From Spirosoma validum (lineage in GTDB: Bacteria > Bacteroidota > Bacteroidia > Cytophagales > Spirosomataceae): a stretch of 64,000 nucleotides of DNA. The notes below the pieces were generated by a model. That model saw only the letters and a program-made list of their open reading frames with translations. It did no database searches and had not been told where the DNA came from. The position numbers and the translations under genes are program-made. Location: NCBI RefSeq assembly GCF_014699035.1, contig NZ_JACXAA010000002.1, forward strand, positions 558,001 to 622,000, read 5' to 3'. Positions 1 through 64,000 of the stretch are shown here, in pieces; the stretch's first letter is position 1; every line of letters begins with the position of its first letter.

Positions 1-357
1 GCCAAATAATCCAAGTAGAATCAGCAAGCTGGCGGCCATTCCATAACGGACAGGTGTGAACTGAAGCCATCTGACAGGCTCTGGCTTTTGTCTGTCCAGC
101 GATTTGTAGAGTTGGCTGATTTCGCGCTCTATTTCCCGATCTGAAAGCTGTACCTGTTCGCTAATACGTTGTTCAGTCTGGCTACTAATTGCAGTCAACA
201 GAAAATGAGCTTTCTCTACTTGTTCCTTTTGATCAGGATTCTGAAGCAACCACTCGTTCCAGAAGGCGCTTACGACAGGGTCACCAGCTAATTTCCACCG
301 TTGAAACGAAGAATCAGCGGCTAGTTCTTCTGGTTCGAGATTCCTGTAATCCTGCAT
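1..357 (-). CDS. FecR-family anti-sigma factor, N-terminal part (cut by window edge)
   Basis: Reading the minus strand from the ATG at 357 gives an open frame of 119 codons that runs off the left edge. The first 40 residues contain the F-x-x-W ... A-F-W-x-x-W-L pattern typical of the cytoplasmic N-terminus of Bacteroidota FecR-like anti-sigma factors, and the last visible residues (about 105-119) enter a hydrophobic stretch that should be the single membrane helix. Family knowledge: these proteins hold an ECF sigma factor and receive a signal from a TonB-dependent transducer through a periplasmic domain, which here lies outside the window. No partner sigma gene sits upstream (the next gene is a divergent VOC protein), so the partner is unknown. 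The family call is from short motifs only. Confidence 0.7.
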   Translation of the reverse strand, partial: MQDYRNLEPEELAADSSFQRWKLAGDPVVSAFWNEWLLQNPDQKEQVEKAHFLLTAISSQTEQRISEQVQLSDREIEREISQLYKSLDRQKPEPVRWLQFTPVRYGMAASLLILLGLFG

Positions 358-450
358 GCGTCAAGTACTATCTATGCTATTTTGAAGTAAGGATGTAAGA
401 ACATGCCGCCAATACTCACTTTGTTGAAATTATATTTTAAATTTTTTTAG

Positions 451-480
451 AATAGCCAATTTTGAGCTGTACAGGCTATT
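451..480. other. Short inverted repeat in a divergent intergenic region
   Basis: AATAGCC at 451-457 pairs with GGCTATT at 474-480, flanked by T-rich DNA on both sides. It lies between the divergent fecR-like and VOC genes, so it could be a weak hairpin or a regulator site. Nothing else is recognisable between 358 and 554. Confidence 0.2.
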
Positions 481-554
481 TTTAGTATAAATGAAACTGC
501 CAATTTTGCTGGTATTGCCGTTATATGAGTTGATAAATAACCTCGACAAAATGT

Positions 555-947
555 ATGTCTATTGAACATGTTGCTATATGGGTACACGATCTGGAGCGGA
601 TGCGATCGTTTTACGAAACGTATTTTGGCGCTACGGCCAATAGTCGCTACATGAATACCCAAAAGAAATTCGCTTCGTATTTTCTCAGCTTCCCGCATGG
701 TGGTCCACGACTGGAGATTATGCAGATGCCGGGAATTCGGGAAGCTCCAAAGGATGGACCGTCACAGTGGATGGGTTACGCGCACGTTGCCTGCTCAGTC
801 GGTAGCGAAACGGCAGTTGATACATTGACTAACCAACTTCGGACTGATGGCTACACGATTGTCGACGGACCTCGCCGTACAGGGGATGGCTACTACGAGA
901 GCGTTGTGCTGGACCCGGAACAAAATAGGATTGAGGTAACAATTTAG
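555..947 (+). CDS. VOC family (glyoxalase/bleomycin-resistance fold) protein
   Basis: 130-residue protein, the usual size for a single-subunit vicinal-oxygen-chelate protein. The opening has the family pattern IEHVAIWVHDLERM...FYETYFG, with a possible metal ligand His5; further ligands are expected from the Glu in RLEIM near residue 53, the His in GYAHVA near 77 and the Glu in NRIEV near 127, so all four canonical positions appear filled. Members include lactoylglutathione lyase, dioxygenases and resistance proteins; the sequence alone does not tell which. An ATG at 551 is out of frame, so 555 is the start. It converges with the hydrolase on the minus strand, with a long inverted repeat between them. 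Cytosolic, no signal peptide. Confidence 0.85.
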   Translation: MSIEHVAIWVHDLERMRSFYETYFGATANSRYMNTQKKFASYFLSFPHGGPRLEIMQMPGIREAPKDGPSQWMGYAHVACSVGSETAVDTLTNQLRTDGYTIVDGPRRTGDGYYESVVLDPEQNRIEVTI

Positions 948-1035
948 GGGGAGGAAGGAGGAGGGGGAAGAAAGGGAAAAGATAGCAGGAGTATGTCCCT
1001 CTCCTCCCTTTCTTCCCCCTCCTCCTTCTTCCCCT
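947..1035. terminator. Long purine/pyrimidine inverted repeat between convergent genes
   Basis: A left arm of almost pure purines (about 947-977) is complementary to a right arm of almost pure pyrimidines (about 1003-1035). The inner part, GGAGGAGGGGGAAGAAAGGG and its complement, pairs perfectly and the outer part pairs with a few mismatches. The loop is about 25 nt. It fills the whole gap between the stop codons of two converging genes, so a bidirectional transcription stop is the simplest reading. There is only a short T-run on the plus side (1035-1037). Confidence 0.6.
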
Positions 1036-1974
1036 TTATTTTACCGCCATTGATTTGGCTCTAACCGTTTCTTTGACATCGCGTCGGGTTAGGATGTCAA
1101 GGAGAATTTCGGTCATATACTGACGTTTGTTGAACACGATATCATGACGATTCTCCGGCAATAAAAACTGCTTTACCCGCGCATTCACCAAGTGTTGCTG
1201 CGCAAAGGAAACATTAGTGGGATAAACCAGATCGTCGCGCTGACCATGTAACATGGTAATGTTCGACCGGATTTTGGGCCAGTCGGGAAGAATGGCTTCC
1301 AGTGCCTCTCGATGGGCCAGCTTTTCATCATTTGCCAGCCGGAGCAATGGTGGAACGCCCCAATGAATCAGCGGACTATCCGCGAGATAACTGATCGAAT
1401 ACGTCCGCTCCAGACCGGGTCCAAGTGCCGAGGATACGAATACTACGTGGTTGACACGCCCTGGATTATTCATCGCTAACCGCGCTGATACCGAGCCACC
1501 ATACGACGACCCGACTACCATTAAATAAGGCGCTTTCCGATAGCGATCAATGAGGGGCTGAAGTAATTCGGCCTGCCGGATAATCGACGTTTCAACCCGG
1601 CCAAAATCTGAGTAACCGTAGCCTGGTCGATCAACAGCAACCAGTTGGGCACGATTGAGCAGTGTCGAATCTTTAAAAAACTCATTGAAGAACGATAGCG
1701 AGCTTGGCGCCCCGTGAACGAAAAGCACAACGGGCAACGTCGAATCGCCACGGAGAGCAGGTGTTTCCATGAACCGAATTGTCCGTGGGACGCCACTACG
1801 TTCGTTAACCTGATAATAATGTACAGATGGATGGATGAGCTGCCCCTGAAACTCTTCGGCTAACTCCTGGTCAGACTGCCGGGAGTCGACGAACCAAGCT
1901 ACCACGAGTACACCAATTGATAGTATAAAAATAGTCAATAAAGCCCAGCCAAGAATGCGCAGGAATCGTTTCAT
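1036..1974 (-). CDS. Alpha/beta hydrolase, membrane anchored
   Basis: About 312 residues from the ATG at 1974; a TTG at 1995 would add seven residues but the ATG places an N-terminal hydrophobic helix (about residues 5-27) at the start, as in signal-anchor proteins. The hydrolase core shows the HGAP oxyanion-hole motif, the nucleophile elbow G-S-S-Y-G-G, an acidic residue in GQRDD and a late His in ENRHD, giving a complete Ser-Asp-His triad. The substrate cannot be predicted; family members are esterases, lipases, epoxide hydrolases or haloperoxidase-like enzymes. The enzyme probably faces the periplasm. It is a single gene, convergent with the VOC gene and downstream of PBP1A on the same strand with a 74-nt gap, so co-transcription with pbp is possible. 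Confidence 0.85.
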   Translation of the reverse strand: MKRFLRILGWALLTIFILSIGVLVVAWFVDSRQSDQELAEEFQGQLIHPSVHYYQVNERSGVPRTIRFMETPALRGDSTLPVVLFVHGAPSSLSFFNEFFKDSTLLNRAQLVAVDRPGYGYSDFGRVETSIIRQAELLQPLIDRYRKAPYLMVVGSSYGGSVSARLAMNNPGRVNHVVFVSSALGPGLERTYSISYLADSPLIHWGVPPLLRLANDEKLAHREALEAILPDWPKIRSNITMLHGQRDDLVYPTNVSFAQQHLVNARVKQFLLPENRHDIVFNKRQYMTEILLDILTRRDVKETVRAKSMAVK

Positions 1975-2048
1975 AACGGTATTGTGTGGACCCAATCCTG
2001 CACTATACTGACTAAGTATGAGGGCTTATGAGCCGGTTATTATCTTTT

Positions 2049-4616
2049 TTAGCGACCGGTTGTGTCGGGTAATACAGTCGGATCGGGTTCAGGAGCGGTC
2101 GGAATAAAGGTTGAGTCACTTGCTGGGCCGTCCGTATCGGTCGAATCAGATTCGCTGCTTGTTTCTTCATCGTCCGAATAGCCACAGTTCTGATAGTCTT
2201 TGCTGACGCTGTCGAGCTTGGGAAAAGGCCCCTGAAGCGTTTTAAATTTCGGATCAGCGTAGACTTTCTCCAGAAAGCTTCCTACCAGCGGCAGCGCTGT
2301 TTTTGCCCCTTCGCCAAGATCAGTTGACCGGAAGTGAATACTTCGGTCATCGCCACCTACCCATGCGCCCACAACGAGGTTGTTTGATATACAGACAAAC
2401 CAGCCGTCGGAGTTGTTTGACGTAGTGCCGGTTTTTGCTCCTAACTCGTTCCGGTTTTTGAACAGATTATAGGACCACAGGTTCTGCGACGTACCACCCG
2501 ATTCCTGCAAACCGCCCTGGAGCATATAGCGCATTAGAAAAGCCGATTCAGGACTAATGGCTCGCTTGTGTTGACTGGTAAACGTTTCGATTACGTTCCC
2601 GTCGCGGTCTTCAATCCGTTGTACAATGACAGGGTCAGTCGATTCACCGTCGTTGACGAATGTGCAATAAGCACTAACCAACTCGTATAGTGATACGTCT
2701 GATGAACCCAACCCAATGGACGGAACGGCTTCCAGACGGCTTTTGATACCCATTCGGTGAGCGTATTCTGCTACGCGTTCGGGAGTAACATCATCCGTTA
2801 GTTGAGCCGTAATGGAATTTACGGATCGAGCCATGGCCCGGCGCAGGGTCATGTGCGAGTAGGTATAATAGCCTGTTGAATTGCGAGGCTCCCACACTTT
2901 ATCTTCTCCATTTTCGCGATATTCTTTACGGAATGGGCGATCCTGGATGCGGTCGCAGGGGCTAAGATTACTAATGGTATCGTCGATAGCGGTTGTGTAA
3001 ACAAACGGCTTGAAGGTCGAGCCTGGTTGCCGCTTGCCTTGCTTCACGTGATCGTATTTAAAATAGTCGTAGTCTAAGCCACCTACCCACGCCCGTATGT
3101 AGCCTGTGTGGGGGTCCATCGCTACCATACCCGACTGTAAAAAATGCTTGTAATAGGCAATCGAGTCGTAAGGCGTCATCTCCGTTGAGTCATAACCGCG
3201 CTTACTGTTCCAGCTAAAGACCCGCATTTTGTACTTCACGTTTTTCATGTAGTACGTTATCGAGTCGGGATAAAGCGGCATGAAGCGTCGGCTCAAGGTT
3301 TTGTACCGCTCCGTACGGCGGGCCACTGAGTCAATGAAGCCGGGCAGTTCTTCACCATCTTCGTCGGCCCAGGGGTTGCGGCCACGCCAATGGTTATCGA
3401 ACGTACGCTGCAATTGCTTCATTTTATCTTTAGTGGCCTCTTCCGCATAAGTCTGCATCCGGGAATCGATTGTGGTGATGATGCGTAAACCGTCGGTATA
3501 CAGGTCATACCCATTCTCTTCGCCCCATTTTTTTACGTAATCCTGAACGGCGTTTTTTAGGTAACTGGCTGGTCCTGAATACGGATTTTCGGGTGTAAAA
3601 TCTGTTGCCAACGGCAACGCACTGATCGAATCGGCCTGGTTTTCAGTCAGAAATTTATACTTAGCCATTTGCCCGATTACTACGTTCCGCCGTTCGCGTG
3701 AACGCTTCGGATGACGTAACGGATTATAACTTGTGGTTGCTTTTTGCAACCCGACTAATACAGCACCTTCCTGAACATTCAGACTATCAGGGACTTTATT
3801 GAAGAAGGTGCGGGCGGCAGTTTTCAAACCGAAGGCGTTGCTGCCAAAGTCTACGGTATTGAAATAATACGTAATGATTTCCTGTTTGGTAAAATTCCGT
3901 TCCAGCTTAAGGGCCATCAACCATTCTTTCGATTTGTAGATGACCTTTCGGATGAATGGAATTCTCGTCAGCAGACCCGTACTGGTTTTTCGGCGGGTTT
4001 TGAACAGGTTTTTGGCTAGTTGTTGCGTAATGGTTGATCCGCCCCCTTCCCGTCCTAAACTAATGACGGCCCGACCAATCGCGCGGGGATCAACGCCACC
4101 ATGGTCATAAAAGCGAGCATCTTCGGTGGCAATCAGGGCGTTAATCAGCTGCTTCGGAATATTTTCGTACTTGATTGGGGTCCGATTCTCGGCGTAAAAT
4201 TTCCCGATCATCACGCCATCCTGCGAGTAAATCTCCGATGACTGGTTCAGCTTGGGATTCTTCAACTCTTCCACACTGGGCATTTCGCCAGTCAGGTACA
4301 GGAAGTTATAATTAAGGGTGAAAACGTAGAGACCCATCAGTAAAAATCCCCAAAGCATCACCTTAAGCCCATTTTTCAAATAGGGGTAATACCAGGAATC
4401 AGGGTCAACGTATTGATGGACAATTGAACGGAAACGGTCACGGTAGTTGCGGTACGTACTGGTCCATGAATTGACCCGCTCTTCGCCCGCTACCCGTGCG
4501 ATCTGTCGGCCAACTCCACGCCTGACATTGCCTAACAGCTGGCGTTGTCGAATTCGACGTCGGAACGCACCAAACGCGTGCCGAACGGCGCGGAATCGCT
4601 CCCTATATTGACTCAT
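2049..4616 (-). CDS. Penicillin-binding protein 1A (bifunctional transglycosylase/transpeptidase)
   Basis: 855 residues, normal for class A PBPs. A single membrane helix lies at about residues 84-105, followed by a GT51 glycosyltransferase domain with the catalytic Glu165 in ATEDARFYDHGG and the GGSTITQQLAKN motif. The transpeptidase domain has Ser533 and Lys536 in the SxxK motif (GSTFKP), an SVN motif, and KTGTT. It polymerises and cross-links peptidoglycan from lipid II at the outer face of the inner membrane. The first 80 residues, on the cytoplasmic side, are very rich in Arg and longer than usual. The C-terminal tail of about 45 residues is Ser/Asp/Glu/Pro-rich and low complexity. The ATG at 4616 is the only sensible start. 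Its own promoter must lie in 4617-4798. Confidence 0.95.
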   Translation of the reverse strand: MSQYRERFRAVRHAFGAFRRRIRQRQLLGNVRRGVGRQIARVAGEERVNSWTSTYRNYRDRFRSIVHQYVDPDSWYYPYLKNGLKVMLWGFLLMGLYVFTLNYNFLYLTGEMPSVEELKNPKLNQSSEIYSQDGVMIGKFYAENRTPIKYENIPKQLINALIATEDARFYDHGGVDPRAIGRAVISLGREGGGSTITQQLAKNLFKTRRKTSTGLLTRIPFIRKVIYKSKEWLMALKLERNFTKQEIITYYFNTVDFGSNAFGLKTAARTFFNKVPDSLNVQEGAVLVGLQKATTSYNPLRHPKRSRERRNVVIGQMAKYKFLTENQADSISALPLATDFTPENPYSGPASYLKNAVQDYVKKWGEENGYDLYTDGLRIITTIDSRMQTYAEEATKDKMKQLQRTFDNHWRGRNPWADEDGEELPGFIDSVARRTERYKTLSRRFMPLYPDSITYYMKNVKYKMRVFSWNSKRGYDSTEMTPYDSIAYYKHFLQSGMVAMDPHTGYIRAWVGGLDYDYFKYDHVKQGKRQPGSTFKPFVYTTAIDDTISNLSPCDRIQDRPFRKEYRENGEDKVWEPRNSTGYYTYSHMTLRRAMARSVNSITAQLTDDVTPERVAEYAHRMGIKSRLEAVPSIGLGSSDVSLYELVSAYCTFVNDGESTDPVIVQRIEDRDGNVIETFTSQHKRAISPESAFLMRYMLQGGLQESGGTSQNLWSYNLFKNRNELGAKTGTTSNNSDGWFVCISNNLVVGAWVGGDDRSIHFRSTDLGEGAKTALPLVGSFLEKVYADPKFKTLQGPFPKLDSVSKDYQNCGYSDDEETSSESDSTDTDGPASDSTFIPTAPEPDPTVLPDTTGR

Positions 4617-4798
4617 GCGTATCTAATCGAAGAAAACCTGATAATAATTAGTGGCATCACCCGAAACAGCCAGTTCACTCAGCCACATTAAAATAGTAAC
4701 GTAAAATTCTGCTTTGGCGTACCAACTTGGGTGGGTGCAAATCGACCTAACCCACGTTAGGCGCCAAATATAATGTATTTTCGACCGATCTAATATAC

Positions 4799-4825
4799 AA
4801 AAACCGGGTCGTGTGAACAACCCGG
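4799..4825 (-). terminator. Rho-independent terminator after msrB
   Basis: On the minus strand CCGGGT and ACCCGG (plus-strand 4820-4825 and 4804-4809) form a GC-rich stem with a loop of about 10 nt and are followed by a run of T. It sits 80 bases past the msrB stop and separates it from the pbp1A gene. Confidence 0.7.
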
Positions 4826-4904
4826 CTAAAGGATTAGAGAAAGAGAGGAGTAAATCTGAGCAGAAAAAAAGCATTAACGCCTACATTTCCCCTTTGCTTC
4901 CTAC

Positions 4905-5399
4905 TTATTTCTTCTCGAACGTCATCGCTACTCCGTTCATGCAGTAACGCAGGCCCGTAGGTTTTGGGCCGTCATCGAAAACGTGTCCCAAATGCCCTCC
5001 ACAGACATTACACACCACTTCAGTGCGCACCATACCATAGGATTTGTCCGATATATTGCGAACAGCATTTTTGGCAATCGGCGTGTAGAAACTCGGCCAT
5101 CCCGTACCGGAATCAAACTTCGTATCGGACGAAAACAGGGGATTATGGCAACCGGCACAGTAAAAAGTACCATGATCATGAATATCGTTCAGTGGACTGG
5201 TAAACGCCCGTTCAGTACCGTGTTCGCGTAATACGGCATACTGCGAAGGCGTCAGGATTTTCTTCCACTCTTCATTCGTTTTCACCACTTTTCGGGGCGG
5301 ATTGTCGTCCGAAATCCGCCTGACTGAGAGCGATGGATTTTTAAACGCAAGGCTAAAAAAACTACAAGTAGCAATTAAGAGAAACAGGATATTTTTCAT
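4905..5399 (-). CDS. msrB: Peptide-methionine (R)-S-oxide reductase, exported
   Basis: 164 residues from the ATG at 5399; the longer TTG frame from 5456 would bury the signal peptide. Residues 1-20 form a hydrophobic signal sequence, so the enzyme is likely periplasmic or membrane-associated. The MsrB domain has both zinc-binding pairs (Cys81-x-x-Cys84 and Cys130-x-x-Cys133), the GTGWPSF motif, [12 protein letters not shown] with His136 and His139, and the catalytic Cys153 in RYCMNG. It reduces methionine-R-sulfoxide in proteins, repairing oxidative damage. The residues after the catalytic Cys (MNGVAM) differ from the common INSAS form, but the Asn is kept. It has its own terminator and appears to be a single-gene unit. 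Confidence 0.95.
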
Positions 5400-5594
5400 T
5401 GGTTCACTAGTTAATACGTTGCTATATTTATGCGTATATACGTTTTTATCAATCAACAGGATTTACTGGTTGACCTGAGGTAAAGCAAAACAGCATTAGT
5501 GCACAAACAGTATACTCTAAGAACAGAGAATTATATAAACTTGTTCGTTACGTAGTAATTCTTATAAACTAAACCTCAAGGGGGAGTTTTGCAG

Positions 5595-7154
5595 TTAATC
5601 CATTGGTATAATAAGCAATGATTCTTCAGCGCTCTTTACCCAGTATGAAGAGTTAATAGAGGCAGAGTATTTTACTTTAGAAGGGGTTAATATACTCTTG
5701 TAAAAATTATTTGTAATCAACGGGTAAATGGTGGTTTTTTGCTCCGCCTTATGTACGGCGTAGTACTCATGAATAGGCAACTCTACCGGATCAATATTTA
5801 TGTCTTTATTGTTAAAATAGTAAGAGGTTTTAAAAATAGCCTGTTCATTAACTTTTGCCACTATCTTTTGACATTTCTCTATTATTTTTTGCGGTGGTAT
5901 ATACTGGCCATCCTGATAGAATTTATGCCAACGTTCAGAGTAATACTTTTCAGAATACCGCGAAGGAACATCCAGAATGCCGCTATATTTCCAGTTATAA
6001 AAATGAGCAAATAAGAGTCGGGAATGTGTACTGAATCGGGTTGTATAGTGTGCATAACTGACAACCCAAAAAAGCATACTGAATGAAAGGATCGATTTGA
6101 AAATATATTGATTCTCTTTGACCCTGTCTTCCAATAAAATGTACGTTAAAGCCAGAACTAAAGCAGGATATAACTTATACCGGCTACCTGAAAGTATATT
6201 GCTCGGATGCCTACCGAGACTAATGGCTGCAATTGTCAATAAAACAAAAGCTAAGCAAGCTACAAAAAATAACTTTGATGAATCTGAGTTAACTGATTGA
6301 CTGTTAATGATATAATATACTGAAATGCTTATGAAAAGTAATAAAATAAAGCCTAGAGCAAAGGAAAAAAGAGGAAAAGACTGCGTGTAAACGACTCCGC
6401 CTGTCAGGCTGATAAATGTTATTAAAAACCTGACTAGCTCAAGTGATTCGCCAAAGCCATCTCCCGAATACTTGCCTATTATGAAACCGTTCCAGTACAG
6501 AAAGCCACTAAGTAGCCCTATAACTAGCCAGATTATGCTGCTAGGCCAGTCCTTTCTATAAATAAGTAAAGCTATACCAACTATAAATGTGAATAGACCA
6601 TTAGCACTTGTAAAGACAGCTAAAACAGCTACTAATAAGGCCAGATAATTATTTTTTGACTGAAACAGATAATAAAAAGAAAGTGATGATAAAACAATAA
6701 CGCCAATATTTTGGAGAGAAGCCATCCCCCAATACATTAGCTCACAATGCATGGGTTGTAATACGAAAAATAAAACGGGTAAAAACCTTTTTACCCTCTG
6801 GTTGATAAAACCTGCTTTGAAATATAAATAGAGGAGTAAAAAGATAGATATGTTCCCAATTATAATCCACCACATGATATTTATGTGTCGATGCTGGATA
6901 TAATAAATACCTATAGCAATCAGACGAGGAATAGCTATTCGGTGCTCATTATGAAAATTGAAAAGTATTCTTAGTTTTAAATACCAATTCGGGGCATGTT
7001 GAATATCATACAAAGATGAGAGAACAGCTAAATCATCAGCGTATGGAATGTTCTCTGCATAGGCTACTATTATCAGTAAATAAATTAATAGTACGACCAG
7101 GCATGCAATCAACCATTTCCAACGATGTAATACAAAGGGCGGCTGCGTAACCAT
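5595..7154 (-). CDS. Polytopic membrane protein of unknown function, AT-rich
   Basis: 519 residues with about ten to twelve predicted membrane segments over residues 12-370, then a soluble C-terminal domain of about 140 residues containing many Tyr, Lys and Asn. There is an acidic pair in a first extracytoplasmic loop (PYADDLAVL, near residue 38), the position where GT-C type sugar transferases and O-antigen ligases often carry catalytic acids, but I cannot assign it to a named family. Its base composition is clearly lower in GC (roughly a third to two-fifths in lines I counted) than flanking genes, and it stands alone with AT-rich gaps on both sides. This suggests horizontal acquisition, perhaps of a surface-polysaccharide gene. 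The ATG at 7154 opens directly into the first helix. Confidence 0.75.
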   Translation of the reverse strand: MVTQPPFVLHRWKWLIACLVVLLIYLLIIVAYAENIPYADDLAVLSSLYDIQHAPNWYLKLRILFNFHNEHRIAIPRLIAIGIYYIQHRHINIMWWIIIGNISIFLLLYLYFKAGFINQRVKRFLPVLFFVLQPMHCELMYWGMASLQNIGVIVLSSLSFYYLFQSKNNYLALLVAVLAVFTSANGLFTFIVGIALLIYRKDWPSSIIWLVIGLLSGFLYWNGFIIGKYSGDGFGESLELVRFLITFISLTGGVVYTQSFPLFSFALGFILLLFISISVYYIINSQSVNSDSSKLFFVACLAFVLLTIAAISLGRHPSNILSGSRYKLYPALVLALTYILLEDRVKENQYIFKSILSFSMLFWVVSYAHYTTRFSTHSRLLFAHFYNWKYSGILDVPSRYSEKYYSERWHKFYQDGQYIPPQKIIEKCQKIVAKVNEQAIFKTSYYFNNKDINIDPVELPIHEYYAVHKAEQKTTIYPLITNNFYKSILTPSKVKYSASINSSYWVKSAEESLLIIPMD

Positions 7155-7580
7155 TGGCTGAGAAGAGGAGTAGTTCTAATGCGTTATAAGCCTATTAATA
7201 GAAATTGGTTAGTATCAGTAAGGGCTAAATATGTGCCTTTTCAAGGATCGCTGATAAACCAGCGATTTGTCGGGCTCGTGGCAAATACAGTGGATTACTA
7301 TATTAAAAATAAACTCCTTGTAAAAGCTTAGTACGTTTAATCCAATATATATGCTTAATAAATAATACAGATACAATTTCGTAAGGAACCGTGTCTGTTG
7401 AATGATGATCTAAAGAAATGGAACTTGTAGTGCTATACTAATAAGCTTGGTGGTGTTAAAGCGAATAGTTCTTACTCAGGTTTGAGCCTACTAATAGACT
7501 GGTCGGGAATAGATACCCAACAAAAATAGACATGTTTTTGGATAAACAGCTATTAATGGTAACAAAAAGATGGGAATTAA
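7155..7580. other. Intergenic region, 426 bases
   Basis: AT-rich and without a convincing open frame. The only structure I noticed is a perfect 7-bp inverted repeat, ATCGCTG at 7247-7253 and CAGCGAT at 7260-7266, with a 6-nt loop. The promoter of the minus-strand membrane protein should lie here. Confidence 0.5.
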
Positions 7581-8399
7581 TTAACTTTTTACGGGCTCTA
7601 TCGCCAGCAAGGTAGAAAGAGTAGGCGTGGGGCTACCACCTCTCTTTTCGATAGTCACGGCAAACGCATCCGCTCGTGTAACTGAGCGGTTTAACCGTTG
7701 AACCAATTGATTCTCGTTTGTCGCATTAAATACACCAGCATCAACTGGCTTACCATCTACCATTGACCAAAGTTGATATTGTTTGTCAGCTGGTAACGGG
7801 GGTAATGAGTGGACTTGTACAGCAACCTGATGAGTTTGGGTATTCCAGAAAAGGAGCATATTGCCCTGTGGCGCTTTCTCATTACCATGTAATGCAAACG
7901 TTCGTAGACCAGGCTGACGTAATAGTGCTAATGTCTGATCGGATTGCAACTGATTCTCACGTAGCTGGCGTAACTGAGATTGTAACGATTGATTAACGTT
8001 ACGGGTTGAAGCAAGCGTTTTCTGATTGGTACGTAATTGAGAAAATAAAAAAAACGAGAAGACTAATAGTAGTAACCCAACAGAAGCTGCAACGATCCAG
8101 GTAATCCGGTACGTAGGTGATGAAGGAATATCGACGGGCATCGGCCGAATAATCGTTTCCTGTTTCCCGGGTTCGTCAAACGTAAGCTGCTCCAGCAATT
8201 TGGTTTTTATTGAAACTGGGGGCTCAATACTGTGCAACAACGCATAACTTTCGAGCGTAGACGACAACTGGTCCAGTTCCTGCCTAATTTCGGGATAAAC
8301 AGACGACAAGCATTCGACCTCACGCCGTTCCTGGTCGCTTACCACGCCCATAACGTAAGATTCTAAGATACCTGAGGCTATGTATTCCGTTACATTCAT
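7581..8399 (-). CDS. Anti-sigma factor, RskA (anti-sigma-K) family
   Basis: 272 residues. The N-terminal 90 residues are the soluble sigma-binding part, a single membrane helix lies at about 97-120, a short coiled coil rich in Gln follows (about 122-155), and the C-terminal 110 residues form the periplasmic RskA-type domain with the PPLPADKQYQLW...DGKPVDAGVF signature. The ATG at 8399 overlaps the sigma gene stop by 4 bases (ATGA), so the two are translationally coupled, as expected for a sigma/anti-sigma pair. It should hold the sigma factor at the membrane until a signal releases it. The zinc-binding HxxxCxxC motif of ZAS anti-sigmas is not seen. Confidence 0.9.
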   Translation of the reverse strand: MNVTEYIASGILESYVMGVVSDQERREVECLSSVYPEIRQELDQLSSTLESYALLHSIEPPVSIKTKLLEQLTFDEPGKQETIIRPMPVDIPSSPTYRITWIVAASVGLLLLVFSFFLFSQLRTNQKTLASTRNVNQSLQSQLRQLRENQLQSDQTLALLRQPGLRTFALHGNEKAPQGNMLLFWNTQTHQVAVQVHSLPPLPADKQYQLWSMVDGKPVDAGVFNATNENQLVQRLNRSVTRADAFAVTIEKRGGSPTPTLSTLLAIEPVKS

Positions 8400-8950
8400 A
8401 GTTTGAATAATTCCTTTAATTCCTGCAAGGCAGCTCTAACGCGGGTCTTTACTGTTCCTAAAGGTAACTTCAGTTCTTCGGCGGCTTCTTCATGTGTGTA
8501 GCCTCCGAAATAAACAAGGTCAATTAACTGTTTACGTTCAGGCCTTAGCTTATCGACAACTTCCTTAATACCAATATGATCTGGGTTAGGTTGCTCCGTG
8601 TTATGCTGCTGATCAACAATATGTACGTTTTCCTCATCAGTTCGGATTGCATTGGATAACTGGGTTTTATTCGACCGTAATGAATCAATAGCGGTATTCC
8701 TAGCGACGTTCAGCATCCACGTGAATAAACGTCCTTTGTTCGCGTCATAAGCGTCTAGATTTTTCCAGATTTTAATAAAAACATCTTGTAGAATATCCTG
8801 AGCATGCTCTTCTTCACGTACAATACGTAAGACCACGCCATATAGAGCAGGTGAATATTGATCGTAGAGCCACTGAAAAGCCTTCTGATCGCGCTGAACA
8901 AGCTTTTCGAGCAGTGCACTTTCCGAAACTAAAGAAGACTGTCGTTTCAC
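8396..8950 (-). CDS. ECF RNA polymerase sigma factor (SigK-like)
   Basis: 184 residues, normal for an ECF sigma. Region 2 occupies about residues 20-90 (AQDILQDVFIKIWKN ... GRLFTWMLNVARNTAID) and region 4 about 130-180 (EEAAEELKLPLGTVKTRVRAALQ, a helix-turn-helix). A linker of about 35 residues carries several His, Asp and Glu. The start appears to be GTG at 8950. A perfect Bacteroidota -7 box, TATATTTG on the minus strand (plus 8971-8978), sits about 20 bases upstream, although I find no good -33 box. It is first in a two-gene operon with its anti-sigma. Such pairs usually respond to envelope or oxidative stress; the regulon here is unknown. Confidence 0.93.
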   Translation of the reverse strand: MKRQSSLVSESALLEKLVQRDQKAFQWLYDQYSPALYGVVLRIVREEEHAQDILQDVFIKIWKNLDAYDANKGRLFTWMLNVARNTAIDSLRSNKTQLSNAIRTDEENVHIVDQQHNTEQPNPDHIGIKEVVDKLRPERKQLIDLVYFGGYTHEEAAEELKLPLGTVKTRVRAALQELKELFKL

Positions 8951-9187
8951 GCAGAGGGTGTTAAGTGAGCCAAATATAGAGAGAAATTCAAAAAATGAAT
9001 CTGACGTAGATGTGTGCTTTGCGTTAAAGACAGTAAGAGGCTGTTATTTACTATTGGTAAGTAAATGCGTATAATGAACGAAGTGGTCACTGAAGGCCAG
9101 GCCAGTTAACCACTCCAGTCAATTTCTCAATTAAACCTATTGTACTGATAGTTAAGGTCACTGCATTATATCAGGCTACCAGTATGA

Positions 9188-9583
9188 TCAATCGTTAGGT
9201 TTTTTAGACGTGTTCGGACTTGTAGATGTATTAGGGTTGCTTCCCGCACCAGTGGGTGCATTCGTTACGTTATTGCTGTTGTAGTTTGTTGTGTTGCTGT
9301 TGTTGATCGACGTACCATCGCTGGATGAACTTTCCTTATAGCGAGCATCCTGGGTGGAGGTATTGGTGGTAGCTCCCTGGTTCATGCGCGAATTTTTACG
9401 ATTTCGTTTCATTTCCCGTTTCTGATCGCGTGAAGCTTTCATCGGCATCGAGTCAGGGGCAATGGCTCCCTGCGGATATGTTGTTGACGTAGCGGTTCCA
9501 GTAGGCATTGTTTGTGCCCAGGTATGAGAAGCTGCCAGCGCAATTCCCACCGCGACAAGGCCAAGTGTTTTCCTGATTTTCAT
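9188..9583 (-). CDS. Small secreted Asn/Thr/Ser-rich protein, unknown function
   Basis: 131 residues from the ATG at 9583; an upstream TTG frame at 9706 is rejected because the ATG immediately precedes a clean signal peptide (MKIRKTLGLVAVGIALAASHTWAQ cut after AWAQ-like site). The mature protein has a basic patch (RDQKREMKRNRKNSRMN) in its middle and then a low-complexity tail rich in Asn, Thr and Ser with a final KKPND. It has no recognisable domain. It is divergent from the aldehyde dehydrogenase gene, and the 139-base gap between them must hold both promoters. Confidence 0.7.
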   Translation of the reverse strand: MKIRKTLGLVAVGIALAASHTWAQTMPTGTATSTTYPQGAIAPDSMPMKASRDQKREMKRNRKNSRMNQGATTNTSTQDARYKESSSSDGTSINNSNTTNYNSNNVTNAPTGAGSNPNTSTSPNTSKKPND

Positions 9584-9722
9584 AACGTTGTTTAGTATAT
9601 GTAAGGATAATCTACTGCTACTTTTTAACTGAATTGACCGTAAAAAGTTTACCATTAGGTACGTATTATTTGCCTGAAGGCAGATAGTTTTGCCGACGAT
9701 CAACAAACCACAAAGCGGTTAT

Positions 9723-11258
9723 ATGCAGTCTATTCTTCCGTTACCAACCCAGCCCGTTAAGCCCGGAACCAGCACAGGCCAACACTTTTGGCCTACGGAA
9801 GCGTCGGGCAATCAGAAAATCATTGATTCGTACTCGCCAGCTGACGGGCAACTTATTGCCCGAGTGCACGTATCAACCCGCGCTGATTACGATCGGGTTG
9901 TTGAAACGGCACAGACTGCTTTTGGTCAATGGCGATTGGTTCCAGCCCCGCGTCGGGGTGAAATTGTCCGACAAATGGGTGAGCAGTTCCGGCGCTATAA
10001 ACGCGAATTAGGAACGCTGGTCAGCTACGAAATGGGGAAATCACTGCAGGAGGGCCTGGGCGAAGTACAGGAAATTATCGATATCTGTGATTTTGCCGTT
10101 GGCCAATCGCGTCAACTGTATGGTCTTTCCATGCATTCTGAACGACCAGCTCATCGCATGATGGAGCAATGGCATCCGCTAGGTGTAGTTGGTATAATCT
10201 CGGCGTTCAATTTTCCGGTAGCCGTTTGGTCCTGGAATGCCATGATTGCCTGGGTATGTGGCGATGTGTGCATCTGGAAACCTTCCGAAAAGACACCGCT
10301 AACGGCCTTAGCCTGCCAGCAGATTATCGGCGACGTGTTACGTAACAATGACGTTCCTGAAGGCGTATCCTGCCTCGTTACGGGTGGGCGCGATGCGGGC
10401 GAGTGGCTGGCTCGTGATCCACGCGTAGCGCTGGTATCGGCTACGGGTAGTACACGCATGGGCAAAGCGGTAGCCGAATCCGTTGCCGGGCGACTGGGTA
10501 AAAGCCTACTCGAATTAGGAGGTAACAACGCCATTATCGTTTCGGAACATGCTGATCTGGATCTGGCCATTCCTGCAATTGTATTTGGAGCGGTAGGGAC
10601 GGCCGGGCAGCGTTGCACCACCACACGTCGAATTATTGTTCAGGAAAGCATTTACGACGATGTAAAGAACAGGCTGAAAAGCGCCTATGCACAGTTACGT
10701 ATAGGCAGCCCGTTAGACGAATCTTTTCATGTCGGCCCACTTATCGACCAGGCTGCTGTAAAAAGTTATCAAGTAACCATAAACGAGATTCGCGAATCGG
10801 GTGGACGGTTCGTTGTAGAACCTGGTTTGTTAGATGGAATCGGTTTTGAGTCCGGATGTTATGTAAAGCCTTGTATTGCTGAAGCCGAAAATCAGTGGCC
10901 TATCGTACAGCGCGAAACCTTTGTGCCAATTCTTTACTTGCTAAAATACAGTACGTTAGACGACGCTATTGCTCAGCAGAATGCCGTGCCGCAAGGGTTA
11001 TCGTCAGCCATCTTTACGTTAAATCTTCGGGAAGCAGAACGGTTTCTGTCGACGGCTGGCTCCGATTGCGGCATTGCTAACGTGAATATTGGTACGTCAG
11101 GAGCCGAAATTGGCGGTGCTTTTGGAGGAGAAAAAGAAACGGGAGGTGGTCGTGAATCCGGCTCCGATGCTTGGAAAGCGTATATGCGTCGACAAACTAA
11201 CACGATTAACTATGGCACTACAATGCCATTAGCTCAAGGGATTACATTTGAATTATGA
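9723..11258 (+). CDS. Aldehyde dehydrogenase, ALDH7 (alpha-aminoadipic semialdehyde dehydrogenase) type
   Basis: 511 residues from the ATG at 9723, matching ALDH7 length; a TTG at 9690 would add eleven residues without conserved sequence. The catalytic pair is Glu264 (LLELGGNN) and Cys298 (GQRCTTTR), with the classical spacing of 34. The C-terminal region carries the ALDH7 signature NIGTSGAEIGGAFGGEK and GGGRESGSDAWK, which distinguishes this clade from other ALDHs. ALDH7 enzymes oxidise alpha-aminoadipate semialdehyde/piperideine-6-carboxylate in lysine breakdown, and other aldehydes, using NAD(P)+ in the cytosol. No other lysine-degradation gene is next to it, so the physiological substrate is inferred from family only. 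Confidence 0.93.
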   Translation: MQSILPLPTQPVKPGTSTGQHFWPTEASGNQKIIDSYSPADGQLIARVHVSTRADYDRVVETAQTAFGQWRLVPAPRRGEIVRQMGEQFRRYKRELGTLVSYEMGKSLQEGLGEVQEIIDICDFAVGQSRQLYGLSMHSERPAHRMMEQWHPLGVVGIISAFNFPVAVWSWNAMIAWVCGDVCIWKPSEKTPLTALACQQIIGDVLRNNDVPEGVSCLVTGGRDAGEWLARDPRVALVSATGSTRMGKAVAESVAGRLGKSLLELGGNNAIIVSEHADLDLAIPAIVFGAVGTAGQRCTTTRRIIVQESIYDDVKNRLKSAYAQLRIGSPLDESFHVGPLIDQAAVKSYQVTINEIRESGGRFVVEPGLLDGIGFESGCYVKPCIAEAENQWPIVQRETFVPILYLLKYSTLDDAIAQQNAVPQGLSSAIFTLNLREAERFLSTAGSDCGIANVNIGTSGAEIGGAFGGEKETGGGRESGSDAWKAYMRRQTNTINYGTTMPLAQGITFEL

Positions 11259-11760
11259 TTCGCCTTCTTTTACATGATTAACAGGAGTTATTATCGTATA
11301 AGTTGTCCCGTTAATCCTGTCATAAAGCGACGTTTCGATAAGCTGAAAGTATGCGGTGGAGGGTTTCCGGCGAACGCTCAAATATGAACACGTCTATTTG
11401 CAGGCTTATTCAGCTTAACTCAAAAGCTGTCCAACTTATTGGGAGCACCATAAATAGAGAAAACGTAATGAAAGGCTAAGTTCGGTCAAGCTTAGTTTTA
11501 TACGAATTATGCAGAGTGATTCACTACGTATGGTGATGCAACTAGAAGATAGACTACTCGCTGATTAAGAAATTTGTCGCCCAAATTAATAGGGGCGACT
11601 AGCTTGATGCATTAACAATCCAAACTTGATTTTTATCAATTCAGGGAACGGATTGTCTTTTTGATGGCTGTGGCTTTAGCATACAGATGGAGGCTTGGTT
11701 TGTTTTGCAGCGTATTCTAAAAATCAGAATACATCGTAAAACAAAACCGAATATACATCC
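11259..11760. other. Intergenic region, 502 bases
   Basis: No open frame with coding character. It holds an imperfect inverted repeat downstream of the dehydrogenase (ACAGGA near 11281 and TCCTGT near 11316) and the composite dyad described separately at 11697-11748. Otherwise I see nothing. Confidence 0.5.
11697..11748. promoter_or_regulatory. Composite dyad just upstream of a lipoprotein gene
   Basis: An inner perfect repeat, GTATTCT (11712-11718) and AGAATAC (11726-11732), is nested inside an outer near-perfect repeat, GGTTTGTTTT (11697-11706) and AAAACAAAACC (11738-11748), with matching 5-nt spacers on each side. The element ends 12 bases before the ATG at 11761, where an operator or 5' UTR hairpin could act. 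Confidence 0.45.
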
Positions 11761-12333
11761 ATGAAAAGGCATTTTGTCGCGCTTCTGGCGCTGACGCTTC
11801 TATCTGTAGCCTGTAAGAAAGGGGAAGCTACAGTAATCGACCCGACCGTTGAAACTCCTGGTAACGTACCGTCTAACCCATCTACTCCGTCAACTGGCAA
11901 AACACCGGCTGAGCTGGTTGGAAAATGGTCATATGGTTTATTCTCACCAACGAATTTCTGGGACTATACCGGAACGTATGCAGGTAATGCTTATGAACAA
12001 GCGCTGGTCTTCGATATTCACGAAGATGGCACTTATGAAGAATACGTAATTAATTCAACCACGGCTTACAATTGCCGGACGGAAGCTTACACGTATTTTA
12101 AGGGTAGAATTATCGTTGACGCCAGTAAACATTCATTCGTTATTACACCGTCGAGCGGTAAATACCGTGGTTTTTATTCCTGTGCACCAAAGAGCAACAT
12201 TGACCGGGCTGCAAAGTCGAATGAGTTAATTCAGGAGCAGATGAACTATCAGGTTGAAAATGGTAAAGTGGCTATTAAGCTGTCGGATGCTGAAAATCCC
12301 CAGGGCGTGCGACTGAAAGCTATTACGTGGTAA
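11761..12333 (+). CDS. Predicted lipoprotein, unknown function
   Basis: 190 residues. Residues 1-18 form a lipoprotein signal peptide with lipobox LSVAC (Cys18), followed by Lys-Lys-Gly, then a Thr/Pro/Ser linker (about 25-50). The rest is a compact domain rich in Tyr, Thr and Gly with two or three Cys and patterns such as LVGKWSYG and FDIHEDGTYEEY, reminiscent of the lipocalin-like small beta-barrel lipoproteins common in Bacteroidota, but I do not recognise a specific family. Probably anchored to a membrane facing the periplasm or outside. It is a single gene with a dyad in front and a weak terminator-like hairpin behind. Confidence 0.8.
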   Translation: MKRHFVALLALTLLSVACKKGEATVIDPTVETPGNVPSNPSTPSTGKTPAELVGKWSYGLFSPTNFWDYTGTYAGNAYEQALVFDIHEDGTYEEYVINSTTAYNCRTEAYTYFKGRIIVDASKHSFVITPSSGKYRGFYSCAPKSNIDRAAKSNELIQEQMNYQVENGKVAIKLSDAENPQGVRLKAITW

Positions 12334-12347
12334 TCAGGCTAGTTGAC

Positions 12348-12383
12348 AAAATCCTTGTGTGTGCTGCATGGGGATTTTATTTT
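12348..12383 (+). terminator. Weak terminator-like hairpin
   Basis: AAAATCC at 12348-12354 pairs with GGATTTT at 12372-12378, followed by ATTTTT. The loop is long (17 nt), so the call is tentative. Confidence 0.4.
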
Positions 12384-12429
12384 TACTATGAGGAGTTCGT
12401 CTACTTACACGTCTTTAGATAGAAGATAG

Positions 12430-13176
12430 ATGTTTACTCGAAGTAGTATGTTCAAAAAATACGCTCTCCTTATCCCATTTATGTGCCTTGTTGTTACGTC
12501 GCTACAGGCGCAAGTGCTTAATACGTTATCTGCCCAGGAAAAAAAAGAAGGCTGGAAGCTGCTATTTAATGGAAAGAACGTTGACGGATGGCACACGTAT
12601 GGGGGCAAAGAGGTAGGAACTGCCTGGAAAATAGAGCAGAGCGCTTTGAAACTGGATGTTCCCAATCGCATAGGGAATAAAGCGCCCAATGGGGGAGATC
12701 TGGTAACGGATGTTGTACTAAACGGCGATTTTGAATTCAAAGCTGAGTGGAAAGTCGAGCGCTTCACTAATAGTGGTATTTTCTTCTTCGTGCAGGAGTC
12801 TCCGCAGTATAAAAATATTTTTGATACGGGTCTGGAGCTTCAGGTTCTGGACGATGCCATTTACGAAGGGGCCAATGAAAACAAACACCGGGCTGGCGAC
12901 TTTTTCAGCGTAGCCAATGCGCGCGTTCGGGAAGTCGAGCCAGTAGGAGGCTGGAACAAGGTTCACTTTATTCTGAAAAACAATAAACTGACTGTATCGC
13001 TGAACGGCTACAGTATTCAGGAGCACGACCTGAACAGTGCGGACTGGAAAAAACGTATCGCCGAGAGCAAACTGAAAGACGCTCCCATTAGCAAAGGCCG
13101 CTTTACCGGCCGGATCGGTTTGCAGGATTGGGGTAGTTCCGTTTGGTTTCGGAATGTTAAGATACGTTCGCTTTGA
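12430..13176 (+). CDS. Secreted DUF1080 (3-keto-disaccharide hydrolase family) protein
   Basis: 248 residues from the ATG at 12430, or 242 from the ATG at 12448; both keep the signal peptide (about residues 8-28 ending SLQAQ). The mature part is one LamG-like beta-sandwich domain with the DUF1080 hallmarks: GWKLLFNGKNVDGW, FEFKAEWKVERFTNSGIFFFVQE, and the C-terminal GRIGLQDWGSSVWFRNVKI. Members of this family in Bacteroidota act on 3-keto-glycosides or bind polysaccharides in the periplasm. It converges with the aldose epimerase gene with only 12 bases between the stops. A role in sugar processing fits that neighbour but is inference. Confidence 0.9.
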   Translation: MFTRSSMFKKYALLIPFMCLVVTSLQAQVLNTLSAQEKKEGWKLLFNGKNVDGWHTYGGKEVGTAWKIEQSALKLDVPNRIGNKAPNGGDLVTDVVLNGDFEFKAEWKVERFTNSGIFFFVQESPQYKNIFDTGLELQVLDDAIYEGANENKHRAGDFFSVANARVREVEPVGGWNKVHFILKNNKLTVSLNGYSIQEHDLNSADWKKRIAESKLKDAPISKGRFTGRIGLQDWGSSVWFRNVKIRSL

Positions 13177-13188
13177 GTAGCAACGTAA

Positions 13189-14220
13189 TCAATCCAATCT
13201 GACCCACATTGTTCCGCTGATTGTATCCCAGGGTTCCAGAACGGTTAAGCCTTCGCCATTATTAAACGCGTCGACGTTGGCCGTCAGTGGTTCAATGGCG
13301 ATACTATCCCGTCGGGTAGGTGTGTAACATACCAGATAATTGAATTTACCTTCGCCCGTCTGCTGACCAACAATCATTCGAACGCCGGTACTCAAGGACG
13401 TCAGTATGGTTTCGGCGAACGGTTCTGGCGAATTAGGGTCACTCGTTGGCTCAATAACAAAAGCAGTGTCTAGTTCCAGCTTATGAAGGTTAAGCGTGCT
13501 CGCTTCTTCGAAAGGCTTCAGCCCGTCAGGGATCATGTTTTCGTCGAGCAGAATAGGAGTGCGATTCGGAAGCGTCAAGGACAGATGATCAACGGGTTCG
13601 CCGGTAAACGTAAAATAAGGATGCCATCCGAAAGCTACCGGACAGCGGGTTATACCAATGTTCTGAACAGCGTATGTAATCCGAAGGGCACACATTTTGT
13701 CTGCCTCGGGATGACTGCCATGCGGCAATAAATTGGCCTGTACGAGTTCATACGTGACGGTTAGCGTAAATGGAAACGGGTAGCCAACCGTATCACCCAT
13801 GTAGTCATAGCGCAGCGTCAGTTGGGCATGAGTCGACGTTACGTCCTGATCGACTACTGAAAATTCACGGCCATGAACAAACCCGTGCAAGGCATTATCC
13901 CGCTTGGCTTCGTTCAGCTTTAACGTATAGGCATCTCCATCGAATCGATAGATGCCGTGCCGGATGCGACTTGGAAATGGAAAAAGCAGTGCGCTGGCGT
14001 AACTTTCATCGGCCATTAATCCCTGGGGCGAATCAGGGGCCTGTAGCAGCGCAAACAATTTTTTTCCTTTTCGTAAGACCAGTCGCCTGAGGATACCCCC
14101 AAATTCAGGAATAACAGTGATAAATTCGCCCGACTCCGTGTGTTCGAGCAGATATTCAGTGAGTGATTTCGTACTGTTCGGTAGTGGTCCGAAGGATTGT
14201 GTAGTGATCTGAAACGGCAT
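13189..14220 (-). CDS. Aldose 1-epimerase (mutarotase) family protein
   Basis: 343 residues, the usual length. The galactose-mutarotase fold is supported by the conserved catalytic and sugar-binding positions: His in NALHGFVHG (near residue 110), His in FGWHPYF (near 200) and Glu in SIAIEPLTANVDAF (near 310). It interconverts alpha and beta anomers of hexoses in the cytosol, feeding galactose to galactokinase; galK is present at 61.7 kb. No signal peptide is seen. The ATG at 14220 is well placed. It follows the TIGR02757 gene on the same strand with 98 bases between, so it may be last in that operon. Confidence 0.92.
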   Translation of the reverse strand: MPFQITTQSFGPLPNSTKSLTEYLLEHTESGEFITVIPEFGGILRRLVLRKGKKLFALLQAPDSPQGLMADESYASALLFPFPSRIRHGIYRFDGDAYTLKLNEAKRDNALHGFVHGREFSVVDQDVTSTHAQLTLRYDYMGDTVGYPFPFTLTVTYELVQANLLPHGSHPEADKMCALRITYAVQNIGITRCPVAFGWHPYFTFTGEPVDHLSLTLPNRTPILLDENMIPDGLKPFEEASTLNLHKLELDTAFVIEPTSDPNSPEPFAETILTSLSTGVRMIVGQQTGEGKFNYLVCYTPTRRDSIAIEPLTANVDAFNNGEGLTVLEPWDTISGTMWVRLD

Positions 14221-14318
14221 GATTATATAAACACAGGTCGCTACAATAGTAAGCGGAACGGCTTGAGGATTGTTTGTTAAAATTTTCTAATGTTCTCTCT
14301 AAGCTTGAACGCTGACTC

Positions 14319-15158
14319 TTACATTTCCCCGTCAACACCCAAGCCAAACAAGGCAAAATCATACCGTACTGGGTCTGCCGGGTCGAAAGCGCGAAGGACT
14401 TCGGTGAGCGCCAGAGCGGCTTTCCAATCGGGTTGTGTCGGTACGGCATTCCGGCTGGTGAGTAATCCTAACTCGCGGGACACCCGGTTGACGTGAACAT
14501 CAATCGGCATCACTAATTGACTGGGACGTAACCGCGTCCAAATGCCGAAATCAACGCCACGGTCATCCTGACGCACCATCCACCGCAAAAACATCAGCAG
14601 GCGCTTGCATGATGAGTTACGGGCGGGGGTAGCAATGTGTTTACGCGTACGCTCGGGAAAGAAATCGGTGAGGCTGCAAAAACGGTCGTGGAACGCTATT
14701 AAGCCTTGTTCTACTACGTATGCTGGATCGGATGCCAATCGAGCGCTGTCGATCAATTCTTTTTTAGGCAAAAAAGCATCTTCCAGCGATTCGTTGGTTA
14801 GATAATACTGTCGGAAGAAATGGAGAAAGTATAGCGCATCACTGGCGTTGAAAGTGCGATGCTTAAAATTTAGAAATCGCTGTAGATCGCTTTCTTCATG
14901 ATTACGGACAAAATCGTATGGAGCGCCGTCCATCAAACTGACTAGCTCATTCGCCTTCTTCAGAATGACTGGTCGCTGACCCCAGGCAAGGACAGCCGCC
15001 CAAAAACCCATAAGTTCAATATCCTGCTTTCGACTGAAACGGTGAGGAATACTGATCGGGTCGCGCTCAATAAATGAAGGCCGATTGTACTGATCGGCCT
15101 TCCTGTCTAAAAAGTCTTTTAAGGAGCTAGTCTTGATTAAGAGCTCAGCATTTATCAT
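14319..15158 (-). CDS. TIGR02757 family protein
   Basis: 279 residues, whole-length match in character to the TIGR02757 family of uncharacterised bacterial proteins: LKDFLDRKADQYN near the start, QDIELMGFWAAVLAWGQRPVILKKANEL at about 45-75, and a C-terminal WTRLRPSQLVMPIDVHVNRVSRELGL block. The last block resembles the helix-hairpin-helix region of HhH-GPD DNA glycosylases (a PLDVHVxR-like pattern), so a nucleic-acid role is possible but unproven. The ATG at 15158 overlaps the stop of the upstream small-membrane-protein gene by 4 bases (ATGA), showing translational coupling. Confidence 0.88.
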   Translation of the reverse strand: MINAELLIKTSSLKDFLDRKADQYNRPSFIERDPISIPHRFSRKQDIELMGFWAAVLAWGQRPVILKKANELVSLMDGAPYDFVRNHEESDLQRFLNFKHRTFNASDALYFLHFFRQYYLTNESLEDAFLPKKELIDSARLASDPAYVVEQGLIAFHDRFCSLTDFFPERTRKHIATPARNSSCKRLLMFLRWMVRQDDRGVDFGIWTRLRPSQLVMPIDVHVNRVSRELGLLTSRNAVPTQPDWKAALALTEVLRAFDPADPVRYDFALFGLGVDGEM

Positions 15159-15373
15159 TTACTACTTCCTCCACTAACCACCCACGCCATGGCTCGGGAA
15201 ACGCCTGAAAGACAGGATAACAGAGTAGACATAATAAAGGTAAAAACCGCAATGAACGGATAAGCCAGCGTAAACATAATGCTGAACGTTACGTAGCCAG
15301 GCGAAGCCTTCATTTGCTTATCGCGTTCACGGTGTCTCCGGGCAATACGCTCTTCTTTCGTCTCTTTTTCCAT
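15155..15373 (-). CDS. Small membrane protein, unknown function
   Basis: 72 residues from the ATG at 15373; a TTG at 15394 would add seven residues and overlap the upstream gene. The first 27 residues are highly charged (EKETKEERIARRHRERDKQ), and one or two hydrophobic helices follow at about 30-66. It lies 10 bases after the LysM protein gene and overlaps the TIGR02757 start by 4 bases, so it is the middle gene of a tight three-gene unit. No family is recognised; the tight coupling on both sides supports it being real. Confidence 0.72.
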   Translation of the reverse strand: MEKETKEERIARRHRERDKQMKASPGYVTFSIMFTLAYPFIAVFTFIMSTLLSCLSGVSRAMAWVVSGGSSK

Positions 15374-15383
15374 AGCTGCGGTC

Positions 15384-16604
15384 TTATCGAACAATGTAAC
15401 TGACCTCAGCTCGAAAACGCCGATCTTGGGGCGAAAGTTTCGAGAAAGCCTGCGTTGATAGTTTAATCAGAATTTTGTCGTTGATACCGGTATTGGGCAG
15501 TCGGCCAATCACCTTCACCCAAAGGCTTTGGTTGTTGAATTCGTTACGTACCTGCACCAGCGTTCCGATAGGCGCTGTACGATGGAGAGCCATGTATTTA
15601 CCTGACCCGTCGGTACCGTCGATTATTTCAGCTACGCCACTGTCCGAAATTCGCCGTCCGTGCGTAGGCATGGGTGCGTCATTACCGGGTCGGGGCGATT
15701 CTATCTCTACTTCGGTATCTGCAGTTTTGGGATTGGCTACTGGCCGATTGTCAGACGTAGGGGCTGTGGCCGTTGCCTTACTGGGGGCATCGGGCTCCGT
15801 TCGTGGACGGGTTGTTGCGTCGTCGTCCGTGCGTCGCTCAGGTTTCGATTCGGCTGGCGGTGTACGATGCTCCGCAACATGGGGTTCAGTCGTCGGGGTT
15901 GTTGGTCGGGATTCACTTGAATGAGCGACCGCCGTTCGGGGAGACGGTTCAGACGTTTTAGCCGCCGGGCCAGGCGTTGAAGGCGTCCGTACCTGGTAGG
16001 CTCTCTCCGAAACGATCAAAGCCTGTCCAATCAGCACATTGTTACCAGGAAGGTTATTCCATTTGCGGAGGTCGGTCTGAGATACGCCATATCGACTGGC
16101 CAGGCTGTATAGCGTTTGACCTGCTTCCACAACGTGAATTCCCGCTTTAGCCGGATCATCGGCTTTTTTGGCGTCTTTATCGGAATTCTTATCGGCTTTC
16201 GCTTCTGCTATTACCGGGCGATCCTCCGATTTGGCCTTAACTTCTCGTTTTTCGTCCTTCTCCTGCTTCTGGATGGCTTTGTCTACTACTTTTTCCTGCT
16301 TCCGGTTAAGTGAAGCATCCGGAAGCGGTACCCTAACCAACTGATTATACTGAACCGTAGCTTTCATATCGGGATTAGCCGCTTTTATTTCGGCAACCGA
16401 ACGGCCGTATCGACGGGCAATGGCATAAAGCGTCTGGCCTTCGCTAACCCGGTGTATGATAAAGCGCTTGCCATTTTTCTTCTCAACGCCTATCGAATCG
16501 ATAGGTATAATCCGTGTCGGTGCATTTGTATAAGCCTGAGCCGATTGATAATAGACTAGACCAATTAATAAAAGAAAAAAGAAACTAATAGAGTGTGTTT
16601 TCAT
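15384..16604 (-). CDS. Secreted protein with two LysM domains and a double-psi beta-barrel (RlpA-like) domain
   Basis: 406 residues from the ATG at 16604; a TTG at 16658 is rejected because the ATG starts the signal peptide (residues 1-24). LysM 1 spans about 48-93 (VSEGQTLYAIARRYGRSVAEIKAANP) and LysM 2 about 152-195 (VEAGQTLYSLASRYGVSQTDLRKWNN), separated by a Lys/Asp/Glu-rich stretch. A linker of about 120 residues rich in Pro, Thr, Ser, Arg follows, then a C-terminal RlpA/DPBB-like domain (ALHRTAPIGTLVQVRNEFN ... SPQDRRFRAEVSYI). LysM binds peptidoglycan, and DPBB domains occur in lytic transglycosylases and related wall proteins. Likely periplasmic or outer-membrane associated. First gene of the run with the small membrane protein and TIGR02757. 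Confidence 0.92.
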   Translation of the reverse strand: MKTHSISFFFLLLIGLVYYQSAQAYTNAPTRIIPIDSIGVEKKNGKRFIIHRVSEGQTLYAIARRYGRSVAEIKAANPDMKATVQYNQLVRVPLPDASLNRKQEKVVDKAIQKQEKDEKREVKAKSEDRPVIAEAKADKNSDKDAKKADDPAKAGIHVVEAGQTLYSLASRYGVSQTDLRKWNNLPGNNVLIGQALIVSERAYQVRTPSTPGPAAKTSEPSPRTAVAHSSESRPTTPTTEPHVAEHRTPPAESKPERRTDDDATTRPRTEPDAPSKATATAPTSDNRPVANPKTADTEVEIESPRPGNDAPMPTHGRRISDSGVAEIIDGTDGSGKYMALHRTAPIGTLVQVRNEFNNQSLWVKVIGRLPNTGINDKILIKLSTQAFSKLSPQDRRFRAEVSYIVR

Positions 16605-17062
16605 AGGTGTCGTAGTTGAACAACAGTAGGTTTTTGTCGCTGCTATCTGTATGCACAACTTACGTTGTAAAAATAACGTAAAATATAGCGACTTTATCCA
16701 GAAACATAATTCAATACGTCAAGTAGGTGATTTTTGTGCAATTTACCAGTAGCTGATTCGAGTTAGAATAGAACGCGGATAATGCCAATATTGCATCTAT
16801 CTTGCCGCTAGATAGAGGGTGTTAACGTAGTGCATATGAGTAGCAATTACGGGAAGCAAATGGTTACGAATTTGGAACGATTTAGACGCGCATTCACTGA
16901 TTTTACGGCCCAGCTGATGTGTTAAATCTTGTTAAAATACCAATTTAAGCGATCTTTCCGAACAGAAGCAGACGTTTGAAGTTAAACAAAGAATGAGTTT
17001 GTGTTTCGTTACCGGTGTAAATGCAGCCGGGAAACCTGCTCAATTAAACCACTACCGAACGC
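16605..17062. other. Divergent intergenic region upstream of porX, 458 bases
   Basis: No coding frame is convincing. A short repeat CTATCT/AGATAG lies near 16797-16815. Promoters for the LysM gene and for porX must be here; a motif near 17000 (TGAGTTTG preceded by TTTG about 15 bases upstream) is one mismatch from the Bacteroidota -7 box and may serve porX. Confidence 0.4.
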
Positions 17063-18628
17063 ATGCAAAATTATTCGATACTCTGGGCCGATGACGAGAT
17101 TGATCTCTTGAAACCCCACATTTTATTCCTGAAAAACAAAGGTTACGACGTTACATCGGTTAACAGCGGAGCTGACGCACTTGACCAGGTTGAAAACACA
17201 AACTATGATGTTGTTTTTCTGGATGAAATGATGCCGGGTATGACAGGTTTAGAGACGCTGTCGCAAATCAAGCAGATGCGACCGAATCTACCCGTCGTTA
17301 TGATCACCAAAAGTGAAGAAGAGCACATTATGGAAGAAGCCATTGGCTCTAAAATCGCTGATTATCTGATCAAGCCGCTCAACCCGAACCAGATTCTGCT
17401 CTCGGTCAAAAAGATTTTAGATAACAAGCGGCTCGTAACTGAACGTACCAACATTGGCTACCAACAGGACTTCCGGAATATCTCCATGCAATACAATGAT
17501 CGCATGGATTTTGATGAATGGGCGGATGTCTATAAAAAGCTTATTTACTGGGAGTTAGAGCTCGATAGTTCGCAGGATCGGAGTATGTCGGAAGTGATGA
17601 ACATGCAGAAAAGCGAGGCAAACGCTGAGTTCTGTAAGTTCGTGATGGACAACTACGAAGACTGGCTCAATGAACCCAAAATGGATAGCCCGGTTATGTC
17701 GCATCAACTGATGCGCAAGAAAGTGTTCCCGTTGCTGGATCAGAGCGGTACTACATCCCCGTTGTTCTTTATTCTGATTGATAACCTCCGCTACGATCAG
17801 TGGAAAGTGATCGAGCCCTTACTGGCCGAATACTTTACGGTCGAAGAGGAATCCTCCTATTATTCGATTTTACCAACGACTACCGGCTTTGCTCGTAACG
17901 CCATTTTTTCGGGTATGATGCCCAGCGAAATGGAACGCAAACATCCCGACTTGTGGGTCAACGACGACAGCGAGGACGAAGGGCTGAACAACCACGAAGA
18001 TGAGTTTCTGCGTCGGCAACTGGAACAGAGCCGCCTGAACATCAAGTCGTCGTACCACAAGATTCTGAACGTCAATCAGGGAAAATCGCTGGTCGACAAC
18101 TTCAACAACCTGTTACAGAATCACTTGAACGTAGTGGTTTACAACTTTGTGGATATGCTCTCGCATGCCCGCACCGATATGGCCATGATTAAAGAGCTGG
18201 CCCCCGACGAGTCGGCTTATCGATCTATTACGCGATCCTGGTTTTTGCATTCTCCTTTGTTGGAATTTATTCAGAAGATTGCGGATAAGGGCGGTCGGCT
18301 AATCATAACAACGGACCACGGGATGATTCGGGTACAGAAGCCTGCGAAGATTGTTGGCTATCGGGAGACGAATACGAACCTGCGCTACAAACAGGGCAAA
18401 AACCTTGGTTTCGACGATAACCACCTCTTTGTAGGCCGGAAGCCGGAGCGGTTGTTTTTGCCAAAGCCACACGTATCGACAGCTTACGTCTTTACACTGG
18501 AGGATTACTTCTTTGCCTATCCGAACAATTATAATTACTACGTGAATCACTACCGCAATACGTTCCAGCATGGGGGCGTGTCGCTGGAAGAAATGATTAT
18601 TCCATTTGCGTATCTGAAAGCGAAGTAA
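17063..18628 (+). CDS. porX: PorX-type response regulator with PglZ/alkaline-phosphatase-like effector domain
   Basis: 521 residues. An N-terminal receiver domain (1-120) has Asp10, Asp11, the phospho-acceptor Asp54 (VFLDEMMPG), Thr82 and Lys104. A helical linker follows (about 130-210). The C-terminal PglZ domain (about 225-520) has metal-site elements: IDNLRYDQW, the TTTGFARN block near residues 272-275, NFVDMLSHART, and TTDHGMIRV. This architecture is that of PorX, the regulator of the type IX secretion system, whose effector domain is a zinc-dependent phosphodiesterase acting on oligonucleotides. Known partners are the kinase PorY and sigma factor SigP, neither seen next door. A strong terminator follows immediately, so it is a single-gene unit. 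Confidence 0.95.
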   Translation: MQNYSILWADDEIDLLKPHILFLKNKGYDVTSVNSGADALDQVENTNYDVVFLDEMMPGMTGLETLSQIKQMRPNLPVVMITKSEEEHIMEEAIGSKIADYLIKPLNPNQILLSVKKILDNKRLVTERTNIGYQQDFRNISMQYNDRMDFDEWADVYKKLIYWELELDSSQDRSMSEVMNMQKSEANAEFCKFVMDNYEDWLNEPKMDSPVMSHQLMRKKVFPLLDQSGTTSPLFFILIDNLRYDQWKVIEPLLAEYFTVEEESSYYSILPTTTGFARNAIFSGMMPSEMERKHPDLWVNDDSEDEGLNNHEDEFLRRQLEQSRLNIKSSYHKILNVNQGKSLVDNFNNLLQNHLNVVVYNFVDMLSHARTDMAMIKELAPDESAYRSITRSWFLHSPLLEFIQKIADKGGRLIITTDHGMIRVQKPAKIVGYRETNTNLRYKQGKNLGFDDNHLFVGRKPERLFLPKPHVSTAYVFTLEDYFFAYPNNYNYYVNHYRNTFQHGGVSLEEMIIPFAYLKAK

Positions 18629-18650
18629 GTCTTGTAGAGTTGACTTGAAT

Positions 18651-18691
18651 AAATAACAAAAGCGCCCTTCAACAGGGCGCTTTTGTTATTT
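18651..18691 (+). terminator. Strong rho-independent terminator after porX
   Basis: A perfect 17-bp stem (arms 18651-18667 and 18675-18691) contains a GCGCCC core with A-tract on the left and T-tract on the right and has the loop TTCAACA. Because both tracts are present it could stop transcription from either strand. Confidence 0.92.
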
Positions 18692-18750
18692 AAAAGACTG
18701 GTATGGATTAAGTAAAGGCTATATTAATTAAGAAGCTATGTGCTTTACGG

Positions 18751-18927
18751 CTAGAAAAAAAACTTGATAACCAGATAGAGTTCCAGTGCAAACAGACCGG
18801 TGGTGATCAGAAAAAGACGCAGCATTTTGGGGTGCACCCATCCTGAGAATAAGCGTGGCAATCGAACACGTTGTGGTAAAAAATCAGAGAGTAAAACGGG
18901 GCGGACAATAGAAAGTAAACGATTCAT
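18751..18927 (-). CDS. Possible small membrane protein of 58 residues
   Basis: On the minus strand an ATG at 18927 opens a frame of 58 residues ending at TAG 18751-18753. Residues 1-34 are basic (several Arg, no acidic residue except one Asp), and residues 36-58 form one hydrophobic helix (MLRLFLITTGLFALELYLVIKFFF in part). The frame is below the usual length cut-off for gene finders. It converges with porX, with the two-way terminator between them. No family is recognised. Basic N-terminus plus single helix is typical of small membrane proteins, but similar frames arise by chance, so the call is tentative. Confidence 0.4.
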   Translation of the reverse strand: MNRLLSIVRPVLLSDFLPQRVRLPRLFSGWVHPKMLRLFLITTGLFALELYLVIKFFF

Positions 18928-19327
18928 GGCTAAGCAGTAGTAGTATATTGTCTGTTAGTGAGCGAACTCGGGAAGTAACAAGTGGAAAGCAAAAGCAATT
19001 TTCCGTGACCTTCGTTTTCCGTTGAATAATTTAATGGTTCAAATGTAGTGGACATACTAGGGGAGGTCGGTTGCTTTTCGATGAACTGCATGATTTGTAC
19101 GTTTTTTGGTAAAAAGCGTCCGTCAACTGTCAGACAGCTATCCGATTAGAAATTATGCTTTGGTGATGGTCTCATAAGTCTGTGCTTGCCGGAATAGCCG
19201 TTTAGTATATTTGTGAAAAATGAAAGTATTCATATCGTCTTTATAGTTTACTTTATATTTATATTATGTTGAGAATAGTTCATTTCGAATCAACGACTCT
19301 TTATTCATTCGAAGATCACCGTATTGT
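18928..19327. other. Intergenic region, 400 bases, upstream of a sensor kinase
   Basis: No coding frame. It contains the putative kinase promoter at 19186-19213 described separately, followed by an AT-rich leader of about 100 bases. Otherwise nothing is recognised. Confidence 0.5.
19186..19213 (+). promoter_or_regulatory. Predicted Bacteroidota-type promoter of the hybrid kinase gene
   Basis: TATATTTG at 19206-19213 fits the -7 consensus TAnnTTTG exactly, with TTG at 19186-19188 placed 17 bases upstream as a -33 element. Transcription would begin near 19220, leaving a leader of about 107 bases. Confidence 0.5.
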
Positions 19328-22198
19328 ATGCGTGTTGAGGAAATATATTTGTTAACTCAGTCGGTCCAGCGGGAGCGCGAAGCCCGTTTACAGGCCGAAA
19401 AAAAGTTATCACAAAAAATTGATGAACTCAGCCAAACCAAAGAACAATTCCGACTCCTGAACGATAGTTTGACTCAGCAAATAGCGGAGAAAGTGCAGGA
19501 ACTCCGCCGAAGTGATCAGGAGCATCGGCAGTTAATTGAATCGGTTCACGATATCATTTACAAAGTGTCACCCATTGATGGCACCTTCACGTATGTTAGT
19601 CCGGTGGTCGAGCGTACACTAGGTTATATGGAAGAAGAGCTATTGGGGAAACCCTATAACTATTTGGTTATTCCAGACTATCGGGGGATGTTACACGATT
19701 TTTACATGAGCATGTTGCGCGATAAAGTCGACAACACTTACCAGGAGTTTCCTGTGCTCTGTAAGGATGGCAGCCAATGCTGGATAGGCCAGACAGTTCG
19801 GCTGGTTACAAACGAAGACGGTAAATGGGAATTGGTTGCTGTTGCCCGTAATATCACTGATCAGAAAGAGATAGAAAAGGCGCTGGTCAGTGCACAGATT
19901 CGACTGACCACCGTGATTTCCAGCTCTGTATCAGCGGTGATGATCGAGGATGAAAACCACGCTATTGTCCTGATCAACCGAATGTTCTGTGATCTGTTTG
20001 GTCTTAATGAGCTGGATTTTCAACAGGATGTTCCTATCTGTTCCATTCCGTTTCGACTGGTAGCGCATTTGTTCGAAGAGCCCGAAAAAGAGCGAAAACG
20101 TGTTAATGATCTTCTCCAGAATCGGCGGGTTGTACTTGGCGAAGAAGTTTGTATGGCGGATGGTCGGCAGTTCGAGCGTGATTTCATCCCGGTCTTTCGC
20201 GACGATCAGTATATGGGGCATCTGTGGCGATATACCGACGTAACGGAAAAGTATCTGGCCCGCGAACAGCTTCGCAAAAGTGAGGAGAAATACCGGGGCA
20301 TCATGAACAACATGGAACTGGGGCTGCTCGAAGTAGATAATAACCAGACGATTGTGCGTGCCTATGAGCGGTTCTGTCAGATGCTCGGCTACACGTCGGA
20401 TGAATTAATTGGTCAGAATGCGGCCGAGCTGCTATTGACGCCTGCTGCGCGCGAGGTTGTTGCCCGACAGCAAGTGATACGTAAACAGGGACTAGCTACA
20501 TCGTATGAAATTCCACTACGTCATAAGAACGGCCAAACGTTGTGGGTACTCATCAGCGGATCGCCGATTATGGATGAGCACGGTACCATCATTGGGTCTA
20601 TTGGTATTCATTACAACCTGACGGAGCGAAAACAACTGGAAATCGAAGTAGCACAGGCTCATAAGCTGGCGGAAGAATCCCGACAGGCGGAAAAACAGTT
20701 TTTGGCCAACATGAGCCACGAAATTCGTACACCCCTCAACGCCATCATCGGTATGACCCACCTGCTATACGATACGCGTCCCAGCCAGGAACAGTTAGAA
20801 TATCTGGATATTATTCGCTCATCGGCTGATTTTCTACACTCGCTGATCTCCGATTTACTCGATATGGCGAAGATCGAAGCGGGCCGGGTTGAAGTTCACC
20901 GTGAACCGTTCGACCTGGCGGGTTTGCTACGTAGTCTTCAGAAAATATTCCAGATGCGGCTCCAGAAACGTCCGGTTGTGATGGATGTCATGCTGGATGC
21001 CCGAATCAGCGGCAAGTACATTGGCGACGAACTGATGCTAAATCAGATCTTACTGAACCTGCTTGGCAATGCTGAGAAGTTCACGGAAGAAGGATCTATC
21101 GTTCTTACGGCACGGGTTCGGAAAAAAGAAGCTACACGTACCTGGATCGAGTTTCAGGTGTCTGACACAGGCATTGGCATTCCATCCGATAAAGTTGAGC
21201 GAGTTTTTCAAAAATTCCGCCAGATCAGCCCTCAGGGGCATAAACACAAAGGTACGGGACTTGGTCTGGCGATTACCAAAGAACTTGTTGAATTACAGGA
21301 AGGGAAAATTTCGGTACGTAGCGAAGAAGGCGAGGGTAGCGTGTTCACATTCAGTCTGCCGTATGAACTGGTAATGACTGAAGAGAATACACCAGAAGAG
21401 ATACTCGCTAATGAAACAACGGGAAAGGTTGAAAACATGACGATTCTGGTTGCGGAAGACAACCTGATGAATCAGCGCTACGTAAGTGGTCTACTGAAAA
21501 AGTGGGGAGTAACCTTCACGATTGCCAACGACGGGCAACAGGCCGTCGATATCTGTCGCAAACAGAAGTTTGACCTGATTCTGATGGATATTCAGATGCC
21601 AGTGCTGACCGGCTATGAAGCGACCATTGCTATCCGATCGATTGATAATCTGAACCAGCAGACGGCCATTGTTGCCTTGACCGCGTCGGCTATGCTGGAT
21701 CAGAAAGAAATGGCGATCAAAGTAGGTATGGACGGCTTTCTCTCAAAACCCTTCCCGCCGGATAAGTTGCTGACTGTACTGAAACAATACGCTACCGAAG
21801 AGCAGGCACAGGTGGTTGGGCATGTTGCCAGCGGGGTTGTGACGCACCCGCTGGATTATGATCGGCTCAGCGAGTTGTATGGTGACGATACTGACTACGC
21901 GGCCAGCATGTTCGAAACCTTTCTGGAAACGGTACTTACCGAATTCGATGCGTTTGATATTCTGATTCAGCAGCAACGCTGGGACGATGTGCGTCAGCTG
22001 GCGCATAAACTTAAACCTACCTTAGGAATGGTCGGACTGTCAGACCTGGAAGCGATGATGATTCAACTGGAAGAAATGATGCAGGCAGAGCCAGACGCGA
22101 ATACGGTTCGACATCTCTGGCACACCTTCCGGTACGATTTAATGAGCCGGCAACCCTTATTACAGACGCAGTGGCAAAACTACCTGATACGAAAATAA
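19328..22198 (+). CDS. Hybrid sensor histidine kinase with PAS domains, receiver and HPt domain
   Basis: 956 residues, no membrane helix, so a cytosolic sensor. Order: coiled coil (about 10-65); PAS 1 (68-185, ending NITDQKEIE); a degenerate PAS 2 (190-310); PAS 3 (320-440, ending YNLTERKQLE); HisKA with phospho-acceptor His464 (NMSHEIRTPLN); HATPase (N-box NLLGNAEKF, DTGIGI, GTGLGLAI); receiver with Asp754 (LILMDIQMPVLTG); HPt with His893 (LAHKLKPTLGM). A full His-Asp-His relay is thus in one chain, and the HPt should pass phosphate to a separate receiver. The LytTR regulator starts 3 bases after the stop and is the obvious partner. The signal sensed by the PAS domains is unknown. Confidence 0.95.
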   Translation: MRVEEIYLLTQSVQREREARLQAEKKLSQKIDELSQTKEQFRLLNDSLTQQIAEKVQELRRSDQEHRQLIESVHDIIYKVSPIDGTFTYVSPVVERTLGYMEEELLGKPYNYLVIPDYRGMLHDFYMSMLRDKVDNTYQEFPVLCKDGSQCWIGQTVRLVTNEDGKWELVAVARNITDQKEIEKALVSAQIRLTTVISSSVSAVMIEDENHAIVLINRMFCDLFGLNELDFQQDVPICSIPFRLVAHLFEEPEKERKRVNDLLQNRRVVLGEEVCMADGRQFERDFIPVFRDDQYMGHLWRYTDVTEKYLAREQLRKSEEKYRGIMNNMELGLLEVDNNQTIVRAYERFCQMLGYTSDELIGQNAAELLLTPAAREVVARQQVIRKQGLATSYEIPLRHKNGQTLWVLISGSPIMDEHGTIIGSIGIHYNLTERKQLEIEVAQAHKLAEESRQAEKQFLANMSHEIRTPLNAIIGMTHLLYDTRPSQEQLEYLDIIRSSADFLHSLISDLLDMAKIEAGRVEVHREPFDLAGLLRSLQKIFQMRLQKRPVVMDVMLDARISGKYIGDELMLNQILLNLLGNAEKFTEEGSIVLTARVRKKEATRTWIEFQVSDTGIGIPSDKVERVFQKFRQISPQGHKHKGTGLGLAITKELVELQEGKISVRSEEGEGSVFTFSLPYELVMTEENTPEEILANETTGKVENMTILVAEDNLMNQRYVSGLLKKWGVTFTIANDGQQAVDICRKQKFDLILMDIQMPVLTGYEATIAIRSIDNLNQQTAIVALTASAMLDQKEMAIKVGMDGFLSKPFPPDKLLTVLKQYATEEQAQVVGHVASGVVTHPLDYDRLSELYGDDTDYAASMFETFLETVLTEFDAFDILIQQQRWDDVRQLAHKLKPTLGMVGLSDLEAMMIQLEEMMQAEPDANTVRHLWHTFRYDLMSRQPLLQTQWQNYLIRK

Positions 22199-22201
22199 GC
22201 T

Positions 22202-22900
22202 ATGGCACTCAAGTGTATCGTTGTTGATGATGAAATGATGTCGCGCAAATCGCTACAGCGTCTGTGTGAGCAACATGAGTCGCTGAGGCTGGTTGCCGTC
22301 TGCGAAGACGCTACACAGGCGCTGAAGCTATTGGCGGATGATGATATCGATTTGATCTGGCTGGATGTTGAAATGCCTGGTCTGTCGGGTTTTGATTTGC
22401 TGGAGCGTTTAACAACAACACCGCAGGTTGTTCTGACAACCACCAAAACGGAATATGCTTTTGATGCGTTTCAATACCAGGTGACTGATTACCTGAAAAA
22501 ACCTGTTTCGCAACCCCGCTTTAAACTGGCGGTCGAAAAGGTATTGGAAACAGAAGCGCGTTCCAGGAACGTGCACACACAGGCTGGTGATCAGAAGGCG
22601 ATTTACATAAAAGCAGATGGACGCTACATCCGGGTTTCCTATGATTCCATACTCTACATTGAAAACGCAGGCGATTACGTCAAAATCGTAACAACAAACC
22701 AGACATTTGTCGCCTACACGACGATGAAATCGCTGGAAGAAAAGCTTGGCGCTCAGTTCCTGCGGGTGCATCGTTCCTACATCATTCACCTCGACAAAAT
22801 CGTTGACATCGAAGAAAGCAATCTGGTCGTCGCAACAAAAGTCATTCCCATCAGTCGGGCCAACAAAGCTGAGTTGATGAACCGGCTGAACTTGCTGTAA
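22202..22900 (+). CDS. LytTR-family response regulator
   Basis: 232 residues. The receiver domain (1-120) has Asp9, Asp10, phospho-acceptor Asp55 (IWLDVEMPG) and Lys99-like position in YLKKPVSQPRF. The LytTR DNA-binding domain (about 132-230) has IYIKADGRYIRVSYDSILYIE, VHRSYIIHL and the C-terminal PISRANKAELMNRL. It binds promoters as a dimer after phosphorylation. Only 3 bases separate it from the hybrid kinase, so they form an operon and probably a phosphorelay. The stop codon lies inside the left arm of a perfect inverted repeat that should end transcription. Confidence 0.95.
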   Translation: MALKCIVVDDEMMSRKSLQRLCEQHESLRLVAVCEDATQALKLLADDDIDLIWLDVEMPGLSGFDLLERLTTTPQVVLTTTKTEYAFDAFQYQVTDYLKKPVSQPRFKLAVEKVLETEARSRNVHTQAGDQKAIYIKADGRYIRVSYDSILYIENAGDYVKIVTTNQTFVAYTTMKSLEEKLGAQFLRVHRSYIIHLDKIVDIEESNLVVATKVIPISRANKAELMNRLNLL

Positions 22901-22926
22901 CGCAGACAGCCTGCGTTACAGCAAGT
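22890..22926. terminator. Perfect inverted repeat overlapping the LytTR stop codon
   Basis: A 16-bp perfect stem (arms 22890-22905 and 22911-22926; core TTGCTGTAACGCAG) with loop ACAGC spans the end of the regulator gene and reaches to 10 bases from the end of the convergent esterase gene. There is no clear U-tract; it likely serves as a bidirectional stop or RNA-stabilising hairpin. Confidence 0.6.
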
Positions 22927-22935
22927 AGCTACTAC

Positions 22936-25395
22936 CTACGGCGCTTCCGTCTGACTAACCGTCTGTTCGTTAGTTAACGACCAGTTGTTGTCGAAAAAGC
23001 CAGCTTTGCGGATGCCTTTGATCCCATCGCGGAGCATTGTCAGGTCGAAGATCATAAAATCGGGGAACCCACTGCCACCCGCAAAATATTGGTTAGCATC
23101 CGTTGCTTTCAGTCCGGGCAGCCCCGTTCCTGTAACGACAGCGACAGACGCGGTCGGGCTATCCGGGCGAGGCCAGGCAAAATAGGCACCGATGCTGTCG
23201 CCTGTGTAGCGTTCGCTACCGACTGTCAATGTACCCCGGCTTGCCTGAATGGGACAATTTGCCAGCAATTTGTTCCAGGCCCGGTTGGTCGTTGCATTAC
23301 CGTACAGAATAACACCCCGGTCTGCGTATTGACCAGCGTTAAATTCTTTATCGGGAATGATGTCAACGGCACCATTTCCACGATAATACCAGGTTTCTGC
23401 GTCGTATCGGGCTTTATTAAACGCCCAGTTGTTTTCGTCGGCTGTTCCCGACGTACTATATACGAAGACCATTCGGTTATTGAACGGCTCTTTAAACGTA
23501 CCATTCCGATGCGGACCTTTTTGTTCGGCGGTCGGCTTGGTACCCATTTCCCACTGATCTTTTCTGACGAGATGCAACTTATCCGCTGACCCTTTAACGG
23601 CATAACTGATCGCTTTCAGGCTATCGAGCGTAATCGTTATGGTTTCGCCGGGTTGAAAATCGCTCAGGTCGAAACTAAGTAAACCGACGTTCTGTGTGTC
23701 ACCGCTAATGGTCTTCCCTTTTTTATTTCGCTTGAGTTGTATCCGACTTGGTTGCAGTGGATTAAGTTGCTGGTCGATGCTTACCCAGCGCATGGTGGAC
23801 GAAATAGCTGGATTAGTGGTTGTGAAGTCGATACTATGAGCCGCGCTATCGACCTGAACGCGATGTTCCCGGAAATACTCAAACAAGGGTTTCCAGTCGA
23901 CGCTCTCATTCCCATACCAGTGCGATCCGCCAGGATATTCGTAATATGAAAAATCGGGGTGGAACGTACCGAGCAGCTTCCGCATCTGACGAGCATATTC
24001 GACGGACACCGTTGGATCAGCATCACCATGAAGAACGTAGATTCCCAGCGGTTTATAATTCGTTGCCAGAGCCAGTACGTTGCTGGGACTGCTCGCCCGA
24101 AGCAACAGGTTCTCCATCGGTGTACCACCTTCGGTCGGAATTTTACCATCGTGTGAACCATAGTCGGCCAGCGTCGGATAGCCAGCGCAGGGAGCAATGG
24201 CCGCCCAGTTGCCAGGGAACGTAGCGCCCAGATACCAGGTGCCATGTCCGCCCATTGAGTGGCCGGTCAGGTAAATGCGTCGTGGATCGGGTTTGTACCG
24301 TTTTTTAGCGATGTCAAAAACTTCCAGTGCGTCGAGTCGACCCCAGTCTTCCCAGTTAAATCCCCGCGGGCGTCGATTTGTTGGAGCAACCAGCACTCCC
24401 CAATCTTTAGGTTGATAAGCACGGGCCTGACCGCTGGCTTCGACCCCCGCACCATGCACCGATAAAAACAGGGCGGGAGCCTGTCCGTCGGGTTTTTGCT
24501 GAGGAGCTACGCCGTAATACTGGACACTACCGTCGATCTTGCTGATAAACGTATAATTCTGATGACTAAGTGATTCCGCGGCTGCCAGACTGATTTCTTT
24601 CTCATCGAGGGTTTTGTTTGCCTGAATCAGACGTATCTGCGCTTTCACATCACCTTTCTGCTGAACGCCTGACCCATTAACCCGAAAGCCTACTTTACGG
24701 GTTGTCAGCGGTGCTACGGTCGGTACGTCGGTGGATAACGTATTACCTGCTAACTGACTTTGTATTTGTAGACCAGTCAGCGGTTTGGTAGACGTATTCA
24801 CAACAACGACGGCACCCCACAGAGACTCGGTTTGGTTGCCCAATACGATACTTGGTAATGTTGGGTCATCTGTATTCAGACTAACGGGCTTTTTCGGAAA
24901 AATTAATTCTGTGAATAAACCCTGAAAACGGGAAAATTGAGAGGTGCGAACATAGAGCTCGTTACGTCCCTTTTTAAGCATAACCGGTACGTATAGCCAT
25001 CCGCTGGCATACGGATCGCCAGCGTGTGGGGCTCCGTTAACATACACCATGTTATGGCCTGTCGTGTGGAGCAAGGCAGTCTGTTCTCGCGGGGAGTCGT
25101 AGGTTAAATACAAATAACCATTGTTGAACGAACGACCTCGAAACTTGTGGTCTTTGTCTGCTGTAACGGCCTGCCATTTTACATCCTGTGAACCGTTGCC
25201 TGGCAGGGATTGACCTTCGGTCGGTGTTTGTAATTTGTTCTGGTAAAGCAGGTAAGCAAGCTGGTCGGTATAGAGCGCTTCCCGACCGTAATGATGACAG
25301 GGACCGATCGCTAATCCTTTGTCAAACGAATAAATCGACTGTGCCTGAACGACATGCGTAATAATCAGAAGGATAGCTGTAAATAACTTTTTCAT
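22936..25395 (-). CDS. Large secreted esterase/prolyl-oligopeptidase-like hydrolase
   Basis: 819 residues from the ATG at 25395 (a TTG at 25446 would precede the signal peptide). Signal peptide about 1-20 (ending VVQAQS). An N-terminal beta-rich region (about 60-180) and a middle region (about 185-290) resemble accessory carbohydrate-binding or Ig-like modules. The catalytic alpha/beta-hydrolase domain (about 310-540) has the nucleophile elbow GHSMGGHG, an Asp in LHGDADPTVS and a His in GGSHWYG. A C-terminal beta-rich region of about 250 residues follows. This is the layout of Bacteroidota S9-like esterases of polysaccharide degradation; a true peptidase is less likely. Converges with the LytTR gene; the thioredoxin-like gene and ROK gene lie upstream on the same strand. 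Confidence 0.88.
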   Translation of the reverse strand: MKKLFTAILLIITHVVQAQSIYSFDKGLAIGPCHHYGREALYTDQLAYLLYQNKLQTPTEGQSLPGNGSQDVKWQAVTADKDHKFRGRSFNNGYLYLTYDSPREQTALLHTTGHNMVYVNGAPHAGDPYASGWLYVPVMLKKGRNELYVRTSQFSRFQGLFTELIFPKKPVSLNTDDPTLPSIVLGNQTESLWGAVVVVNTSTKPLTGLQIQSQLAGNTLSTDVPTVAPLTTRKVGFRVNGSGVQQKGDVKAQIRLIQANKTLDEKEISLAAAESLSHQNYTFISKIDGSVQYYGVAPQQKPDGQAPALFLSVHGAGVEASGQARAYQPKDWGVLVAPTNRRPRGFNWEDWGRLDALEVFDIAKKRYKPDPRRIYLTGHSMGGHGTWYLGATFPGNWAAIAPCAGYPTLADYGSHDGKIPTEGGTPMENLLLRASSPSNVLALATNYKPLGIYVLHGDADPTVSVEYARQMRKLLGTFHPDFSYYEYPGGSHWYGNESVDWKPLFEYFREHRVQVDSAAHSIDFTTTNPAISSTMRWVSIDQQLNPLQPSRIQLKRNKKGKTISGDTQNVGLLSFDLSDFQPGETITITLDSLKAISYAVKGSADKLHLVRKDQWEMGTKPTAEQKGPHRNGTFKEPFNNRMVFVYSTSGTADENNWAFNKARYDAETWYYRGNGAVDIIPDKEFNAGQYADRGVILYGNATTNRAWNKLLANCPIQASRGTLTVGSERYTGDSIGAYFAWPRPDSPTASVAVVTGTGLPGLKATDANQYFAGGSGFPDFMIFDLTMLRDGIKGIRKAGFFDNNWSLTNEQTVSQTEAP

Positions 25396-25461
25396 AACGT
25401 AACGTTGATGATTCCGTTTTTTAGGTAAAGTGTTGTGAGTTGTCAAAAAAGTAACAAGAGT

Positions 25462-25998
25462 TTAGTCACGATTAATTAGGCAACCAGTAGGCGTAGTTTG
25501 CTTTATGGCAATGGATTTACCCACCAAAGTAGCCTCAATAGCATCTTTCAAGTAAAATGCCGTGGGGGCTGGCCGGTAACGACCTAATCTATAAAACTGA
25601 TCGTCTACGCTCCCCCGGTACAGAATTTTATCCTGAGCCGAAATTAGCAGCACTTCTGGCGTAGTCGTTGCCTTGTACTGTCTAACTAGTTTGTGAGTTG
25701 GATCAAGCTGGCGGGGAATCGTTAATTTGAATGTTCGCTCAAATGCTTTTACGTCAGCCAATGTAGTCGTTTCGGTGGGATAGATAGCCTCAAATTGAAC
25801 TTGGCCAGTATATTGGTCGGCTAAGTCCTGAACACGGCGGGTTGTCTTCTGACAAATTGGACACTCCGTATCAAAGAAGATAAGAACCCGGGGAGATTCC
25901 TGGAACGAAGTTCCCTGGTACGTAGGTATATGGAGGGGCGTAAGACCCATGATGGTCAGCAATATGCATCCTAAAAATCCCCATACTAGGCAGCGCAT
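25462..25998 (-). CDS. Thioredoxin-fold (redoxin/TlpA-like) protein
   Basis: 178 residues with an N-terminal hydrophobic helix (about 5-22), then a thioredoxin-like domain. The active site is CPIC in FFDTECPICQKTTRRV near residue 46, and a cis-Pro-like position occurs in TTTPEVLLI near 118. It should be a periplasmic thiol-disulfide or peroxide-handling protein held by its signal anchor. The gap to the ROK gene upstream is 7 bases and to the esterase start about 66 bases, so the three genes may form one unit. The partner proteins are unknown. Confidence 0.85.
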   Translation of the reverse strand: MRCLVWGFLGCILLTIMGLTPLHIPTYQGTSFQESPRVLIFFDTECPICQKTTRRVQDLADQYTGQVQFEAIYPTETTTLADVKAFERTFKLTIPRQLDPTHKLVRQYKATTTPEVLLISAQDKILYRGSVDDQFYRLGRYRPAPTAFYLKDAIEATLVGKSIAIKQTTPTGCLINRD

Positions 25999-26005
25999 AA
26001 TTTGA

Positions 26006-27238
26006 TCAGTAATTGGCGAAAATGTCTTCCATTACGTACGCGTGTGTACCCAACCATTTGGCTGTACCATTTAGTTGCGTCAGCTCGATGGTCAAATCAT
26101 TCCGAAAATCGCTCAGGCAGTATTTGCTAATCGCTTGCTCGATGGTACTCAGGATAAAATCGGCCGCATTGGTCAGTACGCCATCGATAATAATTATCTC
26201 AGGATTGAATAAATTAATGGCTAAAGCTAGTCCTTTCCCCAACTGAAAACCCGCTTCGTGTAGAATGTCAATGGCGTACGAATCTCCCTGATGAGCTGCG
26301 TTTATCAATTCGTCAATACCAATCTGATCAATCTGGTCTTTAAAAGTAGCTAGCTTCGAAACTTGCCCGGCCAGAATATCACGCTGCACCCGCCGAACCA
26401 AAGCTAAAGCCGAGGTAATAGTATCCAGACAGCCGATTTTGCCACAGCGGCATAACTCGCCTTCCGGATCGACCTGAATATGACCTAACTCGCCTGCAAA
26501 GCCACTGGCGCCCTGAAAGACTTCACCATTTACAATAATTCCCAGTCCTACGCCCCAGTCAATATTGATGGCTAATACCTGTTTTTTTCCCTGCGCTCCA
26601 CCAAACCGGCTTTCGCCCAGTACGGTAGCTTTTGTATCATTAATCAGGTAAACTGGTTTGTTAATCTGATCTGAGAGCCAACCCGTTATTGAATTGTTAG
26701 TATGATTCAGATTCTTATACGTCAAATTCAATCCTCGTCGGGAATCGATCAGGCCCGGCATAGATATACCAACTGCAACTAACTTTTCAGCGTTTATTCC
26801 TGAATCGGTTAGGGCATTAGTAAAATACTGGATCAATGAAGAAAGAAAACTGAAATTATCCGCTAGCCGCAGGTCATAGTCACCGCGAAATACGACCTTA
26901 CGCTGAGTGTCCATGAAGAGGATTTTCGTGTCGTGCGTACTGACGTCAATGACCGCAACGTAATGATGCTTCGTATTTAATCCGAAGAGTACAGGTCGTC
27001 GACCATTATTACCAATAGCTGTTCCGATAGCCGTTACCCATTGTGTTTGAATTAACTCGTCAACCAGACCGGTAACCGAAGGGACACTATTATGGAGTAA
27101 ATGCGCTAAGTTGGCCAGTGTACAGGTACCCTGCGTATACAGGTGCGCCAGCACCTTCCGCTGTTTTTGGTTCTTTTTATAATCGACAACCGATTGTTGG
27201 CCTACGGGTTCTTCTTCAAGTATAAAAGATGAATTCAT
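26006..27238 (-). CDS. ROK-family transcriptional regulator (NagC/XylR type)
   Basis: 410 residues from the ATG at 27238 (TTG at 27271 rejected as an unlikely leader). The N-terminal 75 residues contain a winged helix-turn-helix (VLAHLYTQGTCTLANLAHLLHNSVPSVTGLVDELI). The ROK sugar-kinase-like domain follows with AIDVSTHDTKILFMD, the GELGHIQVDPEGELCRCGKIGCLD zinc/ROK block in two parts, and LALAINLFNPEIIIIDG. Such proteins repress or activate sugar-use genes on binding a sugar or sugar phosphate. It is divergent from the first susC gene, with 417 bases between, including a perfect 16-bp palindrome at 27583. Control of module A and of its own operon by this protein is a reasonable inference. 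Confidence 0.93.
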   Translation of the reverse strand: MNSSFILEEEPVGQQSVVDYKKNQKQRKVLAHLYTQGTCTLANLAHLLHNSVPSVTGLVDELIQTQWVTAIGTAIGNNGRRPVLFGLNTKHHYVAVIDVSTHDTKILFMDTQRKVVFRGDYDLRLADNFSFLSSLIQYFTNALTDSGINAEKLVAVGISMPGLIDSRRGLNLTYKNLNHTNNSITGWLSDQINKPVYLINDTKATVLGESRFGGAQGKKQVLAINIDWGVGLGIIVNGEVFQGASGFAGELGHIQVDPEGELCRCGKIGCLDTITSALALVRRVQRDILAGQVSKLATFKDQIDQIGIDELINAAHQGDSYAIDILHEAGFQLGKGLALAINLFNPEIIIIDGVLTNAADFILSTIEQAISKYCLSDFRNDLTIELTQLNGTAKWLGTHAYVMEDIFANY

Positions 27239-27655
27239 GGAGATAGATAGGTAAAACAGAAAAACAGGCAAATCATTTGGCTTTATAGCAGCTATTGCCC
27301 AAAGAATATTCTACAGCTAAATTACTTTTATAAGCCTTCATTAAAACCAATACTACGTTCCTGATTTAAGCAAGTACTCAAATCAATTTCGGTGGTTAAA
27401 GTAAGTCATTTTTAAAAAAATTAAAAAACTATTGTATGGTTATGCATATATTTGGCTAAAAAAAGCGTCTATAGCCTTTTTTGCCAAAGAATCATCGTTC
27501 ACCACGGTATAGAATTAATACCTATTTAACCCCTGGTTTTTTGTAAACAATCTAAATTTTGTGTGATTGCAAGTTGACGCGGATCGTTTATAAACGATGA
27601 TCTGCGGTCTGTTGATCAGAGTTTGTTTTTTAACCTAATCAAGTGCTGAAAACTT
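27239..27655. other. Divergent regulatory region between the ROK gene and susC A, 417 bases
   Basis: AT-rich. TATATTTG at 27447-27454 fits the plus-strand -7 box exactly, but the nearest TTG (27432-27434) is only 12 bases away, so the -33 element is unclear. The 16-bp palindrome at 27583-27598 lies between this box and the susC start. No coding frame is seen. Confidence 0.45.
27583..27598. promoter_or_regulatory. Perfect 16-bp palindrome, candidate operator
   Basis: ATCGTTTATAAACGAT is a perfect palindrome with no spacer, flanked by GATC on the right and GGATC-overlapping bases on the left. It lies 57 bases before the susC ATG and downstream of the ROK gene promoter region. Length and symmetry suit a dimeric winged-helix regulator; ROK is the obvious candidate. 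Confidence 0.5.
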
Positions 27656-30600
27656 ATGAAACCAAAATTACTCCAAACCATTCCCAGGCTTCTACTTTTC
27701 CTGGGAGCCTGGATTGTGTGTGCGGCTTCGCCCTCTTTTGCTCTCGACAGAGAGGTTACAGGGACGATTACTGACGAAAAAGGAAATGATCTGGCTGGTG
27801 CAACGGTCACCATTAAAGGAACGACCCGTGGTACTAATACGGATGGTAGCGGTCGCTACCGCATCACGGTACCTGATAACAATGTCGTGCTGGTTTTTTC
27901 CTATATCGGCTATGCTGCTCAGGAAATAACTGTTGGGAACCAGTCTATAATTAACGTGAAATTAAATCCGGGCGACGTGAACCTGAATGAGGTTGTCGTT
28001 ACGGCGTTGGGCGTATCGAAAGAAACCCGCACACTGGGTTACGCTGTCACAACCGTCGATGGTTCATCACTGACTAGAGCTCGCGAAACGAACATCGGTA
28101 ACTCACTGGCTGGCCGGGTAGCGGGTCTGAACGTAAAAGGCACCAATAGCGGTCCAGGAGGAACGGCTAAAATTCTGATGCGGGGTATGCCTAGTATGAA
28201 TTCGGGCGGATCGCCATTGATCGTTATTAACGGGGTACCAATGGATAATACCCAGCGGGGCAGTGCTGGAGAGTGGGGAGGAGCCGATGGAGGTGATGGA
28301 CTTGGTAACCTAAATCCGGATGATATCGAAACCATGACGGTGTTGAAAGGTCAGTCAGCATCAGCATTATGGGGTGCCCGGGCATCAAATGGTGTTATTC
28401 TCGTTACAACGAAAAAAGGTAGAAAGGGCGATTTCTCGGTTGATTATAACATGAACCTGACGACCGATCAGCCAGTCAATTTCACTGATTTTCAATACGA
28501 CTATGGTCAGGGAATCAATGGAGTTAAACCCACCACTCAGGCAACAGCTCAGCAAACAGGCCGGATGAGCTGGGGAGCTAAGCTGGATGGAACAAATGTT
28601 ATCCAGTTCGACGGGAATCAATATCCCTACGTAGCGCAACGGGATAACATCAAAAACTTCTACAAAATGGGCTCGAACTTTACCAATACCGTCTCGGTAA
28701 CGCGGGGAGGGGATAATGGATCGTTCCGGCTGTCATTGTCGAACCTGGCTAACAAAGGTATAATCGAGAATACTGGTCTGACCCGGAAGACCATCAATCT
28801 GACAGCTGATCAAAATATTACGTCTAAGCTGAGCTTTAGCATACTAGCCAACTATATCGACGAACAGGTAAAGAATAAGCCTATTCTGAGTGATGGTCCT
28901 ATGAACGCCAATAATGGTCTGCTGCTGGCAACCAACATCGATCAGCGTATTCTGGCACCCGGTTATAACACGACAACCGGTCGGGAGATTGTCTTTAGCG
29001 ATGACGAGTACGTAACGAACCCCTATTTTGTCGTTAATCAGTTCGTTAATAATGTCAGCCGCAAACGACTGATTTCTATGGTGTCGACCAAGTATCAGTT
29101 CGCCGACTGGATCTATGCCCAGGCGCGCGTTGGATATGATAACGCGAATGATCGCATTCTTAAAGTAGAGCCCTGGGGATCAGCCTACACGCAAAATACC
29201 CGGGGAAGTCTGCAGGAGCTTTCTAATGCGCAGCGTACCGAACTCAACATGGATGGTCTGATTGGAATTAATAAGAACATTACGTCAGATATCTCTGTCA
29301 ATGCGTTGGTGGGTGGAAACATTCGGAAAAATAATTACGAGAAAATAGGGCTGAATGGTGGTCCATTCGTACTTCCTTACTTGTACAGCTGGAACAATGT
29401 TGTGAACTACAACCGTACCTACGAAGTAGCGAACACGGAAGTTCAATCGGCTTATTACAGCGTTGACTTAGCTTATAAAAGCTTTTTAACGTTGAGCACA
29501 ACAGGACGGTATGATGCATACTCTACACTGCCCAGCGCTAACCGCAGTATTTTTACGCCGTCAGTAACGGGAGCTTTTGTATTCTCTGACCTGGTTCAGA
29601 TACCAAGCCTGAGTTTTGGTAAACTCCGGGCTGCTTATGCCAGAACTAGCGGTGAACCCACCACGGCTTACGGAACCAGTGTATACTACAGCGTCGGCAA
29701 CGCAATCAACGGAACCGCTACGGGTAACTTTAGTGACCGTCTGCCCAATCTGTTCCTGAAGCCATTTACCAAGACTGAACTTGAATTAGGTCTTGAACTC
29801 CGTTTCTTCGGTAGCCGTTTAGGCTTCGATTTAGCGTATTACACGCAGGAAACCCAGAACGAAATTATGCCAGCCAACTACAGCTGGGCAACGGGTTACG
29901 CAAGTGGTGTGGTAGGTACAGGTTCTGTACAGAACAAAGGGGTTGAATTACAGATAACCGGTACACCAATTCGGAAAACGAATCTGAACTGGAATGTTTC
30001 GCTCAACCTGACGTCCGTGCATAACAAAGTTTTACAAACCGATGCGAACAACAACCCAATTACGCTCGGTTCGAACCGGGCCACCCTGGGTAATGCCATC
30101 ACTTCCTTCGTCGTTGGTCAGGCAGGTCCTCAAATTCGCGCGTATGATTACAAATATGCTTCGAATGGGCAAATCGTTGTCGATGCATCAGGGCTACCGG
30201 TTCGGGGTGATCTAATCAACATGGGAACGGTCCTGCCAACACTTTACGGTGGTTTGAATAACGATTTCTCGTTCGGTAATTTCAACCTGTCATTCCTGAT
30301 CGATTACAACTACGGTAACAAAATCCTGTCGGCAACGGAAAACTACGCGTATCGCCGAGGGTTGCACAAAGCTACGTTAGTAGGCCGTGAAGGCGGAATT
30401 ACAACGGGTGTTGTTGAAGGCGGAGCTGCCAATACGGTTAACGCTACAGCGCAGGCGTACTATACAGCGCTGGCTAACAACGTAACGAAAATCAGTGTAG
30501 TCGACGGCGACTTTATCAAAATGCGTCAGTTAACGTTCGGTTATAACCTCCCCGCTCGTGTGCTGGAGAAGCTGCCTTTGATCCGCACGGTAAACATTTC

Positions 30601-30757
30601 GTTCGTTGCCCGGAATCTATTTTACCTCATGAAGAAGACGACCAACATCGATCCTGAAGCTTCGTTTGGCTCTAACCTAACCTATTCGGGTATTGAGGGA
30701 GCCAATCTGCCAGCTACGCGTAACTATGGTGTTAACCTGAACATTCGATTCAAATAA
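27656..30757 (+). CDS. SusC/RagA-type TonB-dependent outer-membrane transporter (module A)
   Basis: 1033 residues. Signal peptide about 1-29 (ending SFAL). A CarboxypepD_reg-like domain (about 32-115: VTGTITDEKGNDLAGATVTIKG), a TonB-box-like VVVTALG (about 115), a plug domain (about 125-245 with IVINGVPMDN and NPDDIETMTVLKGQSASALWGARASNG) and a beta barrel to the final INIRFK-like strand ending in F-K. SusC proteins import large ligands with a SusD lid, powered by TonB. The SusD gene starts 7 bases after the stop. Plug and early barrel sequences are clearly closer to the module C SusC than to module B (for example YDYGQGINGVKPTT and PYVAQRDNIKNFYK). Ligand unknown. Confidence 0.97.
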   Translation: MKPKLLQTIPRLLLFLGAWIVCAASPSFALDREVTGTITDEKGNDLAGATVTIKGTTRGTNTDGSGRYRITVPDNNVVLVFSYIGYAAQEITVGNQSIINVKLNPGDVNLNEVVVTALGVSKETRTLGYAVTTVDGSSLTRARETNIGNSLAGRVAGLNVKGTNSGPGGTAKILMRGMPSMNSGGSPLIVINGVPMDNTQRGSAGEWGGADGGDGLGNLNPDDIETMTVLKGQSASALWGARASNGVILVTTKKGRKGDFSVDYNMNLTTDQPVNFTDFQYDYGQGINGVKPTTQATAQQTGRMSWGAKLDGTNVIQFDGNQYPYVAQRDNIKNFYKMGSNFTNTVSVTRGGDNGSFRLSLSNLANKGIIENTGLTRKTINLTADQNITSKLSFSILANYIDEQVKNKPILSDGPMNANNGLLLATNIDQRILAPGYNTTTGREIVFSDDEYVTNPYFVVNQFVNNVSRKRLISMVSTKYQFADWIYAQARVGYDNANDRILKVEPWGSAYTQNTRGSLQELSNAQRTELNMDGLIGINKNITSDISVNALVGGNIRKNNYEKIGLNGGPFVLPYLYSWNNVVNYNRTYEVANTEVQSAYYSVDLAYKSFLTLSTTGRYDAYSTLPSANRSIFTPSVTGAFVFSDLVQIPSLSFGKLRAAYARTSGEPTTAYGTSVYYSVGNAINGTATGNFSDRLPNLFLKPFTKTELELGLELRFFGSRLGFDLAYYTQETQNEIMPANYSWATGYASGVVGTGSVQNKGVELQITGTPIRKTNLNWNVSLNLTSVHNKVLQTDANNNPITLGSNRATLGNAITSFVVGQAGPQIRAYDYKYASNGQIVVDASGLPVRGDLINMGTVLPTLYGGLNNDFSFGNFNLSFLIDYNYGNKILSATENYAYRRGLHKATLVGREGGITTGVVEGGAANTVNATAQAYYTALANNVTKISVVDGDFIKMRQLTFGYNLPARVLEKLPLIRTVNISFVARNLFYLMKKTTNIDPEASFGSNLTYSGIEGANLPATRNYGVNLNIRFK

Positions 30758-30764
30758 AAGAACA

Positions 30765-32366
30765 ATGAAGAAGAGACTCATCGCAATAACCTTCCTCATC
30801 GGGGCACTGCAATTTTCGTGTACGGATACATTCGACGCGCTTAATACAGACCCAACCAAGGCATCGGGCGCTACATTTGATGCTAATCTGTTGCTGCCCA
30901 GCATTCAGTGGAGTTACGTCAACTCTACGGCTGGCTATAATGGCCCCATCCTTTTCCAGAGTATGTGGGCGCAGGTTCTGGCCTCAACCACATCGGGTGC
31001 TGCCAACTATTATTCCAACGGCGACAAATACGTGATTTCGAGTAATACCAACTCGTATCTGGCAAGTACCTGGAATGAGGGCTTTAAAGCGGCCAGCTTC
31101 GCCTATGAAATGGAGCAGTTAACGAAAGGTAATGCCGCTCAGGTTAACCTGAATAGTATTGCCGTTATCATGCAGGCACAGTGTTTTGCAACGATCAGCG
31201 ATACCTACGGCGATATTCCCTACACCCAGGCGTTGCAAGGCAAAGCGGGTACCAGCTTACCCGTCTACGACACGCAGGAGAGCATTTACAAATCGTTGCT
31301 AAGTCGGCTCGAAACCTCCATCGCTGCCCTGAATGCATCGGCTGCGCTACCTACCAATGATGCGTTTACGTACAAAGGAGACGTAACGAAATGGAAAAAG
31401 TTTGGGTATTCGCTGATGCTGAAACTGGCTATGCGCATGGTGAAAGCTGATGCTGCCACGGCTAAGAGCTATGCTGAAAAAGCTGCTGCCGGCGGTGTCT
31501 TTACCAGTGTTGATGATGATGCATATGTATTGGCCGACAATGCCAACAGTTACGGAAACGGAAATGGTGCAGCTTTATCGACACTAGCCGATGTTTATCA
31601 GGTGCGCTGGAGCAAAACCATGATCGATTACCTGAAAGCGAACAACGATCCTCGTTTGAGTAAAGTAGCCGAGGTGCCTGTCGATGGCCTGACCGCCAAT
31701 CAGGATTTCGCTAGTGGTGGCAACACTACCGCGAGTGCTCAGCTAGGTCTGCCTAACGGCTATGATCTGAATGGTCAGGCGACCGACATCAGTAAATCGG
31801 CTGGTTACCCTGGCGGTACCGGAGCAGGAGCAGAGGCCACGCCTATCGGCAAATACTCTCGTCCAACGCAGATTTATCGCAACCGTAGCGCACCACTTTT
31901 TGTCCTGACCTACGCTGAAACAGAATTGCTACTGGCTGAAGCGGCTACGCGTGGTTTCACGGTCAGTGGTACGGCTGCTCAGCATTACAGAAACGGTGTA
32001 GCTGCAGGTATCCTGTCGCTGTCGAAATATGGAACAGCGGCTGCTATCGACGCTGCCACGGCGAATGCCTATGCCGATGCTCATCCGCTGGTAGCGGCTA
32101 ATGCGCTGAAACAGATCAACGAACAATACTGGGCTACAGATGGTATGCTGATGAACAATAGCGAGGCTTGGAACAACTGGAAGCGTTCGGGTTTCCCAGT
32201 ACTCACGCCAGTAAATTATACCGGTAACTTCTCCAGTGGTCAGATTCCTCGTCGTCAACCCTATCCGACGACGGAAGCAACGCTGAACACGGCGAATTAT
32301 CAGTCGGCAACAGCGAGATTGTCGTCGGGTGATAACTGGATATCCCGCGTTTGGTGGGATAAGTAG
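30765..32366 (+). CDS. SusD/RagB-family outer-membrane lipoprotein (SusD-like_2 type), module A
   Basis: 533 residues. Lipoprotein signal with lipobox near LQFSC (Cys19). Family features: FDALNTDPTKAS near the start, helical TPR-like core with ATISDTYGDIPYTQAL, GDVTKWKKFGYSLMLKLAMRM, LTYAETELLLAEAA, and the C-terminal SGQIPRRQPYP and SRVWWDK. It caps the SusC barrel at the cell surface and helps capture ligand. The start is ATG at 30765, 7 bases after SusC. A strong terminator follows, so SusC-SusD can be made independently of the downstream giant protein. Closely similar in layout to the module C SusD (same end motif). Confidence 0.95.
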   Translation: MKKRLIAITFLIGALQFSCTDTFDALNTDPTKASGATFDANLLLPSIQWSYVNSTAGYNGPILFQSMWAQVLASTTSGAANYYSNGDKYVISSNTNSYLASTWNEGFKAASFAYEMEQLTKGNAAQVNLNSIAVIMQAQCFATISDTYGDIPYTQALQGKAGTSLPVYDTQESIYKSLLSRLETSIAALNASAALPTNDAFTYKGDVTKWKKFGYSLMLKLAMRMVKADAATAKSYAEKAAAGGVFTSVDDDAYVLADNANSYGNGNGAALSTLADVYQVRWSKTMIDYLKANNDPRLSKVAEVPVDGLTANQDFASGGNTTASAQLGLPNGYDLNGQATDISKSAGYPGGTGAGAEATPIGKYSRPTQIYRNRSAPLFVLTYAETELLLAEAATRGFTVSGTAAQHYRNGVAAGILSLSKYGTAAAIDAATANAYADAHPLVAANALKQINEQYWATDGMLMNNSEAWNNWKRSGFPVLTPVNYTGNFSSGQIPRRQPYPTTEATLNTANYQSATARLSSGDNWISRVWWDK

Positions 32367-32381
32367 GAGCCGAATTACATT

Positions 32382-32420
32382 AAAAAGCCAAAGGTCTCTT
32401 CATGGGACCTTTGGCTTTTT
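32382..32420 (+). terminator. Strong rho-independent terminator after susD A
   Basis: A perfect 15-bp stem (arms 32382-32396 and 32406-32420, core GCCAAAGGTC) with a 9-nt loop and a T5 tract. An ATG at 32402 inside this hairpin opens the frame of the next gene but is unlikely to be the real start. Confidence 0.92.
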
Positions 32421-32467
32421 ATACGTATTTTTATTGGCTATTCTTTTGCGTGCGTATGGTTTCACCA

Positions 32468-35400
32468 ATGTTCATTAATCAATTGGATTTACGTTTTCGC
32501 CAACTTTTTCGCTACGTCCTTGGCGTCATTTTGTTGGGGTGTGTTCCTATACGTGGTGTTAACGCTCAGTCGTTGTTTCAGCTCCTTCCAGCCAGCAAAA
32601 CCAACGTCAGTTTTAGCAATGACATTGACGAAAATGAACAGCTTAACGTACTGGCCTACGAATATTTTTATAACGGGGGCGGGGTCGCTGTGGGCGATTT
32701 TAATAATGACGGTTTACAGGATATATTTTTTACGGCCAATCTAAAACCAAACAGGCTTTACTTGAATCAGGGCGGTTTAACCTTCAAAGATATTACGAAC
32801 AGCGTTCGGGCTGAAGTGGCTGGTCGTCCGGGCGGCTGGAAAACGGGTGTCAGTCTGGCTGATGTCAATGGCGATGGCTGGCTGGATATTTACGTCTGCT
32901 ATTCGGGTAAAGTGCCTACCGATATGCGCCGGAACCAGCTATTCATCAATCAAAAAAACCTCACTTTTCGCGAGCAGGCTAAAGAATACGGGCTCGATGA
33001 TCCAGGCTATAGCACGCAGGCTGCCTTTCTGGATTACGACAAAGATGGTGATCTGGACCTGTTACTGTTAAATCACAACGTCAAGAAATACGACAATATG
33101 GAGTTAGCCAAGCTCCATAATGAAACCGACGAACTGGCTGGCAATAAACTTTACGAAAATCAGAAAGGCCGCTTCATTAACGTATCAATGAAAGCGGGTA
33201 TCAAGCAATATCCATTAACGTTTGGCCTGGGCGTGGCTGTGGCTGACATCAATCAGGATGGATGGCCGGATATCTACGTAACGAATGATTACAATGAGCC
33301 TGATTATCTCTACATTAATAATCAGAATAGTACGTTTAGCGAGGTTTCATCGGCGAGTTTTCGGCATATGGCTCAGTTTTCGATGGGCGTTGACATCGCT
33401 GATTACAACAATGATGGTTTTCCGGATATTATGTCGCTGGACATGCTACCCGAAGATAACCGCCGACAAAAATTACTCCAGCTTCAGGAAAATTACGAGT
33501 CGTTTGAATTGATGCAGCAGCAAGGCTTGCAGAAGCAATACATGCGCAATATGCTCCAACTGAATAATGGCGACGGCCGCAGTGGAGCAGGCATACCGAC
33601 GTTCAGCGAAATTGCTCAGACCGCGGGCGTATCAAATACCGATTGGAGCTGGTCTCCGCTGATGGCCGATTTTGATAATGATGGCTATAAAGATTTATTC
33701 ATCACGAACGGGTACCTACGGGACTATACCAATAAAGATTTTCTGAAATACTGGGGCGATTATAAGGTCAAAAAAGCCATCAATCGCGAATCGATACAGT
33801 TGATGGATCTGGTAAAGGCGATGCCGTCGACCAAAATTCCCAATTATATTTTTAGCAACAACCACGATCTAACCTTTGCAAATAAGCAGCAGGAGTGGGG
33901 CTTTCAGACGCCTTCGATCTCAAACGGAGCCGCTTATGCCGATCTTGACAACGATGGTGATCTGGAACTCGTGGTCAATAATATCAACGAACCGGCTTTT
34001 ATCTATCAGAATCTGAGTCGTGAGCAATCGAAAAATAGCTACGTTCAGTTAAAACTGGTTCCGACGCACGGCAACAAAAATGCGCTGGGCGCACAGATAC
34101 ATCTGTATACGAAAGGAAACCGTCAGTATCAGGAAATCAGTCCGGTACGTGGTTATTTGTCGACACAACCGCTAACCCTTCACTTTGGTCTTGGTACTGT
34201 TACGGCCATTGATTCGGTTGTCATCAATTGGCCCGATCAGACGAAACAGACCATCGTCGGCATGGCGATCAATCAACTGGTTGTGATCCAACAACCGACT
34301 ACGGGGCTTACGTCTACTACGTTGTTGACGCCGAAAAAGTCCGGTTCTGTTTTCTCCAGGGTGGAGCCCATTGTGTCGCACACGCACGAAGGCTATACCG
34401 AGAATGATTTCAAACGACAACCACTCATGCTATGGATGTATTCGCATACAGGACCTGTGCTGGCAAAAGGAGACGTTAATAAAGATGGGCTGGACGATCT
34501 GTTCATCAGTGGCGATCAGAATAAACCAGGTCGCGTCTGGGTACAACAGAAAGGGGGAAAATCGGATGCACAACCGTTTCAAAAAATCGAGCCATTGACG
34601 ATTGGTGACGAAGCCACGTCGGCCGTTTCTGCAGCCGTTTTTTTCGATGCTAATGGAGACGGATATGATGACTTATACGTAGCGAAAGGCGGCTATTCGT
34701 TGTTTGAGGTGAATACATCTTCCCTACAGGATGAGTTGTATATGAATGACGGAAAGGGAAACCTGAGTTTGTCGAAAACGGCGCTACCCAACCTCAATGC
34801 CAGCAGTAAATCCTGCGTGCGTCCCTGCGATTACGATGGCGACGGTGATCTTGACTTGTTCATAGGTGGTCGCGTGATACCGGGTCGCTACCCGGAACCG
34901 GCTGTTTCTTATCTACTCCAAAACGCGGGAAACGGTCAGTTTAAGGCGGTACCGATTCCTTTTGCCAGGGCAGGTCTGGTCACTGATGCGCAATGGGCGG
35001 ATATGGACAACGACGGACGTAATGATCTGATTCTATGCGGTGAGTTCATGTCCATAAAAATCTATCTGAACACAAAAGATGGGTTTGTCGATAAAACAAA
35101 ATCGTATTTCCCCGAAGCATCAGCAGGGTTCTGGCTATCGCTGACAGTTGCTGATGTGAATGGCGACGGGCAGAAAGACATTATTGCCGGAAATCTGGGA
35201 ACAAATTCGCAACTGCATTTTTCGGAAAAAGAACCAGCGGAATTGTATTACGCTGATTTTGATAAAAACGGGTCTATTGATCCATTCTTCAGTTGCTACG
35301 TACAAGGGCAGGCTTATCCGTTCGTCAGTCGGGATGAATTGAATGATCAGATCTATGCCATGCGCAAGAAATTTGGTTTTTATAAGGATTATGCGAACGC

Positions 35401-35833
35401 AACCATTCAGACTATTTTTTCGGCGGAAGATTTAGCCGGAGCGCAAAAGCTCACCGTAACGGAGTGTCACACGGTCTGTTATCTGGCAAAAAATGGCGCC
35501 TTTGAGAAACATCTATTGCCCATACAAGCACAATTTGCCCCAGTAACCGTCAGTGTTGTAAAAGACGTCAATCAGGATGGCCATGCAGATGTACTTCTGT
35601 TCGGTAATAAAACGGATAATCGCTTGAAACTGGGTAGCATGGATGCGAACTATGGATGTCTTTTAACGGGCGATGGGAAAGGAAATTTCACATATGTGAG
35701 TCAGCCAAATGCCGGTTTGTCCGTAACGGGGGATGTCAAGTCTGTGATTGACGTAACGGTACAGCAGAAAAAATACCTGATTATTGGAGCGTTCAATCAG
35801 CCTCTGCAGGTCTATAGCGCGCAAAAACCATGA
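32468..35833 (+). CDS. Giant FG-GAP/VCBS and ASPIC/UnbV repeat protein (CRTAC1-like), module A
   Basis: About 1121 residues from the ATG at 32468; an ATG at 32456 is also possible, and the one at 32402 lies in a terminator. The N-terminus is a signal sequence (hydrophobic VLGVILLGC, then VNAQS), cleaved either as lipoprotein or after NAQ. Many FG-GAP/VCBS blades follow, each with the calcium-loop pattern D-x-N-x-D-G-x-x-D (VGDFNNDGLQDIFF, LADVNGDGWLDIYV, VADINQDGWPDIYV). An ASPIC/UnbV domain lies near 535-615 (GNKNALGAQIHLYTKGN...INWPDQTKQT), then a second blade set to the C-terminus. It is probably a surface calcium-binding beta-propeller protein. The haloperoxidase-like gene overlaps its stop by 4 bases. 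No T9SS tail is seen. Confidence 0.93.
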   Translation: MFINQLDLRFRQLFRYVLGVILLGCVPIRGVNAQSLFQLLPASKTNVSFSNDIDENEQLNVLAYEYFYNGGGVAVGDFNNDGLQDIFFTANLKPNRLYLNQGGLTFKDITNSVRAEVAGRPGGWKTGVSLADVNGDGWLDIYVCYSGKVPTDMRRNQLFINQKNLTFREQAKEYGLDDPGYSTQAAFLDYDKDGDLDLLLLNHNVKKYDNMELAKLHNETDELAGNKLYENQKGRFINVSMKAGIKQYPLTFGLGVAVADINQDGWPDIYVTNDYNEPDYLYINNQNSTFSEVSSASFRHMAQFSMGVDIADYNNDGFPDIMSLDMLPEDNRRQKLLQLQENYESFELMQQQGLQKQYMRNMLQLNNGDGRSGAGIPTFSEIAQTAGVSNTDWSWSPLMADFDNDGYKDLFITNGYLRDYTNKDFLKYWGDYKVKKAINRESIQLMDLVKAMPSTKIPNYIFSNNHDLTFANKQQEWGFQTPSISNGAAYADLDNDGDLELVVNNINEPAFIYQNLSREQSKNSYVQLKLVPTHGNKNALGAQIHLYTKGNRQYQEISPVRGYLSTQPLTLHFGLGTVTAIDSVVINWPDQTKQTIVGMAINQLVVIQQPTTGLTSTTLLTPKKSGSVFSRVEPIVSHTHEGYTENDFKRQPLMLWMYSHTGPVLAKGDVNKDGLDDLFISGDQNKPGRVWVQQKGGKSDAQPFQKIEPLTIGDEATSAVSAAVFFDANGDGYDDLYVAKGGYSLFEVNTSSLQDELYMNDGKGNLSLSKTALPNLNASSKSCVRPCDYDGDGDLDLFIGGRVIPGRYPEPAVSYLLQNAGNGQFKAVPIPFARAGLVTDAQWADMDNDGRNDLILCGEFMSIKIYLNTKDGFVDKTKSYFPEASAGFWLSLTVADVNGDGQKDIIAGNLGTNSQLHFSEKEPAELYYADFDKNGSIDPFFSCYVQGQAYPFVSRDELNDQIYAMRKKFGFYKDYANATIQTIFSAEDLAGAQKLTVTECHTVCYLAKNGAFEKHLLPIQAQFAPVTVSVVKDVNQDGHADVLLFGNKTDNRLKLGSMDANYGCLLTGDGKGNFTYVSQPNAGLSVTGDVKSVIDVTVQQKKYLIIGAFNQPLQVYSAQKP

Positions 35834-37143
35834 GATATTTATTGCTTATTGGGGTTTTTCTTTGCCAGACTGCCGGGGCTAAACCTAAGTATGACTTAGG
35901 TAAACATCTCCAGCCGACAATGTTTGCCGTAACGATGGTGATGATCCATGACGTTGTCAATCCGCCTGCAGCCAGCCGTTTTTATACGTACTGTTTATTA
36001 GGCGCGCATGAGATCATTGCCCGTCAGCAAAAAGGAATCACATCGCCTGCATCGTTTGTTCGCGATTTCAAACCGCTCGAACTGACGCAAAAAGAGCCCT
36101 ACGACTATCAGGTAGCTGCGCTGTACTGTATTCTTGAAACCGGCCGATTGATTCTGCCATCGGGTTCTATGCTGGAAGAAGATCAGCAAAAATTACTCAG
36201 TCAGCTTAAAAAGGAAGGATACAGCGAGTCAGCTCTTCAGCAGTCGGTGAACGTAGCGCAGATGATTGCTAAACAGATTGTTACGTATGCCGCCGATGAT
36301 AATTACAGAAAACTAAGCGCCCGATTACGGTACCGACCCACTAAGAGAGACGGTTTCTGGTACCCAACACCGCCAGCCTATATTGAAGCAATTGAACCGC
36401 ACTGGCGTATCATTCGCCCTATGGTCATTGATTCCTGTACTCAATTTAAACCTAAATCACCCGTTACGTTCAGCAAAGACACTACCAGCGAATTTTATAA
36501 ACTGGCCTATGAGGTGTATCGGGTGGGAAATACATTAACCGAGCAGCAGCGCTTCATTGCTTCCTATTGGGATTGCAACCCATTTGCGGTCAATACGTCG
36601 GGGCATATGTCCATTGGATTTAAAAAAATCAGTCCTGGCGGACACTGGATGAACATTACCAGCATTGTTACGGCTCAGGCAAAACTACCGTTTGACAAAG
36701 CACTGCAGATTCATTCGTTGGTGGCGATGACGCTTATGGATGCTTTTATTAGTTGTTGGGACGAAAAATACCGTAGCAATCGCATTCGCCCTGAAACGGT
36801 AATTAACCGCTATATCAATGTACGCTGGCAACCGCTCTTACAAACTCCACCCTTCCCCGAATACACCAGCGGTCATAGCGTTATTTCAACTGCTGTTGCC
36901 GAGTTGCTAACGTATATGCTGGGGGATAAATTCGCGTTTACCGACAATACCGAAATTCTATTTGAATTACCTGAGCGTGAATTCAAATCCTTCCGGCAGG
37001 CGGCTGCTGAAGCAGCTATTTCCCGGCTATATGGAGGAATTCATTACCGAGATGCTATTGAAAATGGGCAGACTCAGGGTAAAGCTATCGGCGAATTTAT
37101 CATCGTGCGACTAAAAAAAGCGGGTATTTTACCTGCTTTCTAA
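35830..37143 (+). CDS. Vanadium-dependent haloperoxidase-like protein (PAP2 superfamily), module A
   Basis: 437 residues with a signal peptide at about 1-17 (CQTAGA). The vanadate-pocket residues of the family are all present: Lys313 and Arg320 in KxxxxxxRP, Ser347-Gly-His349 in the SGH motif, and Arg399 and His405 in SRLYGGIH. Vanadium haloperoxidases oxidise halides with hydrogen peroxide; related PAP2 enzymes are phosphatases with the same pocket, so activity must be measured. The start overlaps the giant VCBS gene by ATGA, so both are translated together. Protein B (47438) has the same size and motifs (HTGHMSIGFKKISPGGHW versus HLNFASKKLSPGGHW). Likely exported to periplasm or surface. 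Confidence 0.88.
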   Translation: MRYLLLIGVFLCQTAGAKPKYDLGKHLQPTMFAVTMVMIHDVVNPPAASRFYTYCLLGAHEIIARQQKGITSPASFVRDFKPLELTQKEPYDYQVAALYCILETGRLILPSGSMLEEDQQKLLSQLKKEGYSESALQQSVNVAQMIAKQIVTYAADDNYRKLSARLRYRPTKRDGFWYPTPPAYIEAIEPHWRIIRPMVIDSCTQFKPKSPVTFSKDTTSEFYKLAYEVYRVGNTLTEQQRFIASYWDCNPFAVNTSGHMSIGFKKISPGGHWMNITSIVTAQAKLPFDKALQIHSLVAMTLMDAFISCWDEKYRSNRIRPETVINRYINVRWQPLLQTPPFPEYTSGHSVISTAVAELLTYMLGDKFAFTDNTEILFELPEREFKSFRQAAAEAAISRLYGGIHYRDAIENGQTQGKAIGEFIIVRLKKAGILPAF

Positions 37144-37482
37144 AATGAACTAGCATGATCTGATGAGTAGCCGGTAAAAATGCGTGCAATACTATAAGTA
37201 TATGCCGATCATATTCGTAGCGTATTAATACTCTCTATTCTATTAAGTATTTTTATAAGAAGCTATCTTTTGAAAAGGCTAATGATGGTTGAAATTTGTT
37301 GATTTAATTGTAAATAATTATATATTTTCTTTGTAAGATTATAAATACTAATATAGTTTTTAAAAAAAAATATTAAATCAGTATTAATGATGGAATAAAT
37401 TTATATTAAACTTGCATAAAGAATAAAGTGCTCAGTTTAAACGGGCCACTTTCCTTAGTAAACTAATCTAATCTCCGTCCGA
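37144..37482. other. AT-rich intergenic region between modules A and B, 339 bases
   Basis: Very AT-rich with long A and T runs (37350-37420), no coding frame. TATATTTT at 37321-37328, one base off the -7 consensus, has TTG at 37299-37301 nineteen bases before it and TTTG at 37295; this may be the module B promoter. No terminator was recognised after the haloperoxidase gene. Confidence 0.45.
37295..37328 (+). promoter_or_regulatory. Possible promoter of module B
   Basis: TTTGTTG (37295-37301) and TATATTTT (37321-37328) are spaced as in Bacteroidota promoters, with one mismatch in the -7 box. The A/T-rich context makes chance matches easy. Confidence 0.3.
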
Positions 37483-40400
37483 ATGAAAAAACTATTACTG
37501 TTAATCATGCTGGTCCTGATTCGGTGTATACCGACTTTGGCGCAGTCGAGGGCTACCATCACAGGGCACGTGCGGGATAGTCAGAATAACCCTATTCCTG
37601 GTGCTACGATCCAGGTCAAAGGAACGAATACAGGTACAACGGCGGCCGCCGATGGTACGTTTCGACTGAATCTGCCAGCTGCTAATGCCACTACGTTGGT
37701 TGTATCGGCTATTGGTTTTACAACGCAACAGGTAGCCATTGGCCGAACATCCGAGTTTAACATTACGTTGGCCGACGATGCCAAGGCGCTCAGCGAAGTT
37801 GTTGTAACAGGTTTTGGGATTAAGCAGGAAACCCGCAAACTATCTTATGCCACTCAGGAAGTAAAAGGTACGGATTTAGAACGTGCCAATAGCGCTAACC
37901 TGGTGAATGCTCTCCAGGGAAAAGTGGCTGGTGTACAGATTGACCAGGGCTCAGGTGGTCCGATGTCTTCCTCACGGATTCGGATTCGGGGAAATGCGTC
38001 ACTTAGTCCAAACACCCAGCCTTTGTTCGTGATTGACGGGGTACTGATTCGGCCTGGCACGACGGGAGCCGATTCGTGGGGTGCCGCTCAGGACTTTGGT
38101 AACATCATGAAGAACATCAACGCCGATAACGTAGAGACAATGACTGTTCTTAAAGGCTCGGCCGCTAGTGCGCTGTATGGTTCGGAAGCGCTTAATGGCG
38201 TTGTGGTTATCACAACCAAACGCGGTCGGGAGCAAAAAGGTCTGGGTGTCAACTACAACCATACATCGTCATTTGAAAATGCGTATCGATTCGTTGATGT
38301 TCAGAATCAATATGGGGCCGGTATCTCGCCAACTTTTACCAAAGCTGCCGACGGAACCGATCAGGTCGATAATCAGAACTGGCCTTATTCGTTCGGACCG
38401 AAGCTGGATGGGCATATGGTACGAGATCTCGATGGTCGGATGATACCCTGGAAAGCGAATGACCCGCTGAAATTCTTCCAGACAGGTCGGTTTACGAATC
38501 ACAACCTGGCTGTCGAGGGAGGCAATGACCGTTCATCGTTCCGGGCTTCCTACTCGAATCTGTACAACAACACGATTATGCCGGGTGGTGCCGAACTGAA
38601 GCGGGATAATTTCAATATACGGGCCAGCCAAAAGATCGGTAAACTTATCAATCTCGACGTATCGGCGGATTATACCGTCAATAACAACCTCAATCCAATC
38701 CGCCAGGGTGGTAATTTTAACCCTGTTTTTCGCTTCGTATACGGTCGTCCACGGAGCTTTGATATCGATTACTGGGTTAATAATTATATCTCGCCCAATG
38801 GTGGACGGAAACAGGGGGCCGCTGATCCTTATAACATCTCACCGTTCCTGTGGGATACGTTCCAGAAGAATACCAAACGTAACGAAAAAATCTTCCGGGG
38901 CAATATCGACGTAAATTTGAACTTCACACCCTGGCTAACTGGTCTGGTGCGGGCCAATTTCCAGAACGAACTATATCAGAACGACATTCGTGACTTGGGC
39001 GATGGACAGGGCTTCGCAGGTAATGATCGCTACGTTCAATCGTCAGAAGCCAATAGCCAGTCGCGCGTTCAGGGCTTATTAACTTTCAACCGGGATCTGA
39101 GTTCGCTATTTCACCTGAACCTGACGCTGGGGGGCGAAACAAACCGGATCAATGGAGGCCGCTATTATGAGCTGAGCACAAACGGTGGACTACGCTTACC
39201 AGGGGTATTTGCCCTTTCCAACACAATCAATCCGCTGAACATAACCACCCGCCTAAACCCATCTAAGCGTACAGACGCGGCCTACCTCTATGGTGATGTG
39301 AGTTATAAGGATGTTTTGTTTCTGAACTTTACGAACCGGATGGATTATTCATCGGCACTAACGTATGCCAATGGAAGTGGTCAGCAATCGTATTACTATC
39401 CCTCAGTTGGGTTAGCATGGGATTTCACGCAGTCGGTTAAGAATTTGCCGAAAGCCCTCTCATTCGGGAAACTGCGAGCCAGCTACGGCTTCACCGGTGG
39501 CGATACTGATGCCTGGATTACAAACCGAACAGGTTTTTACTCGGCCAATGGAAATTACACATCAACGGGTGGCTTAATTCCCCAGTATGGTTTTCGAGAC
39601 AATACTCTGCCAAACTATACCCTGAAAAACCGTCTGGCGCGGGAATGGGAAGTGGGAGCTGATCTTCGGTTCTTTAACAACCGGCTGGGAGTTGATGTCG
39701 CCGTGTATAATAAGCTGACGACTAATGAAATCTTTACTCTGCCTGTGGCTCAGGAAGCGGGCATTGCAAATCGGTTGGTTAATGCTGGTAAGATTCTAAA
39801 CCGTGGTGTGGAAATTTTGCTGACGGGTACGCCGATCAAAACGGGTAAGTTCCAGTGGAATACGTCGTTTAACTTCAGCCGAAACCGGAACAAAATTCTG
39901 GAACTGGCCGACGGAATCGATACGTATGAATTGAGTCTGGCATTCGGAGCTGATCTCAAGTCAGTGGCCAGAGCTGGCGGTGATTACGGAACGATTACAA
40001 CGACTTATGCCTATGCTCGCGATGATCAAGGCCGCAAGCTCATTGGAGCCGCTAACGGTGTGGGTGGTTATCTGACTTACCTACGTAGTGGCGCTGCTGG
40101 TCAGGGTTCTAAAGACGTTGGTACTATGCTGGAAAATTTTCTGCTCAGTAACGTCAACAATTTCCGCTTCGGTAATCTGTCTGCTACGTTCCAGCTCGAT
40201 TCCAAAATTGGTGGTGTGATGGCATCGGCAACCCATGCTTACGGTTCTGCTTTTGGTAGTCTTTCCAATAGTCTCGCTGGACGAGATGCAGAAAACGGTG
40301 GTATCGCCTTTACTGATGCACAGGGTAATCGGCGCAACGACGGTATCATTCCCGATGGTGTTCTGAACAAAGGGGTGACGGCCACGGTAGATGGCAAACA

Positions 40401-40776
40401 GGTTGATCTGGGTGGTATGACCTATGCTGATGCTGTTTCTAAAGGCTATCTCACACCGGTTCCTGCCTATGCATACTATGATAACCTGTCTAACTGGGGA
40501 TCAGGTATCCGGGAATATTCAGTATTTGAAAACTCTTGGGTCGCCGTGCGCGAAGCATCGGTGAGTTATGACGTACCGGCTAACTGGCTGAATAAGGTGA
40601 AAGTGCAGTCGCTTCGGTTGAGCGTCGTTGGACGTAACCTCGGTTACCTCTACCGGACGGCGAAAGATGGCATCAATCCGCAGTCGCTGAAGAGCAACAA
40701 CGCTGGCGAATTTGCCGAATACGGTGGTTTGCCATTCAGCCGCAATATTGGGGTATCGGTTAATGTCGGATTCTAA
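37483..40776 (+). CDS. SusC/RagA-type TonB-dependent outer-membrane transporter (module B)
   Basis: 1097 residues. Signal peptide about 1-21 (TLAQS), CarboxypepD_reg-like domain (ITGHVRDSQNNPIPGATIQVKG, about 24-105), VVVTGFG motif near 107, plug with LFVIDGVLIRPG and NADNVETMTVLKGSAASALYGSEALNG, then the barrel ending in a final phenylalanine (VNVGF). It is longer than the A and C SusC proteins and its sequence is distinct from both, so it belongs to another SusC subgroup and probably a different ligand. SusD begins 86 bases later, unlike the 7-base gap in module A. Confidence 0.97.
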   Translation: MKKLLLLIMLVLIRCIPTLAQSRATITGHVRDSQNNPIPGATIQVKGTNTGTTAAADGTFRLNLPAANATTLVVSAIGFTTQQVAIGRTSEFNITLADDAKALSEVVVTGFGIKQETRKLSYATQEVKGTDLERANSANLVNALQGKVAGVQIDQGSGGPMSSSRIRIRGNASLSPNTQPLFVIDGVLIRPGTTGADSWGAAQDFGNIMKNINADNVETMTVLKGSAASALYGSEALNGVVVITTKRGREQKGLGVNYNHTSSFENAYRFVDVQNQYGAGISPTFTKAADGTDQVDNQNWPYSFGPKLDGHMVRDLDGRMIPWKANDPLKFFQTGRFTNHNLAVEGGNDRSSFRASYSNLYNNTIMPGGAELKRDNFNIRASQKIGKLINLDVSADYTVNNNLNPIRQGGNFNPVFRFVYGRPRSFDIDYWVNNYISPNGGRKQGAADPYNISPFLWDTFQKNTKRNEKIFRGNIDVNLNFTPWLTGLVRANFQNELYQNDIRDLGDGQGFAGNDRYVQSSEANSQSRVQGLLTFNRDLSSLFHLNLTLGGETNRINGGRYYELSTNGGLRLPGVFALSNTINPLNITTRLNPSKRTDAAYLYGDVSYKDVLFLNFTNRMDYSSALTYANGSGQQSYYYPSVGLAWDFTQSVKNLPKALSFGKLRASYGFTGGDTDAWITNRTGFYSANGNYTSTGGLIPQYGFRDNTLPNYTLKNRLAREWEVGADLRFFNNRLGVDVAVYNKLTTNEIFTLPVAQEAGIANRLVNAGKILNRGVEILLTGTPIKTGKFQWNTSFNFSRNRNKILELADGIDTYELSLAFGADLKSVARAGGDYGTITTTYAYARDDQGRKLIGAANGVGGYLTYLRSGAAGQGSKDVGTMLENFLLSNVNNFRFGNLSATFQLDSKIGGVMASATHAYGSAFGSLSNSLAGRDAENGGIAFTDAQGNRRNDGIIPDGVLNKGVTATVDGKQVDLGGMTYADAVSKGYLTPVPAYAYYDNLSNWGSGIREYSVFENSWVAVREASVSYDVPANWLNKVKVQSLRLSVVGRNLGYLYRTAKDGINPQSLKSNNAGEFAEYGGLPFSRNIGVSVNVGF

Positions 40777-40862
40777 TTTAGTATATGATTCTGGGTTGTA
40801 TAATTCGCCAAAAAAAGTAAATGGTATGACCCAAAATCGCTGATCTCAATCGAAAAGATACA

Positions 40863-42581
40863 ATGATTATCTCTTATAAAAAACACATTGTCGGCCTGTT
40901 AACGGCAGGAACGCTACTATTTAGCGGTTGCCAGAAGCAGGCGTTTGTCGATGTCAACATCGACCCGGAATCGTTGACGAGCGTGCCGCCCGCTAACCAG
41001 TTCCTTAATGCATCGATTGGTGTACACAATCAGGATTTCGAAGCGTTCTATGATACGTATCAGCGGATCATGCCTTGGATGCAGTACTCGACGGCCGTCA
41101 ATGGTAACGGGCAGAACTTCACTCAGGTATACGATAATTTCTCCCAGCGGTACGGTCGACTCTACAGCGGGGCCAATGGCGTTGGTAATACGCTGACCGA
41201 TCTGGAAAAACTGATCGAAAAACTACCCGCTACAGAACAGCCCCGTTATGTGCACATGATCCGGATTGCGCGGATACTGAAAGCTTACTATACGTTCTAC
41301 GTAAGCGACATTTATGGCAGTATTCCGTATTCAGAGGCTTTTCAGGCCCGTTACGGTGGTACGCTAACGCCAAAATATGATCCACAGCAAACCATTTTTG
41401 CTACGTTGGATACCGAGTTGAAAGAAGCTATCACCACGCTGAAAACCCCCCAAACGACTTCGCAGGTAGCTCTGGGCACAAATGATCAGTATTATGCCGG
41501 CAATACCCAGCAATGGGTAAAAGCGGCTAATGCGCTCCGGTTAAAAATTGCGATGCGTCTAGCCAAACGGGATGCCGCCAAGCTAAAGACCATTGCGCAG
41601 GAAGTGTTGAGCTCGCCTGCTACTGATCTGATGAGCAGCAATACCGATGGCTGGGTTTTTATAGCACCGGCTGGATTTACCGGTGGAGGAGATTCCAACT
41701 GGAACCCGGCCGGTTTGCGAGCGGCAAAACCGCTTGTCGATTTCATGTGGGACACGATGGACCCCCGCATCGACGCGTTCTTTACGCCCAATGGCTACTC
41801 GCAAGCTAACATCGATCTGCTTATTACGGATAAACAGCTTCCCACTGGCACAAAAGAGTCAGCACGCCGTTATGTTGGTGGCTTTACCAGCCCCGATGCA
41901 TCCAGGACAGCCCAGAACATCCAGCGCTATTATACACCCCGCTATTTAACCATCAGCGGTACGCGTACGGCTATTGATACGTTATCGTACATACAGCCGC
42001 GTTTGTTTCAGGCTTCCTATGCCGTGAATGGCTCAACAGGTACGGGTAAAAATTACTTTCCGGTTATTACGTACGCCGATTTCTGCTTCATGCGAGCCGA
42101 ACTGGCAGCACAGGCCATTACGACCGAAACGGCCAAAACCTGGTATGATTCCGGTGTTGTGGCTTCGCTGGATTGGTACGATGTGGTAGCACAGGGAACG
42201 GTAGTATCAAATTATACGCCCATGACGGCGGCTGAAAAAACGGCATATCTGGCGAAACCACAGGTGGTTTTTAACGCAGCTAAAGCGATGGATCTGATTG
42301 CCAGCCAGGAGTATATAAATTTCCTCCGTCAACCGGCTGAAGGCTGGGCGTTGTGGAAGCGTACCGGTTTACCAAACACTACGTCGACTCTGGCTCTTCC
42401 CGCGTTGATTTCGAATGGCGCTACGCTGGTGGTACCCCGCCGGGCACCGCTGGGTCTGCCAAATCCAAGTGAAGCGAACTACGCCAATCGGAAAGCTGCT
42501 TATGATGAGATGGCTAAAGAATCTGGCTTTGGTACGAGTCCGCAGGACGCTACCGGACGTGTATGGTGGGATGTGCCCTAA
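40863..42581 (+). CDS. SusD/RagB-family outer-membrane lipoprotein, module B
   Basis: 572 residues. Signal lipobox LLFSGC (Cys near 22), then VNIDPESLTSVPPANQF, FYVSDIYGSIPYSEAF, NTQQWVKAANALRLKIAMRLAKRDA, YADFCFMRAELAAQA, and the C-terminal VPRRAPLG and GRVWWD. These are the same landmarks as in SusD-like_2 proteins A and C, but with about 40 extra residues and a different C-terminus (WWDVP). It should form the lid on the module B SusC. A strong terminator lies 45 bases downstream and separates the pair from the cytochrome gene. Confidence 0.95.
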   Translation: MIISYKKHIVGLLTAGTLLFSGCQKQAFVDVNIDPESLTSVPPANQFLNASIGVHNQDFEAFYDTYQRIMPWMQYSTAVNGNGQNFTQVYDNFSQRYGRLYSGANGVGNTLTDLEKLIEKLPATEQPRYVHMIRIARILKAYYTFYVSDIYGSIPYSEAFQARYGGTLTPKYDPQQTIFATLDTELKEAITTLKTPQTTSQVALGTNDQYYAGNTQQWVKAANALRLKIAMRLAKRDAAKLKTIAQEVLSSPATDLMSSNTDGWVFIAPAGFTGGGDSNWNPAGLRAAKPLVDFMWDTMDPRIDAFFTPNGYSQANIDLLITDKQLPTGTKESARRYVGGFTSPDASRTAQNIQRYYTPRYLTISGTRTAIDTLSYIQPRLFQASYAVNGSTGTGKNYFPVITYADFCFMRAELAAQAITTETAKTWYDSGVVASLDWYDVVAQGTVVSNYTPMTAAEKTAYLAKPQVVFNAAKAMDLIASQEYINFLRQPAEGWALWKRTGLPNTTSTLALPALISNGATLVVPRRAPLGLPNPSEANYANRKAAYDEMAKESGFGTSPQDATGRVWWDVP

Positions 42582-42626
42582 TAATTTTGAAATAGCACTT
42601 GTTTTTCATAAGTTGGTAGATAATAA

Positions 42627-42651
42627 GACGGAGCCGCAAAACGGCTCCGTC
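42627..42651 (+). terminator. Strong rho-independent terminator after susD B
   Basis: GACGGAGCCG (42627-42636) and CGGCTCCGTC (42642-42651) pair perfectly with loop CAAAA and are followed by ACTTTTGTT. Confidence 0.9.
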
Positions 42652-42689
42652 ACTTTTGTTAACAAGGTATTCCATTGATTCCAACGTAT

Positions 42690-44021
42690 ATGAAAAATTA
42701 CGTAGTGTGGGGTTTTATCTGTGTATTTGGCATGATAATGAGACAGCCCAGCTATGCACAGAAGCCTACCTTCTACCGCGATGTTCAGCCACTAATTCAT
42801 GCCAACTGCGCCGTGTGTCATCGACCGGGGGAGGCCGCGCCGTTTTCGCTCATTACGTATGAAGATGTAACGAAACGGTCGAAGTTCATTAAAAAGGTTG
42901 TAGTGAGTGGCTATATGCCGCCCTGGCGTGCAGACGATCATTACGTTACATTCGCTAATAAACGTAGCCTGACACCGGAACAAATCAAAACCCTGACGGA
43001 CTGGATCGACGCCGACATGCCGAAGGGCAAAGTGAACACTGAGGCTGAAAGCGCTTTGCTGAAGCGGGCGCAGGCCGGTACGGGTTACTCGCGTGTACCC
43101 GACCTGACGTTACGTATGCTAAAGCCATTCACGGTTGTAAGGGACGGCAAAGAACATTTTATGGTGTTTAAGATTCCGTTTGGTCTGGCAGAAACGGCTA
43201 ACGTTGAAGCTGTTGAGTTTACCTCGAACAATAAGAAGGCGATTCACCATGCCAATTTTGCGATTCACCCGGTAGAAGATCCCGCGATTAGCCTGACCAA
43301 TACCGCAGAACAGGTCGACCTGAATGGTGAGGATGCTTCGCGATACCGGGAGTGGTTGCCCTACAAAAAGCAAATGACGTATTACGGAGGGTGGGTTCCC
43401 GGAACAACAGTCGAGACGTATCCGGCCGATATGGGCTGGGTGATGCCGAAACGGGGCGTCATGTTGCTGACCGTGCATTTCGGACCATCTGCGAAGGATA
43501 CCATTAGCTTGAATGGCGTTAATTTTTTCTTTACCAAAAAACCAATTCGCCGGACGGTAAAAGTCATCAGTTTAGGGTCGGGTGGTATTGGTGAGCGCGA
43601 TATTTCGCCCCCGCTGCTGGTATTTGGTGGCGATAGCCTGACAACCAAGTTGAAGGTAGCGTACCGAAATCAACCCATTACGTTATTATACGCCTGGCCA
43701 CACATGCACCAGATCGGCAAACGGTTTACAGCCTTTGTTACTCAGGCCGATCAGGATACGATTCCACTGGTACGTATCCCGGACTGGGATTTTCGCTGGC
43801 AGGAAATCTACCGCTACGAAAAGCCGGTTATCTTACCAACGGGAGCGGTCATTAACGTGATTGGAACGTATGACAATACGGAAAGTAATCCGTTGAATCC
43901 CAACAAACCGCCTAAAATCATTACGTCGGATGGGCAAATGCGGAGCGATCAGGAAATGATGACGTTGTTATTACTGTACGTGGCCTACGAACCCGGCGAC
44001 GAAAACCTTCGGCTTAACTGA
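42690..44021 (+). CDS. Exported cytochrome c fused to a copper type II monooxygenase-like domain
   Basis: 443 residues from the ATG at 42690 (the TTG at 42675 is a poorer start). Signal peptide about 1-24. A c-type heme motif CAVCH has Cys40, Cys43, His44, in a short cytochrome domain that ends near residue 115. The C-terminal region has metal-ligand clusters like peptidylglycine monooxygenase relatives: KAIHHANF near 190, PHMHQIG near 340, and the Met-rich SDQEMMT near the end. Such fused proteins are known in Bacteroidota and Planctomycetes as ascorbate-dependent monooxygenase-like proteins of unknown substrate. It starts 38 bases after a terminator and ends 6 bases before the giant VCBS gene, so it opens a three-gene operon with VCBS B and haloperoxidase B. 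Confidence 0.8.
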   Translation: MKNYVVWGFICVFGMIMRQPSYAQKPTFYRDVQPLIHANCAVCHRPGEAAPFSLITYEDVTKRSKFIKKVVVSGYMPPWRADDHYVTFANKRSLTPEQIKTLTDWIDADMPKGKVNTEAESALLKRAQAGTGYSRVPDLTLRMLKPFTVVRDGKEHFMVFKIPFGLAETANVEAVEFTSNNKKAIHHANFAIHPVEDPAISLTNTAEQVDLNGEDASRYREWLPYKKQMTYYGGWVPGTTVETYPADMGWVMPKRGVMLLTVHFGPSAKDTISLNGVNFFFTKKPIRRTVKVISLGSGGIGERDISPPLLVFGGDSLTTKLKVAYRNQPITLLYAWPHMHQIGKRFTAFVTQADQDTIPLVRIPDWDFRWQEIYRYEKPVILPTGAVINVIGTYDNTESNPLNPNKPPKIITSDGQMRSDQEMMTLLLLYVAYEPGDENLRLN

Positions 44022-44027
44022 CGTGCT

Positions 44028-47000
44028 ATGTTGACACCTCAAACGCTTTTGGCCGTTGTTACCTTGCTGCTCGGGCTGATTTGGCCCGCCAATTTACCCG
44101 AATCACAACCGTTATTTACAGTGCTTTCGCCTGAGCAGACGGGTGTTCAATTTACCAATGTCATTCAGGAAACCGACTCGCTTAACATTTTTCGGTATGA
44201 ATACCTGTACAATGGCAATGGCGTCGGTATCGGCGATTTTGATGGTGATGGTCAATCTGATTTGTTTTTCTCCGGCAATACCGTAGCGCATAAACTCTAT
44301 CTGAACAAAGGAAACTGGCGTTTTAACGACGTAACGAAACAAGCTGGCGTAGCGGGAAATGGTACGTGGGCAACGGGTGTGAGTGTTGCCGACGCGAATG
44401 GCGATGGACGAGTGGATATTTACGTCTGTCATTCAGGGAAATACTCGCCTGAAAAATTAGCCAATGAATTATTTATTAATGAGGGCCTTAAAGACGGCGT
44501 ACCGCAGTTTCGGGAGCGGGCAAAAGAGTTTGGGCTGGATTTGCCCGGAACACAATCTACGCAAGCCGCTTTCTTCGATTACGACCGCGACGGTGACTTA
44601 GACGTTTTTCTTCTGAATCACTCCAATCATACCTACAATCCGTTTCTAAATACCCGCAAGATTCGCGCTACGCCCGATTTTCGGTTTGGCAATCGCCTGC
44701 TACGTAACGACCAGAGTAAGTTTACGGACGTAACGCTGGCCGAAGGTATTCTGAACAATCCGCTTAATTTCGGCCTCAGCGTGGGGGTGAGCGATCTAAA
44801 CGGCGATGGTTGGCCGGATTTATATACGACCAGCGATTATACCGAACAGGACTGTCTGTACCTGAATCAGCACGACGGAACGGGGCATCATACCGGTTTC
44901 AGAGAGTCGCTACGTGGCGCTATGACCCACACATCCAAGTTTTCGATGGGTTGCGACCTGGCCGATTTTAACAACGATACGTTACCCGATGTCGTTACGC
45001 TCGATATGCTGCCTGAAGATAATCATCGGCAAAAGATGCTCAAAGGCCCTGACGAGTATGACGCTTATCAAATGCTGATCGACAGCGGCTATTTCCGTCA
45101 GCAGATGCGGAACATGCTTCAACTAAATCGCGGGAATTGGGGGAACGGTACCGGGCTAAGAGAAATAGCAGAGAAATCGCCTTCTATTAGCCCAGTGCCC
45201 CGTTTTTCCGAAATTGGTCAACTGGCGGGTATAGCTGCTACGGACTGGTCGTGGTCTGCATTACTGGCTGATCTGGATAACGATGGCTGGAAAGACCTGT
45301 TTGTAACGAACGGCTATCTGCGCGATTTCACTGATCTGGATTTCATGAAATACACGGTTGCCGATGCTAAACTGGAAGAAGCAGCTAAGGGGAATCTGAA
45401 CTTTCAGACCGTCGATCTGGTGCGAAAAATGCCATCGAATCGGCTGACAAACTATGCTTTTCGCAATAACCATGATCTGACATTCAGTAACAAGGCGGCT
45501 GCCTGGGGCCTGGCGACGCCAGCCGTATCAGGCGCTGCGGCTTATGCCGATTTTGATGGCGATGGCGATCTGGACCTGGTGATCTGTAAACAGAATGAAC
45601 CTGTTTCGCTCTGCCGGAACAACGCTGAACAGAGCCGGAGCGAAGCCCATTTTCTGCGCGTGCGTTTGGTTGGAAAGGATGCGAACACGCAGGCGATTGG
45701 AGCGAGAGTTGTAATTGAAACTAATGATGGGCGTCAGTTGCAGGAAGCGTATCCGGTGCGGGGGTATCAGGCATCCGTTGAACCGACCATCCATTTTGGT
45801 GTAGGAAAACAGACAACTATAAACCGCTTGACCGTTTACTGGCCCGATGGCCATCAGACCCAGCAAACAAACGTACCTGCTGATCAGACTATTCAAATAC
45901 GACAAGCGGATGCCACTACTACGTCTGCTCTGCCCAAAACTGAAACCTCCTGGTTTAATCCATTGGCGATGAATCAGCTACTGCCATTTCGCCATCGTGA
46001 AAACGACTTTATCGATTTTAAAGTAGAGGTACTCATTCCCTACGAACTATCAAGGTTGGGACCGGCATTGGCAAAAGCGGATGTAAATGGTGATGGACTG
46101 GACGATGTTTTTCTGGGCGGAGCTGTTGGGCAAAATGCCGAGCTATGGATACAGCAAACTAATGGTACGTTCAAACGTTCGGATGAACAGCCCTGGAAAG
46201 CGGATGCTGCCAGCGAAGACGTAAACGCCTTATTTTTCGACGCTGACCGAGATGGCGACGCTGATTTATACGTAGTGAGTGGCGGCAATGAATACGAAAC
46301 GGGTGCGCCCGAATACCAGGACCGCCTTTATCTGAACGACGGGAAAGGCCGTTTCAGCCGCCTTGTACAGGCGCTTCCGCAAATGAGAAGTAGTAAAATG
46401 GCTATTGCTGCTGCCGATATGGATCAGGATGGCGATCTGGATTTGTTTGTGGGCGGACGCGGCAAGCCGGGCGCATTTCCAATACCATCCGAGAGTTATC
46501 TGTTACGTAACGACACACCTGCTAATGGAACTGTGCACTTCACGGACGTAACGGATCAGCTTGCGCCTGCGTTGCGACACATTGGTATGGTGCAGGCGGC
46601 TGGCTGGACGGATTTACAGGGAGATAAGTACCCTGAACTGTTACTAGCTGGCGACTGGATGTCGGTGCGCTTGTTCGACAATCAGAAAGGAAAACTAGCC
46701 GATATTTCGGCGAAAGCTGGACTGGCTGATAGCGAAGGCATGTGGGCTTCGATCCTGCTGGCGGACATTGATCAGGATGGAGATACCGACATTGTTGCAG
46801 GCAATGCCGGGCTGAACAATCTGTTCCGGGCTGAACAAAAGCAGCCGATGCAGATTGTAACGACCGATATTGATAACGACGGTGTGATGGACCCCCTCTG
46901 GACGTATTATATTCAGGGCAAGGCATACCCGGTAGCTTCGCGTGATGAATTGCTTGATCAGGTGGTGCCGTTACGGAAAAAATTCACGCGCTATCATCAA

Positions 47001-47441
47001 TACGCTGATGCCACTGTGCCCGACATTTTGAATAAATCGCAACTGGCACAAGCATCAGTTGTTTCGGTACGGCAACTGGCGTCTGGTATTTTCAAAAATC
47101 AGGGGAATGGTACGTTTCAGTTTGAGTCTTTACCTGTTGAGGCACAATTTTCGCGGGGGAGTGCGTTAGTATTCGAGGATATGGATGCCGACGGGAAATC
47201 TGATTTGCTGGTAGCGGGTAACTTTTATCCATATCGCGTGCAATTTGGCCCTTGCTCGGCCAGTTTTGGTTGTTTGCTGAAAGGTGATGGGGGAGGGCAT
47301 TTTAAGGTTATCGAACCTCGTCAAACGGGAATCTGGGCCGGGGGCGATGTTCGGCAGGTAATCAGCATACGTACCGCTACGAATCGAAAACGGTTGCTGT
47401 TCACAGTAAACGACGGCTCTTTACTGGGTTTTGAGCGATGA
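44028..47441 (+). CDS. Giant FG-GAP/VCBS and ASPIC/UnbV repeat protein (CRTAC1-like), module B
   Basis: 1137 residues. Signal peptide about 1-22 without lipobox. Blades with D-x-D-x-D-G-x-x-D calcium loops are frequent (IGDFDGDGQSDLFF, VADANGDGRVDIYV, FDYDRDGDLDVFL, LADLDNDGWKDLFV). An ASPIC/UnbV domain near 540-620 (ANTQAIGARVVIETNDGRQLQEAYPVRGYQ split over the domain) is followed by a second blade set (LAKADVNGDGLDDVFLGG). The whole order, including LDMLPEDNHRQKM and FVTNGYLRDFTDLDFMKY, matches module A and C proteins, so all three are paralogs. Ends in GFER without a T9SS tail. Its stop overlaps the haloperoxidase start by ATGA. Confidence 0.93.
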   Translation: MLTPQTLLAVVTLLLGLIWPANLPESQPLFTVLSPEQTGVQFTNVIQETDSLNIFRYEYLYNGNGVGIGDFDGDGQSDLFFSGNTVAHKLYLNKGNWRFNDVTKQAGVAGNGTWATGVSVADANGDGRVDIYVCHSGKYSPEKLANELFINEGLKDGVPQFRERAKEFGLDLPGTQSTQAAFFDYDRDGDLDVFLLNHSNHTYNPFLNTRKIRATPDFRFGNRLLRNDQSKFTDVTLAEGILNNPLNFGLSVGVSDLNGDGWPDLYTTSDYTEQDCLYLNQHDGTGHHTGFRESLRGAMTHTSKFSMGCDLADFNNDTLPDVVTLDMLPEDNHRQKMLKGPDEYDAYQMLIDSGYFRQQMRNMLQLNRGNWGNGTGLREIAEKSPSISPVPRFSEIGQLAGIAATDWSWSALLADLDNDGWKDLFVTNGYLRDFTDLDFMKYTVADAKLEEAAKGNLNFQTVDLVRKMPSNRLTNYAFRNNHDLTFSNKAAAWGLATPAVSGAAAYADFDGDGDLDLVICKQNEPVSLCRNNAEQSRSEAHFLRVRLVGKDANTQAIGARVVIETNDGRQLQEAYPVRGYQASVEPTIHFGVGKQTTINRLTVYWPDGHQTQQTNVPADQTIQIRQADATTTSALPKTETSWFNPLAMNQLLPFRHRENDFIDFKVEVLIPYELSRLGPALAKADVNGDGLDDVFLGGAVGQNAELWIQQTNGTFKRSDEQPWKADAASEDVNALFFDADRDGDADLYVVSGGNEYETGAPEYQDRLYLNDGKGRFSRLVQALPQMRSSKMAIAAADMDQDGDLDLFVGGRGKPGAFPIPSESYLLRNDTPANGTVHFTDVTDQLAPALRHIGMVQAAGWTDLQGDKYPELLLAGDWMSVRLFDNQKGKLADISAKAGLADSEGMWASILLADIDQDGDTDIVAGNAGLNNLFRAEQKQPMQIVTTDIDNDGVMDPLWTYYIQGKAYPVASRDELLDQVVPLRKKFTRYHQYADATVPDILNKSQLAQASVVSVRQLASGIFKNQGNGTFQFESLPVEAQFSRGSALVFEDMDADGKSDLLVAGNFYPYRVQFGPCSASFGCLLKGDGGGHFKVIEPRQTGIWAGGDVRQVISIRTATNRKRLLFTVNDGSLLGFER

Positions 47442-48769
47442 AAAAACGATTGGTATTTTGCGTCGTCTGGCTCACCAGCCTAACCGCCTGGGCGCCCGCT
47501 CCAACACCGATTGCAGAAACAACCCTGTTGCATGCTGCTCATCAGTTACTTACCGATATTATGGTGGCCGATGTGTTTTCTCCCCCCGTAGCTTCCCGAA
47601 TTTATGCTTATGCGCACATAGCGGCCTATGAAGCCTTAATTCCCTTTCAGAAAGGGTCATACCGGTCACTGGCGGGTCAACTGCCCTCATTATCATCTTT
47701 AACGGCTAGTCCATCAACTGAATGTCGACCGGAATTGGCGGCTATTGAAGCATTTTTGCGAGTGGGGAAAGGGCTGATTTTCTCGGAAGAACGGCTTGAC
47801 AAACTCACGGCTCAACTCTGGTTACAGGCGCAAAAACGAGGGTATTCGGAGAGAACGATTATAGCCTCAAAGGAATTTGGTTCACAGGTTGCGCTGCATA
47901 TTCTGGAATGGGCTAAAGGCGATAATTACCGCCAGACTCGGTCATTACGTCGATATGCGCCTACAAAAAAAGCCGGCGCTTGGGCACCCACTCCACCCGG
48001 TTATCTGGCCGCTGTCGAACCTTATTGGGCACGCATCCGGCCGCTCACGCTTGATTCAGCCGCACAGTGTCGAACCGTCGGACCGCCATCATTTAGCACG
48101 ACTAATGGGAGTCCATTTTATGCAATGGTGCGAGAGGTTTATGATACAGGGAAGAATTTAACTACGGACCAACGACTCATTGCTAATTATTGGGATTGTA
48201 ATCCGTTTTTCCTGAACATACAGGGGCATTTGAATTTCGCCAGTAAAAAACTATCGCCGGGAGGTCATTGGATGGCTATTGCTGGACAAGTGGCCCGGCA
48301 AACGAAATCTGATCTGATGGCGACAAGTGCAGCTTACACGTTAACGGCTATTGCGCTTTTCGACGGTTTCATTAGCTGCTGGGCAGAGAAATACCAATAC
48401 AACGTAATCCGGCCCGAGACGTATATCAATGCTCATCTGGATGAAAGCTGGCGACCAGTTTTGCAAACGCCCCCCTTTCCTGAATACCCCAGTGGCCATA
48501 GTGTTGTTTCAACAGCCTCGGCTGTGGTATTGACCCATTTTTTTGGAAAGGCTGTTTCCTTTACGGATAGTACAGAGATGGCGTATGGCTTGCCTTCCCG
48601 TCGATTTACATCGTTCAACCAGGCGGCTGATGAAGCCTCAATCAGTCGGCTATATGGCGGTATTCACTATCGACCAGCATTAGACAACGGTCAACTTATG
48701 GGAAAGTCTGTTGGAGAAGCGGTGCTGAGCAAAATCACGCTACGCTCCGCTGCGGCATCAAAACGGTAA
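47438..48769 (+). CDS. Vanadium-dependent haloperoxidase-like protein (PAP2 superfamily), module B
   Basis: 443 residues, signal peptide about 1-19. The complete vanadate pocket is present: Lys318 and Arg325 in KxxxxxxRP (EKYQYNVIRPE), Ser352-Gly-His354, and Arg404 and His410 in SRLYGGIH. It is a paralog of the module A protein, with the same landmarks (WDCNPFF, LSPGGHWM, PPFPEYPSGHS). Enzymes of this family use peroxide to oxidise halides, or act as phosphatases. Start and preceding stop overlap (ATGA). It is the last gene of module B; 42 bases downstream lies the truncated ftsE 3' end on the opposite strand. Confidence 0.88.
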   Translation: MKKRLVFCVVWLTSLTAWAPAPTPIAETTLLHAAHQLLTDIMVADVFSPPVASRIYAYAHIAAYEALIPFQKGSYRSLAGQLPSLSSLTASPSTECRPELAAIEAFLRVGKGLIFSEERLDKLTAQLWLQAQKRGYSERTIIASKEFGSQVALHILEWAKGDNYRQTRSLRRYAPTKKAGAWAPTPPGYLAAVEPYWARIRPLTLDSAAQCRTVGPPSFSTTNGSPFYAMVREVYDTGKNLTTDQRLIANYWDCNPFFLNIQGHLNFASKKLSPGGHWMAIAGQVARQTKSDLMATSAAYTLTAIALFDGFISCWAEKYQYNVIRPETYINAHLDESWRPVLQTPPFPEYPSGHSVVSTASAVVLTHFFGKAVSFTDSTEMAYGLPSRRFTSFNQAADEASISRLYGGIHYRPALDNGQLMGKSVGEAVLSKITLRSAAASKR

Positions 48770-48810
48770 GCTCGTTTGATTAGCCGTTAAAGGTTTGTAC
48801 GAAAAATTAG

Positions 48811-48915
48811 TTATCCCCGCAATTCGACTACCTGACCGTCCTGGCAACGTAGCACGCGACCGGGGTACTTGTGTATGAACTCGTAATTGTGCGTAGCCAT
48901 AAAAATAGCTGTGCC
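48811..48915 (-). pseudogene. Truncated 3' end of an ftsE-like ABC ATPase gene
   Basis: The minus strand encodes 34 residues plus a stop that match the C-terminus of the intact ATPase at 60208-60888: [19 protein letters not shown]...[10 protein letters not shown], with one change (Phe for Leu). At DNA level 93 of 105 bases agree with 60208-60312 (my alignment by eye), and 11 of 12 differences are synonymous. Above 48915 the match stops, although the frame stays open for about 22 codons back to a TAA. The Walker A, signature and Walker B parts are missing, so no ATPase can be made. It converges with module B. The synonymous pattern means the fragment diverged as part of a working gene, not as a freshly made local copy. 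Confidence 0.9.
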
Positions 48916-49168
48916 ACTCTGCTGATCTGACGGGCTAAAAATGCCAATCGTGAGCAATTTAGTTATTTGCCGATAAGCTTAACAAGGGTCTTATTTTTCC
49001 AGGAAATGAAAAGAATAAGACCGGTTCTAAAGGAAGGCATTAAGCAAGTCGTTTGCTATGAAAAAATTAGAGAAGTGGAGCGTCAAGACTTTCTAACGTC
49101 AAGTTACAGGATTAGTCTGGACTGCGAGTAAATTCCTGGAATGCTCCAAGTGACTTTCTACTACGTCC
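48916..49168. other. Gap between the ftsE remnant and the GH26 gene, 253 bases
   Basis: No gene recognised. The left part (to about 48980) continues an open minus-strand frame joined to the remnant, with weak resemblance to ABC proteins (ITKLL...SDQQSGTAIF) that may be decayed coding DNA. The rest shows no clear terminator or repeat. Confidence 0.4.
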
Positions 49169-50311
49169 TCAGCGATACATTTTTGGTAAATCTGCCTCAA
49201 ACCACGTATACGGGTCCTGATAAAAACGGAGAAAATCAGGCACACTGGCCTGCCCGGGGTAGGGCGCGTAATAATGGGTTGCACTTTGCCTGTCATTGCG
49301 CCAGACCAGTACGTAAGCTAGTCGCATTTTTTCAGCTTTCAACGATTTCAATAACGTAGTGGTCCACCAGGTTGTATCCGGAATTGATTCAAGTCCTGTC
49401 TCCGTGAAGGCGGCCAATTTCCCGGCTTTTTGTGCATACTCCGATACAATTTTTAATTTCTGAATACCAGCGCTTACATCATAACGACCGTTACGTCCGA
49501 AATCGGCGTAGTTATCCATGCCGACCATATCAACCCACGCATCGCCTGGATAGCGCTCCAAATACTCGGCTTCTGTTTTGAAAAGGCAGTCGGGCGAGAA
49601 GGCATACAGGAAATTATTTACCTGAAGGCTATCGCGCAGGTACGAAACCGTGAAGCGCCATAGGGAGACAAAATCTTTCTGGCTACAGTGCGGCTTTCCC
49701 CACCAGAACCAACCGCCATCGAACTCATGATACGGTCGAAAAATCATCGGCACTAGTTTCCCGTCTTTGCCTTTCACGGAGCGAGCCAAATCACCAACGG
49801 TACGTAGAATCTCTTTGTATTTTTCATGGTGAGAACCGCCTGGAATTAGATGGGATACTGCAGCTACAGAAACCGTATCAATCCAGTAAAATCCACCTTT
49901 AGAAACCGGATTGGAAAAATGCCAGGCAACAGTCGTTACGCCCCCACGATTATACGTATCAATAATCTGTTGACGTAGCAACGCTTTTGTCTTGTCAATC
50001 GCTTCGAGCGAACGACCCGACAAACCACTAAAGTCGATACCAATAACGGCCGGATGCGAACCCGTTACCGATTTAACATCTGACCGATTGGAATCACCCA
50101 CCCATCCATGACCATATTCAGTAGCGTGCTGATGACCAAACAAAATATGCTTCCTGCTCAGCTTTCGTAAGTTTCGATAGAGCGCTTTTGTCTCTTTGGT
50201 CGCTTTCGGGTCGATGGGTTTGTTACGATCGTTTTTTGCTTCTAGTATAGTTGGCCCTACTAAGTAGGCCAACAATCCAATTTGAGCTAATCGAAGTAAA
50301 CGTTTACGCAT
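49169..50311 (-). CDS. Glycoside hydrolase family 26 (beta-mannanase-like), secreted
   Basis: 380 residues from the ATG at 50311; an ATG at 50428 would add 39 residues before the signal sequence (RKRLLRLAQIGLLAYLVGP) and is less likely. The GH26 (beta/alpha)8 domain has HILFGHQHATEYGHGW near the start, the acid/base Glu196 in PYHEFDGGWFWWG, and the nucleophile Glu304 in AFTETGLES (numbering from 50311). Clan GH-A enzymes of family 26 cleave beta-1,4-mannan, some lichenan or xylan. It is divergent from the module C SusC gene, which suggests that module C takes up mannan or a related oligosaccharide; this is the only substrate hint in the three modules. No lipobox or T9SS tail is seen. Confidence 0.93.
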   Translation of the reverse strand: MRKRLLRLAQIGLLAYLVGPTILEAKNDRNKPIDPKATKETKALYRNLRKLSRKHILFGHQHATEYGHGWVGDSNRSDVKSVTGSHPAVIGIDFSGLSGRSLEAIDKTKALLRQQIIDTYNRGGVTTVAWHFSNPVSKGGFYWIDTVSVAAVSHLIPGGSHHEKYKEILRTVGDLARSVKGKDGKLVPMIFRPYHEFDGGWFWWGKPHCSQKDFVSLWRFTVSYLRDSLQVNNFLYAFSPDCLFKTEAEYLERYPGDAWVDMVGMDNYADFGRNGRYDVSAGIQKLKIVSEYAQKAGKLAAFTETGLESIPDTTWWTTTLLKSLKAEKMRLAYVLVWRNDRQSATHYYAPYPGQASVPDFLRFYQDPYTWFEADLPKMYR

Positions 50312-50650
50312 GATAAAGAGGTATAGTGATAGGCTAATTACACGCTGTTTCTGGTCGGTTCCAAAAACAAGACGGTGCGTGAGATTAAAATCAGTTATTG
50401 GTAAAATACAATAATATCTATCATGCATAAAAATGTTTCGAGAAATATTCCAGATTAAAAGATGATAAAAAGCAGCATTATTTGATGTACTATTTAGAGT
50501 ATATCTACTTATATTTAGATGGCTATTTTCAGTTGAATTTATTTAGTATTTTTTGGTATTTACCCATGCTGAAATTCAAGGATAAGTACAAAATAGTGTG
50601 AATAAACTCAATAGACAGCAGCGCATTTGTCTTTCACTCTTTTCACTAGT
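50312..50650. other. Divergent intergenic region between GH26 and susC C, 339 bases
   Basis: AT-rich and without a convincing coding frame (a 39-codon upstream extension of GH26 is possible). It must hold both promoters. Near 50505-50520 TATATTTA is one base off the -7 box, but I could not find a good -33 partner. Confidence 0.4.
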
Positions 50651-53600
50651 ATGAAAAAAAACTTACTTTATTTCAAAATCCTTCTTCTTTCCCTTCTGAC
50701 AACGCTCAGCTTTGCGCAGAGCGTTGACGTCAGAGGGCGCGTTACCGGCGAAGGAGGTACGCCTATCTACGGTGCCAACGTAGTGGTCAAGGGCAGTCGG
50801 CAGGGCGCAGTCACCGATGAGAAAGGTGATTACCGAATTCAGGTGCCTAAGGGATCAATACTGACGGTTAGCTTTATTGGCTATGTAGCAAAAGATGTTC
50901 CAATCGGGAATAATTCGACGCTGAACGTATCACTGTCTCCTCAATCGTCTGTGCTGGATGAAGTTGTTGTAACAGCCCTTGGTATTAGAAAAGAGCGTAA
51001 ATCACTCGGCTATTCGACTACTGAAATCAAAGGTGAAGATCTGACCCAGGCCCGGTCGGTCAACGTAGCGAACTCGCTGGTTGGTAAAGTAGCTGGTCTG
51101 AACATTACTGGAACGGCGACGGGCCCAAGTGGATCGAGCCGGATTACGATTCGGGGTAATGGATCGATTGGTGGCAACAACCAACCCCTGATTGTTGTGG
51201 ATGGGATTCCGATTAACAACGATAACCTGGGTTCAGTAGGGATGTGGGGTGGTTCTGATAAAGGCGACGGCATTTCGAGTCTGAACCCCGACGAGATCGA
51301 AACCATGAACGTACTGAAAGGTGCTACAGCCGCGGCTCTTTATGGCTCGCGGGCCTCGAATGGCGCTATTCTGGTAACGACCAAAGGTGGCAAGGTGGGT
51401 CGGGGAATTGGGGTTGAGGTGAACAGTAATTTCGTAGCTGAAGATCTGCTGATCAAACGGTTTAAAGATTATCAGTACGATTACGGCGCTGGTAATAACG
51501 GCCAAAAACCAACGACTGTACTGGAAGCCACAACGACAAACAGTTGGGGCGGAAAATTAGATGGGACCAGCGTTATGCAATACGATGGCGTGGCCCGCCC
51601 TTACGTAGCGCAGCGCGACAACCTGATCAATTTCTACAAAACGGGCAATACGTTTACCAACTCGATCGCAATCAGTGGAGCCAGCGAAAAAGTTACGTAT
51701 CGTTTGTCGATGAATAACCTGGATAACCACGGGATTGTACCGGGTAATACGCTTCATCGGAACAACTTTGCGTTGAATACCAACGCTACGCTGGGGCCTA
51801 AGCTGACGGTTGTGGCCAACGTTAAATACATCACGGAGAAAAACCATAACCGGCCACGCCTGTCCGATTCGCCGGGCAATGCGAACTATACGTTGTTTAC
51901 GATGCCGACATCGCTGCCGATTTCAACCATGCAGGATAATATCTTCGATAGCCGTGGGTATGAGAAGGTTTGGTCAGAAAACATTTACGTCCAGAACGCC
52001 TATTTTGCTACTAACCAATACAAGCAGGATGATCAGAAAAACCGGGTCATTGCAGCCATTGAGCCTACGTATACCGTAACGCCCTGGTTGTCGCTGATGG
52101 CACGTCTGGGTTTCGACAACTATGCCTACCGGAATACGGAAATTACGCCGACAGGAACAGCTTATCAGCTCAATGGTGGCTACAATAATAACCTGCGTAA
52201 TTTTACGGAAAGCAACTACAGCCTGAATGCGACCATAAAGCACAGTATCACAAATGATATTGGGTTTAGCCTGTTAATGGGCGGAAACCTGATGAAGCAG
52301 GTGAATAAACTGGATAATTACAGTGGTAGTGGGTTCAATATTCCGTTCTTCTACGATATTTCCAACATTAGCCCGGCGTCTCGAAGTGTTTCCTACAATT
52401 ATATCGAGAAACGTATTAACTCAGTATATGCATCGGCTGACCTTTCGTACAAAAATTTCCTGTATGTGAACTTAGGTGGTCGTAATGACTGGTTTTCAAC
52501 GCTGGCTGCGGGTAAAAACAGTATTTTTTACCCATCTGTTGGAGCCAGCTTTGTGCTAACAGAAGCGTTTAAGCTACCTGCTGCAATCAGTTTTGCCAAA
52601 CTTCGGGGTTCATGGGCACAGGCCGGGGGTGATACGGATCCCTACAATCTCTCGCTCTATTATGGTCTGACAGGCTCTCATTTAGGACAACCTCTGGCCC
52701 AGATTAATGGTAGTCAGGTTCCTAACTCAAATCTTCAGCCGCTAACGTCTACTACGTCGGAACTGGGTCTTGAAGCACGACTGTTCAATAACCGGATGGG
52801 AATTGACTTTGCTGTGTATAACCGTAAAACAACTAACGATATCGTAGCGGCTTCCATCTCCGGAACATCGGGTTTTTCCAGCGCTCTGTTCAATGTTGGG
52901 CAGATTTCGAATAACGGCATTGAACTGCTACTGAACTACGATATCGTTAAAGCCCGTGACTTCTCCTGGAATGCTTCGTTTAATTTCGCCTACAACAAAA
53001 ACCAGGTCATCTCTCTCTACGGTGATCTTCAGAACCTGCAAGTCGGTGATCCGGCCCGTTCGCAGTCGTCTTACGTGTTTCAGCAAATTGGCCAGCCATT
53101 TAGCCTGATTAAAGGGTTTGCCTATAAACGGGATGCAACCGGTAACGTAATTTATGACGCACAGGGATACCCGCTGAAGAGCGATCTGGTCTCGTATGGT
53201 ACGGGCGTTTCGCCAATTACACTTGGCTTTAATAATTCCTTCCGCTACAAAGGTATTGGGCTAAGTTTCCTGATTGACGGCAAGTTTGGTGGCCATATTT
53301 ATTCGGGTACCAACGCGCTGGCCTATCGTTATGGTCTTCATGCCGAAACCCTGCCCGGTCGCGAAACGGGTATTGTTGGCAAGGGCGTGAACGAGAAAGG
53401 CGAACCCAATGCGGTGAACGTACCGGCCCAGCAGTACTACCAGTACCTGTATAATTTTGCTGAGCCGTTCGTTTATAGCTCTGATTTCCTTAAACTACGT
53501 CAGGTGATTATCGACTATACCATTCCGGCACGGTTGCTGAATAAAATGCCGTTCAAAGCCGCGTCTATCTCCATTGTGGGCCGTAATCTGGCTATCCTGA

Positions 53601-53722
53601 TGAAGCACACGCCGAACATCGATCCGGAATCGACCTACAATAACACAAACGCACAGGGACTGGAGTTTGCGGGTGCCCCACCAACGCGCTCAATGGGGAT
53701 TAACCTCAACCTGAAATTCTAA
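50651..53722 (+). CDS. SusC/RagA-type TonB-dependent outer-membrane transporter (module C)
   Basis: 1023 residues from the ATG at 50651 (TTG at 50627 rejected). Signal peptide about 1-22 (LSFAQS), CarboxypepD_reg-like domain (VRGRVTGEGGTPIYGANVVVKG), VVVTALGIRKE near 110, plug with LIVVDGIPINND and NPDEIETMNVLKGATAAALYGSRASNG, then the barrel to the terminal NLKF. It shares YDYGAGNNGQKPTT, SWGGKLDGT and PYVAQRDNLINFYK with the module A SusC, so the two are recent paralogs. SusD starts 34 bases later. Probably imports oligosaccharides released by the adjacent GH26. Confidence 0.97.
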   Translation: MKKNLLYFKILLLSLLTTLSFAQSVDVRGRVTGEGGTPIYGANVVVKGSRQGAVTDEKGDYRIQVPKGSILTVSFIGYVAKDVPIGNNSTLNVSLSPQSSVLDEVVVTALGIRKERKSLGYSTTEIKGEDLTQARSVNVANSLVGKVAGLNITGTATGPSGSSRITIRGNGSIGGNNQPLIVVDGIPINNDNLGSVGMWGGSDKGDGISSLNPDEIETMNVLKGATAAALYGSRASNGAILVTTKGGKVGRGIGVEVNSNFVAEDLLIKRFKDYQYDYGAGNNGQKPTTVLEATTTNSWGGKLDGTSVMQYDGVARPYVAQRDNLINFYKTGNTFTNSIAISGASEKVTYRLSMNNLDNHGIVPGNTLHRNNFALNTNATLGPKLTVVANVKYITEKNHNRPRLSDSPGNANYTLFTMPTSLPISTMQDNIFDSRGYEKVWSENIYVQNAYFATNQYKQDDQKNRVIAAIEPTYTVTPWLSLMARLGFDNYAYRNTEITPTGTAYQLNGGYNNNLRNFTESNYSLNATIKHSITNDIGFSLLMGGNLMKQVNKLDNYSGSGFNIPFFYDISNISPASRSVSYNYIEKRINSVYASADLSYKNFLYVNLGGRNDWFSTLAAGKNSIFYPSVGASFVLTEAFKLPAAISFAKLRGSWAQAGGDTDPYNLSLYYGLTGSHLGQPLAQINGSQVPNSNLQPLTSTTSELGLEARLFNNRMGIDFAVYNRKTTNDIVAASISGTSGFSSALFNVGQISNNGIELLLNYDIVKARDFSWNASFNFAYNKNQVISLYGDLQNLQVGDPARSQSSYVFQQIGQPFSLIKGFAYKRDATGNVIYDAQGYPLKSDLVSYGTGVSPITLGFNNSFRYKGIGLSFLIDGKFGGHIYSGTNALAYRYGLHAETLPGRETGIVGKGVNEKGEPNAVNVPAQQYYQYLYNFAEPFVYSSDFLKLRQVIIDYTIPARLLNKMPFKAASISIVGRNLAILMKHTPNIDPESTYNNTNAQGLEFAGAPPTRSMGINLNLKF

Positions 53723-53756
53723 TCGTCCTGACGTTAATCTTGAAAACCTCGAAAAA

Positions 53757-55301
53757 ATGAAACGTAAGATATTGGCAATGCTTACCCTGACCGTAGCGAT
53801 GGGGGCTTGCACAAAGGATTTCCAGACAATAAACGTAAACCCGAATGCACCATCATCCGTGCCATTGCCTTTCCTGCTGGGACAGGTACAGCTGATGATT
53901 GATGGATCGTCGCCAGACCCTGGTTATAAAACCTGGCGGGGAAACCTGATTTATTCGGGTCCAATGGTTCAGCAACTAGCTTCCACAAACTCGTATTATG
54001 TAGGCGACAAATACGTCTATAGTACTGAAAACTGCGGGGCTTATTTTGCCGACTCCTACTCAAACTCGGTTAAAAACCTGGTCAACCTGATTGCCCTTGC
54101 CAAAACCGATCCGGCGAACGTCAACATTCTGTCGATGGCTCGCATTTTGAAAGTATTTCAAATGCATATCATTACAGATATGTACGGCGACGCGCCCTAC
54201 TCCGAAGCGGGTTTAGGCTATCTGAACCAGACATTTGCGCCTAAGTATGATCTTCAGAAAGACATTTATGCTGATATGCTGAAGGAACTTGATGAGGCAG
54301 GTAAGGCTTTATCGGCGTCGGCAACTACACCAGCGTCTGCTGATTTTTCGTTCGGGGGCGACGTTACTAAATGGAAAAAGTTTGCCAACTCGCTCATGTT
54401 GCGATTAGCCATGCGGATGCAGAAAGTTGATGCGGCTTCTGCCCAGACTTGGGCCAAAAAAGCGGTTGATGGGGGGCTGATGACCAGCAATGATGATACG
54501 TACACGATTAAACATTCAGACGGTCCTACGTATAGCATCAACTCCAACTCGTATAACCTCAGCATCTTTTCGTCGGGCGGGCGAAATATTCTGAACGAAG
54601 ACGCCGTTTTGTGGTCGAAAACTCTCATCGACATGATGAAGGCGCGTAAAGACCCCCGGGTAAACGTCATCGCGGCTATTGCTGGTGGTGATAAGACGCC
54701 CAGTAAACAAAAGGGTCTGCCAAATGGCTACGATAACACAACCGGGACGCCATATAGTCTGGCCACTGTCGGTGATGCAAATCTGAAAAATTATTCACGT
54801 CCTGCACCCATCATGGTTAATGCCGATGATCCGAATATCTTTTTAACGTATGCTGAAACACGCTTCCTGCTGGCTGAAGCCATCGAGCGTGGCTGGGCCA
54901 CCGGTTCAGCTAAAGACGAGTATGCCAAAGGGCAGGCAGCCGCTCTCTCGCAATTAGTGCTTTATGACCCAACGGCGGCCATCACTAACACCGCCGATTA
55001 CGTAGCGGCTAACCCCTATCCAGGCGGTTCGCTGGACGATAAGCTGGCGCAGATTCATAATGAGATGTTTATTCTGACGGCCACCACACTAAACTTTTAT
55101 GAAGGCTGGGCCAACTGGCGCCGGACGGGGTTGCCCAAGCTGACACCGGTAAATTATCCGGGTAACTCATCGGGTGGACAGATTCCTCGTCGGTTACTCT
55201 ATCCGCCTTCCGAAGCGGCTGTAAATCCGAACTACGCTATTGCGAATGATCGTCAGGGTGGTGATTCGTTTATTTCACGAGTGTGGTGGGATAAGCAGTA
55301 A
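53757..55301 (+). CDS. SusD/RagB-family outer-membrane lipoprotein (SusD-like_2 type), module C
   Basis: 514 residues. Lipobox MGAC (Cys near 19), then INVNPNAPSSVPLPFLLGQ, HIITDMYGDAPYSEAGLGY, GDVTKWKKFANSLMLRLAMRM, LTYAETRFLLAEAIERGW, SGGQIPRRLLYP and terminal SRVWWDKQ. Module A SusD shares GDVTKWKKF, YAET and the SRVWWDK end, again pointing to a common origin of modules A and C. It serves as the surface lid for SusC C. A terminator follows before the FG-GAP gene. Confidence 0.95.
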   Translation: MKRKILAMLTLTVAMGACTKDFQTINVNPNAPSSVPLPFLLGQVQLMIDGSSPDPGYKTWRGNLIYSGPMVQQLASTNSYYVGDKYVYSTENCGAYFADSYSNSVKNLVNLIALAKTDPANVNILSMARILKVFQMHIITDMYGDAPYSEAGLGYLNQTFAPKYDLQKDIYADMLKELDEAGKALSASATTPASADFSFGGDVTKWKKFANSLMLRLAMRMQKVDAASAQTWAKKAVDGGLMTSNDDTYTIKHSDGPTYSINSNSYNLSIFSSGGRNILNEDAVLWSKTLIDMMKARKDPRVNVIAAIAGGDKTPSKQKGLPNGYDNTTGTPYSLATVGDANLKNYSRPAPIMVNADDPNIFLTYAETRFLLAEAIERGWATGSAKDEYAKGQAAALSQLVLYDPTAAITNTADYVAANPYPGGSLDDKLAQIHNEMFILTATTLNFYEGWANWRRTGLPKLTPVNYPGNSSGGQIPRRLLYPPSEAAVNPNYAIANDRQGGDSFISRVWWDKQ

Positions 55302-55322
55302 TCCCTGCCCATGCATCACCTC

Positions 55323-55355
55323 GGAATGCCTTTGGAAACGAAGGCATTCCTTGTT
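55323..55355 (+). terminator. Rho-independent terminator after susD C
   Basis: GGAATGCCTT (55323-55332) pairs perfectly with AAGGCATTCC (55341-55350), with an 8-nt loop and followed by TTGTTT. Confidence 0.85.
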
Positions 55356-55407
55356 TAAGAGCAAAGGGGCTCGTCAGTTCTGTTATGATCTTTATTACCC
55401 TGTTCCA

Positions 55408-56877
55408 ATGAATGCTCGTCACCTTTTCGTTTTCAGTTTACTCCTCCTCGGTTTGTTTTATGCACAGGTAGCGGTTGGGCAAACCTCCTGGTCGACGTTG
55501 CTACCCACCATTGGCACCTTCTCCTCGCCCCGCGTAACCGATCTGAACCGCGACGGGGTTCAGGACATTATACTGGGGGCTGGGCGACTTGAATTTCAGC
55601 GCTGCGACTCGGCCATTATCGCATTAGATGGTAAAACGGGTAAATTGCTTTGGAATCGGTCTGCGAATGATCAGATTTTTGGGTCAGCGGCTTTGAAAGA
55701 CATCAACGCAGACCAGATTGACGATGTGTTCATTAACGGACGGTCTTCCGAACTACAGGCGATTGATGGTGCTACCGGGCGCGTCATCTGGAAATTTGAT
55801 ACGCTAAATTACCCAGGCAAGTCATGGTTTAATTTTTACAACCCGCAGTTTATTCACGATGTCGATCACGACGGTATCGACGATCTGCTACTAGCCAATG
55901 GGGGCGATATTATCGTACCGCCACACAATCCGAACCGGCGGGCAGGGCGGCTGGTTGTCATAAGTACCAGAACTGGTAAACTGCTGGCCAGCGCGACCAT
56001 GCCCGACGGAAAGGAGATTTATATGTCGGTGGTAGTCAATAAAGACTCGCTTCATCCTGAGCGATCGCCGATTCTCTTCGGCACGGGGGGCGAAACCATC
56101 GGCGGTAATTTGTTTGTGGGCACGATTGGCATGTTGCTGCAAGGCGATTTGTCGAGTGCCGAACAACTGGCCTCTTGCGCTACCAAAGGCTTCATAGCTC
56201 CGCCCGCCTGGGCCGACCTAACCAACGACGGGATAAAAGACATAGTCGTCAACAGTGTGGATGGGCGGGTCATGGCTTTTGACGGCAAGACGCACCGTTC
56301 GCTTTGGTCTACTCAACTGCTGTATACCGAAGCCTATTCGTCCATGGCCATTGGTTATTTCAATAGGGATCCCGTTCCGGATGTGTTCGTGTCGTTTGCG
56401 CAGGGAACCTGGCCCGACCTGACCTGGACGAAACAGGCTATGGTCAATGGCATAAATGGACAGATCGAGTTCTCAGATTCCCTGGGCTTTTATCAGACCA
56501 GTAGTCCCGTGGTGGCTGATGTAACGGAAGATGGCGTTGATGAGGTAATTCTTAGCGTTGATTATCAGTTGATTGACTCGCTGGGATTCAAGTCGTTTTC
56601 TAATACTCTGATGGTTATTCAGTTTGATAAGCATATGGTTGTACCACTGCTGGAAGGGTTACCTGGGCATAACGTATCATCGACACCTTGGGTGGGCGAT
56701 TTAGATAAGGATGGCTTCCTGGATATTGTCTTCTGTAACGGAACGAACCCACGCAAAACCTACACCTTCGACGGGATGCGCGTTAATAAAATCGGCACAA
56801 CCATTCCCCTATCCAGGCGGCATCAGTGGGGGGCTTACATGGGCAGTCATTACGATGGTGTGTTCAGAAGCCCGTGA
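55408..56877 (+). CDS. Secreted FG-GAP/PQQ-like beta-propeller protein
   Basis: 489 residues from the ATG at 55408; the open frame reaches back to 55240 into susD, but the ATG starts a clear signal peptide (about 1-24, ending VAVGQ). Blades alternate FG-GAP calcium loops (VTDLNRDGVQDIILGAG, WADLTNDGIKDIVV, VGDLDKDGFLDIVF) with PQQ-like strands (IALDGKTGKLLWN, IDGATGRVIWKFD, AFDGKTHRSLWST), so it is a mixed propeller. No catalytic residue is evident; it may bind a ligand or partner at the surface. It sits between susD C and the giant VCBS gene of module C, in the place where modules A and B have nothing (A) or the cytochrome (B). The function is unknown. Confidence 0.85.
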   Translation: MNARHLFVFSLLLLGLFYAQVAVGQTSWSTLLPTIGTFSSPRVTDLNRDGVQDIILGAGRLEFQRCDSAIIALDGKTGKLLWNRSANDQIFGSAALKDINADQIDDVFINGRSSELQAIDGATGRVIWKFDTLNYPGKSWFNFYNPQFIHDVDHDGIDDLLLANGGDIIVPPHNPNRRAGRLVVISTRTGKLLASATMPDGKEIYMSVVVNKDSLHPERSPILFGTGGETIGGNLFVGTIGMLLQGDLSSAEQLASCATKGFIAPPAWADLTNDGIKDIVVNSVDGRVMAFDGKTHRSLWSTQLLYTEAYSSMAIGYFNRDPVPDVFVSFAQGTWPDLTWTKQAMVNGINGQIEFSDSLGFYQTSSPVVADVTEDGVDEVILSVDYQLIDSLGFKSFSNTLMVIQFDKHMVVPLLEGLPGHNVSSTPWVGDLDKDGFLDIVFCNGTNPRKTYTFDGMRVNKIGTTIPLSRRHQWGAYMGSHYDGVFRSP

Positions 56878-56916
56878 AATTTGGTTTATCTTTGTTTAGC
56901 TGACTACTTGCTTTTT

Positions 56917-59900
56917 ATGGCTTTTTCTTATCTCCGCGTTACTTGTTCGCTTGCCTGGTTTGTCTTCCTGCTGGTGGGCTGCAAAAACAAATCCGCTGAC
57001 TCCCTCTTCACACAACTTTCGGCCGACGATACGCATGTCAACTTTGTCAACGCCATTCAGGAAACCGAAAAAGATAACGTACTGAACTACGAGTATTTCT
57101 ATAACGGTGGGGGCGTAGCGGCTGCAGATTTCAACAATGATGGCTTAATTGACCTGTATTTTACAGCCAATCAGGGCGAAGACAAACTCTACATTAACGA
57201 AGGAAAACTCGCCTTCAAGGACGTAACGAAAACGGCTGGAATTACCTGGCAGGGCGAGTGGAAAACCGGCGTAACGGTTGTTGACATCAATAATGATGGC
57301 TGGCAGGATATTTACCTATCGGTGTCAGCTAACGTAGACAAACCGGCGTTACGTCATCACAAGCTCTATATCAATAACAAAAACCTGACGTTCACCGACC
57401 GGGCGGCTGATTATGGTCTGGATTTGATCACTTACGCAACTCAGGCCGCTTTCTTTGATTATGATCAGGATGGTGATCTGGATGTTTATCTGCTCAATCA
57501 CAACGTAAAGGACTTTAAACGTTTCGACGCCGACGCCGTTCACGCCATGCGCGATTCACTGGCCGGGCATCGGCTTATGCGCAATGACGGGCCAAATAAG
57601 AAATTTATTGATGTTAGCGTTCAGGCGGGTATTAAAGGAAATCCCATTGGCTTTGGACTAGGCATCCATACTGCCGATCTGAACGGCGATGGCTGGACAG
57701 ATATTTACGTATCCAACGATTATCTGGAGGAAGATTACTTATACCTGAACAACAAGAACGGTACGTTTACTGACGTAGTGAAAAAGGCGACGGGGCATGT
57801 CAGTTATTTTTCAATGGGCAACGATGTTGGGGACATTAACAATGACTTACTGCCTGACATTGTTACGATGGATATGTTGCCCGAAGATAATAAGCGGCAG
57901 AAACTGTTGTTCGGGCCAGATAAGTATGAAGCGTATTTGTCCATGCTACGTAACGGATTCCATCCCGAAACGATGCGGAATATGCTGCAACTCAATAACG
58001 GTGTCGATCCGGCTGGGAACCCAATATTTAGTGAAATCGGGCAATTGGCAGGTGTATCGAGTACAGATTGGAGTTGGTCACCCTTACTGGCCGATTATGA
58101 CAATGATGGATTCAAAGATCTGTTTGTTACGAATGGTTATCTGCGCGATTATACGAACAACGATTTCGTGAAATATTACGCCGATCAGGGCCAGCAACAA
58201 AACAAGAGCGTGATGGAAACAATCAGCCACATGCCATCGACAAAAACGCCAAATTACATCTTTCGGAATGAGCACAATCTGACTTTTTCCAACAAACAAG
58301 TCGACTGGGGTTTCGATACACCAGTGGTCTCCAACGGGGCCGTTTACGCCGATCTGGATAACGACGGGGATTTGGAACTTGTAACGAATAACATCAACGA
58401 AAAAGCGTTTGTGTATCAGAATCTTGCCGTTGAGAAAGCTGAAAACAACTTCATTGATTTGATTCTGGACCCCAAAAAAACGGCCCAGTCCGTAACCGGG
58501 ACAAAGGTATTCATGTACAGCAGCGACCTAAAACAGTATCAGCAGTATACGCCAACGCACGGATTTCAGAGTAGTATGCTGGTGCCTATGCATTTTGGTT
58601 TGGGAAAACATCAAACAATTGACAGTCTGATTGTTGTGTGGCCAAACGGAAGTGTTCAGAAACTCAGCGGAATTAAATCAAATCAACGGTTAAACGTTAC
58701 GTATGCACCGACAGCTTCGGCAATAGCTCCCAAACCAGGCACTGCAACGTCGATGTTTACACAGACGAATACGTTGGATTTTACGCATACCCAACTCCCA
58801 CAAAATGACTTTGGCCGGCAACTGTTATTGCCGCATATGTATTCGTATGCAGGTCCGCATATGACGAAAGGGGATGTAAATAAAGATGGCTTAGATGATC
58901 TCTACATTGGTGGAGGAAAAGGCCAGGCTGGCGAATTATTTCTCCAGCAGAAAGGCGGCCGTTTTCTGAAAACAAATCAGGCTGCATTCAAACAGGATGC
59001 TCTATGTACGGATACCGACGCGGCTTTTCTGGATGCCGACGCCGACGGCGATCTGGATTTATACGTAACAAGTGGCGGCTATGAATACTTGCCAAACGAT
59101 CTATTGCTCCAGAATCGACTTTATCTGAACGATGGTAAAGGAAATTTTACGAAAGACGCGAATCGCCTGGATCTAAACGATTATGCAGGCAATGCTGTAA
59201 AAACACTTGATTTTGACAAAGACGGTGATCTGGACTTGTTTGTGTGTGGATCTGTTGTTCCGAACCAGTATCCCCGGTTTCAGCCGAGTCGATTATATCG
59301 TAATAATAAGGGGAAGTTCGTTCTCGTAAAAAGTGACGCCTTCAACGACTTAGGGCTGTTAACGGATGCCTGCATTGTCGATTTCAACAAAGATGGTTTC
59401 GATGATATTATAGCAGTAGGGGAGTGGACACCCGTTATTCGATTGCAAAACGAACATGGCGTTTTCAGGCGGATATACGATGAACTGGAGCAAACAACCG
59501 GTTTCTGGCAACGTATTGCCGCCGATGATTTTGATCAGGATGGAGATATGGATTTGATCGTTGGAAACTACGGCCTGAATTGTCACTTTAGAGCCTCTTC
59601 TGAATTACCTCTAACGATGCTAACCGACGATTTTGATGGGAATGGTACCATTGACCCAATTATTTGCTATTACATTCAGGGGAAAAATTATCCGGCTTAT
59701 AGTCGTGATGAGTTACTGGATCAGTTGGCACCCCTTCGCAAAACGTACACGTCTTATGCTGTTTATTCAGACGCCACGGCCGACGATGTACTGAAGCAAT
59801 TCAATGGAAAAACACCGCAGAAAGCGACGATTAATGATTTATCTACGCTTTATTTAGTGAATAACATCGGCCGCTTTGAGCGCCGGGATTTACCCATTCA

Positions 59901-60192
59901 GGCTCAGTTTGCTCCGGTATACGCTATACTTTCGCAGGATCTGAACGGCGACGGATTTAAGGATTTGGTGTTGGCAGGTAATCAGACTCGCGGGCGAGTC
60001 AGGACGGGAAATATCGACGCGAACTATGGACAGGTTTTTCTGAATAACCGGAAAGGAAATTTCACCTATGTACCTCAGCATCAATCGGGGCTATACCTGC
60101 GGGGCGATGTCAGGTCGCTGATGTTTATCAATAATCAACTAATTGCGGGCATCAACAGCCAGAAAGTGCAGGTTTACACTAAGACAAAGTAA
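56917..60192 (+). CDS. Giant FG-GAP/VCBS and ASPIC/UnbV repeat lipoprotein (CRTAC1-like), module C
   Basis: 1091 residues from the ATG at 56917 (TTG at 56881 rejected). Lipobox LLVGC with Cys near 22 and then KNKSADS, so it is a lipoprotein. Blades carry the usual calcium loops (AADFNNDGLIDLYF, TADLNGDGWTDIYV, FDYDQDGDLDVYL, LADYDNDGFKDLFV). An ASPIC/UnbV domain lies near 525-600 (VTGTKVFMYSSDLKQYQ, VVWPNGSVQKL), then a second blade set. Paralog of the module A and B giants. Here no haloperoxidase gene follows: 16 bases after the stop the convergent ftsE-like gene ends. This is the one module lacking its PAP2 partner. Confidence 0.93.
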   Translation: MAFSYLRVTCSLAWFVFLLVGCKNKSADSLFTQLSADDTHVNFVNAIQETEKDNVLNYEYFYNGGGVAAADFNNDGLIDLYFTANQGEDKLYINEGKLAFKDVTKTAGITWQGEWKTGVTVVDINNDGWQDIYLSVSANVDKPALRHHKLYINNKNLTFTDRAADYGLDLITYATQAAFFDYDQDGDLDVYLLNHNVKDFKRFDADAVHAMRDSLAGHRLMRNDGPNKKFIDVSVQAGIKGNPIGFGLGIHTADLNGDGWTDIYVSNDYLEEDYLYLNNKNGTFTDVVKKATGHVSYFSMGNDVGDINNDLLPDIVTMDMLPEDNKRQKLLFGPDKYEAYLSMLRNGFHPETMRNMLQLNNGVDPAGNPIFSEIGQLAGVSSTDWSWSPLLADYDNDGFKDLFVTNGYLRDYTNNDFVKYYADQGQQQNKSVMETISHMPSTKTPNYIFRNEHNLTFSNKQVDWGFDTPVVSNGAVYADLDNDGDLELVTNNINEKAFVYQNLAVEKAENNFIDLILDPKKTAQSVTGTKVFMYSSDLKQYQQYTPTHGFQSSMLVPMHFGLGKHQTIDSLIVVWPNGSVQKLSGIKSNQRLNVTYAPTASAIAPKPGTATSMFTQTNTLDFTHTQLPQNDFGRQLLLPHMYSYAGPHMTKGDVNKDGLDDLYIGGGKGQAGELFLQQKGGRFLKTNQAAFKQDALCTDTDAAFLDADADGDLDLYVTSGGYEYLPNDLLLQNRLYLNDGKGNFTKDANRLDLNDYAGNAVKTLDFDKDGDLDLFVCGSVVPNQYPRFQPSRLYRNNKGKFVLVKSDAFNDLGLLTDACIVDFNKDGFDDIIAVGEWTPVIRLQNEHGVFRRIYDELEQTTGFWQRIAADDFDQDGDMDLIVGNYGLNCHFRASSELPLTMLTDDFDGNGTIDPIICYYIQGKNYPAYSRDELLDQLAPLRKTYTSYAVYSDATADDVLKQFNGKTPQKATINDLSTLYLVNNIGRFERRDLPIQAQFAPVYAILSQDLNGDGFKDLVLAGNQTRGRVRTGNIDANYGQVFLNNRKGNFTYVPQHQSGLYLRGDVRSLMFINNQLIAGINSQKVQVYTKTK

Positions 60193-60207
60193 ACCAACAC
60201 GTAGTAA

Positions 60208-60888
60208 TTAACCCCTCAATTCGACTACCTGACCATCTTGGCAACGTAACACGCGACCTGGGTATTTGTGTATCAACTCGTAATTATGAGTAGCCATAAA
60301 AATGGCGGTGCCACCGGTATTGATCGCCTGAAAGACTTTCATGATCTGATCAGCCACGGCTGGGTCGAGGTTACCCGTTGGTTCGTCGGCGATAATTATT
60401 TGCGGGTGGTTAAGCAATGATCGGGCAATCACGACGCGCTGCTGCTCGCCACCTGACAACTGGTGGGGCATTTTTTGCTGGGCCGTATCCAAACCAACCT
60501 GAGTAAGTACTTCGGCAATACGTCGATCCATGTCTGCTTTATTCGTCCAGCCAGTGGCTTTCAAAACAAATTTCAGATTGTCTTCGACCGACCGATCAAA
60601 AAACAGTTGAAAATCCTGGAAGACAATCCCGATTTTTCGACGAAGCTGAGGAATATCCCGCGGGGTGAGGGCATTCAACGCATAACCAGCTACGTGTCCT
60701 TTCCCTGTCTGAAGCCACAGATCGGCGTATAACGTTTTGAGCATCGATGACTTACCACTGCCCGTACGGCCAATTACGTAGACGAAATCACCTTTGTTGA
60801 TTTGAAACGATACGTTGCCTAAGACCAACTTTTTGCCCTGATAAATGTCGGCGTGGTCGAGGCTAAGAACGGGTTCGGGGGGAAGCAT
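60208..60888 (-). CDS. ftsE: ABC transporter ATP-binding protein, FtsE-like
   Basis: 226 residues, the FtsE size. Walker [10 protein letters not shown] (near 40-47), Q-loop [16 protein letters not shown], signature LSGGEQQRV, Walker [13 protein letters not shown], and the H-loop in MATHNYE. In Bacteroidota such proteins are annotated as the cell-division ATPase FtsE, which with FtsX controls peptidoglycan hydrolases. No ftsX is adjacent, so the assignment rests on sequence only. The 3' 105 bases are duplicated at 48811-48915. It converges with module C; on the other side it is preceded by the transaldolase-like gene with 88 bases between them. Confidence 0.88.
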
Positions 60889-60915
60889 AAAAGTAGTCGT
60901 CAGTCAGCAGTTGTC

Positions 60916-60972
60916 AGTCGTCAGTCTCTTGCGTAAAAGTAACTTACGGCTATTGACTAACGACTGACGACT
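60916..60972. repeat. Inverted repeat between the ftsE-like and transaldolase-like genes
   Basis: AGTCGTCAGTC (60916-60926) pairs with GACTGACGACT (60962-60972) around a 35-nt spacer. The left side also contains tandem GTCAGT units (60899-60926), giving a simple-repeat look. It could be a hairpin in the minus-strand message. Confidence 0.5.
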
Positions 60973-60976
60973 TTAT

Positions 60977-61645
60977 TTACTTTTTCACCGGCAGATTTGC
61001 CTTTTCGTGATCGGCTAAAAATTTCGCCAGACCGCTATCGGTGAGTGGGTGATTCAGCAACGCCTTGATAACGCTCAAAGGAGCTGTCATTACATCTGCA
61101 CCAATTTCGGCACATTTAATAACGTGCATCGGGTGACGTACTGATGCGGCCAGAACTTCGGTTGTATACCCGTAATTCGTAAAAATCGTGACGATCTGTT
61201 CGATCAGTTCCATGCCATCAGTCGAAATATCATCTAACCGGCCAACAAAAGGCGACACAAACGAAGCGCCCGCTTTAGCGGCTAACAGTGCCTGACCTGC
61301 CGAAAAAATCAACGTGCAGTTCGTACGAATACCTTTTTCGGAAAAATACTTGATGGCTTTTACACCATCGCCGGTCATTGGGATCTTCACAACAATGTTC
61401 TCATCAAGTTCGGCCAGTTCATCGCCTTCCTTGATCATCTCCTCATATTTGATCGATATAACTTCCGCGCTGACATCACTTCCTACGATTTCGCAGATCT
61501 GCTTGTAGTGACGCATTACGTTGTCTTTTCCCGTAATACCTTCTTTAGCCATCAGCGAAGGATTGGTGGTAACACCGTCGAGAACACCCATTTCCTGGGC
61601 TTCACGAATGTCGGCCAGATTGGCCGTATCAATGAAAAATTTCAT
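60977..61645 (-). CDS. fsa: Fructose-6-phosphate aldolase / transaldolase-like protein
   Basis: 222 residues, typical of the short transaldolase (TalC/FSA) subfamily. The opening [13 protein letters not shown] and [17 protein letters not shown] are signature blocks, and the Schiff-base Lys lies in NIVVKIPMT (near 87). [14 protein letters not shown] and [11 protein letters not shown] are also conserved. Such proteins either transfer dihydroxyacetone units in the pentose phosphate pathway or cleave fructose-6-phosphate; which one is not clear from sequence. It is cytosolic and lies 52 bases after galK on the same strand, suggesting a sugar-metabolism operon with it. Confidence 0.93.
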
Positions 61646-61697
61646 GGTTAAAACTAAAGTTAATTAAGTGGTTTGTTCGATTGCCGGTACGTTGTGT

Positions 61698-62864
61698 TTA
61701 CACAGTTACTGACTCATCAACTACGTGCGTTCCATCCTGAATTTTGCAAACGTGAATGTACGTATCTTTCCCCGTTTGGGCTTTGTATTGTTTCATAATC
61801 TGCTCACTAAAAGCATCAAGCGACTCTTCGTGCACCAGGTTAATGGTACATCCACCGAAGCCTCCACCCATCATGCGTGCTCCGAGTACACCCGGTTGCT
61901 GGCGGGCAATATCGACGAGCGCATCTAATTCTGGGCAACTCACTTCGTACCAGTGACTAAGGCCTTCATGCGAGCCATACATCAATTGTCCGAAGGTAAC
62001 TATATCGTCTTCCTCTAGGGCCGCTACCCCATCGAGCAGTCGCTGATTTTCCTGTACTACGTAGGCACACCGTCGATAAATCAAGGGTTCTGTATTGCGC
62101 AAATGCTCGTCGAGCATGGCCATCGTCACATCGCGCAGACTTTTTATTTCCGGATAATATGTTTGCAGGAATCGTACCCCGGCTTCGCATTCAGCCCGGC
62201 GCGTGTTGTATTCCGACGTTACGAGGGAGTGTTTCACCCGCGAGTCGCACAGAACAATACTGATTCCGTCCATACGTAAAGGGGCGTATGTGTATTCGAG
62301 CGAACGACAGTCAAGTTTGATAACATGGTCGGCTTTGCCCATCATGCTGGCAAACATGTCCATGATACCAACTTTCGCGCCAACAAATTCATTCTCGGCT
62401 CGTTGCGACAATTTTAAAAGGGTTAGCCGGTCGAGGCCTAACCCGAAGAGTTCGTTAAGAGCAAACCCAATTCCATTTTCAAGTGCAGCCGACGAAGATA
62501 AACCTGCTCCCATGGGGATAGTGCCGCTAAAAACACAATTAAGACCGCCAACAGAGTGCCCTGCCAGTCGAAATTGAGCAATTACTCCCAATAGATAGTC
62601 GGCCCAGGTATGAGTGGGAGCTAAACTAGCCAGAGACCCCTGATATTTTTTGCCCAGATCATGAGCAATAAAATGAAGCTCATCGTCTGATCGAAGCCCA
62701 ACGGCTAAATAAATGGCTTTATCAATAGCAGCCGGAAGAACAAACCCTTCGTTGTAGTCGGTATGTTCACCAATTAGATTGACGCGGCCGGGGGAGCAAA
62801 TTAGCAGAGGGTCAGCGTGAAACGCATTTTGAAACGACGTGGCAAGTTGACTTAGCAGATTCAT
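61698..62864 (-). CDS. galK: Galactokinase
   Basis: 388 residues, the usual GHMP galactokinase length. The galactokinase signature PGRVNLIGEHTDYNEGFVLP (about 26-45), the ATP-loop GAGLSSSAALE (about 118-128), the catalytic Asp in VGIMDMFAS (near 172) and the C-terminal MMGGGFGGCTINLV block are all present. It phosphorylates alpha-galactose to galactose-1-phosphate in the cytosol. An aldose 1-epimerase at 13189 would supply the alpha anomer. No galT or galE is near. Upstream a perfect -7 box TAGTTTTG lies on the minus strand at 62921-62928. Confidence 0.96.
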   Translation of the reverse strand: MNLLSQLATSFQNAFHADPLLICSPGRVNLIGEHTDYNEGFVLPAAIDKAIYLAVGLRSDDELHFIAHDLGKKYQGSLASLAPTHTWADYLLGVIAQFRLAGHSVGGLNCVFSGTIPMGAGLSSSAALENGIGFALNELFGLGLDRLTLLKLSQRAENEFVGAKVGIMDMFASMMGKADHVIKLDCRSLEYTYAPLRMDGISIVLCDSRVKHSLVTSEYNTRRAECEAGVRFLQTYYPEIKSLRDVTMAMLDEHLRNTEPLIYRRCAYVVQENQRLLDGVAALEEDDIVTFGQLMYGSHEGLSHWYEVSCPELDALVDIARQQPGVLGARMMGGGFGGCTINLVHEESLDAFSEQIMKQYKAQTGKDTYIHVCKIQDGTHVVDESVTV

Positions 62865-62920
62865 GTTGGGTTTAGAAATTTAGCGATTCGATGCTATTAC
62901 TACATAAACACCTCGCTAAA

Positions 62921-62928
62921 CAAAACTA
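62921..62928 (-). promoter_or_regulatory. Possible -7 promoter element of galK
   Basis: Minus-strand TAGTTTTG fits TAnnTTTG exactly and lies 57 bases before the galK ATG. The -33 element is weak (TTTC about 15 bases upstream). Confidence 0.35.
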
Positions 62929-63130
62929 ACCGTCGTCTTGATAGAAACTGGAGTAGACGGAAATAAAAAATGGCAAACCAATGTCTCACCGCTACGACCA
63001 CCTACCCTTGCTTCGGTCAAGACCTGGGGGATTCAGCAGGAGCTGGTAGCACCGATTTGCCGATGCAAAGTTACGCAATTGTTCATCAAACGACCAAATT
63101 TCACCCGTACCTTTGTCTAAAATCAATTTT

Positions 63131-63187
63131 GAATGAGTGAATAGGTTAATAAAGATTTGTGCCAATTATTAACCTATTCACTCATTC
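63131..63187. repeat. Perfect 22-bp inverted repeat before the TPR lipoprotein gene
   Basis: Arms 63131-63152 and 63166-63187 are perfectly complementary (core GAATGAGTGAATAGG) around a 13-nt loop. The right arm ends 14 bases before the ATG at 63202. It would form a very stable hairpin in the leader if transcribed. No U-tract follows, so it is not a standard terminator. Confidence 0.85.
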
Positions 63188-63201
63188 TAGCAATAAGGCC
63201 C

Positions 63202-63921
63202 ATGAAGCGCTCATCTTATATTATTTGTTATGCCTTACTCTGTTTGTTGGCCTGTAGTTCATCGGATAAGTACGTTGAGCAGGGACGGGCGTATTTAAAA
63301 GAAGGAAAATTTCGGGAAGCTATTCAATCCCTGAATCAGGCCGTTGAAGCTGATGAAGCAAATTCGGAAGCGTTTAACTCGCGGGGCGTAGCGTATTTTG
63401 AACTGAAAGAATATGCCAATGCGACTCTCGACTACGACCAGGCAATCAAACTCAAGCCGGATTTCTATCGATCCTATTACAATCGAGGGTTATTGAAAGC
63501 AGCGCAAAATGATCTAACAGGGGCTGTGAAAGATTACTCAGAAGCGATCCGACTGATGCCGGATACAGGTCGTATTGTCAGCGCTGAAATTTTCCTGAAT
63601 CGTGGACAACTGTTTGCTTTACAGGGACAGATTCAACCCGCTTTGACTGATTTTTCGCAAGCTATTACGTTAGATCCGAAAAATTTCCTGGCTTTATACA
63701 ACCGGGGTAATCTGCGTTTTCAACAGAAGGACCTCGCCGGGGCAATTGCCGATTTTCAGCAGTCGGTAAATGCAGATCCGAAATTCGGGAAAGCGTTCTA
63801 CGGATTAGGGATTGCACAAATAGTTCATAATGAACGAGAAACGGGTTGCCTGAATCTAAAACAAGCTCAACAGCTAGGCTATGCTGACGCCACCAACGCC
63901 GTGACGGAATATTGCCATTGA
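63202..63921 (+). CDS. TPR-repeat lipoprotein
   Basis: 239 residues from the ATG at 63202; a TTG at 63157 would lie in the inverted repeat. Lipobox CLLAC (Cys near 18) then SSSDKYVEQGRAYLKEG. At least five TPR-like 34-residue units follow (AYLKEGKFREAIQSLNQAVEADEANSE, VAYFELKEYANATLDYDQAIKLKPD, LLKAAQNDLTGAVKDYSEAIRLMPD and so on), ending with a Cys-containing helix and EYCH. TPRs mediate protein contacts. It is probably anchored in the outer or inner membrane facing the periplasm. No operon partner is seen in the window. Confidence 0.9.
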   Translation: MKRSSYIICYALLCLLACSSSDKYVEQGRAYLKEGKFREAIQSLNQAVEADEANSEAFNSRGVAYFELKEYANATLDYDQAIKLKPDFYRSYYNRGLLKAAQNDLTGAVKDYSEAIRLMPDTGRIVSAEIFLNRGQLFALQGQIQPALTDFSQAITLDPKNFLALYNRGNLRFQQKDLAGAIADFQQSVNADPKFGKAFYGLGIAQIVHNERETGCLNLKQAQQLGYADATNAVTEYCH

Positions 63922-64000
63922 CGGAAAAGCTCTGCGTGATCGTTATTTGTTTATCAAGAGTATAATAACTGATAGATTAGAATCACTTGATAGATGACTT

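Follow-up and report, generated by a model that had tools for sequence, protein, structure and literature searches.

A displaced ftsE 3' end in a Spirosoma validum SusC/SusD hotspot: a probable scar of recombination between close lineages

Why does the 3' end of ftsE, a housekeeping gene, occur twice in the same orientation in the 64,000-nucleotide stretch of Spirosoma validum DNA analysed here (the window), and where did the second copy come from? The intact gene, which encodes an ABC transporter ATPase, lies at 60208-60888 on the minus strand, and the displaced 3' end at 48808-48917 on the same strand. The two align without gaps over 110 bp (48808-48917 against 60205-60314, 88% identity, E about 1e-33), a match that is not due to chance. 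Within it, 48811-48915 comprises the last 34 codons of ftsE and the stop, and duplicates 60208-60312 in frame with 93 of the 105 bases the same. The differences fall 2, 0 and 10 on the first, second and third codon positions; 11 of the 12 are synonymous, and the sole amino acid change is F/L. This recount agrees with the preliminary description of an in-frame direct repeat that differs almost only silently. Searches of the S. validum genome with the tail and its flanks as DNA (E <= 0.001) and with the tail as protein (E <= 0.01) returned no match beyond these two copies.

Ks and Ka between the displaced tail and the resident ftsE were 0.77 and 0.013, respectively. When all 12 changes were assigned to the tail, none of 20,000 random draws changed one residue or fewer, and when only 5, 6 or 7 of them were, at most one residue was altered in 225, 47 and 12 of the 20,000 draws. 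These values indicate that selection formed the difference pattern of the displaced tail. A copy of the resident ftsE tail that was made locally and then decayed under no functional constraint would agree with the resident ftsE being the closest known relative of the tail, but it is barely credible in view of the Ks and Ka values and of the rarity of draws as silent as this, and on these two results we reject neutral duplication. Genome G006 also argues against it: of the 12 differing sites, G006 has the tail's base at 5, the resident copy's at another 5 and a base unlike both at 2.

When the displaced tail was placed in a tree together with the resident ftsE and 29 others from the genus, it came out as the sister of the resident ftsE (99/94), a placement that depends on few sites because the tail is short (102 columns). 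The genes of G012 and G019 (frameshifted), G029 (partial), G017 (one codon shorter), G025 and G027 were left out of this tree. The same grouping rules out an unrelated second ATPase gene as the source of the tail. Both copies carry an I at codon 14 and a G at codon 19 of the tail stretch, residues that were absent from all 30 other species compared. The two are equidistant from G006 (87 of 105 bases each); G013 and G032 are closer to the tail (83 in both) than to the resident stretch (78 and 77), and G009 is closer to the resident stretch (83) than to the tail (78). Identity between the resident ftsE and that of G006 showed no clear step along the gene. The preliminary description proposed that the fragment stems from a functioning ftsE in a related lineage, and the Ks and Ka values and the sister position bear this out. 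The tail was probably part of a working ftsE in an unsampled sister lineage until recently, and it is probably without function today.

We found that the abrupt end of the match above 48915, already described, is real and that the adjoining bases are a fragment of another gene. This gene, here called X, encodes an FG-GAP protein, and an internal piece of it (LLTIGIFSPSDQQ; 48919-48957, minus strand) is in frame with the ftsE tail and runs into it at an illegitimate junction between unrelated sequences. All 13 residues of the fragment are identical in X of G010 and in X of G028, from which it differs at 7 and 9 bases, respectively, always synonymously; with X of G007 the identity is 11 of 13. 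X lies in the same hotspot in all three genomes, and in G010 and G028 it is intact there. In the S. validum genome gene X had no match at E <= 1e-120, only a 42% paralog. A possible X start (48999-49041, minus strand; ATG at 49040-49038, MPSFRTGLILF...) aligns at the X ATG of G007, G010 and G028 and keeps colinearity with the internal piece, the intervening 0.6 kb or so of X being absent; its scores of 34, 31 and 27 hardly differ from the highest among 100 shuffles (35, 30 and 30), and alone it is not significant. Next to it, the GH26 gene (49169-50428, minus strand), assigned by family scan and compared at its C-terminus with six relatives, has its stop at 49169, several codons earlier than in all six (MYR and stop against, for example, MYKRKLFF and stop). 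Both the X fragment fused to the tail and the shortened GH26 had been overlooked in the preliminary description.

The seam lies in a hotspot bordered on the right by ftsE and on the left by a response regulator/PglZ gene (17063-18628, plus strand), which we take to be PorX. Three modules, all on the plus strand, fill it: module A (27656-37143; SusC, SusD, propeller, PAP2), module B (37483-48769; SusC, SusD, a 448-aa protein, an FG-GAP/UnbV propeller, PAP2) and module C (50627-60192; SusC, SusD, a 545-aa FG-GAP protein, an FG-GAP/UnbV propeller). Modules B and C were assigned by protein families, the latter also by synteny; module A rests on synteny, its propeller and PAP2 on family scan, and its SusC and SusD are named by homology to the module C genes and from the preliminary description. 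Among 34 genomes compared (of 36, G029 had no match to the left gene and G033 had it broken), convergent border genes enclosed the interval in 19, with lengths from 87 bp to 41.6 kb and varying content. As described before, no integrase is seen: of the window's 21 hotspot proteins, 19 were scanned with Pfam, and none belonged to an integrase or transposase family; nor did any of 17 proteins from the hotspots of G002, G004, G010, G012, G018 and G024, two of the 17 lacking any family assignment. Since two ftsE alleles and a gene fragment meet at one seam, the 41.6-kb run with its three SusC/SusD modules contains DNA of more than one lineage, with no visible integrase.

Where does the foreign part begin and end? 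We read the ftsE loci of 33 other genomes up to 20 kb, less at contig ends (G026, G029 and G031), with G025 and G027 omitted. Module A adjoins GH26 in four of them (G010, G016, G028 and G007), and one, G010, has the intact order A-GH26-C-ftsE, its module C lacking the 545-aa gene; module B is absent from all four loci. The five-gene unit of module B also occurs in G004, G005, G014 and G035, far from ftsE or on another contig. None of the 33 loci has B beside ftsE, X beside GH26 or X beside an ftsE tail; neither exact parent was therefore seen. X does not adjoin ftsE itself in any of them either, and the X-ftsE join therefore requires a rearrangement.

We read the ftsE tail as a scar left by horizontal recombination, in either direction, between differently stocked versions of the hotspot in close lineages, with a probability of about 0.72. 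In one parent, module B would have ended at an ftsE allele; the other would have had GH26-C-ftsE, as in present-day G010. On one side a crossover may have taken place in shared sequence (for an incoming B, in module A or in the left flank), and shared flanks for such an end, module A and ftsE, are present. On the other side, an illegitimate join would have fused the last 105 ftsE bases of the first parent to a broken X, beside the clipped GH26. We infer the mode of recombination, its direction and the number of steps; several events may have contributed. Through RecA, the direct repeat could in principle lead to loss of GH26-C or to fusion of the two tails.

As to direction, A-GH26 and A-GH26-C-ftsE occur in relatives but never with B, and the most likely newcomer is therefore module B with its ftsE tail, entering an A-GH26-C-ftsE array between A and GH26; we favour this direction tentatively, at somewhat less than even odds. 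Of the two scenarios offered in the preliminary description, that of module B arriving with a foreign ftsE tail is thus the better fit, and the entry of GH26, SusC, SusD and the propeller genes at the ftsE tail fits less well. In the reverse direction, an X-GH26-C-ftsE segment would have entered an A-B-ftsE' recipient with a crossover on its right side, within ftsE or past it, and an illegitimate join near codon 193 of the old ftsE. The tail would then be native, and all or the 3' part of the working ftsE would be foreign. A single event of this kind would yield the observed order with X|tail as the only new junction, and the continuity of a second displaced tail with its downstream gene in G013, described below, is as it predicts. 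However, A, GH26 and C stand together and in order in G010, and different parents for them are not required because they are already joined there; A-GH26 likewise stands in G016, G028 and G007, and no A-B-ftsE locus was found among the 33. We hold the reverse direction to be somewhat less likely than the favoured one.

Is the scar at ftsE a single occurrence? A second tail copy was present in 2 of 36 genomes. As a control, a search with the 38 C-terminal residues of the left border gene found it in 35 of the 36 (not G029) and a second copy in none, the two G033 matches overlapping within one broken gene; these numbers are too small for a difference. Family-wide, a protein search with the tail, weak for far genera, matched 215 of 222 genomes and gave two matches only in G000 and G013. 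In G013 a PIN-domain cassette separates ftsE from the displaced tail, all six differences between the displaced and resident tails are silent (0.0002 of random draws), and the displaced tail runs on into a downstream gene that in G026 directly follows ftsE. Of the six differing sites, the first two in the G026 tail agree with the resident G013 copy and the remaining four with the displaced one.

An integrative element with the ftsE 3' end as attachment site, whose own ftsE tail displaces that of the host as in tRNA and other gene ends, would account for a second tail copy in the same orientation on the far side of foreign DNA and for the recurrence in G013. Yet we hold it to be highly improbable, given the lack of integrase and transposase families in the scanned proteins, an adjoining block that begins within gene X with no clean end, and displaced tails that begin at different codons, about 193 in the window and about 206 in G013. 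Because of these different starts no common attachment site is seen, and one shared by the window and G013 is ruled out. Of the earlier suggestion of a repeated landing place, what stands is that the region is a hotspot with one second case. More speculatively, and in our view improbably, the ftsE 3' end might be a recurrent, integrase-free recombination anchor in the genus, at which cassettes arrive joined to a neighbour's ftsE tail and from which paired tails can recombine cargo out, a step to which the mixed G026 tail would point. If this were true, silently diverged displaced tails would be tags with which to date and type each event, as in the window and G013.

Literature searches for ftsE with Spirosoma gave nothing related by title, displaced ftsE tails not being a search subject, and no paper was found that combines polysaccharide utilization loci, horizontal transfer, Bacteroidetes, integration site and susD. 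The seam apparently joins DNA of two related bacteria where the genus exchanges genes, and displaced gene tails with silent-only differences offer a simple, searchable signature of recent hotspot transfer, even with one genome per species. The scar itself is a clear example of an already known type of event. Displaced ends of Rhs genes can encode new protein tips, whereas the ftsE tail appears to be no more than a scar. The displaced 3' regions of Rhs loci, which PMC5361080 mentions, are likewise orphan gene ends beside a working copy. Chromosomal hotspots filled through recombination at flanking core genes, sketched in PMC5635113 (2017), resemble ours in that the same two border genes enclose a variable interval in 19 genomes and the scanned proteins include no integrase. 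In contrast to them, the present comparison is between species with one genome each, and no displaced tail would be expected from double homologous recombination, while the scar described here has an illegitimate end. Homology-facilitated illegitimate recombination (HFIR), which has been put forward for the T6SS effector-immunity arrays of Vibrio cholerae (PMC5361080) and reported in E. coli conjugation (PMC3240628), is a further parallel: as far as the outline in PMC5361080 goes, a foreign segment has one homologous and one illegitimate junction, the homologous end here being one that we infer. The displaced piece came from a formerly working allele, as a HFIR scar leads one to expect, according to Ks and Ka, the random draws and the tree. 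Set against the HFIR cases as outlined there, the displaced 3' end in the window belongs to a housekeeping gene that borders a SusC/SusD module hotspot, and it is fused to a gene fragment.

The 3' end of ftsE is present twice in the window, as the preliminary description had proposed: 48811-48915 (minus strand; hereafter the tail) and 60208-60312, which belongs to the intact resident gene (60208-60888, minus strand), run in the same orientation and are identical at 93 of 105 bases; both copies lie in the ftsE frame with the stop included. Ungapped, the two align at 88% over 110 bp in this 8.2-Mb genome (G000). Their differences fall at codon positions 1, 2 and 3 as 2/0/10 and change a single residue; Ks is 0.77 and Ka 0.013. 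When the tail was assigned all 12 changes, none of 20,000 random draws kept residue changes to one or fewer; this test is lenient towards an origin from a working gene, since the resident copy will have acquired some of the changes itself. At these sites G006, the closest genome at ftsE, agrees with the tail at five, with the resident copy at five and with neither at two; with 5, 6 or 7 changes on the tail, draws were as silent in 225, 47 and 12 per 20,000. Both copies also have an isoleucine at codon 14 and a glycine at codon 19 of the stretch, found in none of 30 other species compared. In a maximum-likelihood tree with 31 rows, namely ftsE from 29 other genomes plus the resident gene and the tail (the last occupying 15% of the columns), the tail is sister to the resident gene (99/94), with G006 next (100/99). 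Based on Ks/Ka, the draws, the shared residues and the tree placement, the tail probably derives from the working ftsE of an unsampled sister lineage, and the related-lineage origin suggested earlier is thus upheld. Distances to relatives single out neither copy as the native one: G006 is equally near to both (87/105 each), G013 and G032 are nearer the tail (83, against 78 and 77) and G009 is nearer the resident stretch (83 against 78).

Directly above the tail lies an internal fragment (48919-48957) of a gene, X, encoding an FG-GAP protein (Pfam); the fragment shares the tail's strand and reading frame. It reads LLTIGIFSPSDQQ, 13 residues that recur unchanged in X from G010 (7 base differences) and from G028 (9), every difference being silent; the X of G007 differs at 2/13 residues. 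A possible X start (MPSFRTGLILF, 48999-49041), weak by itself, is colinear with this fragment. X orthologs of at least 72% occur in 13 of 36 genomes, three of them within the hotspot, the interval from the left border gene (17063-18628) to ftsE; no ortholog was found in G000, where the closest match is a 42% paralog on a different contig. The GH26 gene (49169-50428, minus strand) stops several codons earlier than in all six relatives compared, near the end of DNA homology. The stretch 48808-49168 thus contains broken gene ends, which account for part of its length.

Modules A (27656-37143), B (37483-48769) and C (50627-60192) are consecutive and follow one SusC/SusD/FG-GAP-UnbV plan; the terminal PAP2 proteins of A and B share 45% identity. 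The window order is A-B-tail-X-GH26-C-ftsE. We compared synteny at ftsE in 33 of the 35 other genomes (all but G025 and G027), over up to 20 kb each and with ORFs of at least 90 residues as genes. In G006 the interval from the left border gene to ftsE holds only a ROK-family gene, and G016 has ROK-A-GH26-ftsE. In G028 and G007, X is followed by a homolog of the esterase-like gene 22936-25446 and then by A, GH26 and ftsE; G010 follows this arrangement too, except that C (minus its 545-aa gene) stands between GH26 and ftsE. GH26 stands at ftsE without A in G004 and G014. B was at ftsE in none of the 33; the five-gene B unit lies at least 1 Mb away on the ftsE contig in G004, G005 and G014 and on another contig in G035, and the last B gene has a relative in G026, again off the ftsE contig. 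Insertion of B with an ftsE tail between A and GH26 would most simply account for the window order. The main rival, entry in the reverse direction, would leave an identical product. Taking both directions together, we consider a recombination scar likely, with a probability of roughly 0.7.

The left border gene, a response regulator with a PglZ domain that we take to be PorX, is convergent with ftsE in 19 genomes, including that of the window, across gaps of 87 bp (G032) to 41.6 kb (window). Two more genomes are convergent over 144 and 360 kb, five are otherwise arranged and eight have the genes on separate contigs (counts exclude G029 and G033). In G033 (C1:7732661-7732773) the left border gene seems broken, with internal stops and two partial overlapping matches. 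No integrase or transposase family was detected in 19 of the 21 window hotspot proteins (27656-30757 and 30765-32366 lay outside the scan), nor among 17 proteins (two of them lacking any family) from six other hotspots.

A second ftsE tail occurs in 2/36 genus genomes and 2/222 genomes family-wide, in both cases G000 and G013. The displaced G013 tail, 63 bases long, is separated from ftsE by a PIN-domain gene plus a small neighbour that has no Pfam family; its six differences are all silent, an outcome reached by 0.0002 of random draws. This tail begins near codon 206 and that of the window near codon 193, which means that there is no fixed site. In G026, a near relative, ftsE immediately precedes the gene found downstream of the G013 displaced tail; of the six sites at which the G013 tails differ, the first two in the G026 tail agree with the resident copy and the remaining four with the displaced one (L144), a mosaic that may reflect a crossover between paired tails or else chance. 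G019 carries the PIN cassette and lacks a clear tail. A perfect 13-bp inverted repeat lies near the cassette ends in G013 (L125:3976-3988 and 4606-4618; TGCGCAAAATCAG / CTGATTTTGCGCA), its right copy abutting the displaced tail. In G012 (L142) and G019 (L143), ftsE is split into two frames by a 1-base shift near codon 132-146, at almost the same point in both genomes, the remainder aligning end to end, which is either a real frameshift or a base-calling error in a run.

Homology-facilitated illegitimate recombination (HFIR), with one homologous and one illegitimate end, accounts for the presence of a displaced gene end next to foreign genes. HFIR is the best-fitting rather than a proven mode here. 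Equivalent reasoning has been published for V. cholerae effector arrays, in a paper that also calls HFIR rare (PMC5361080), and the filling of hotspots through recombination at bordering core genes is already described in another study (PMC5635113). The probable scar in the window adds an instance to this already known sort of event.
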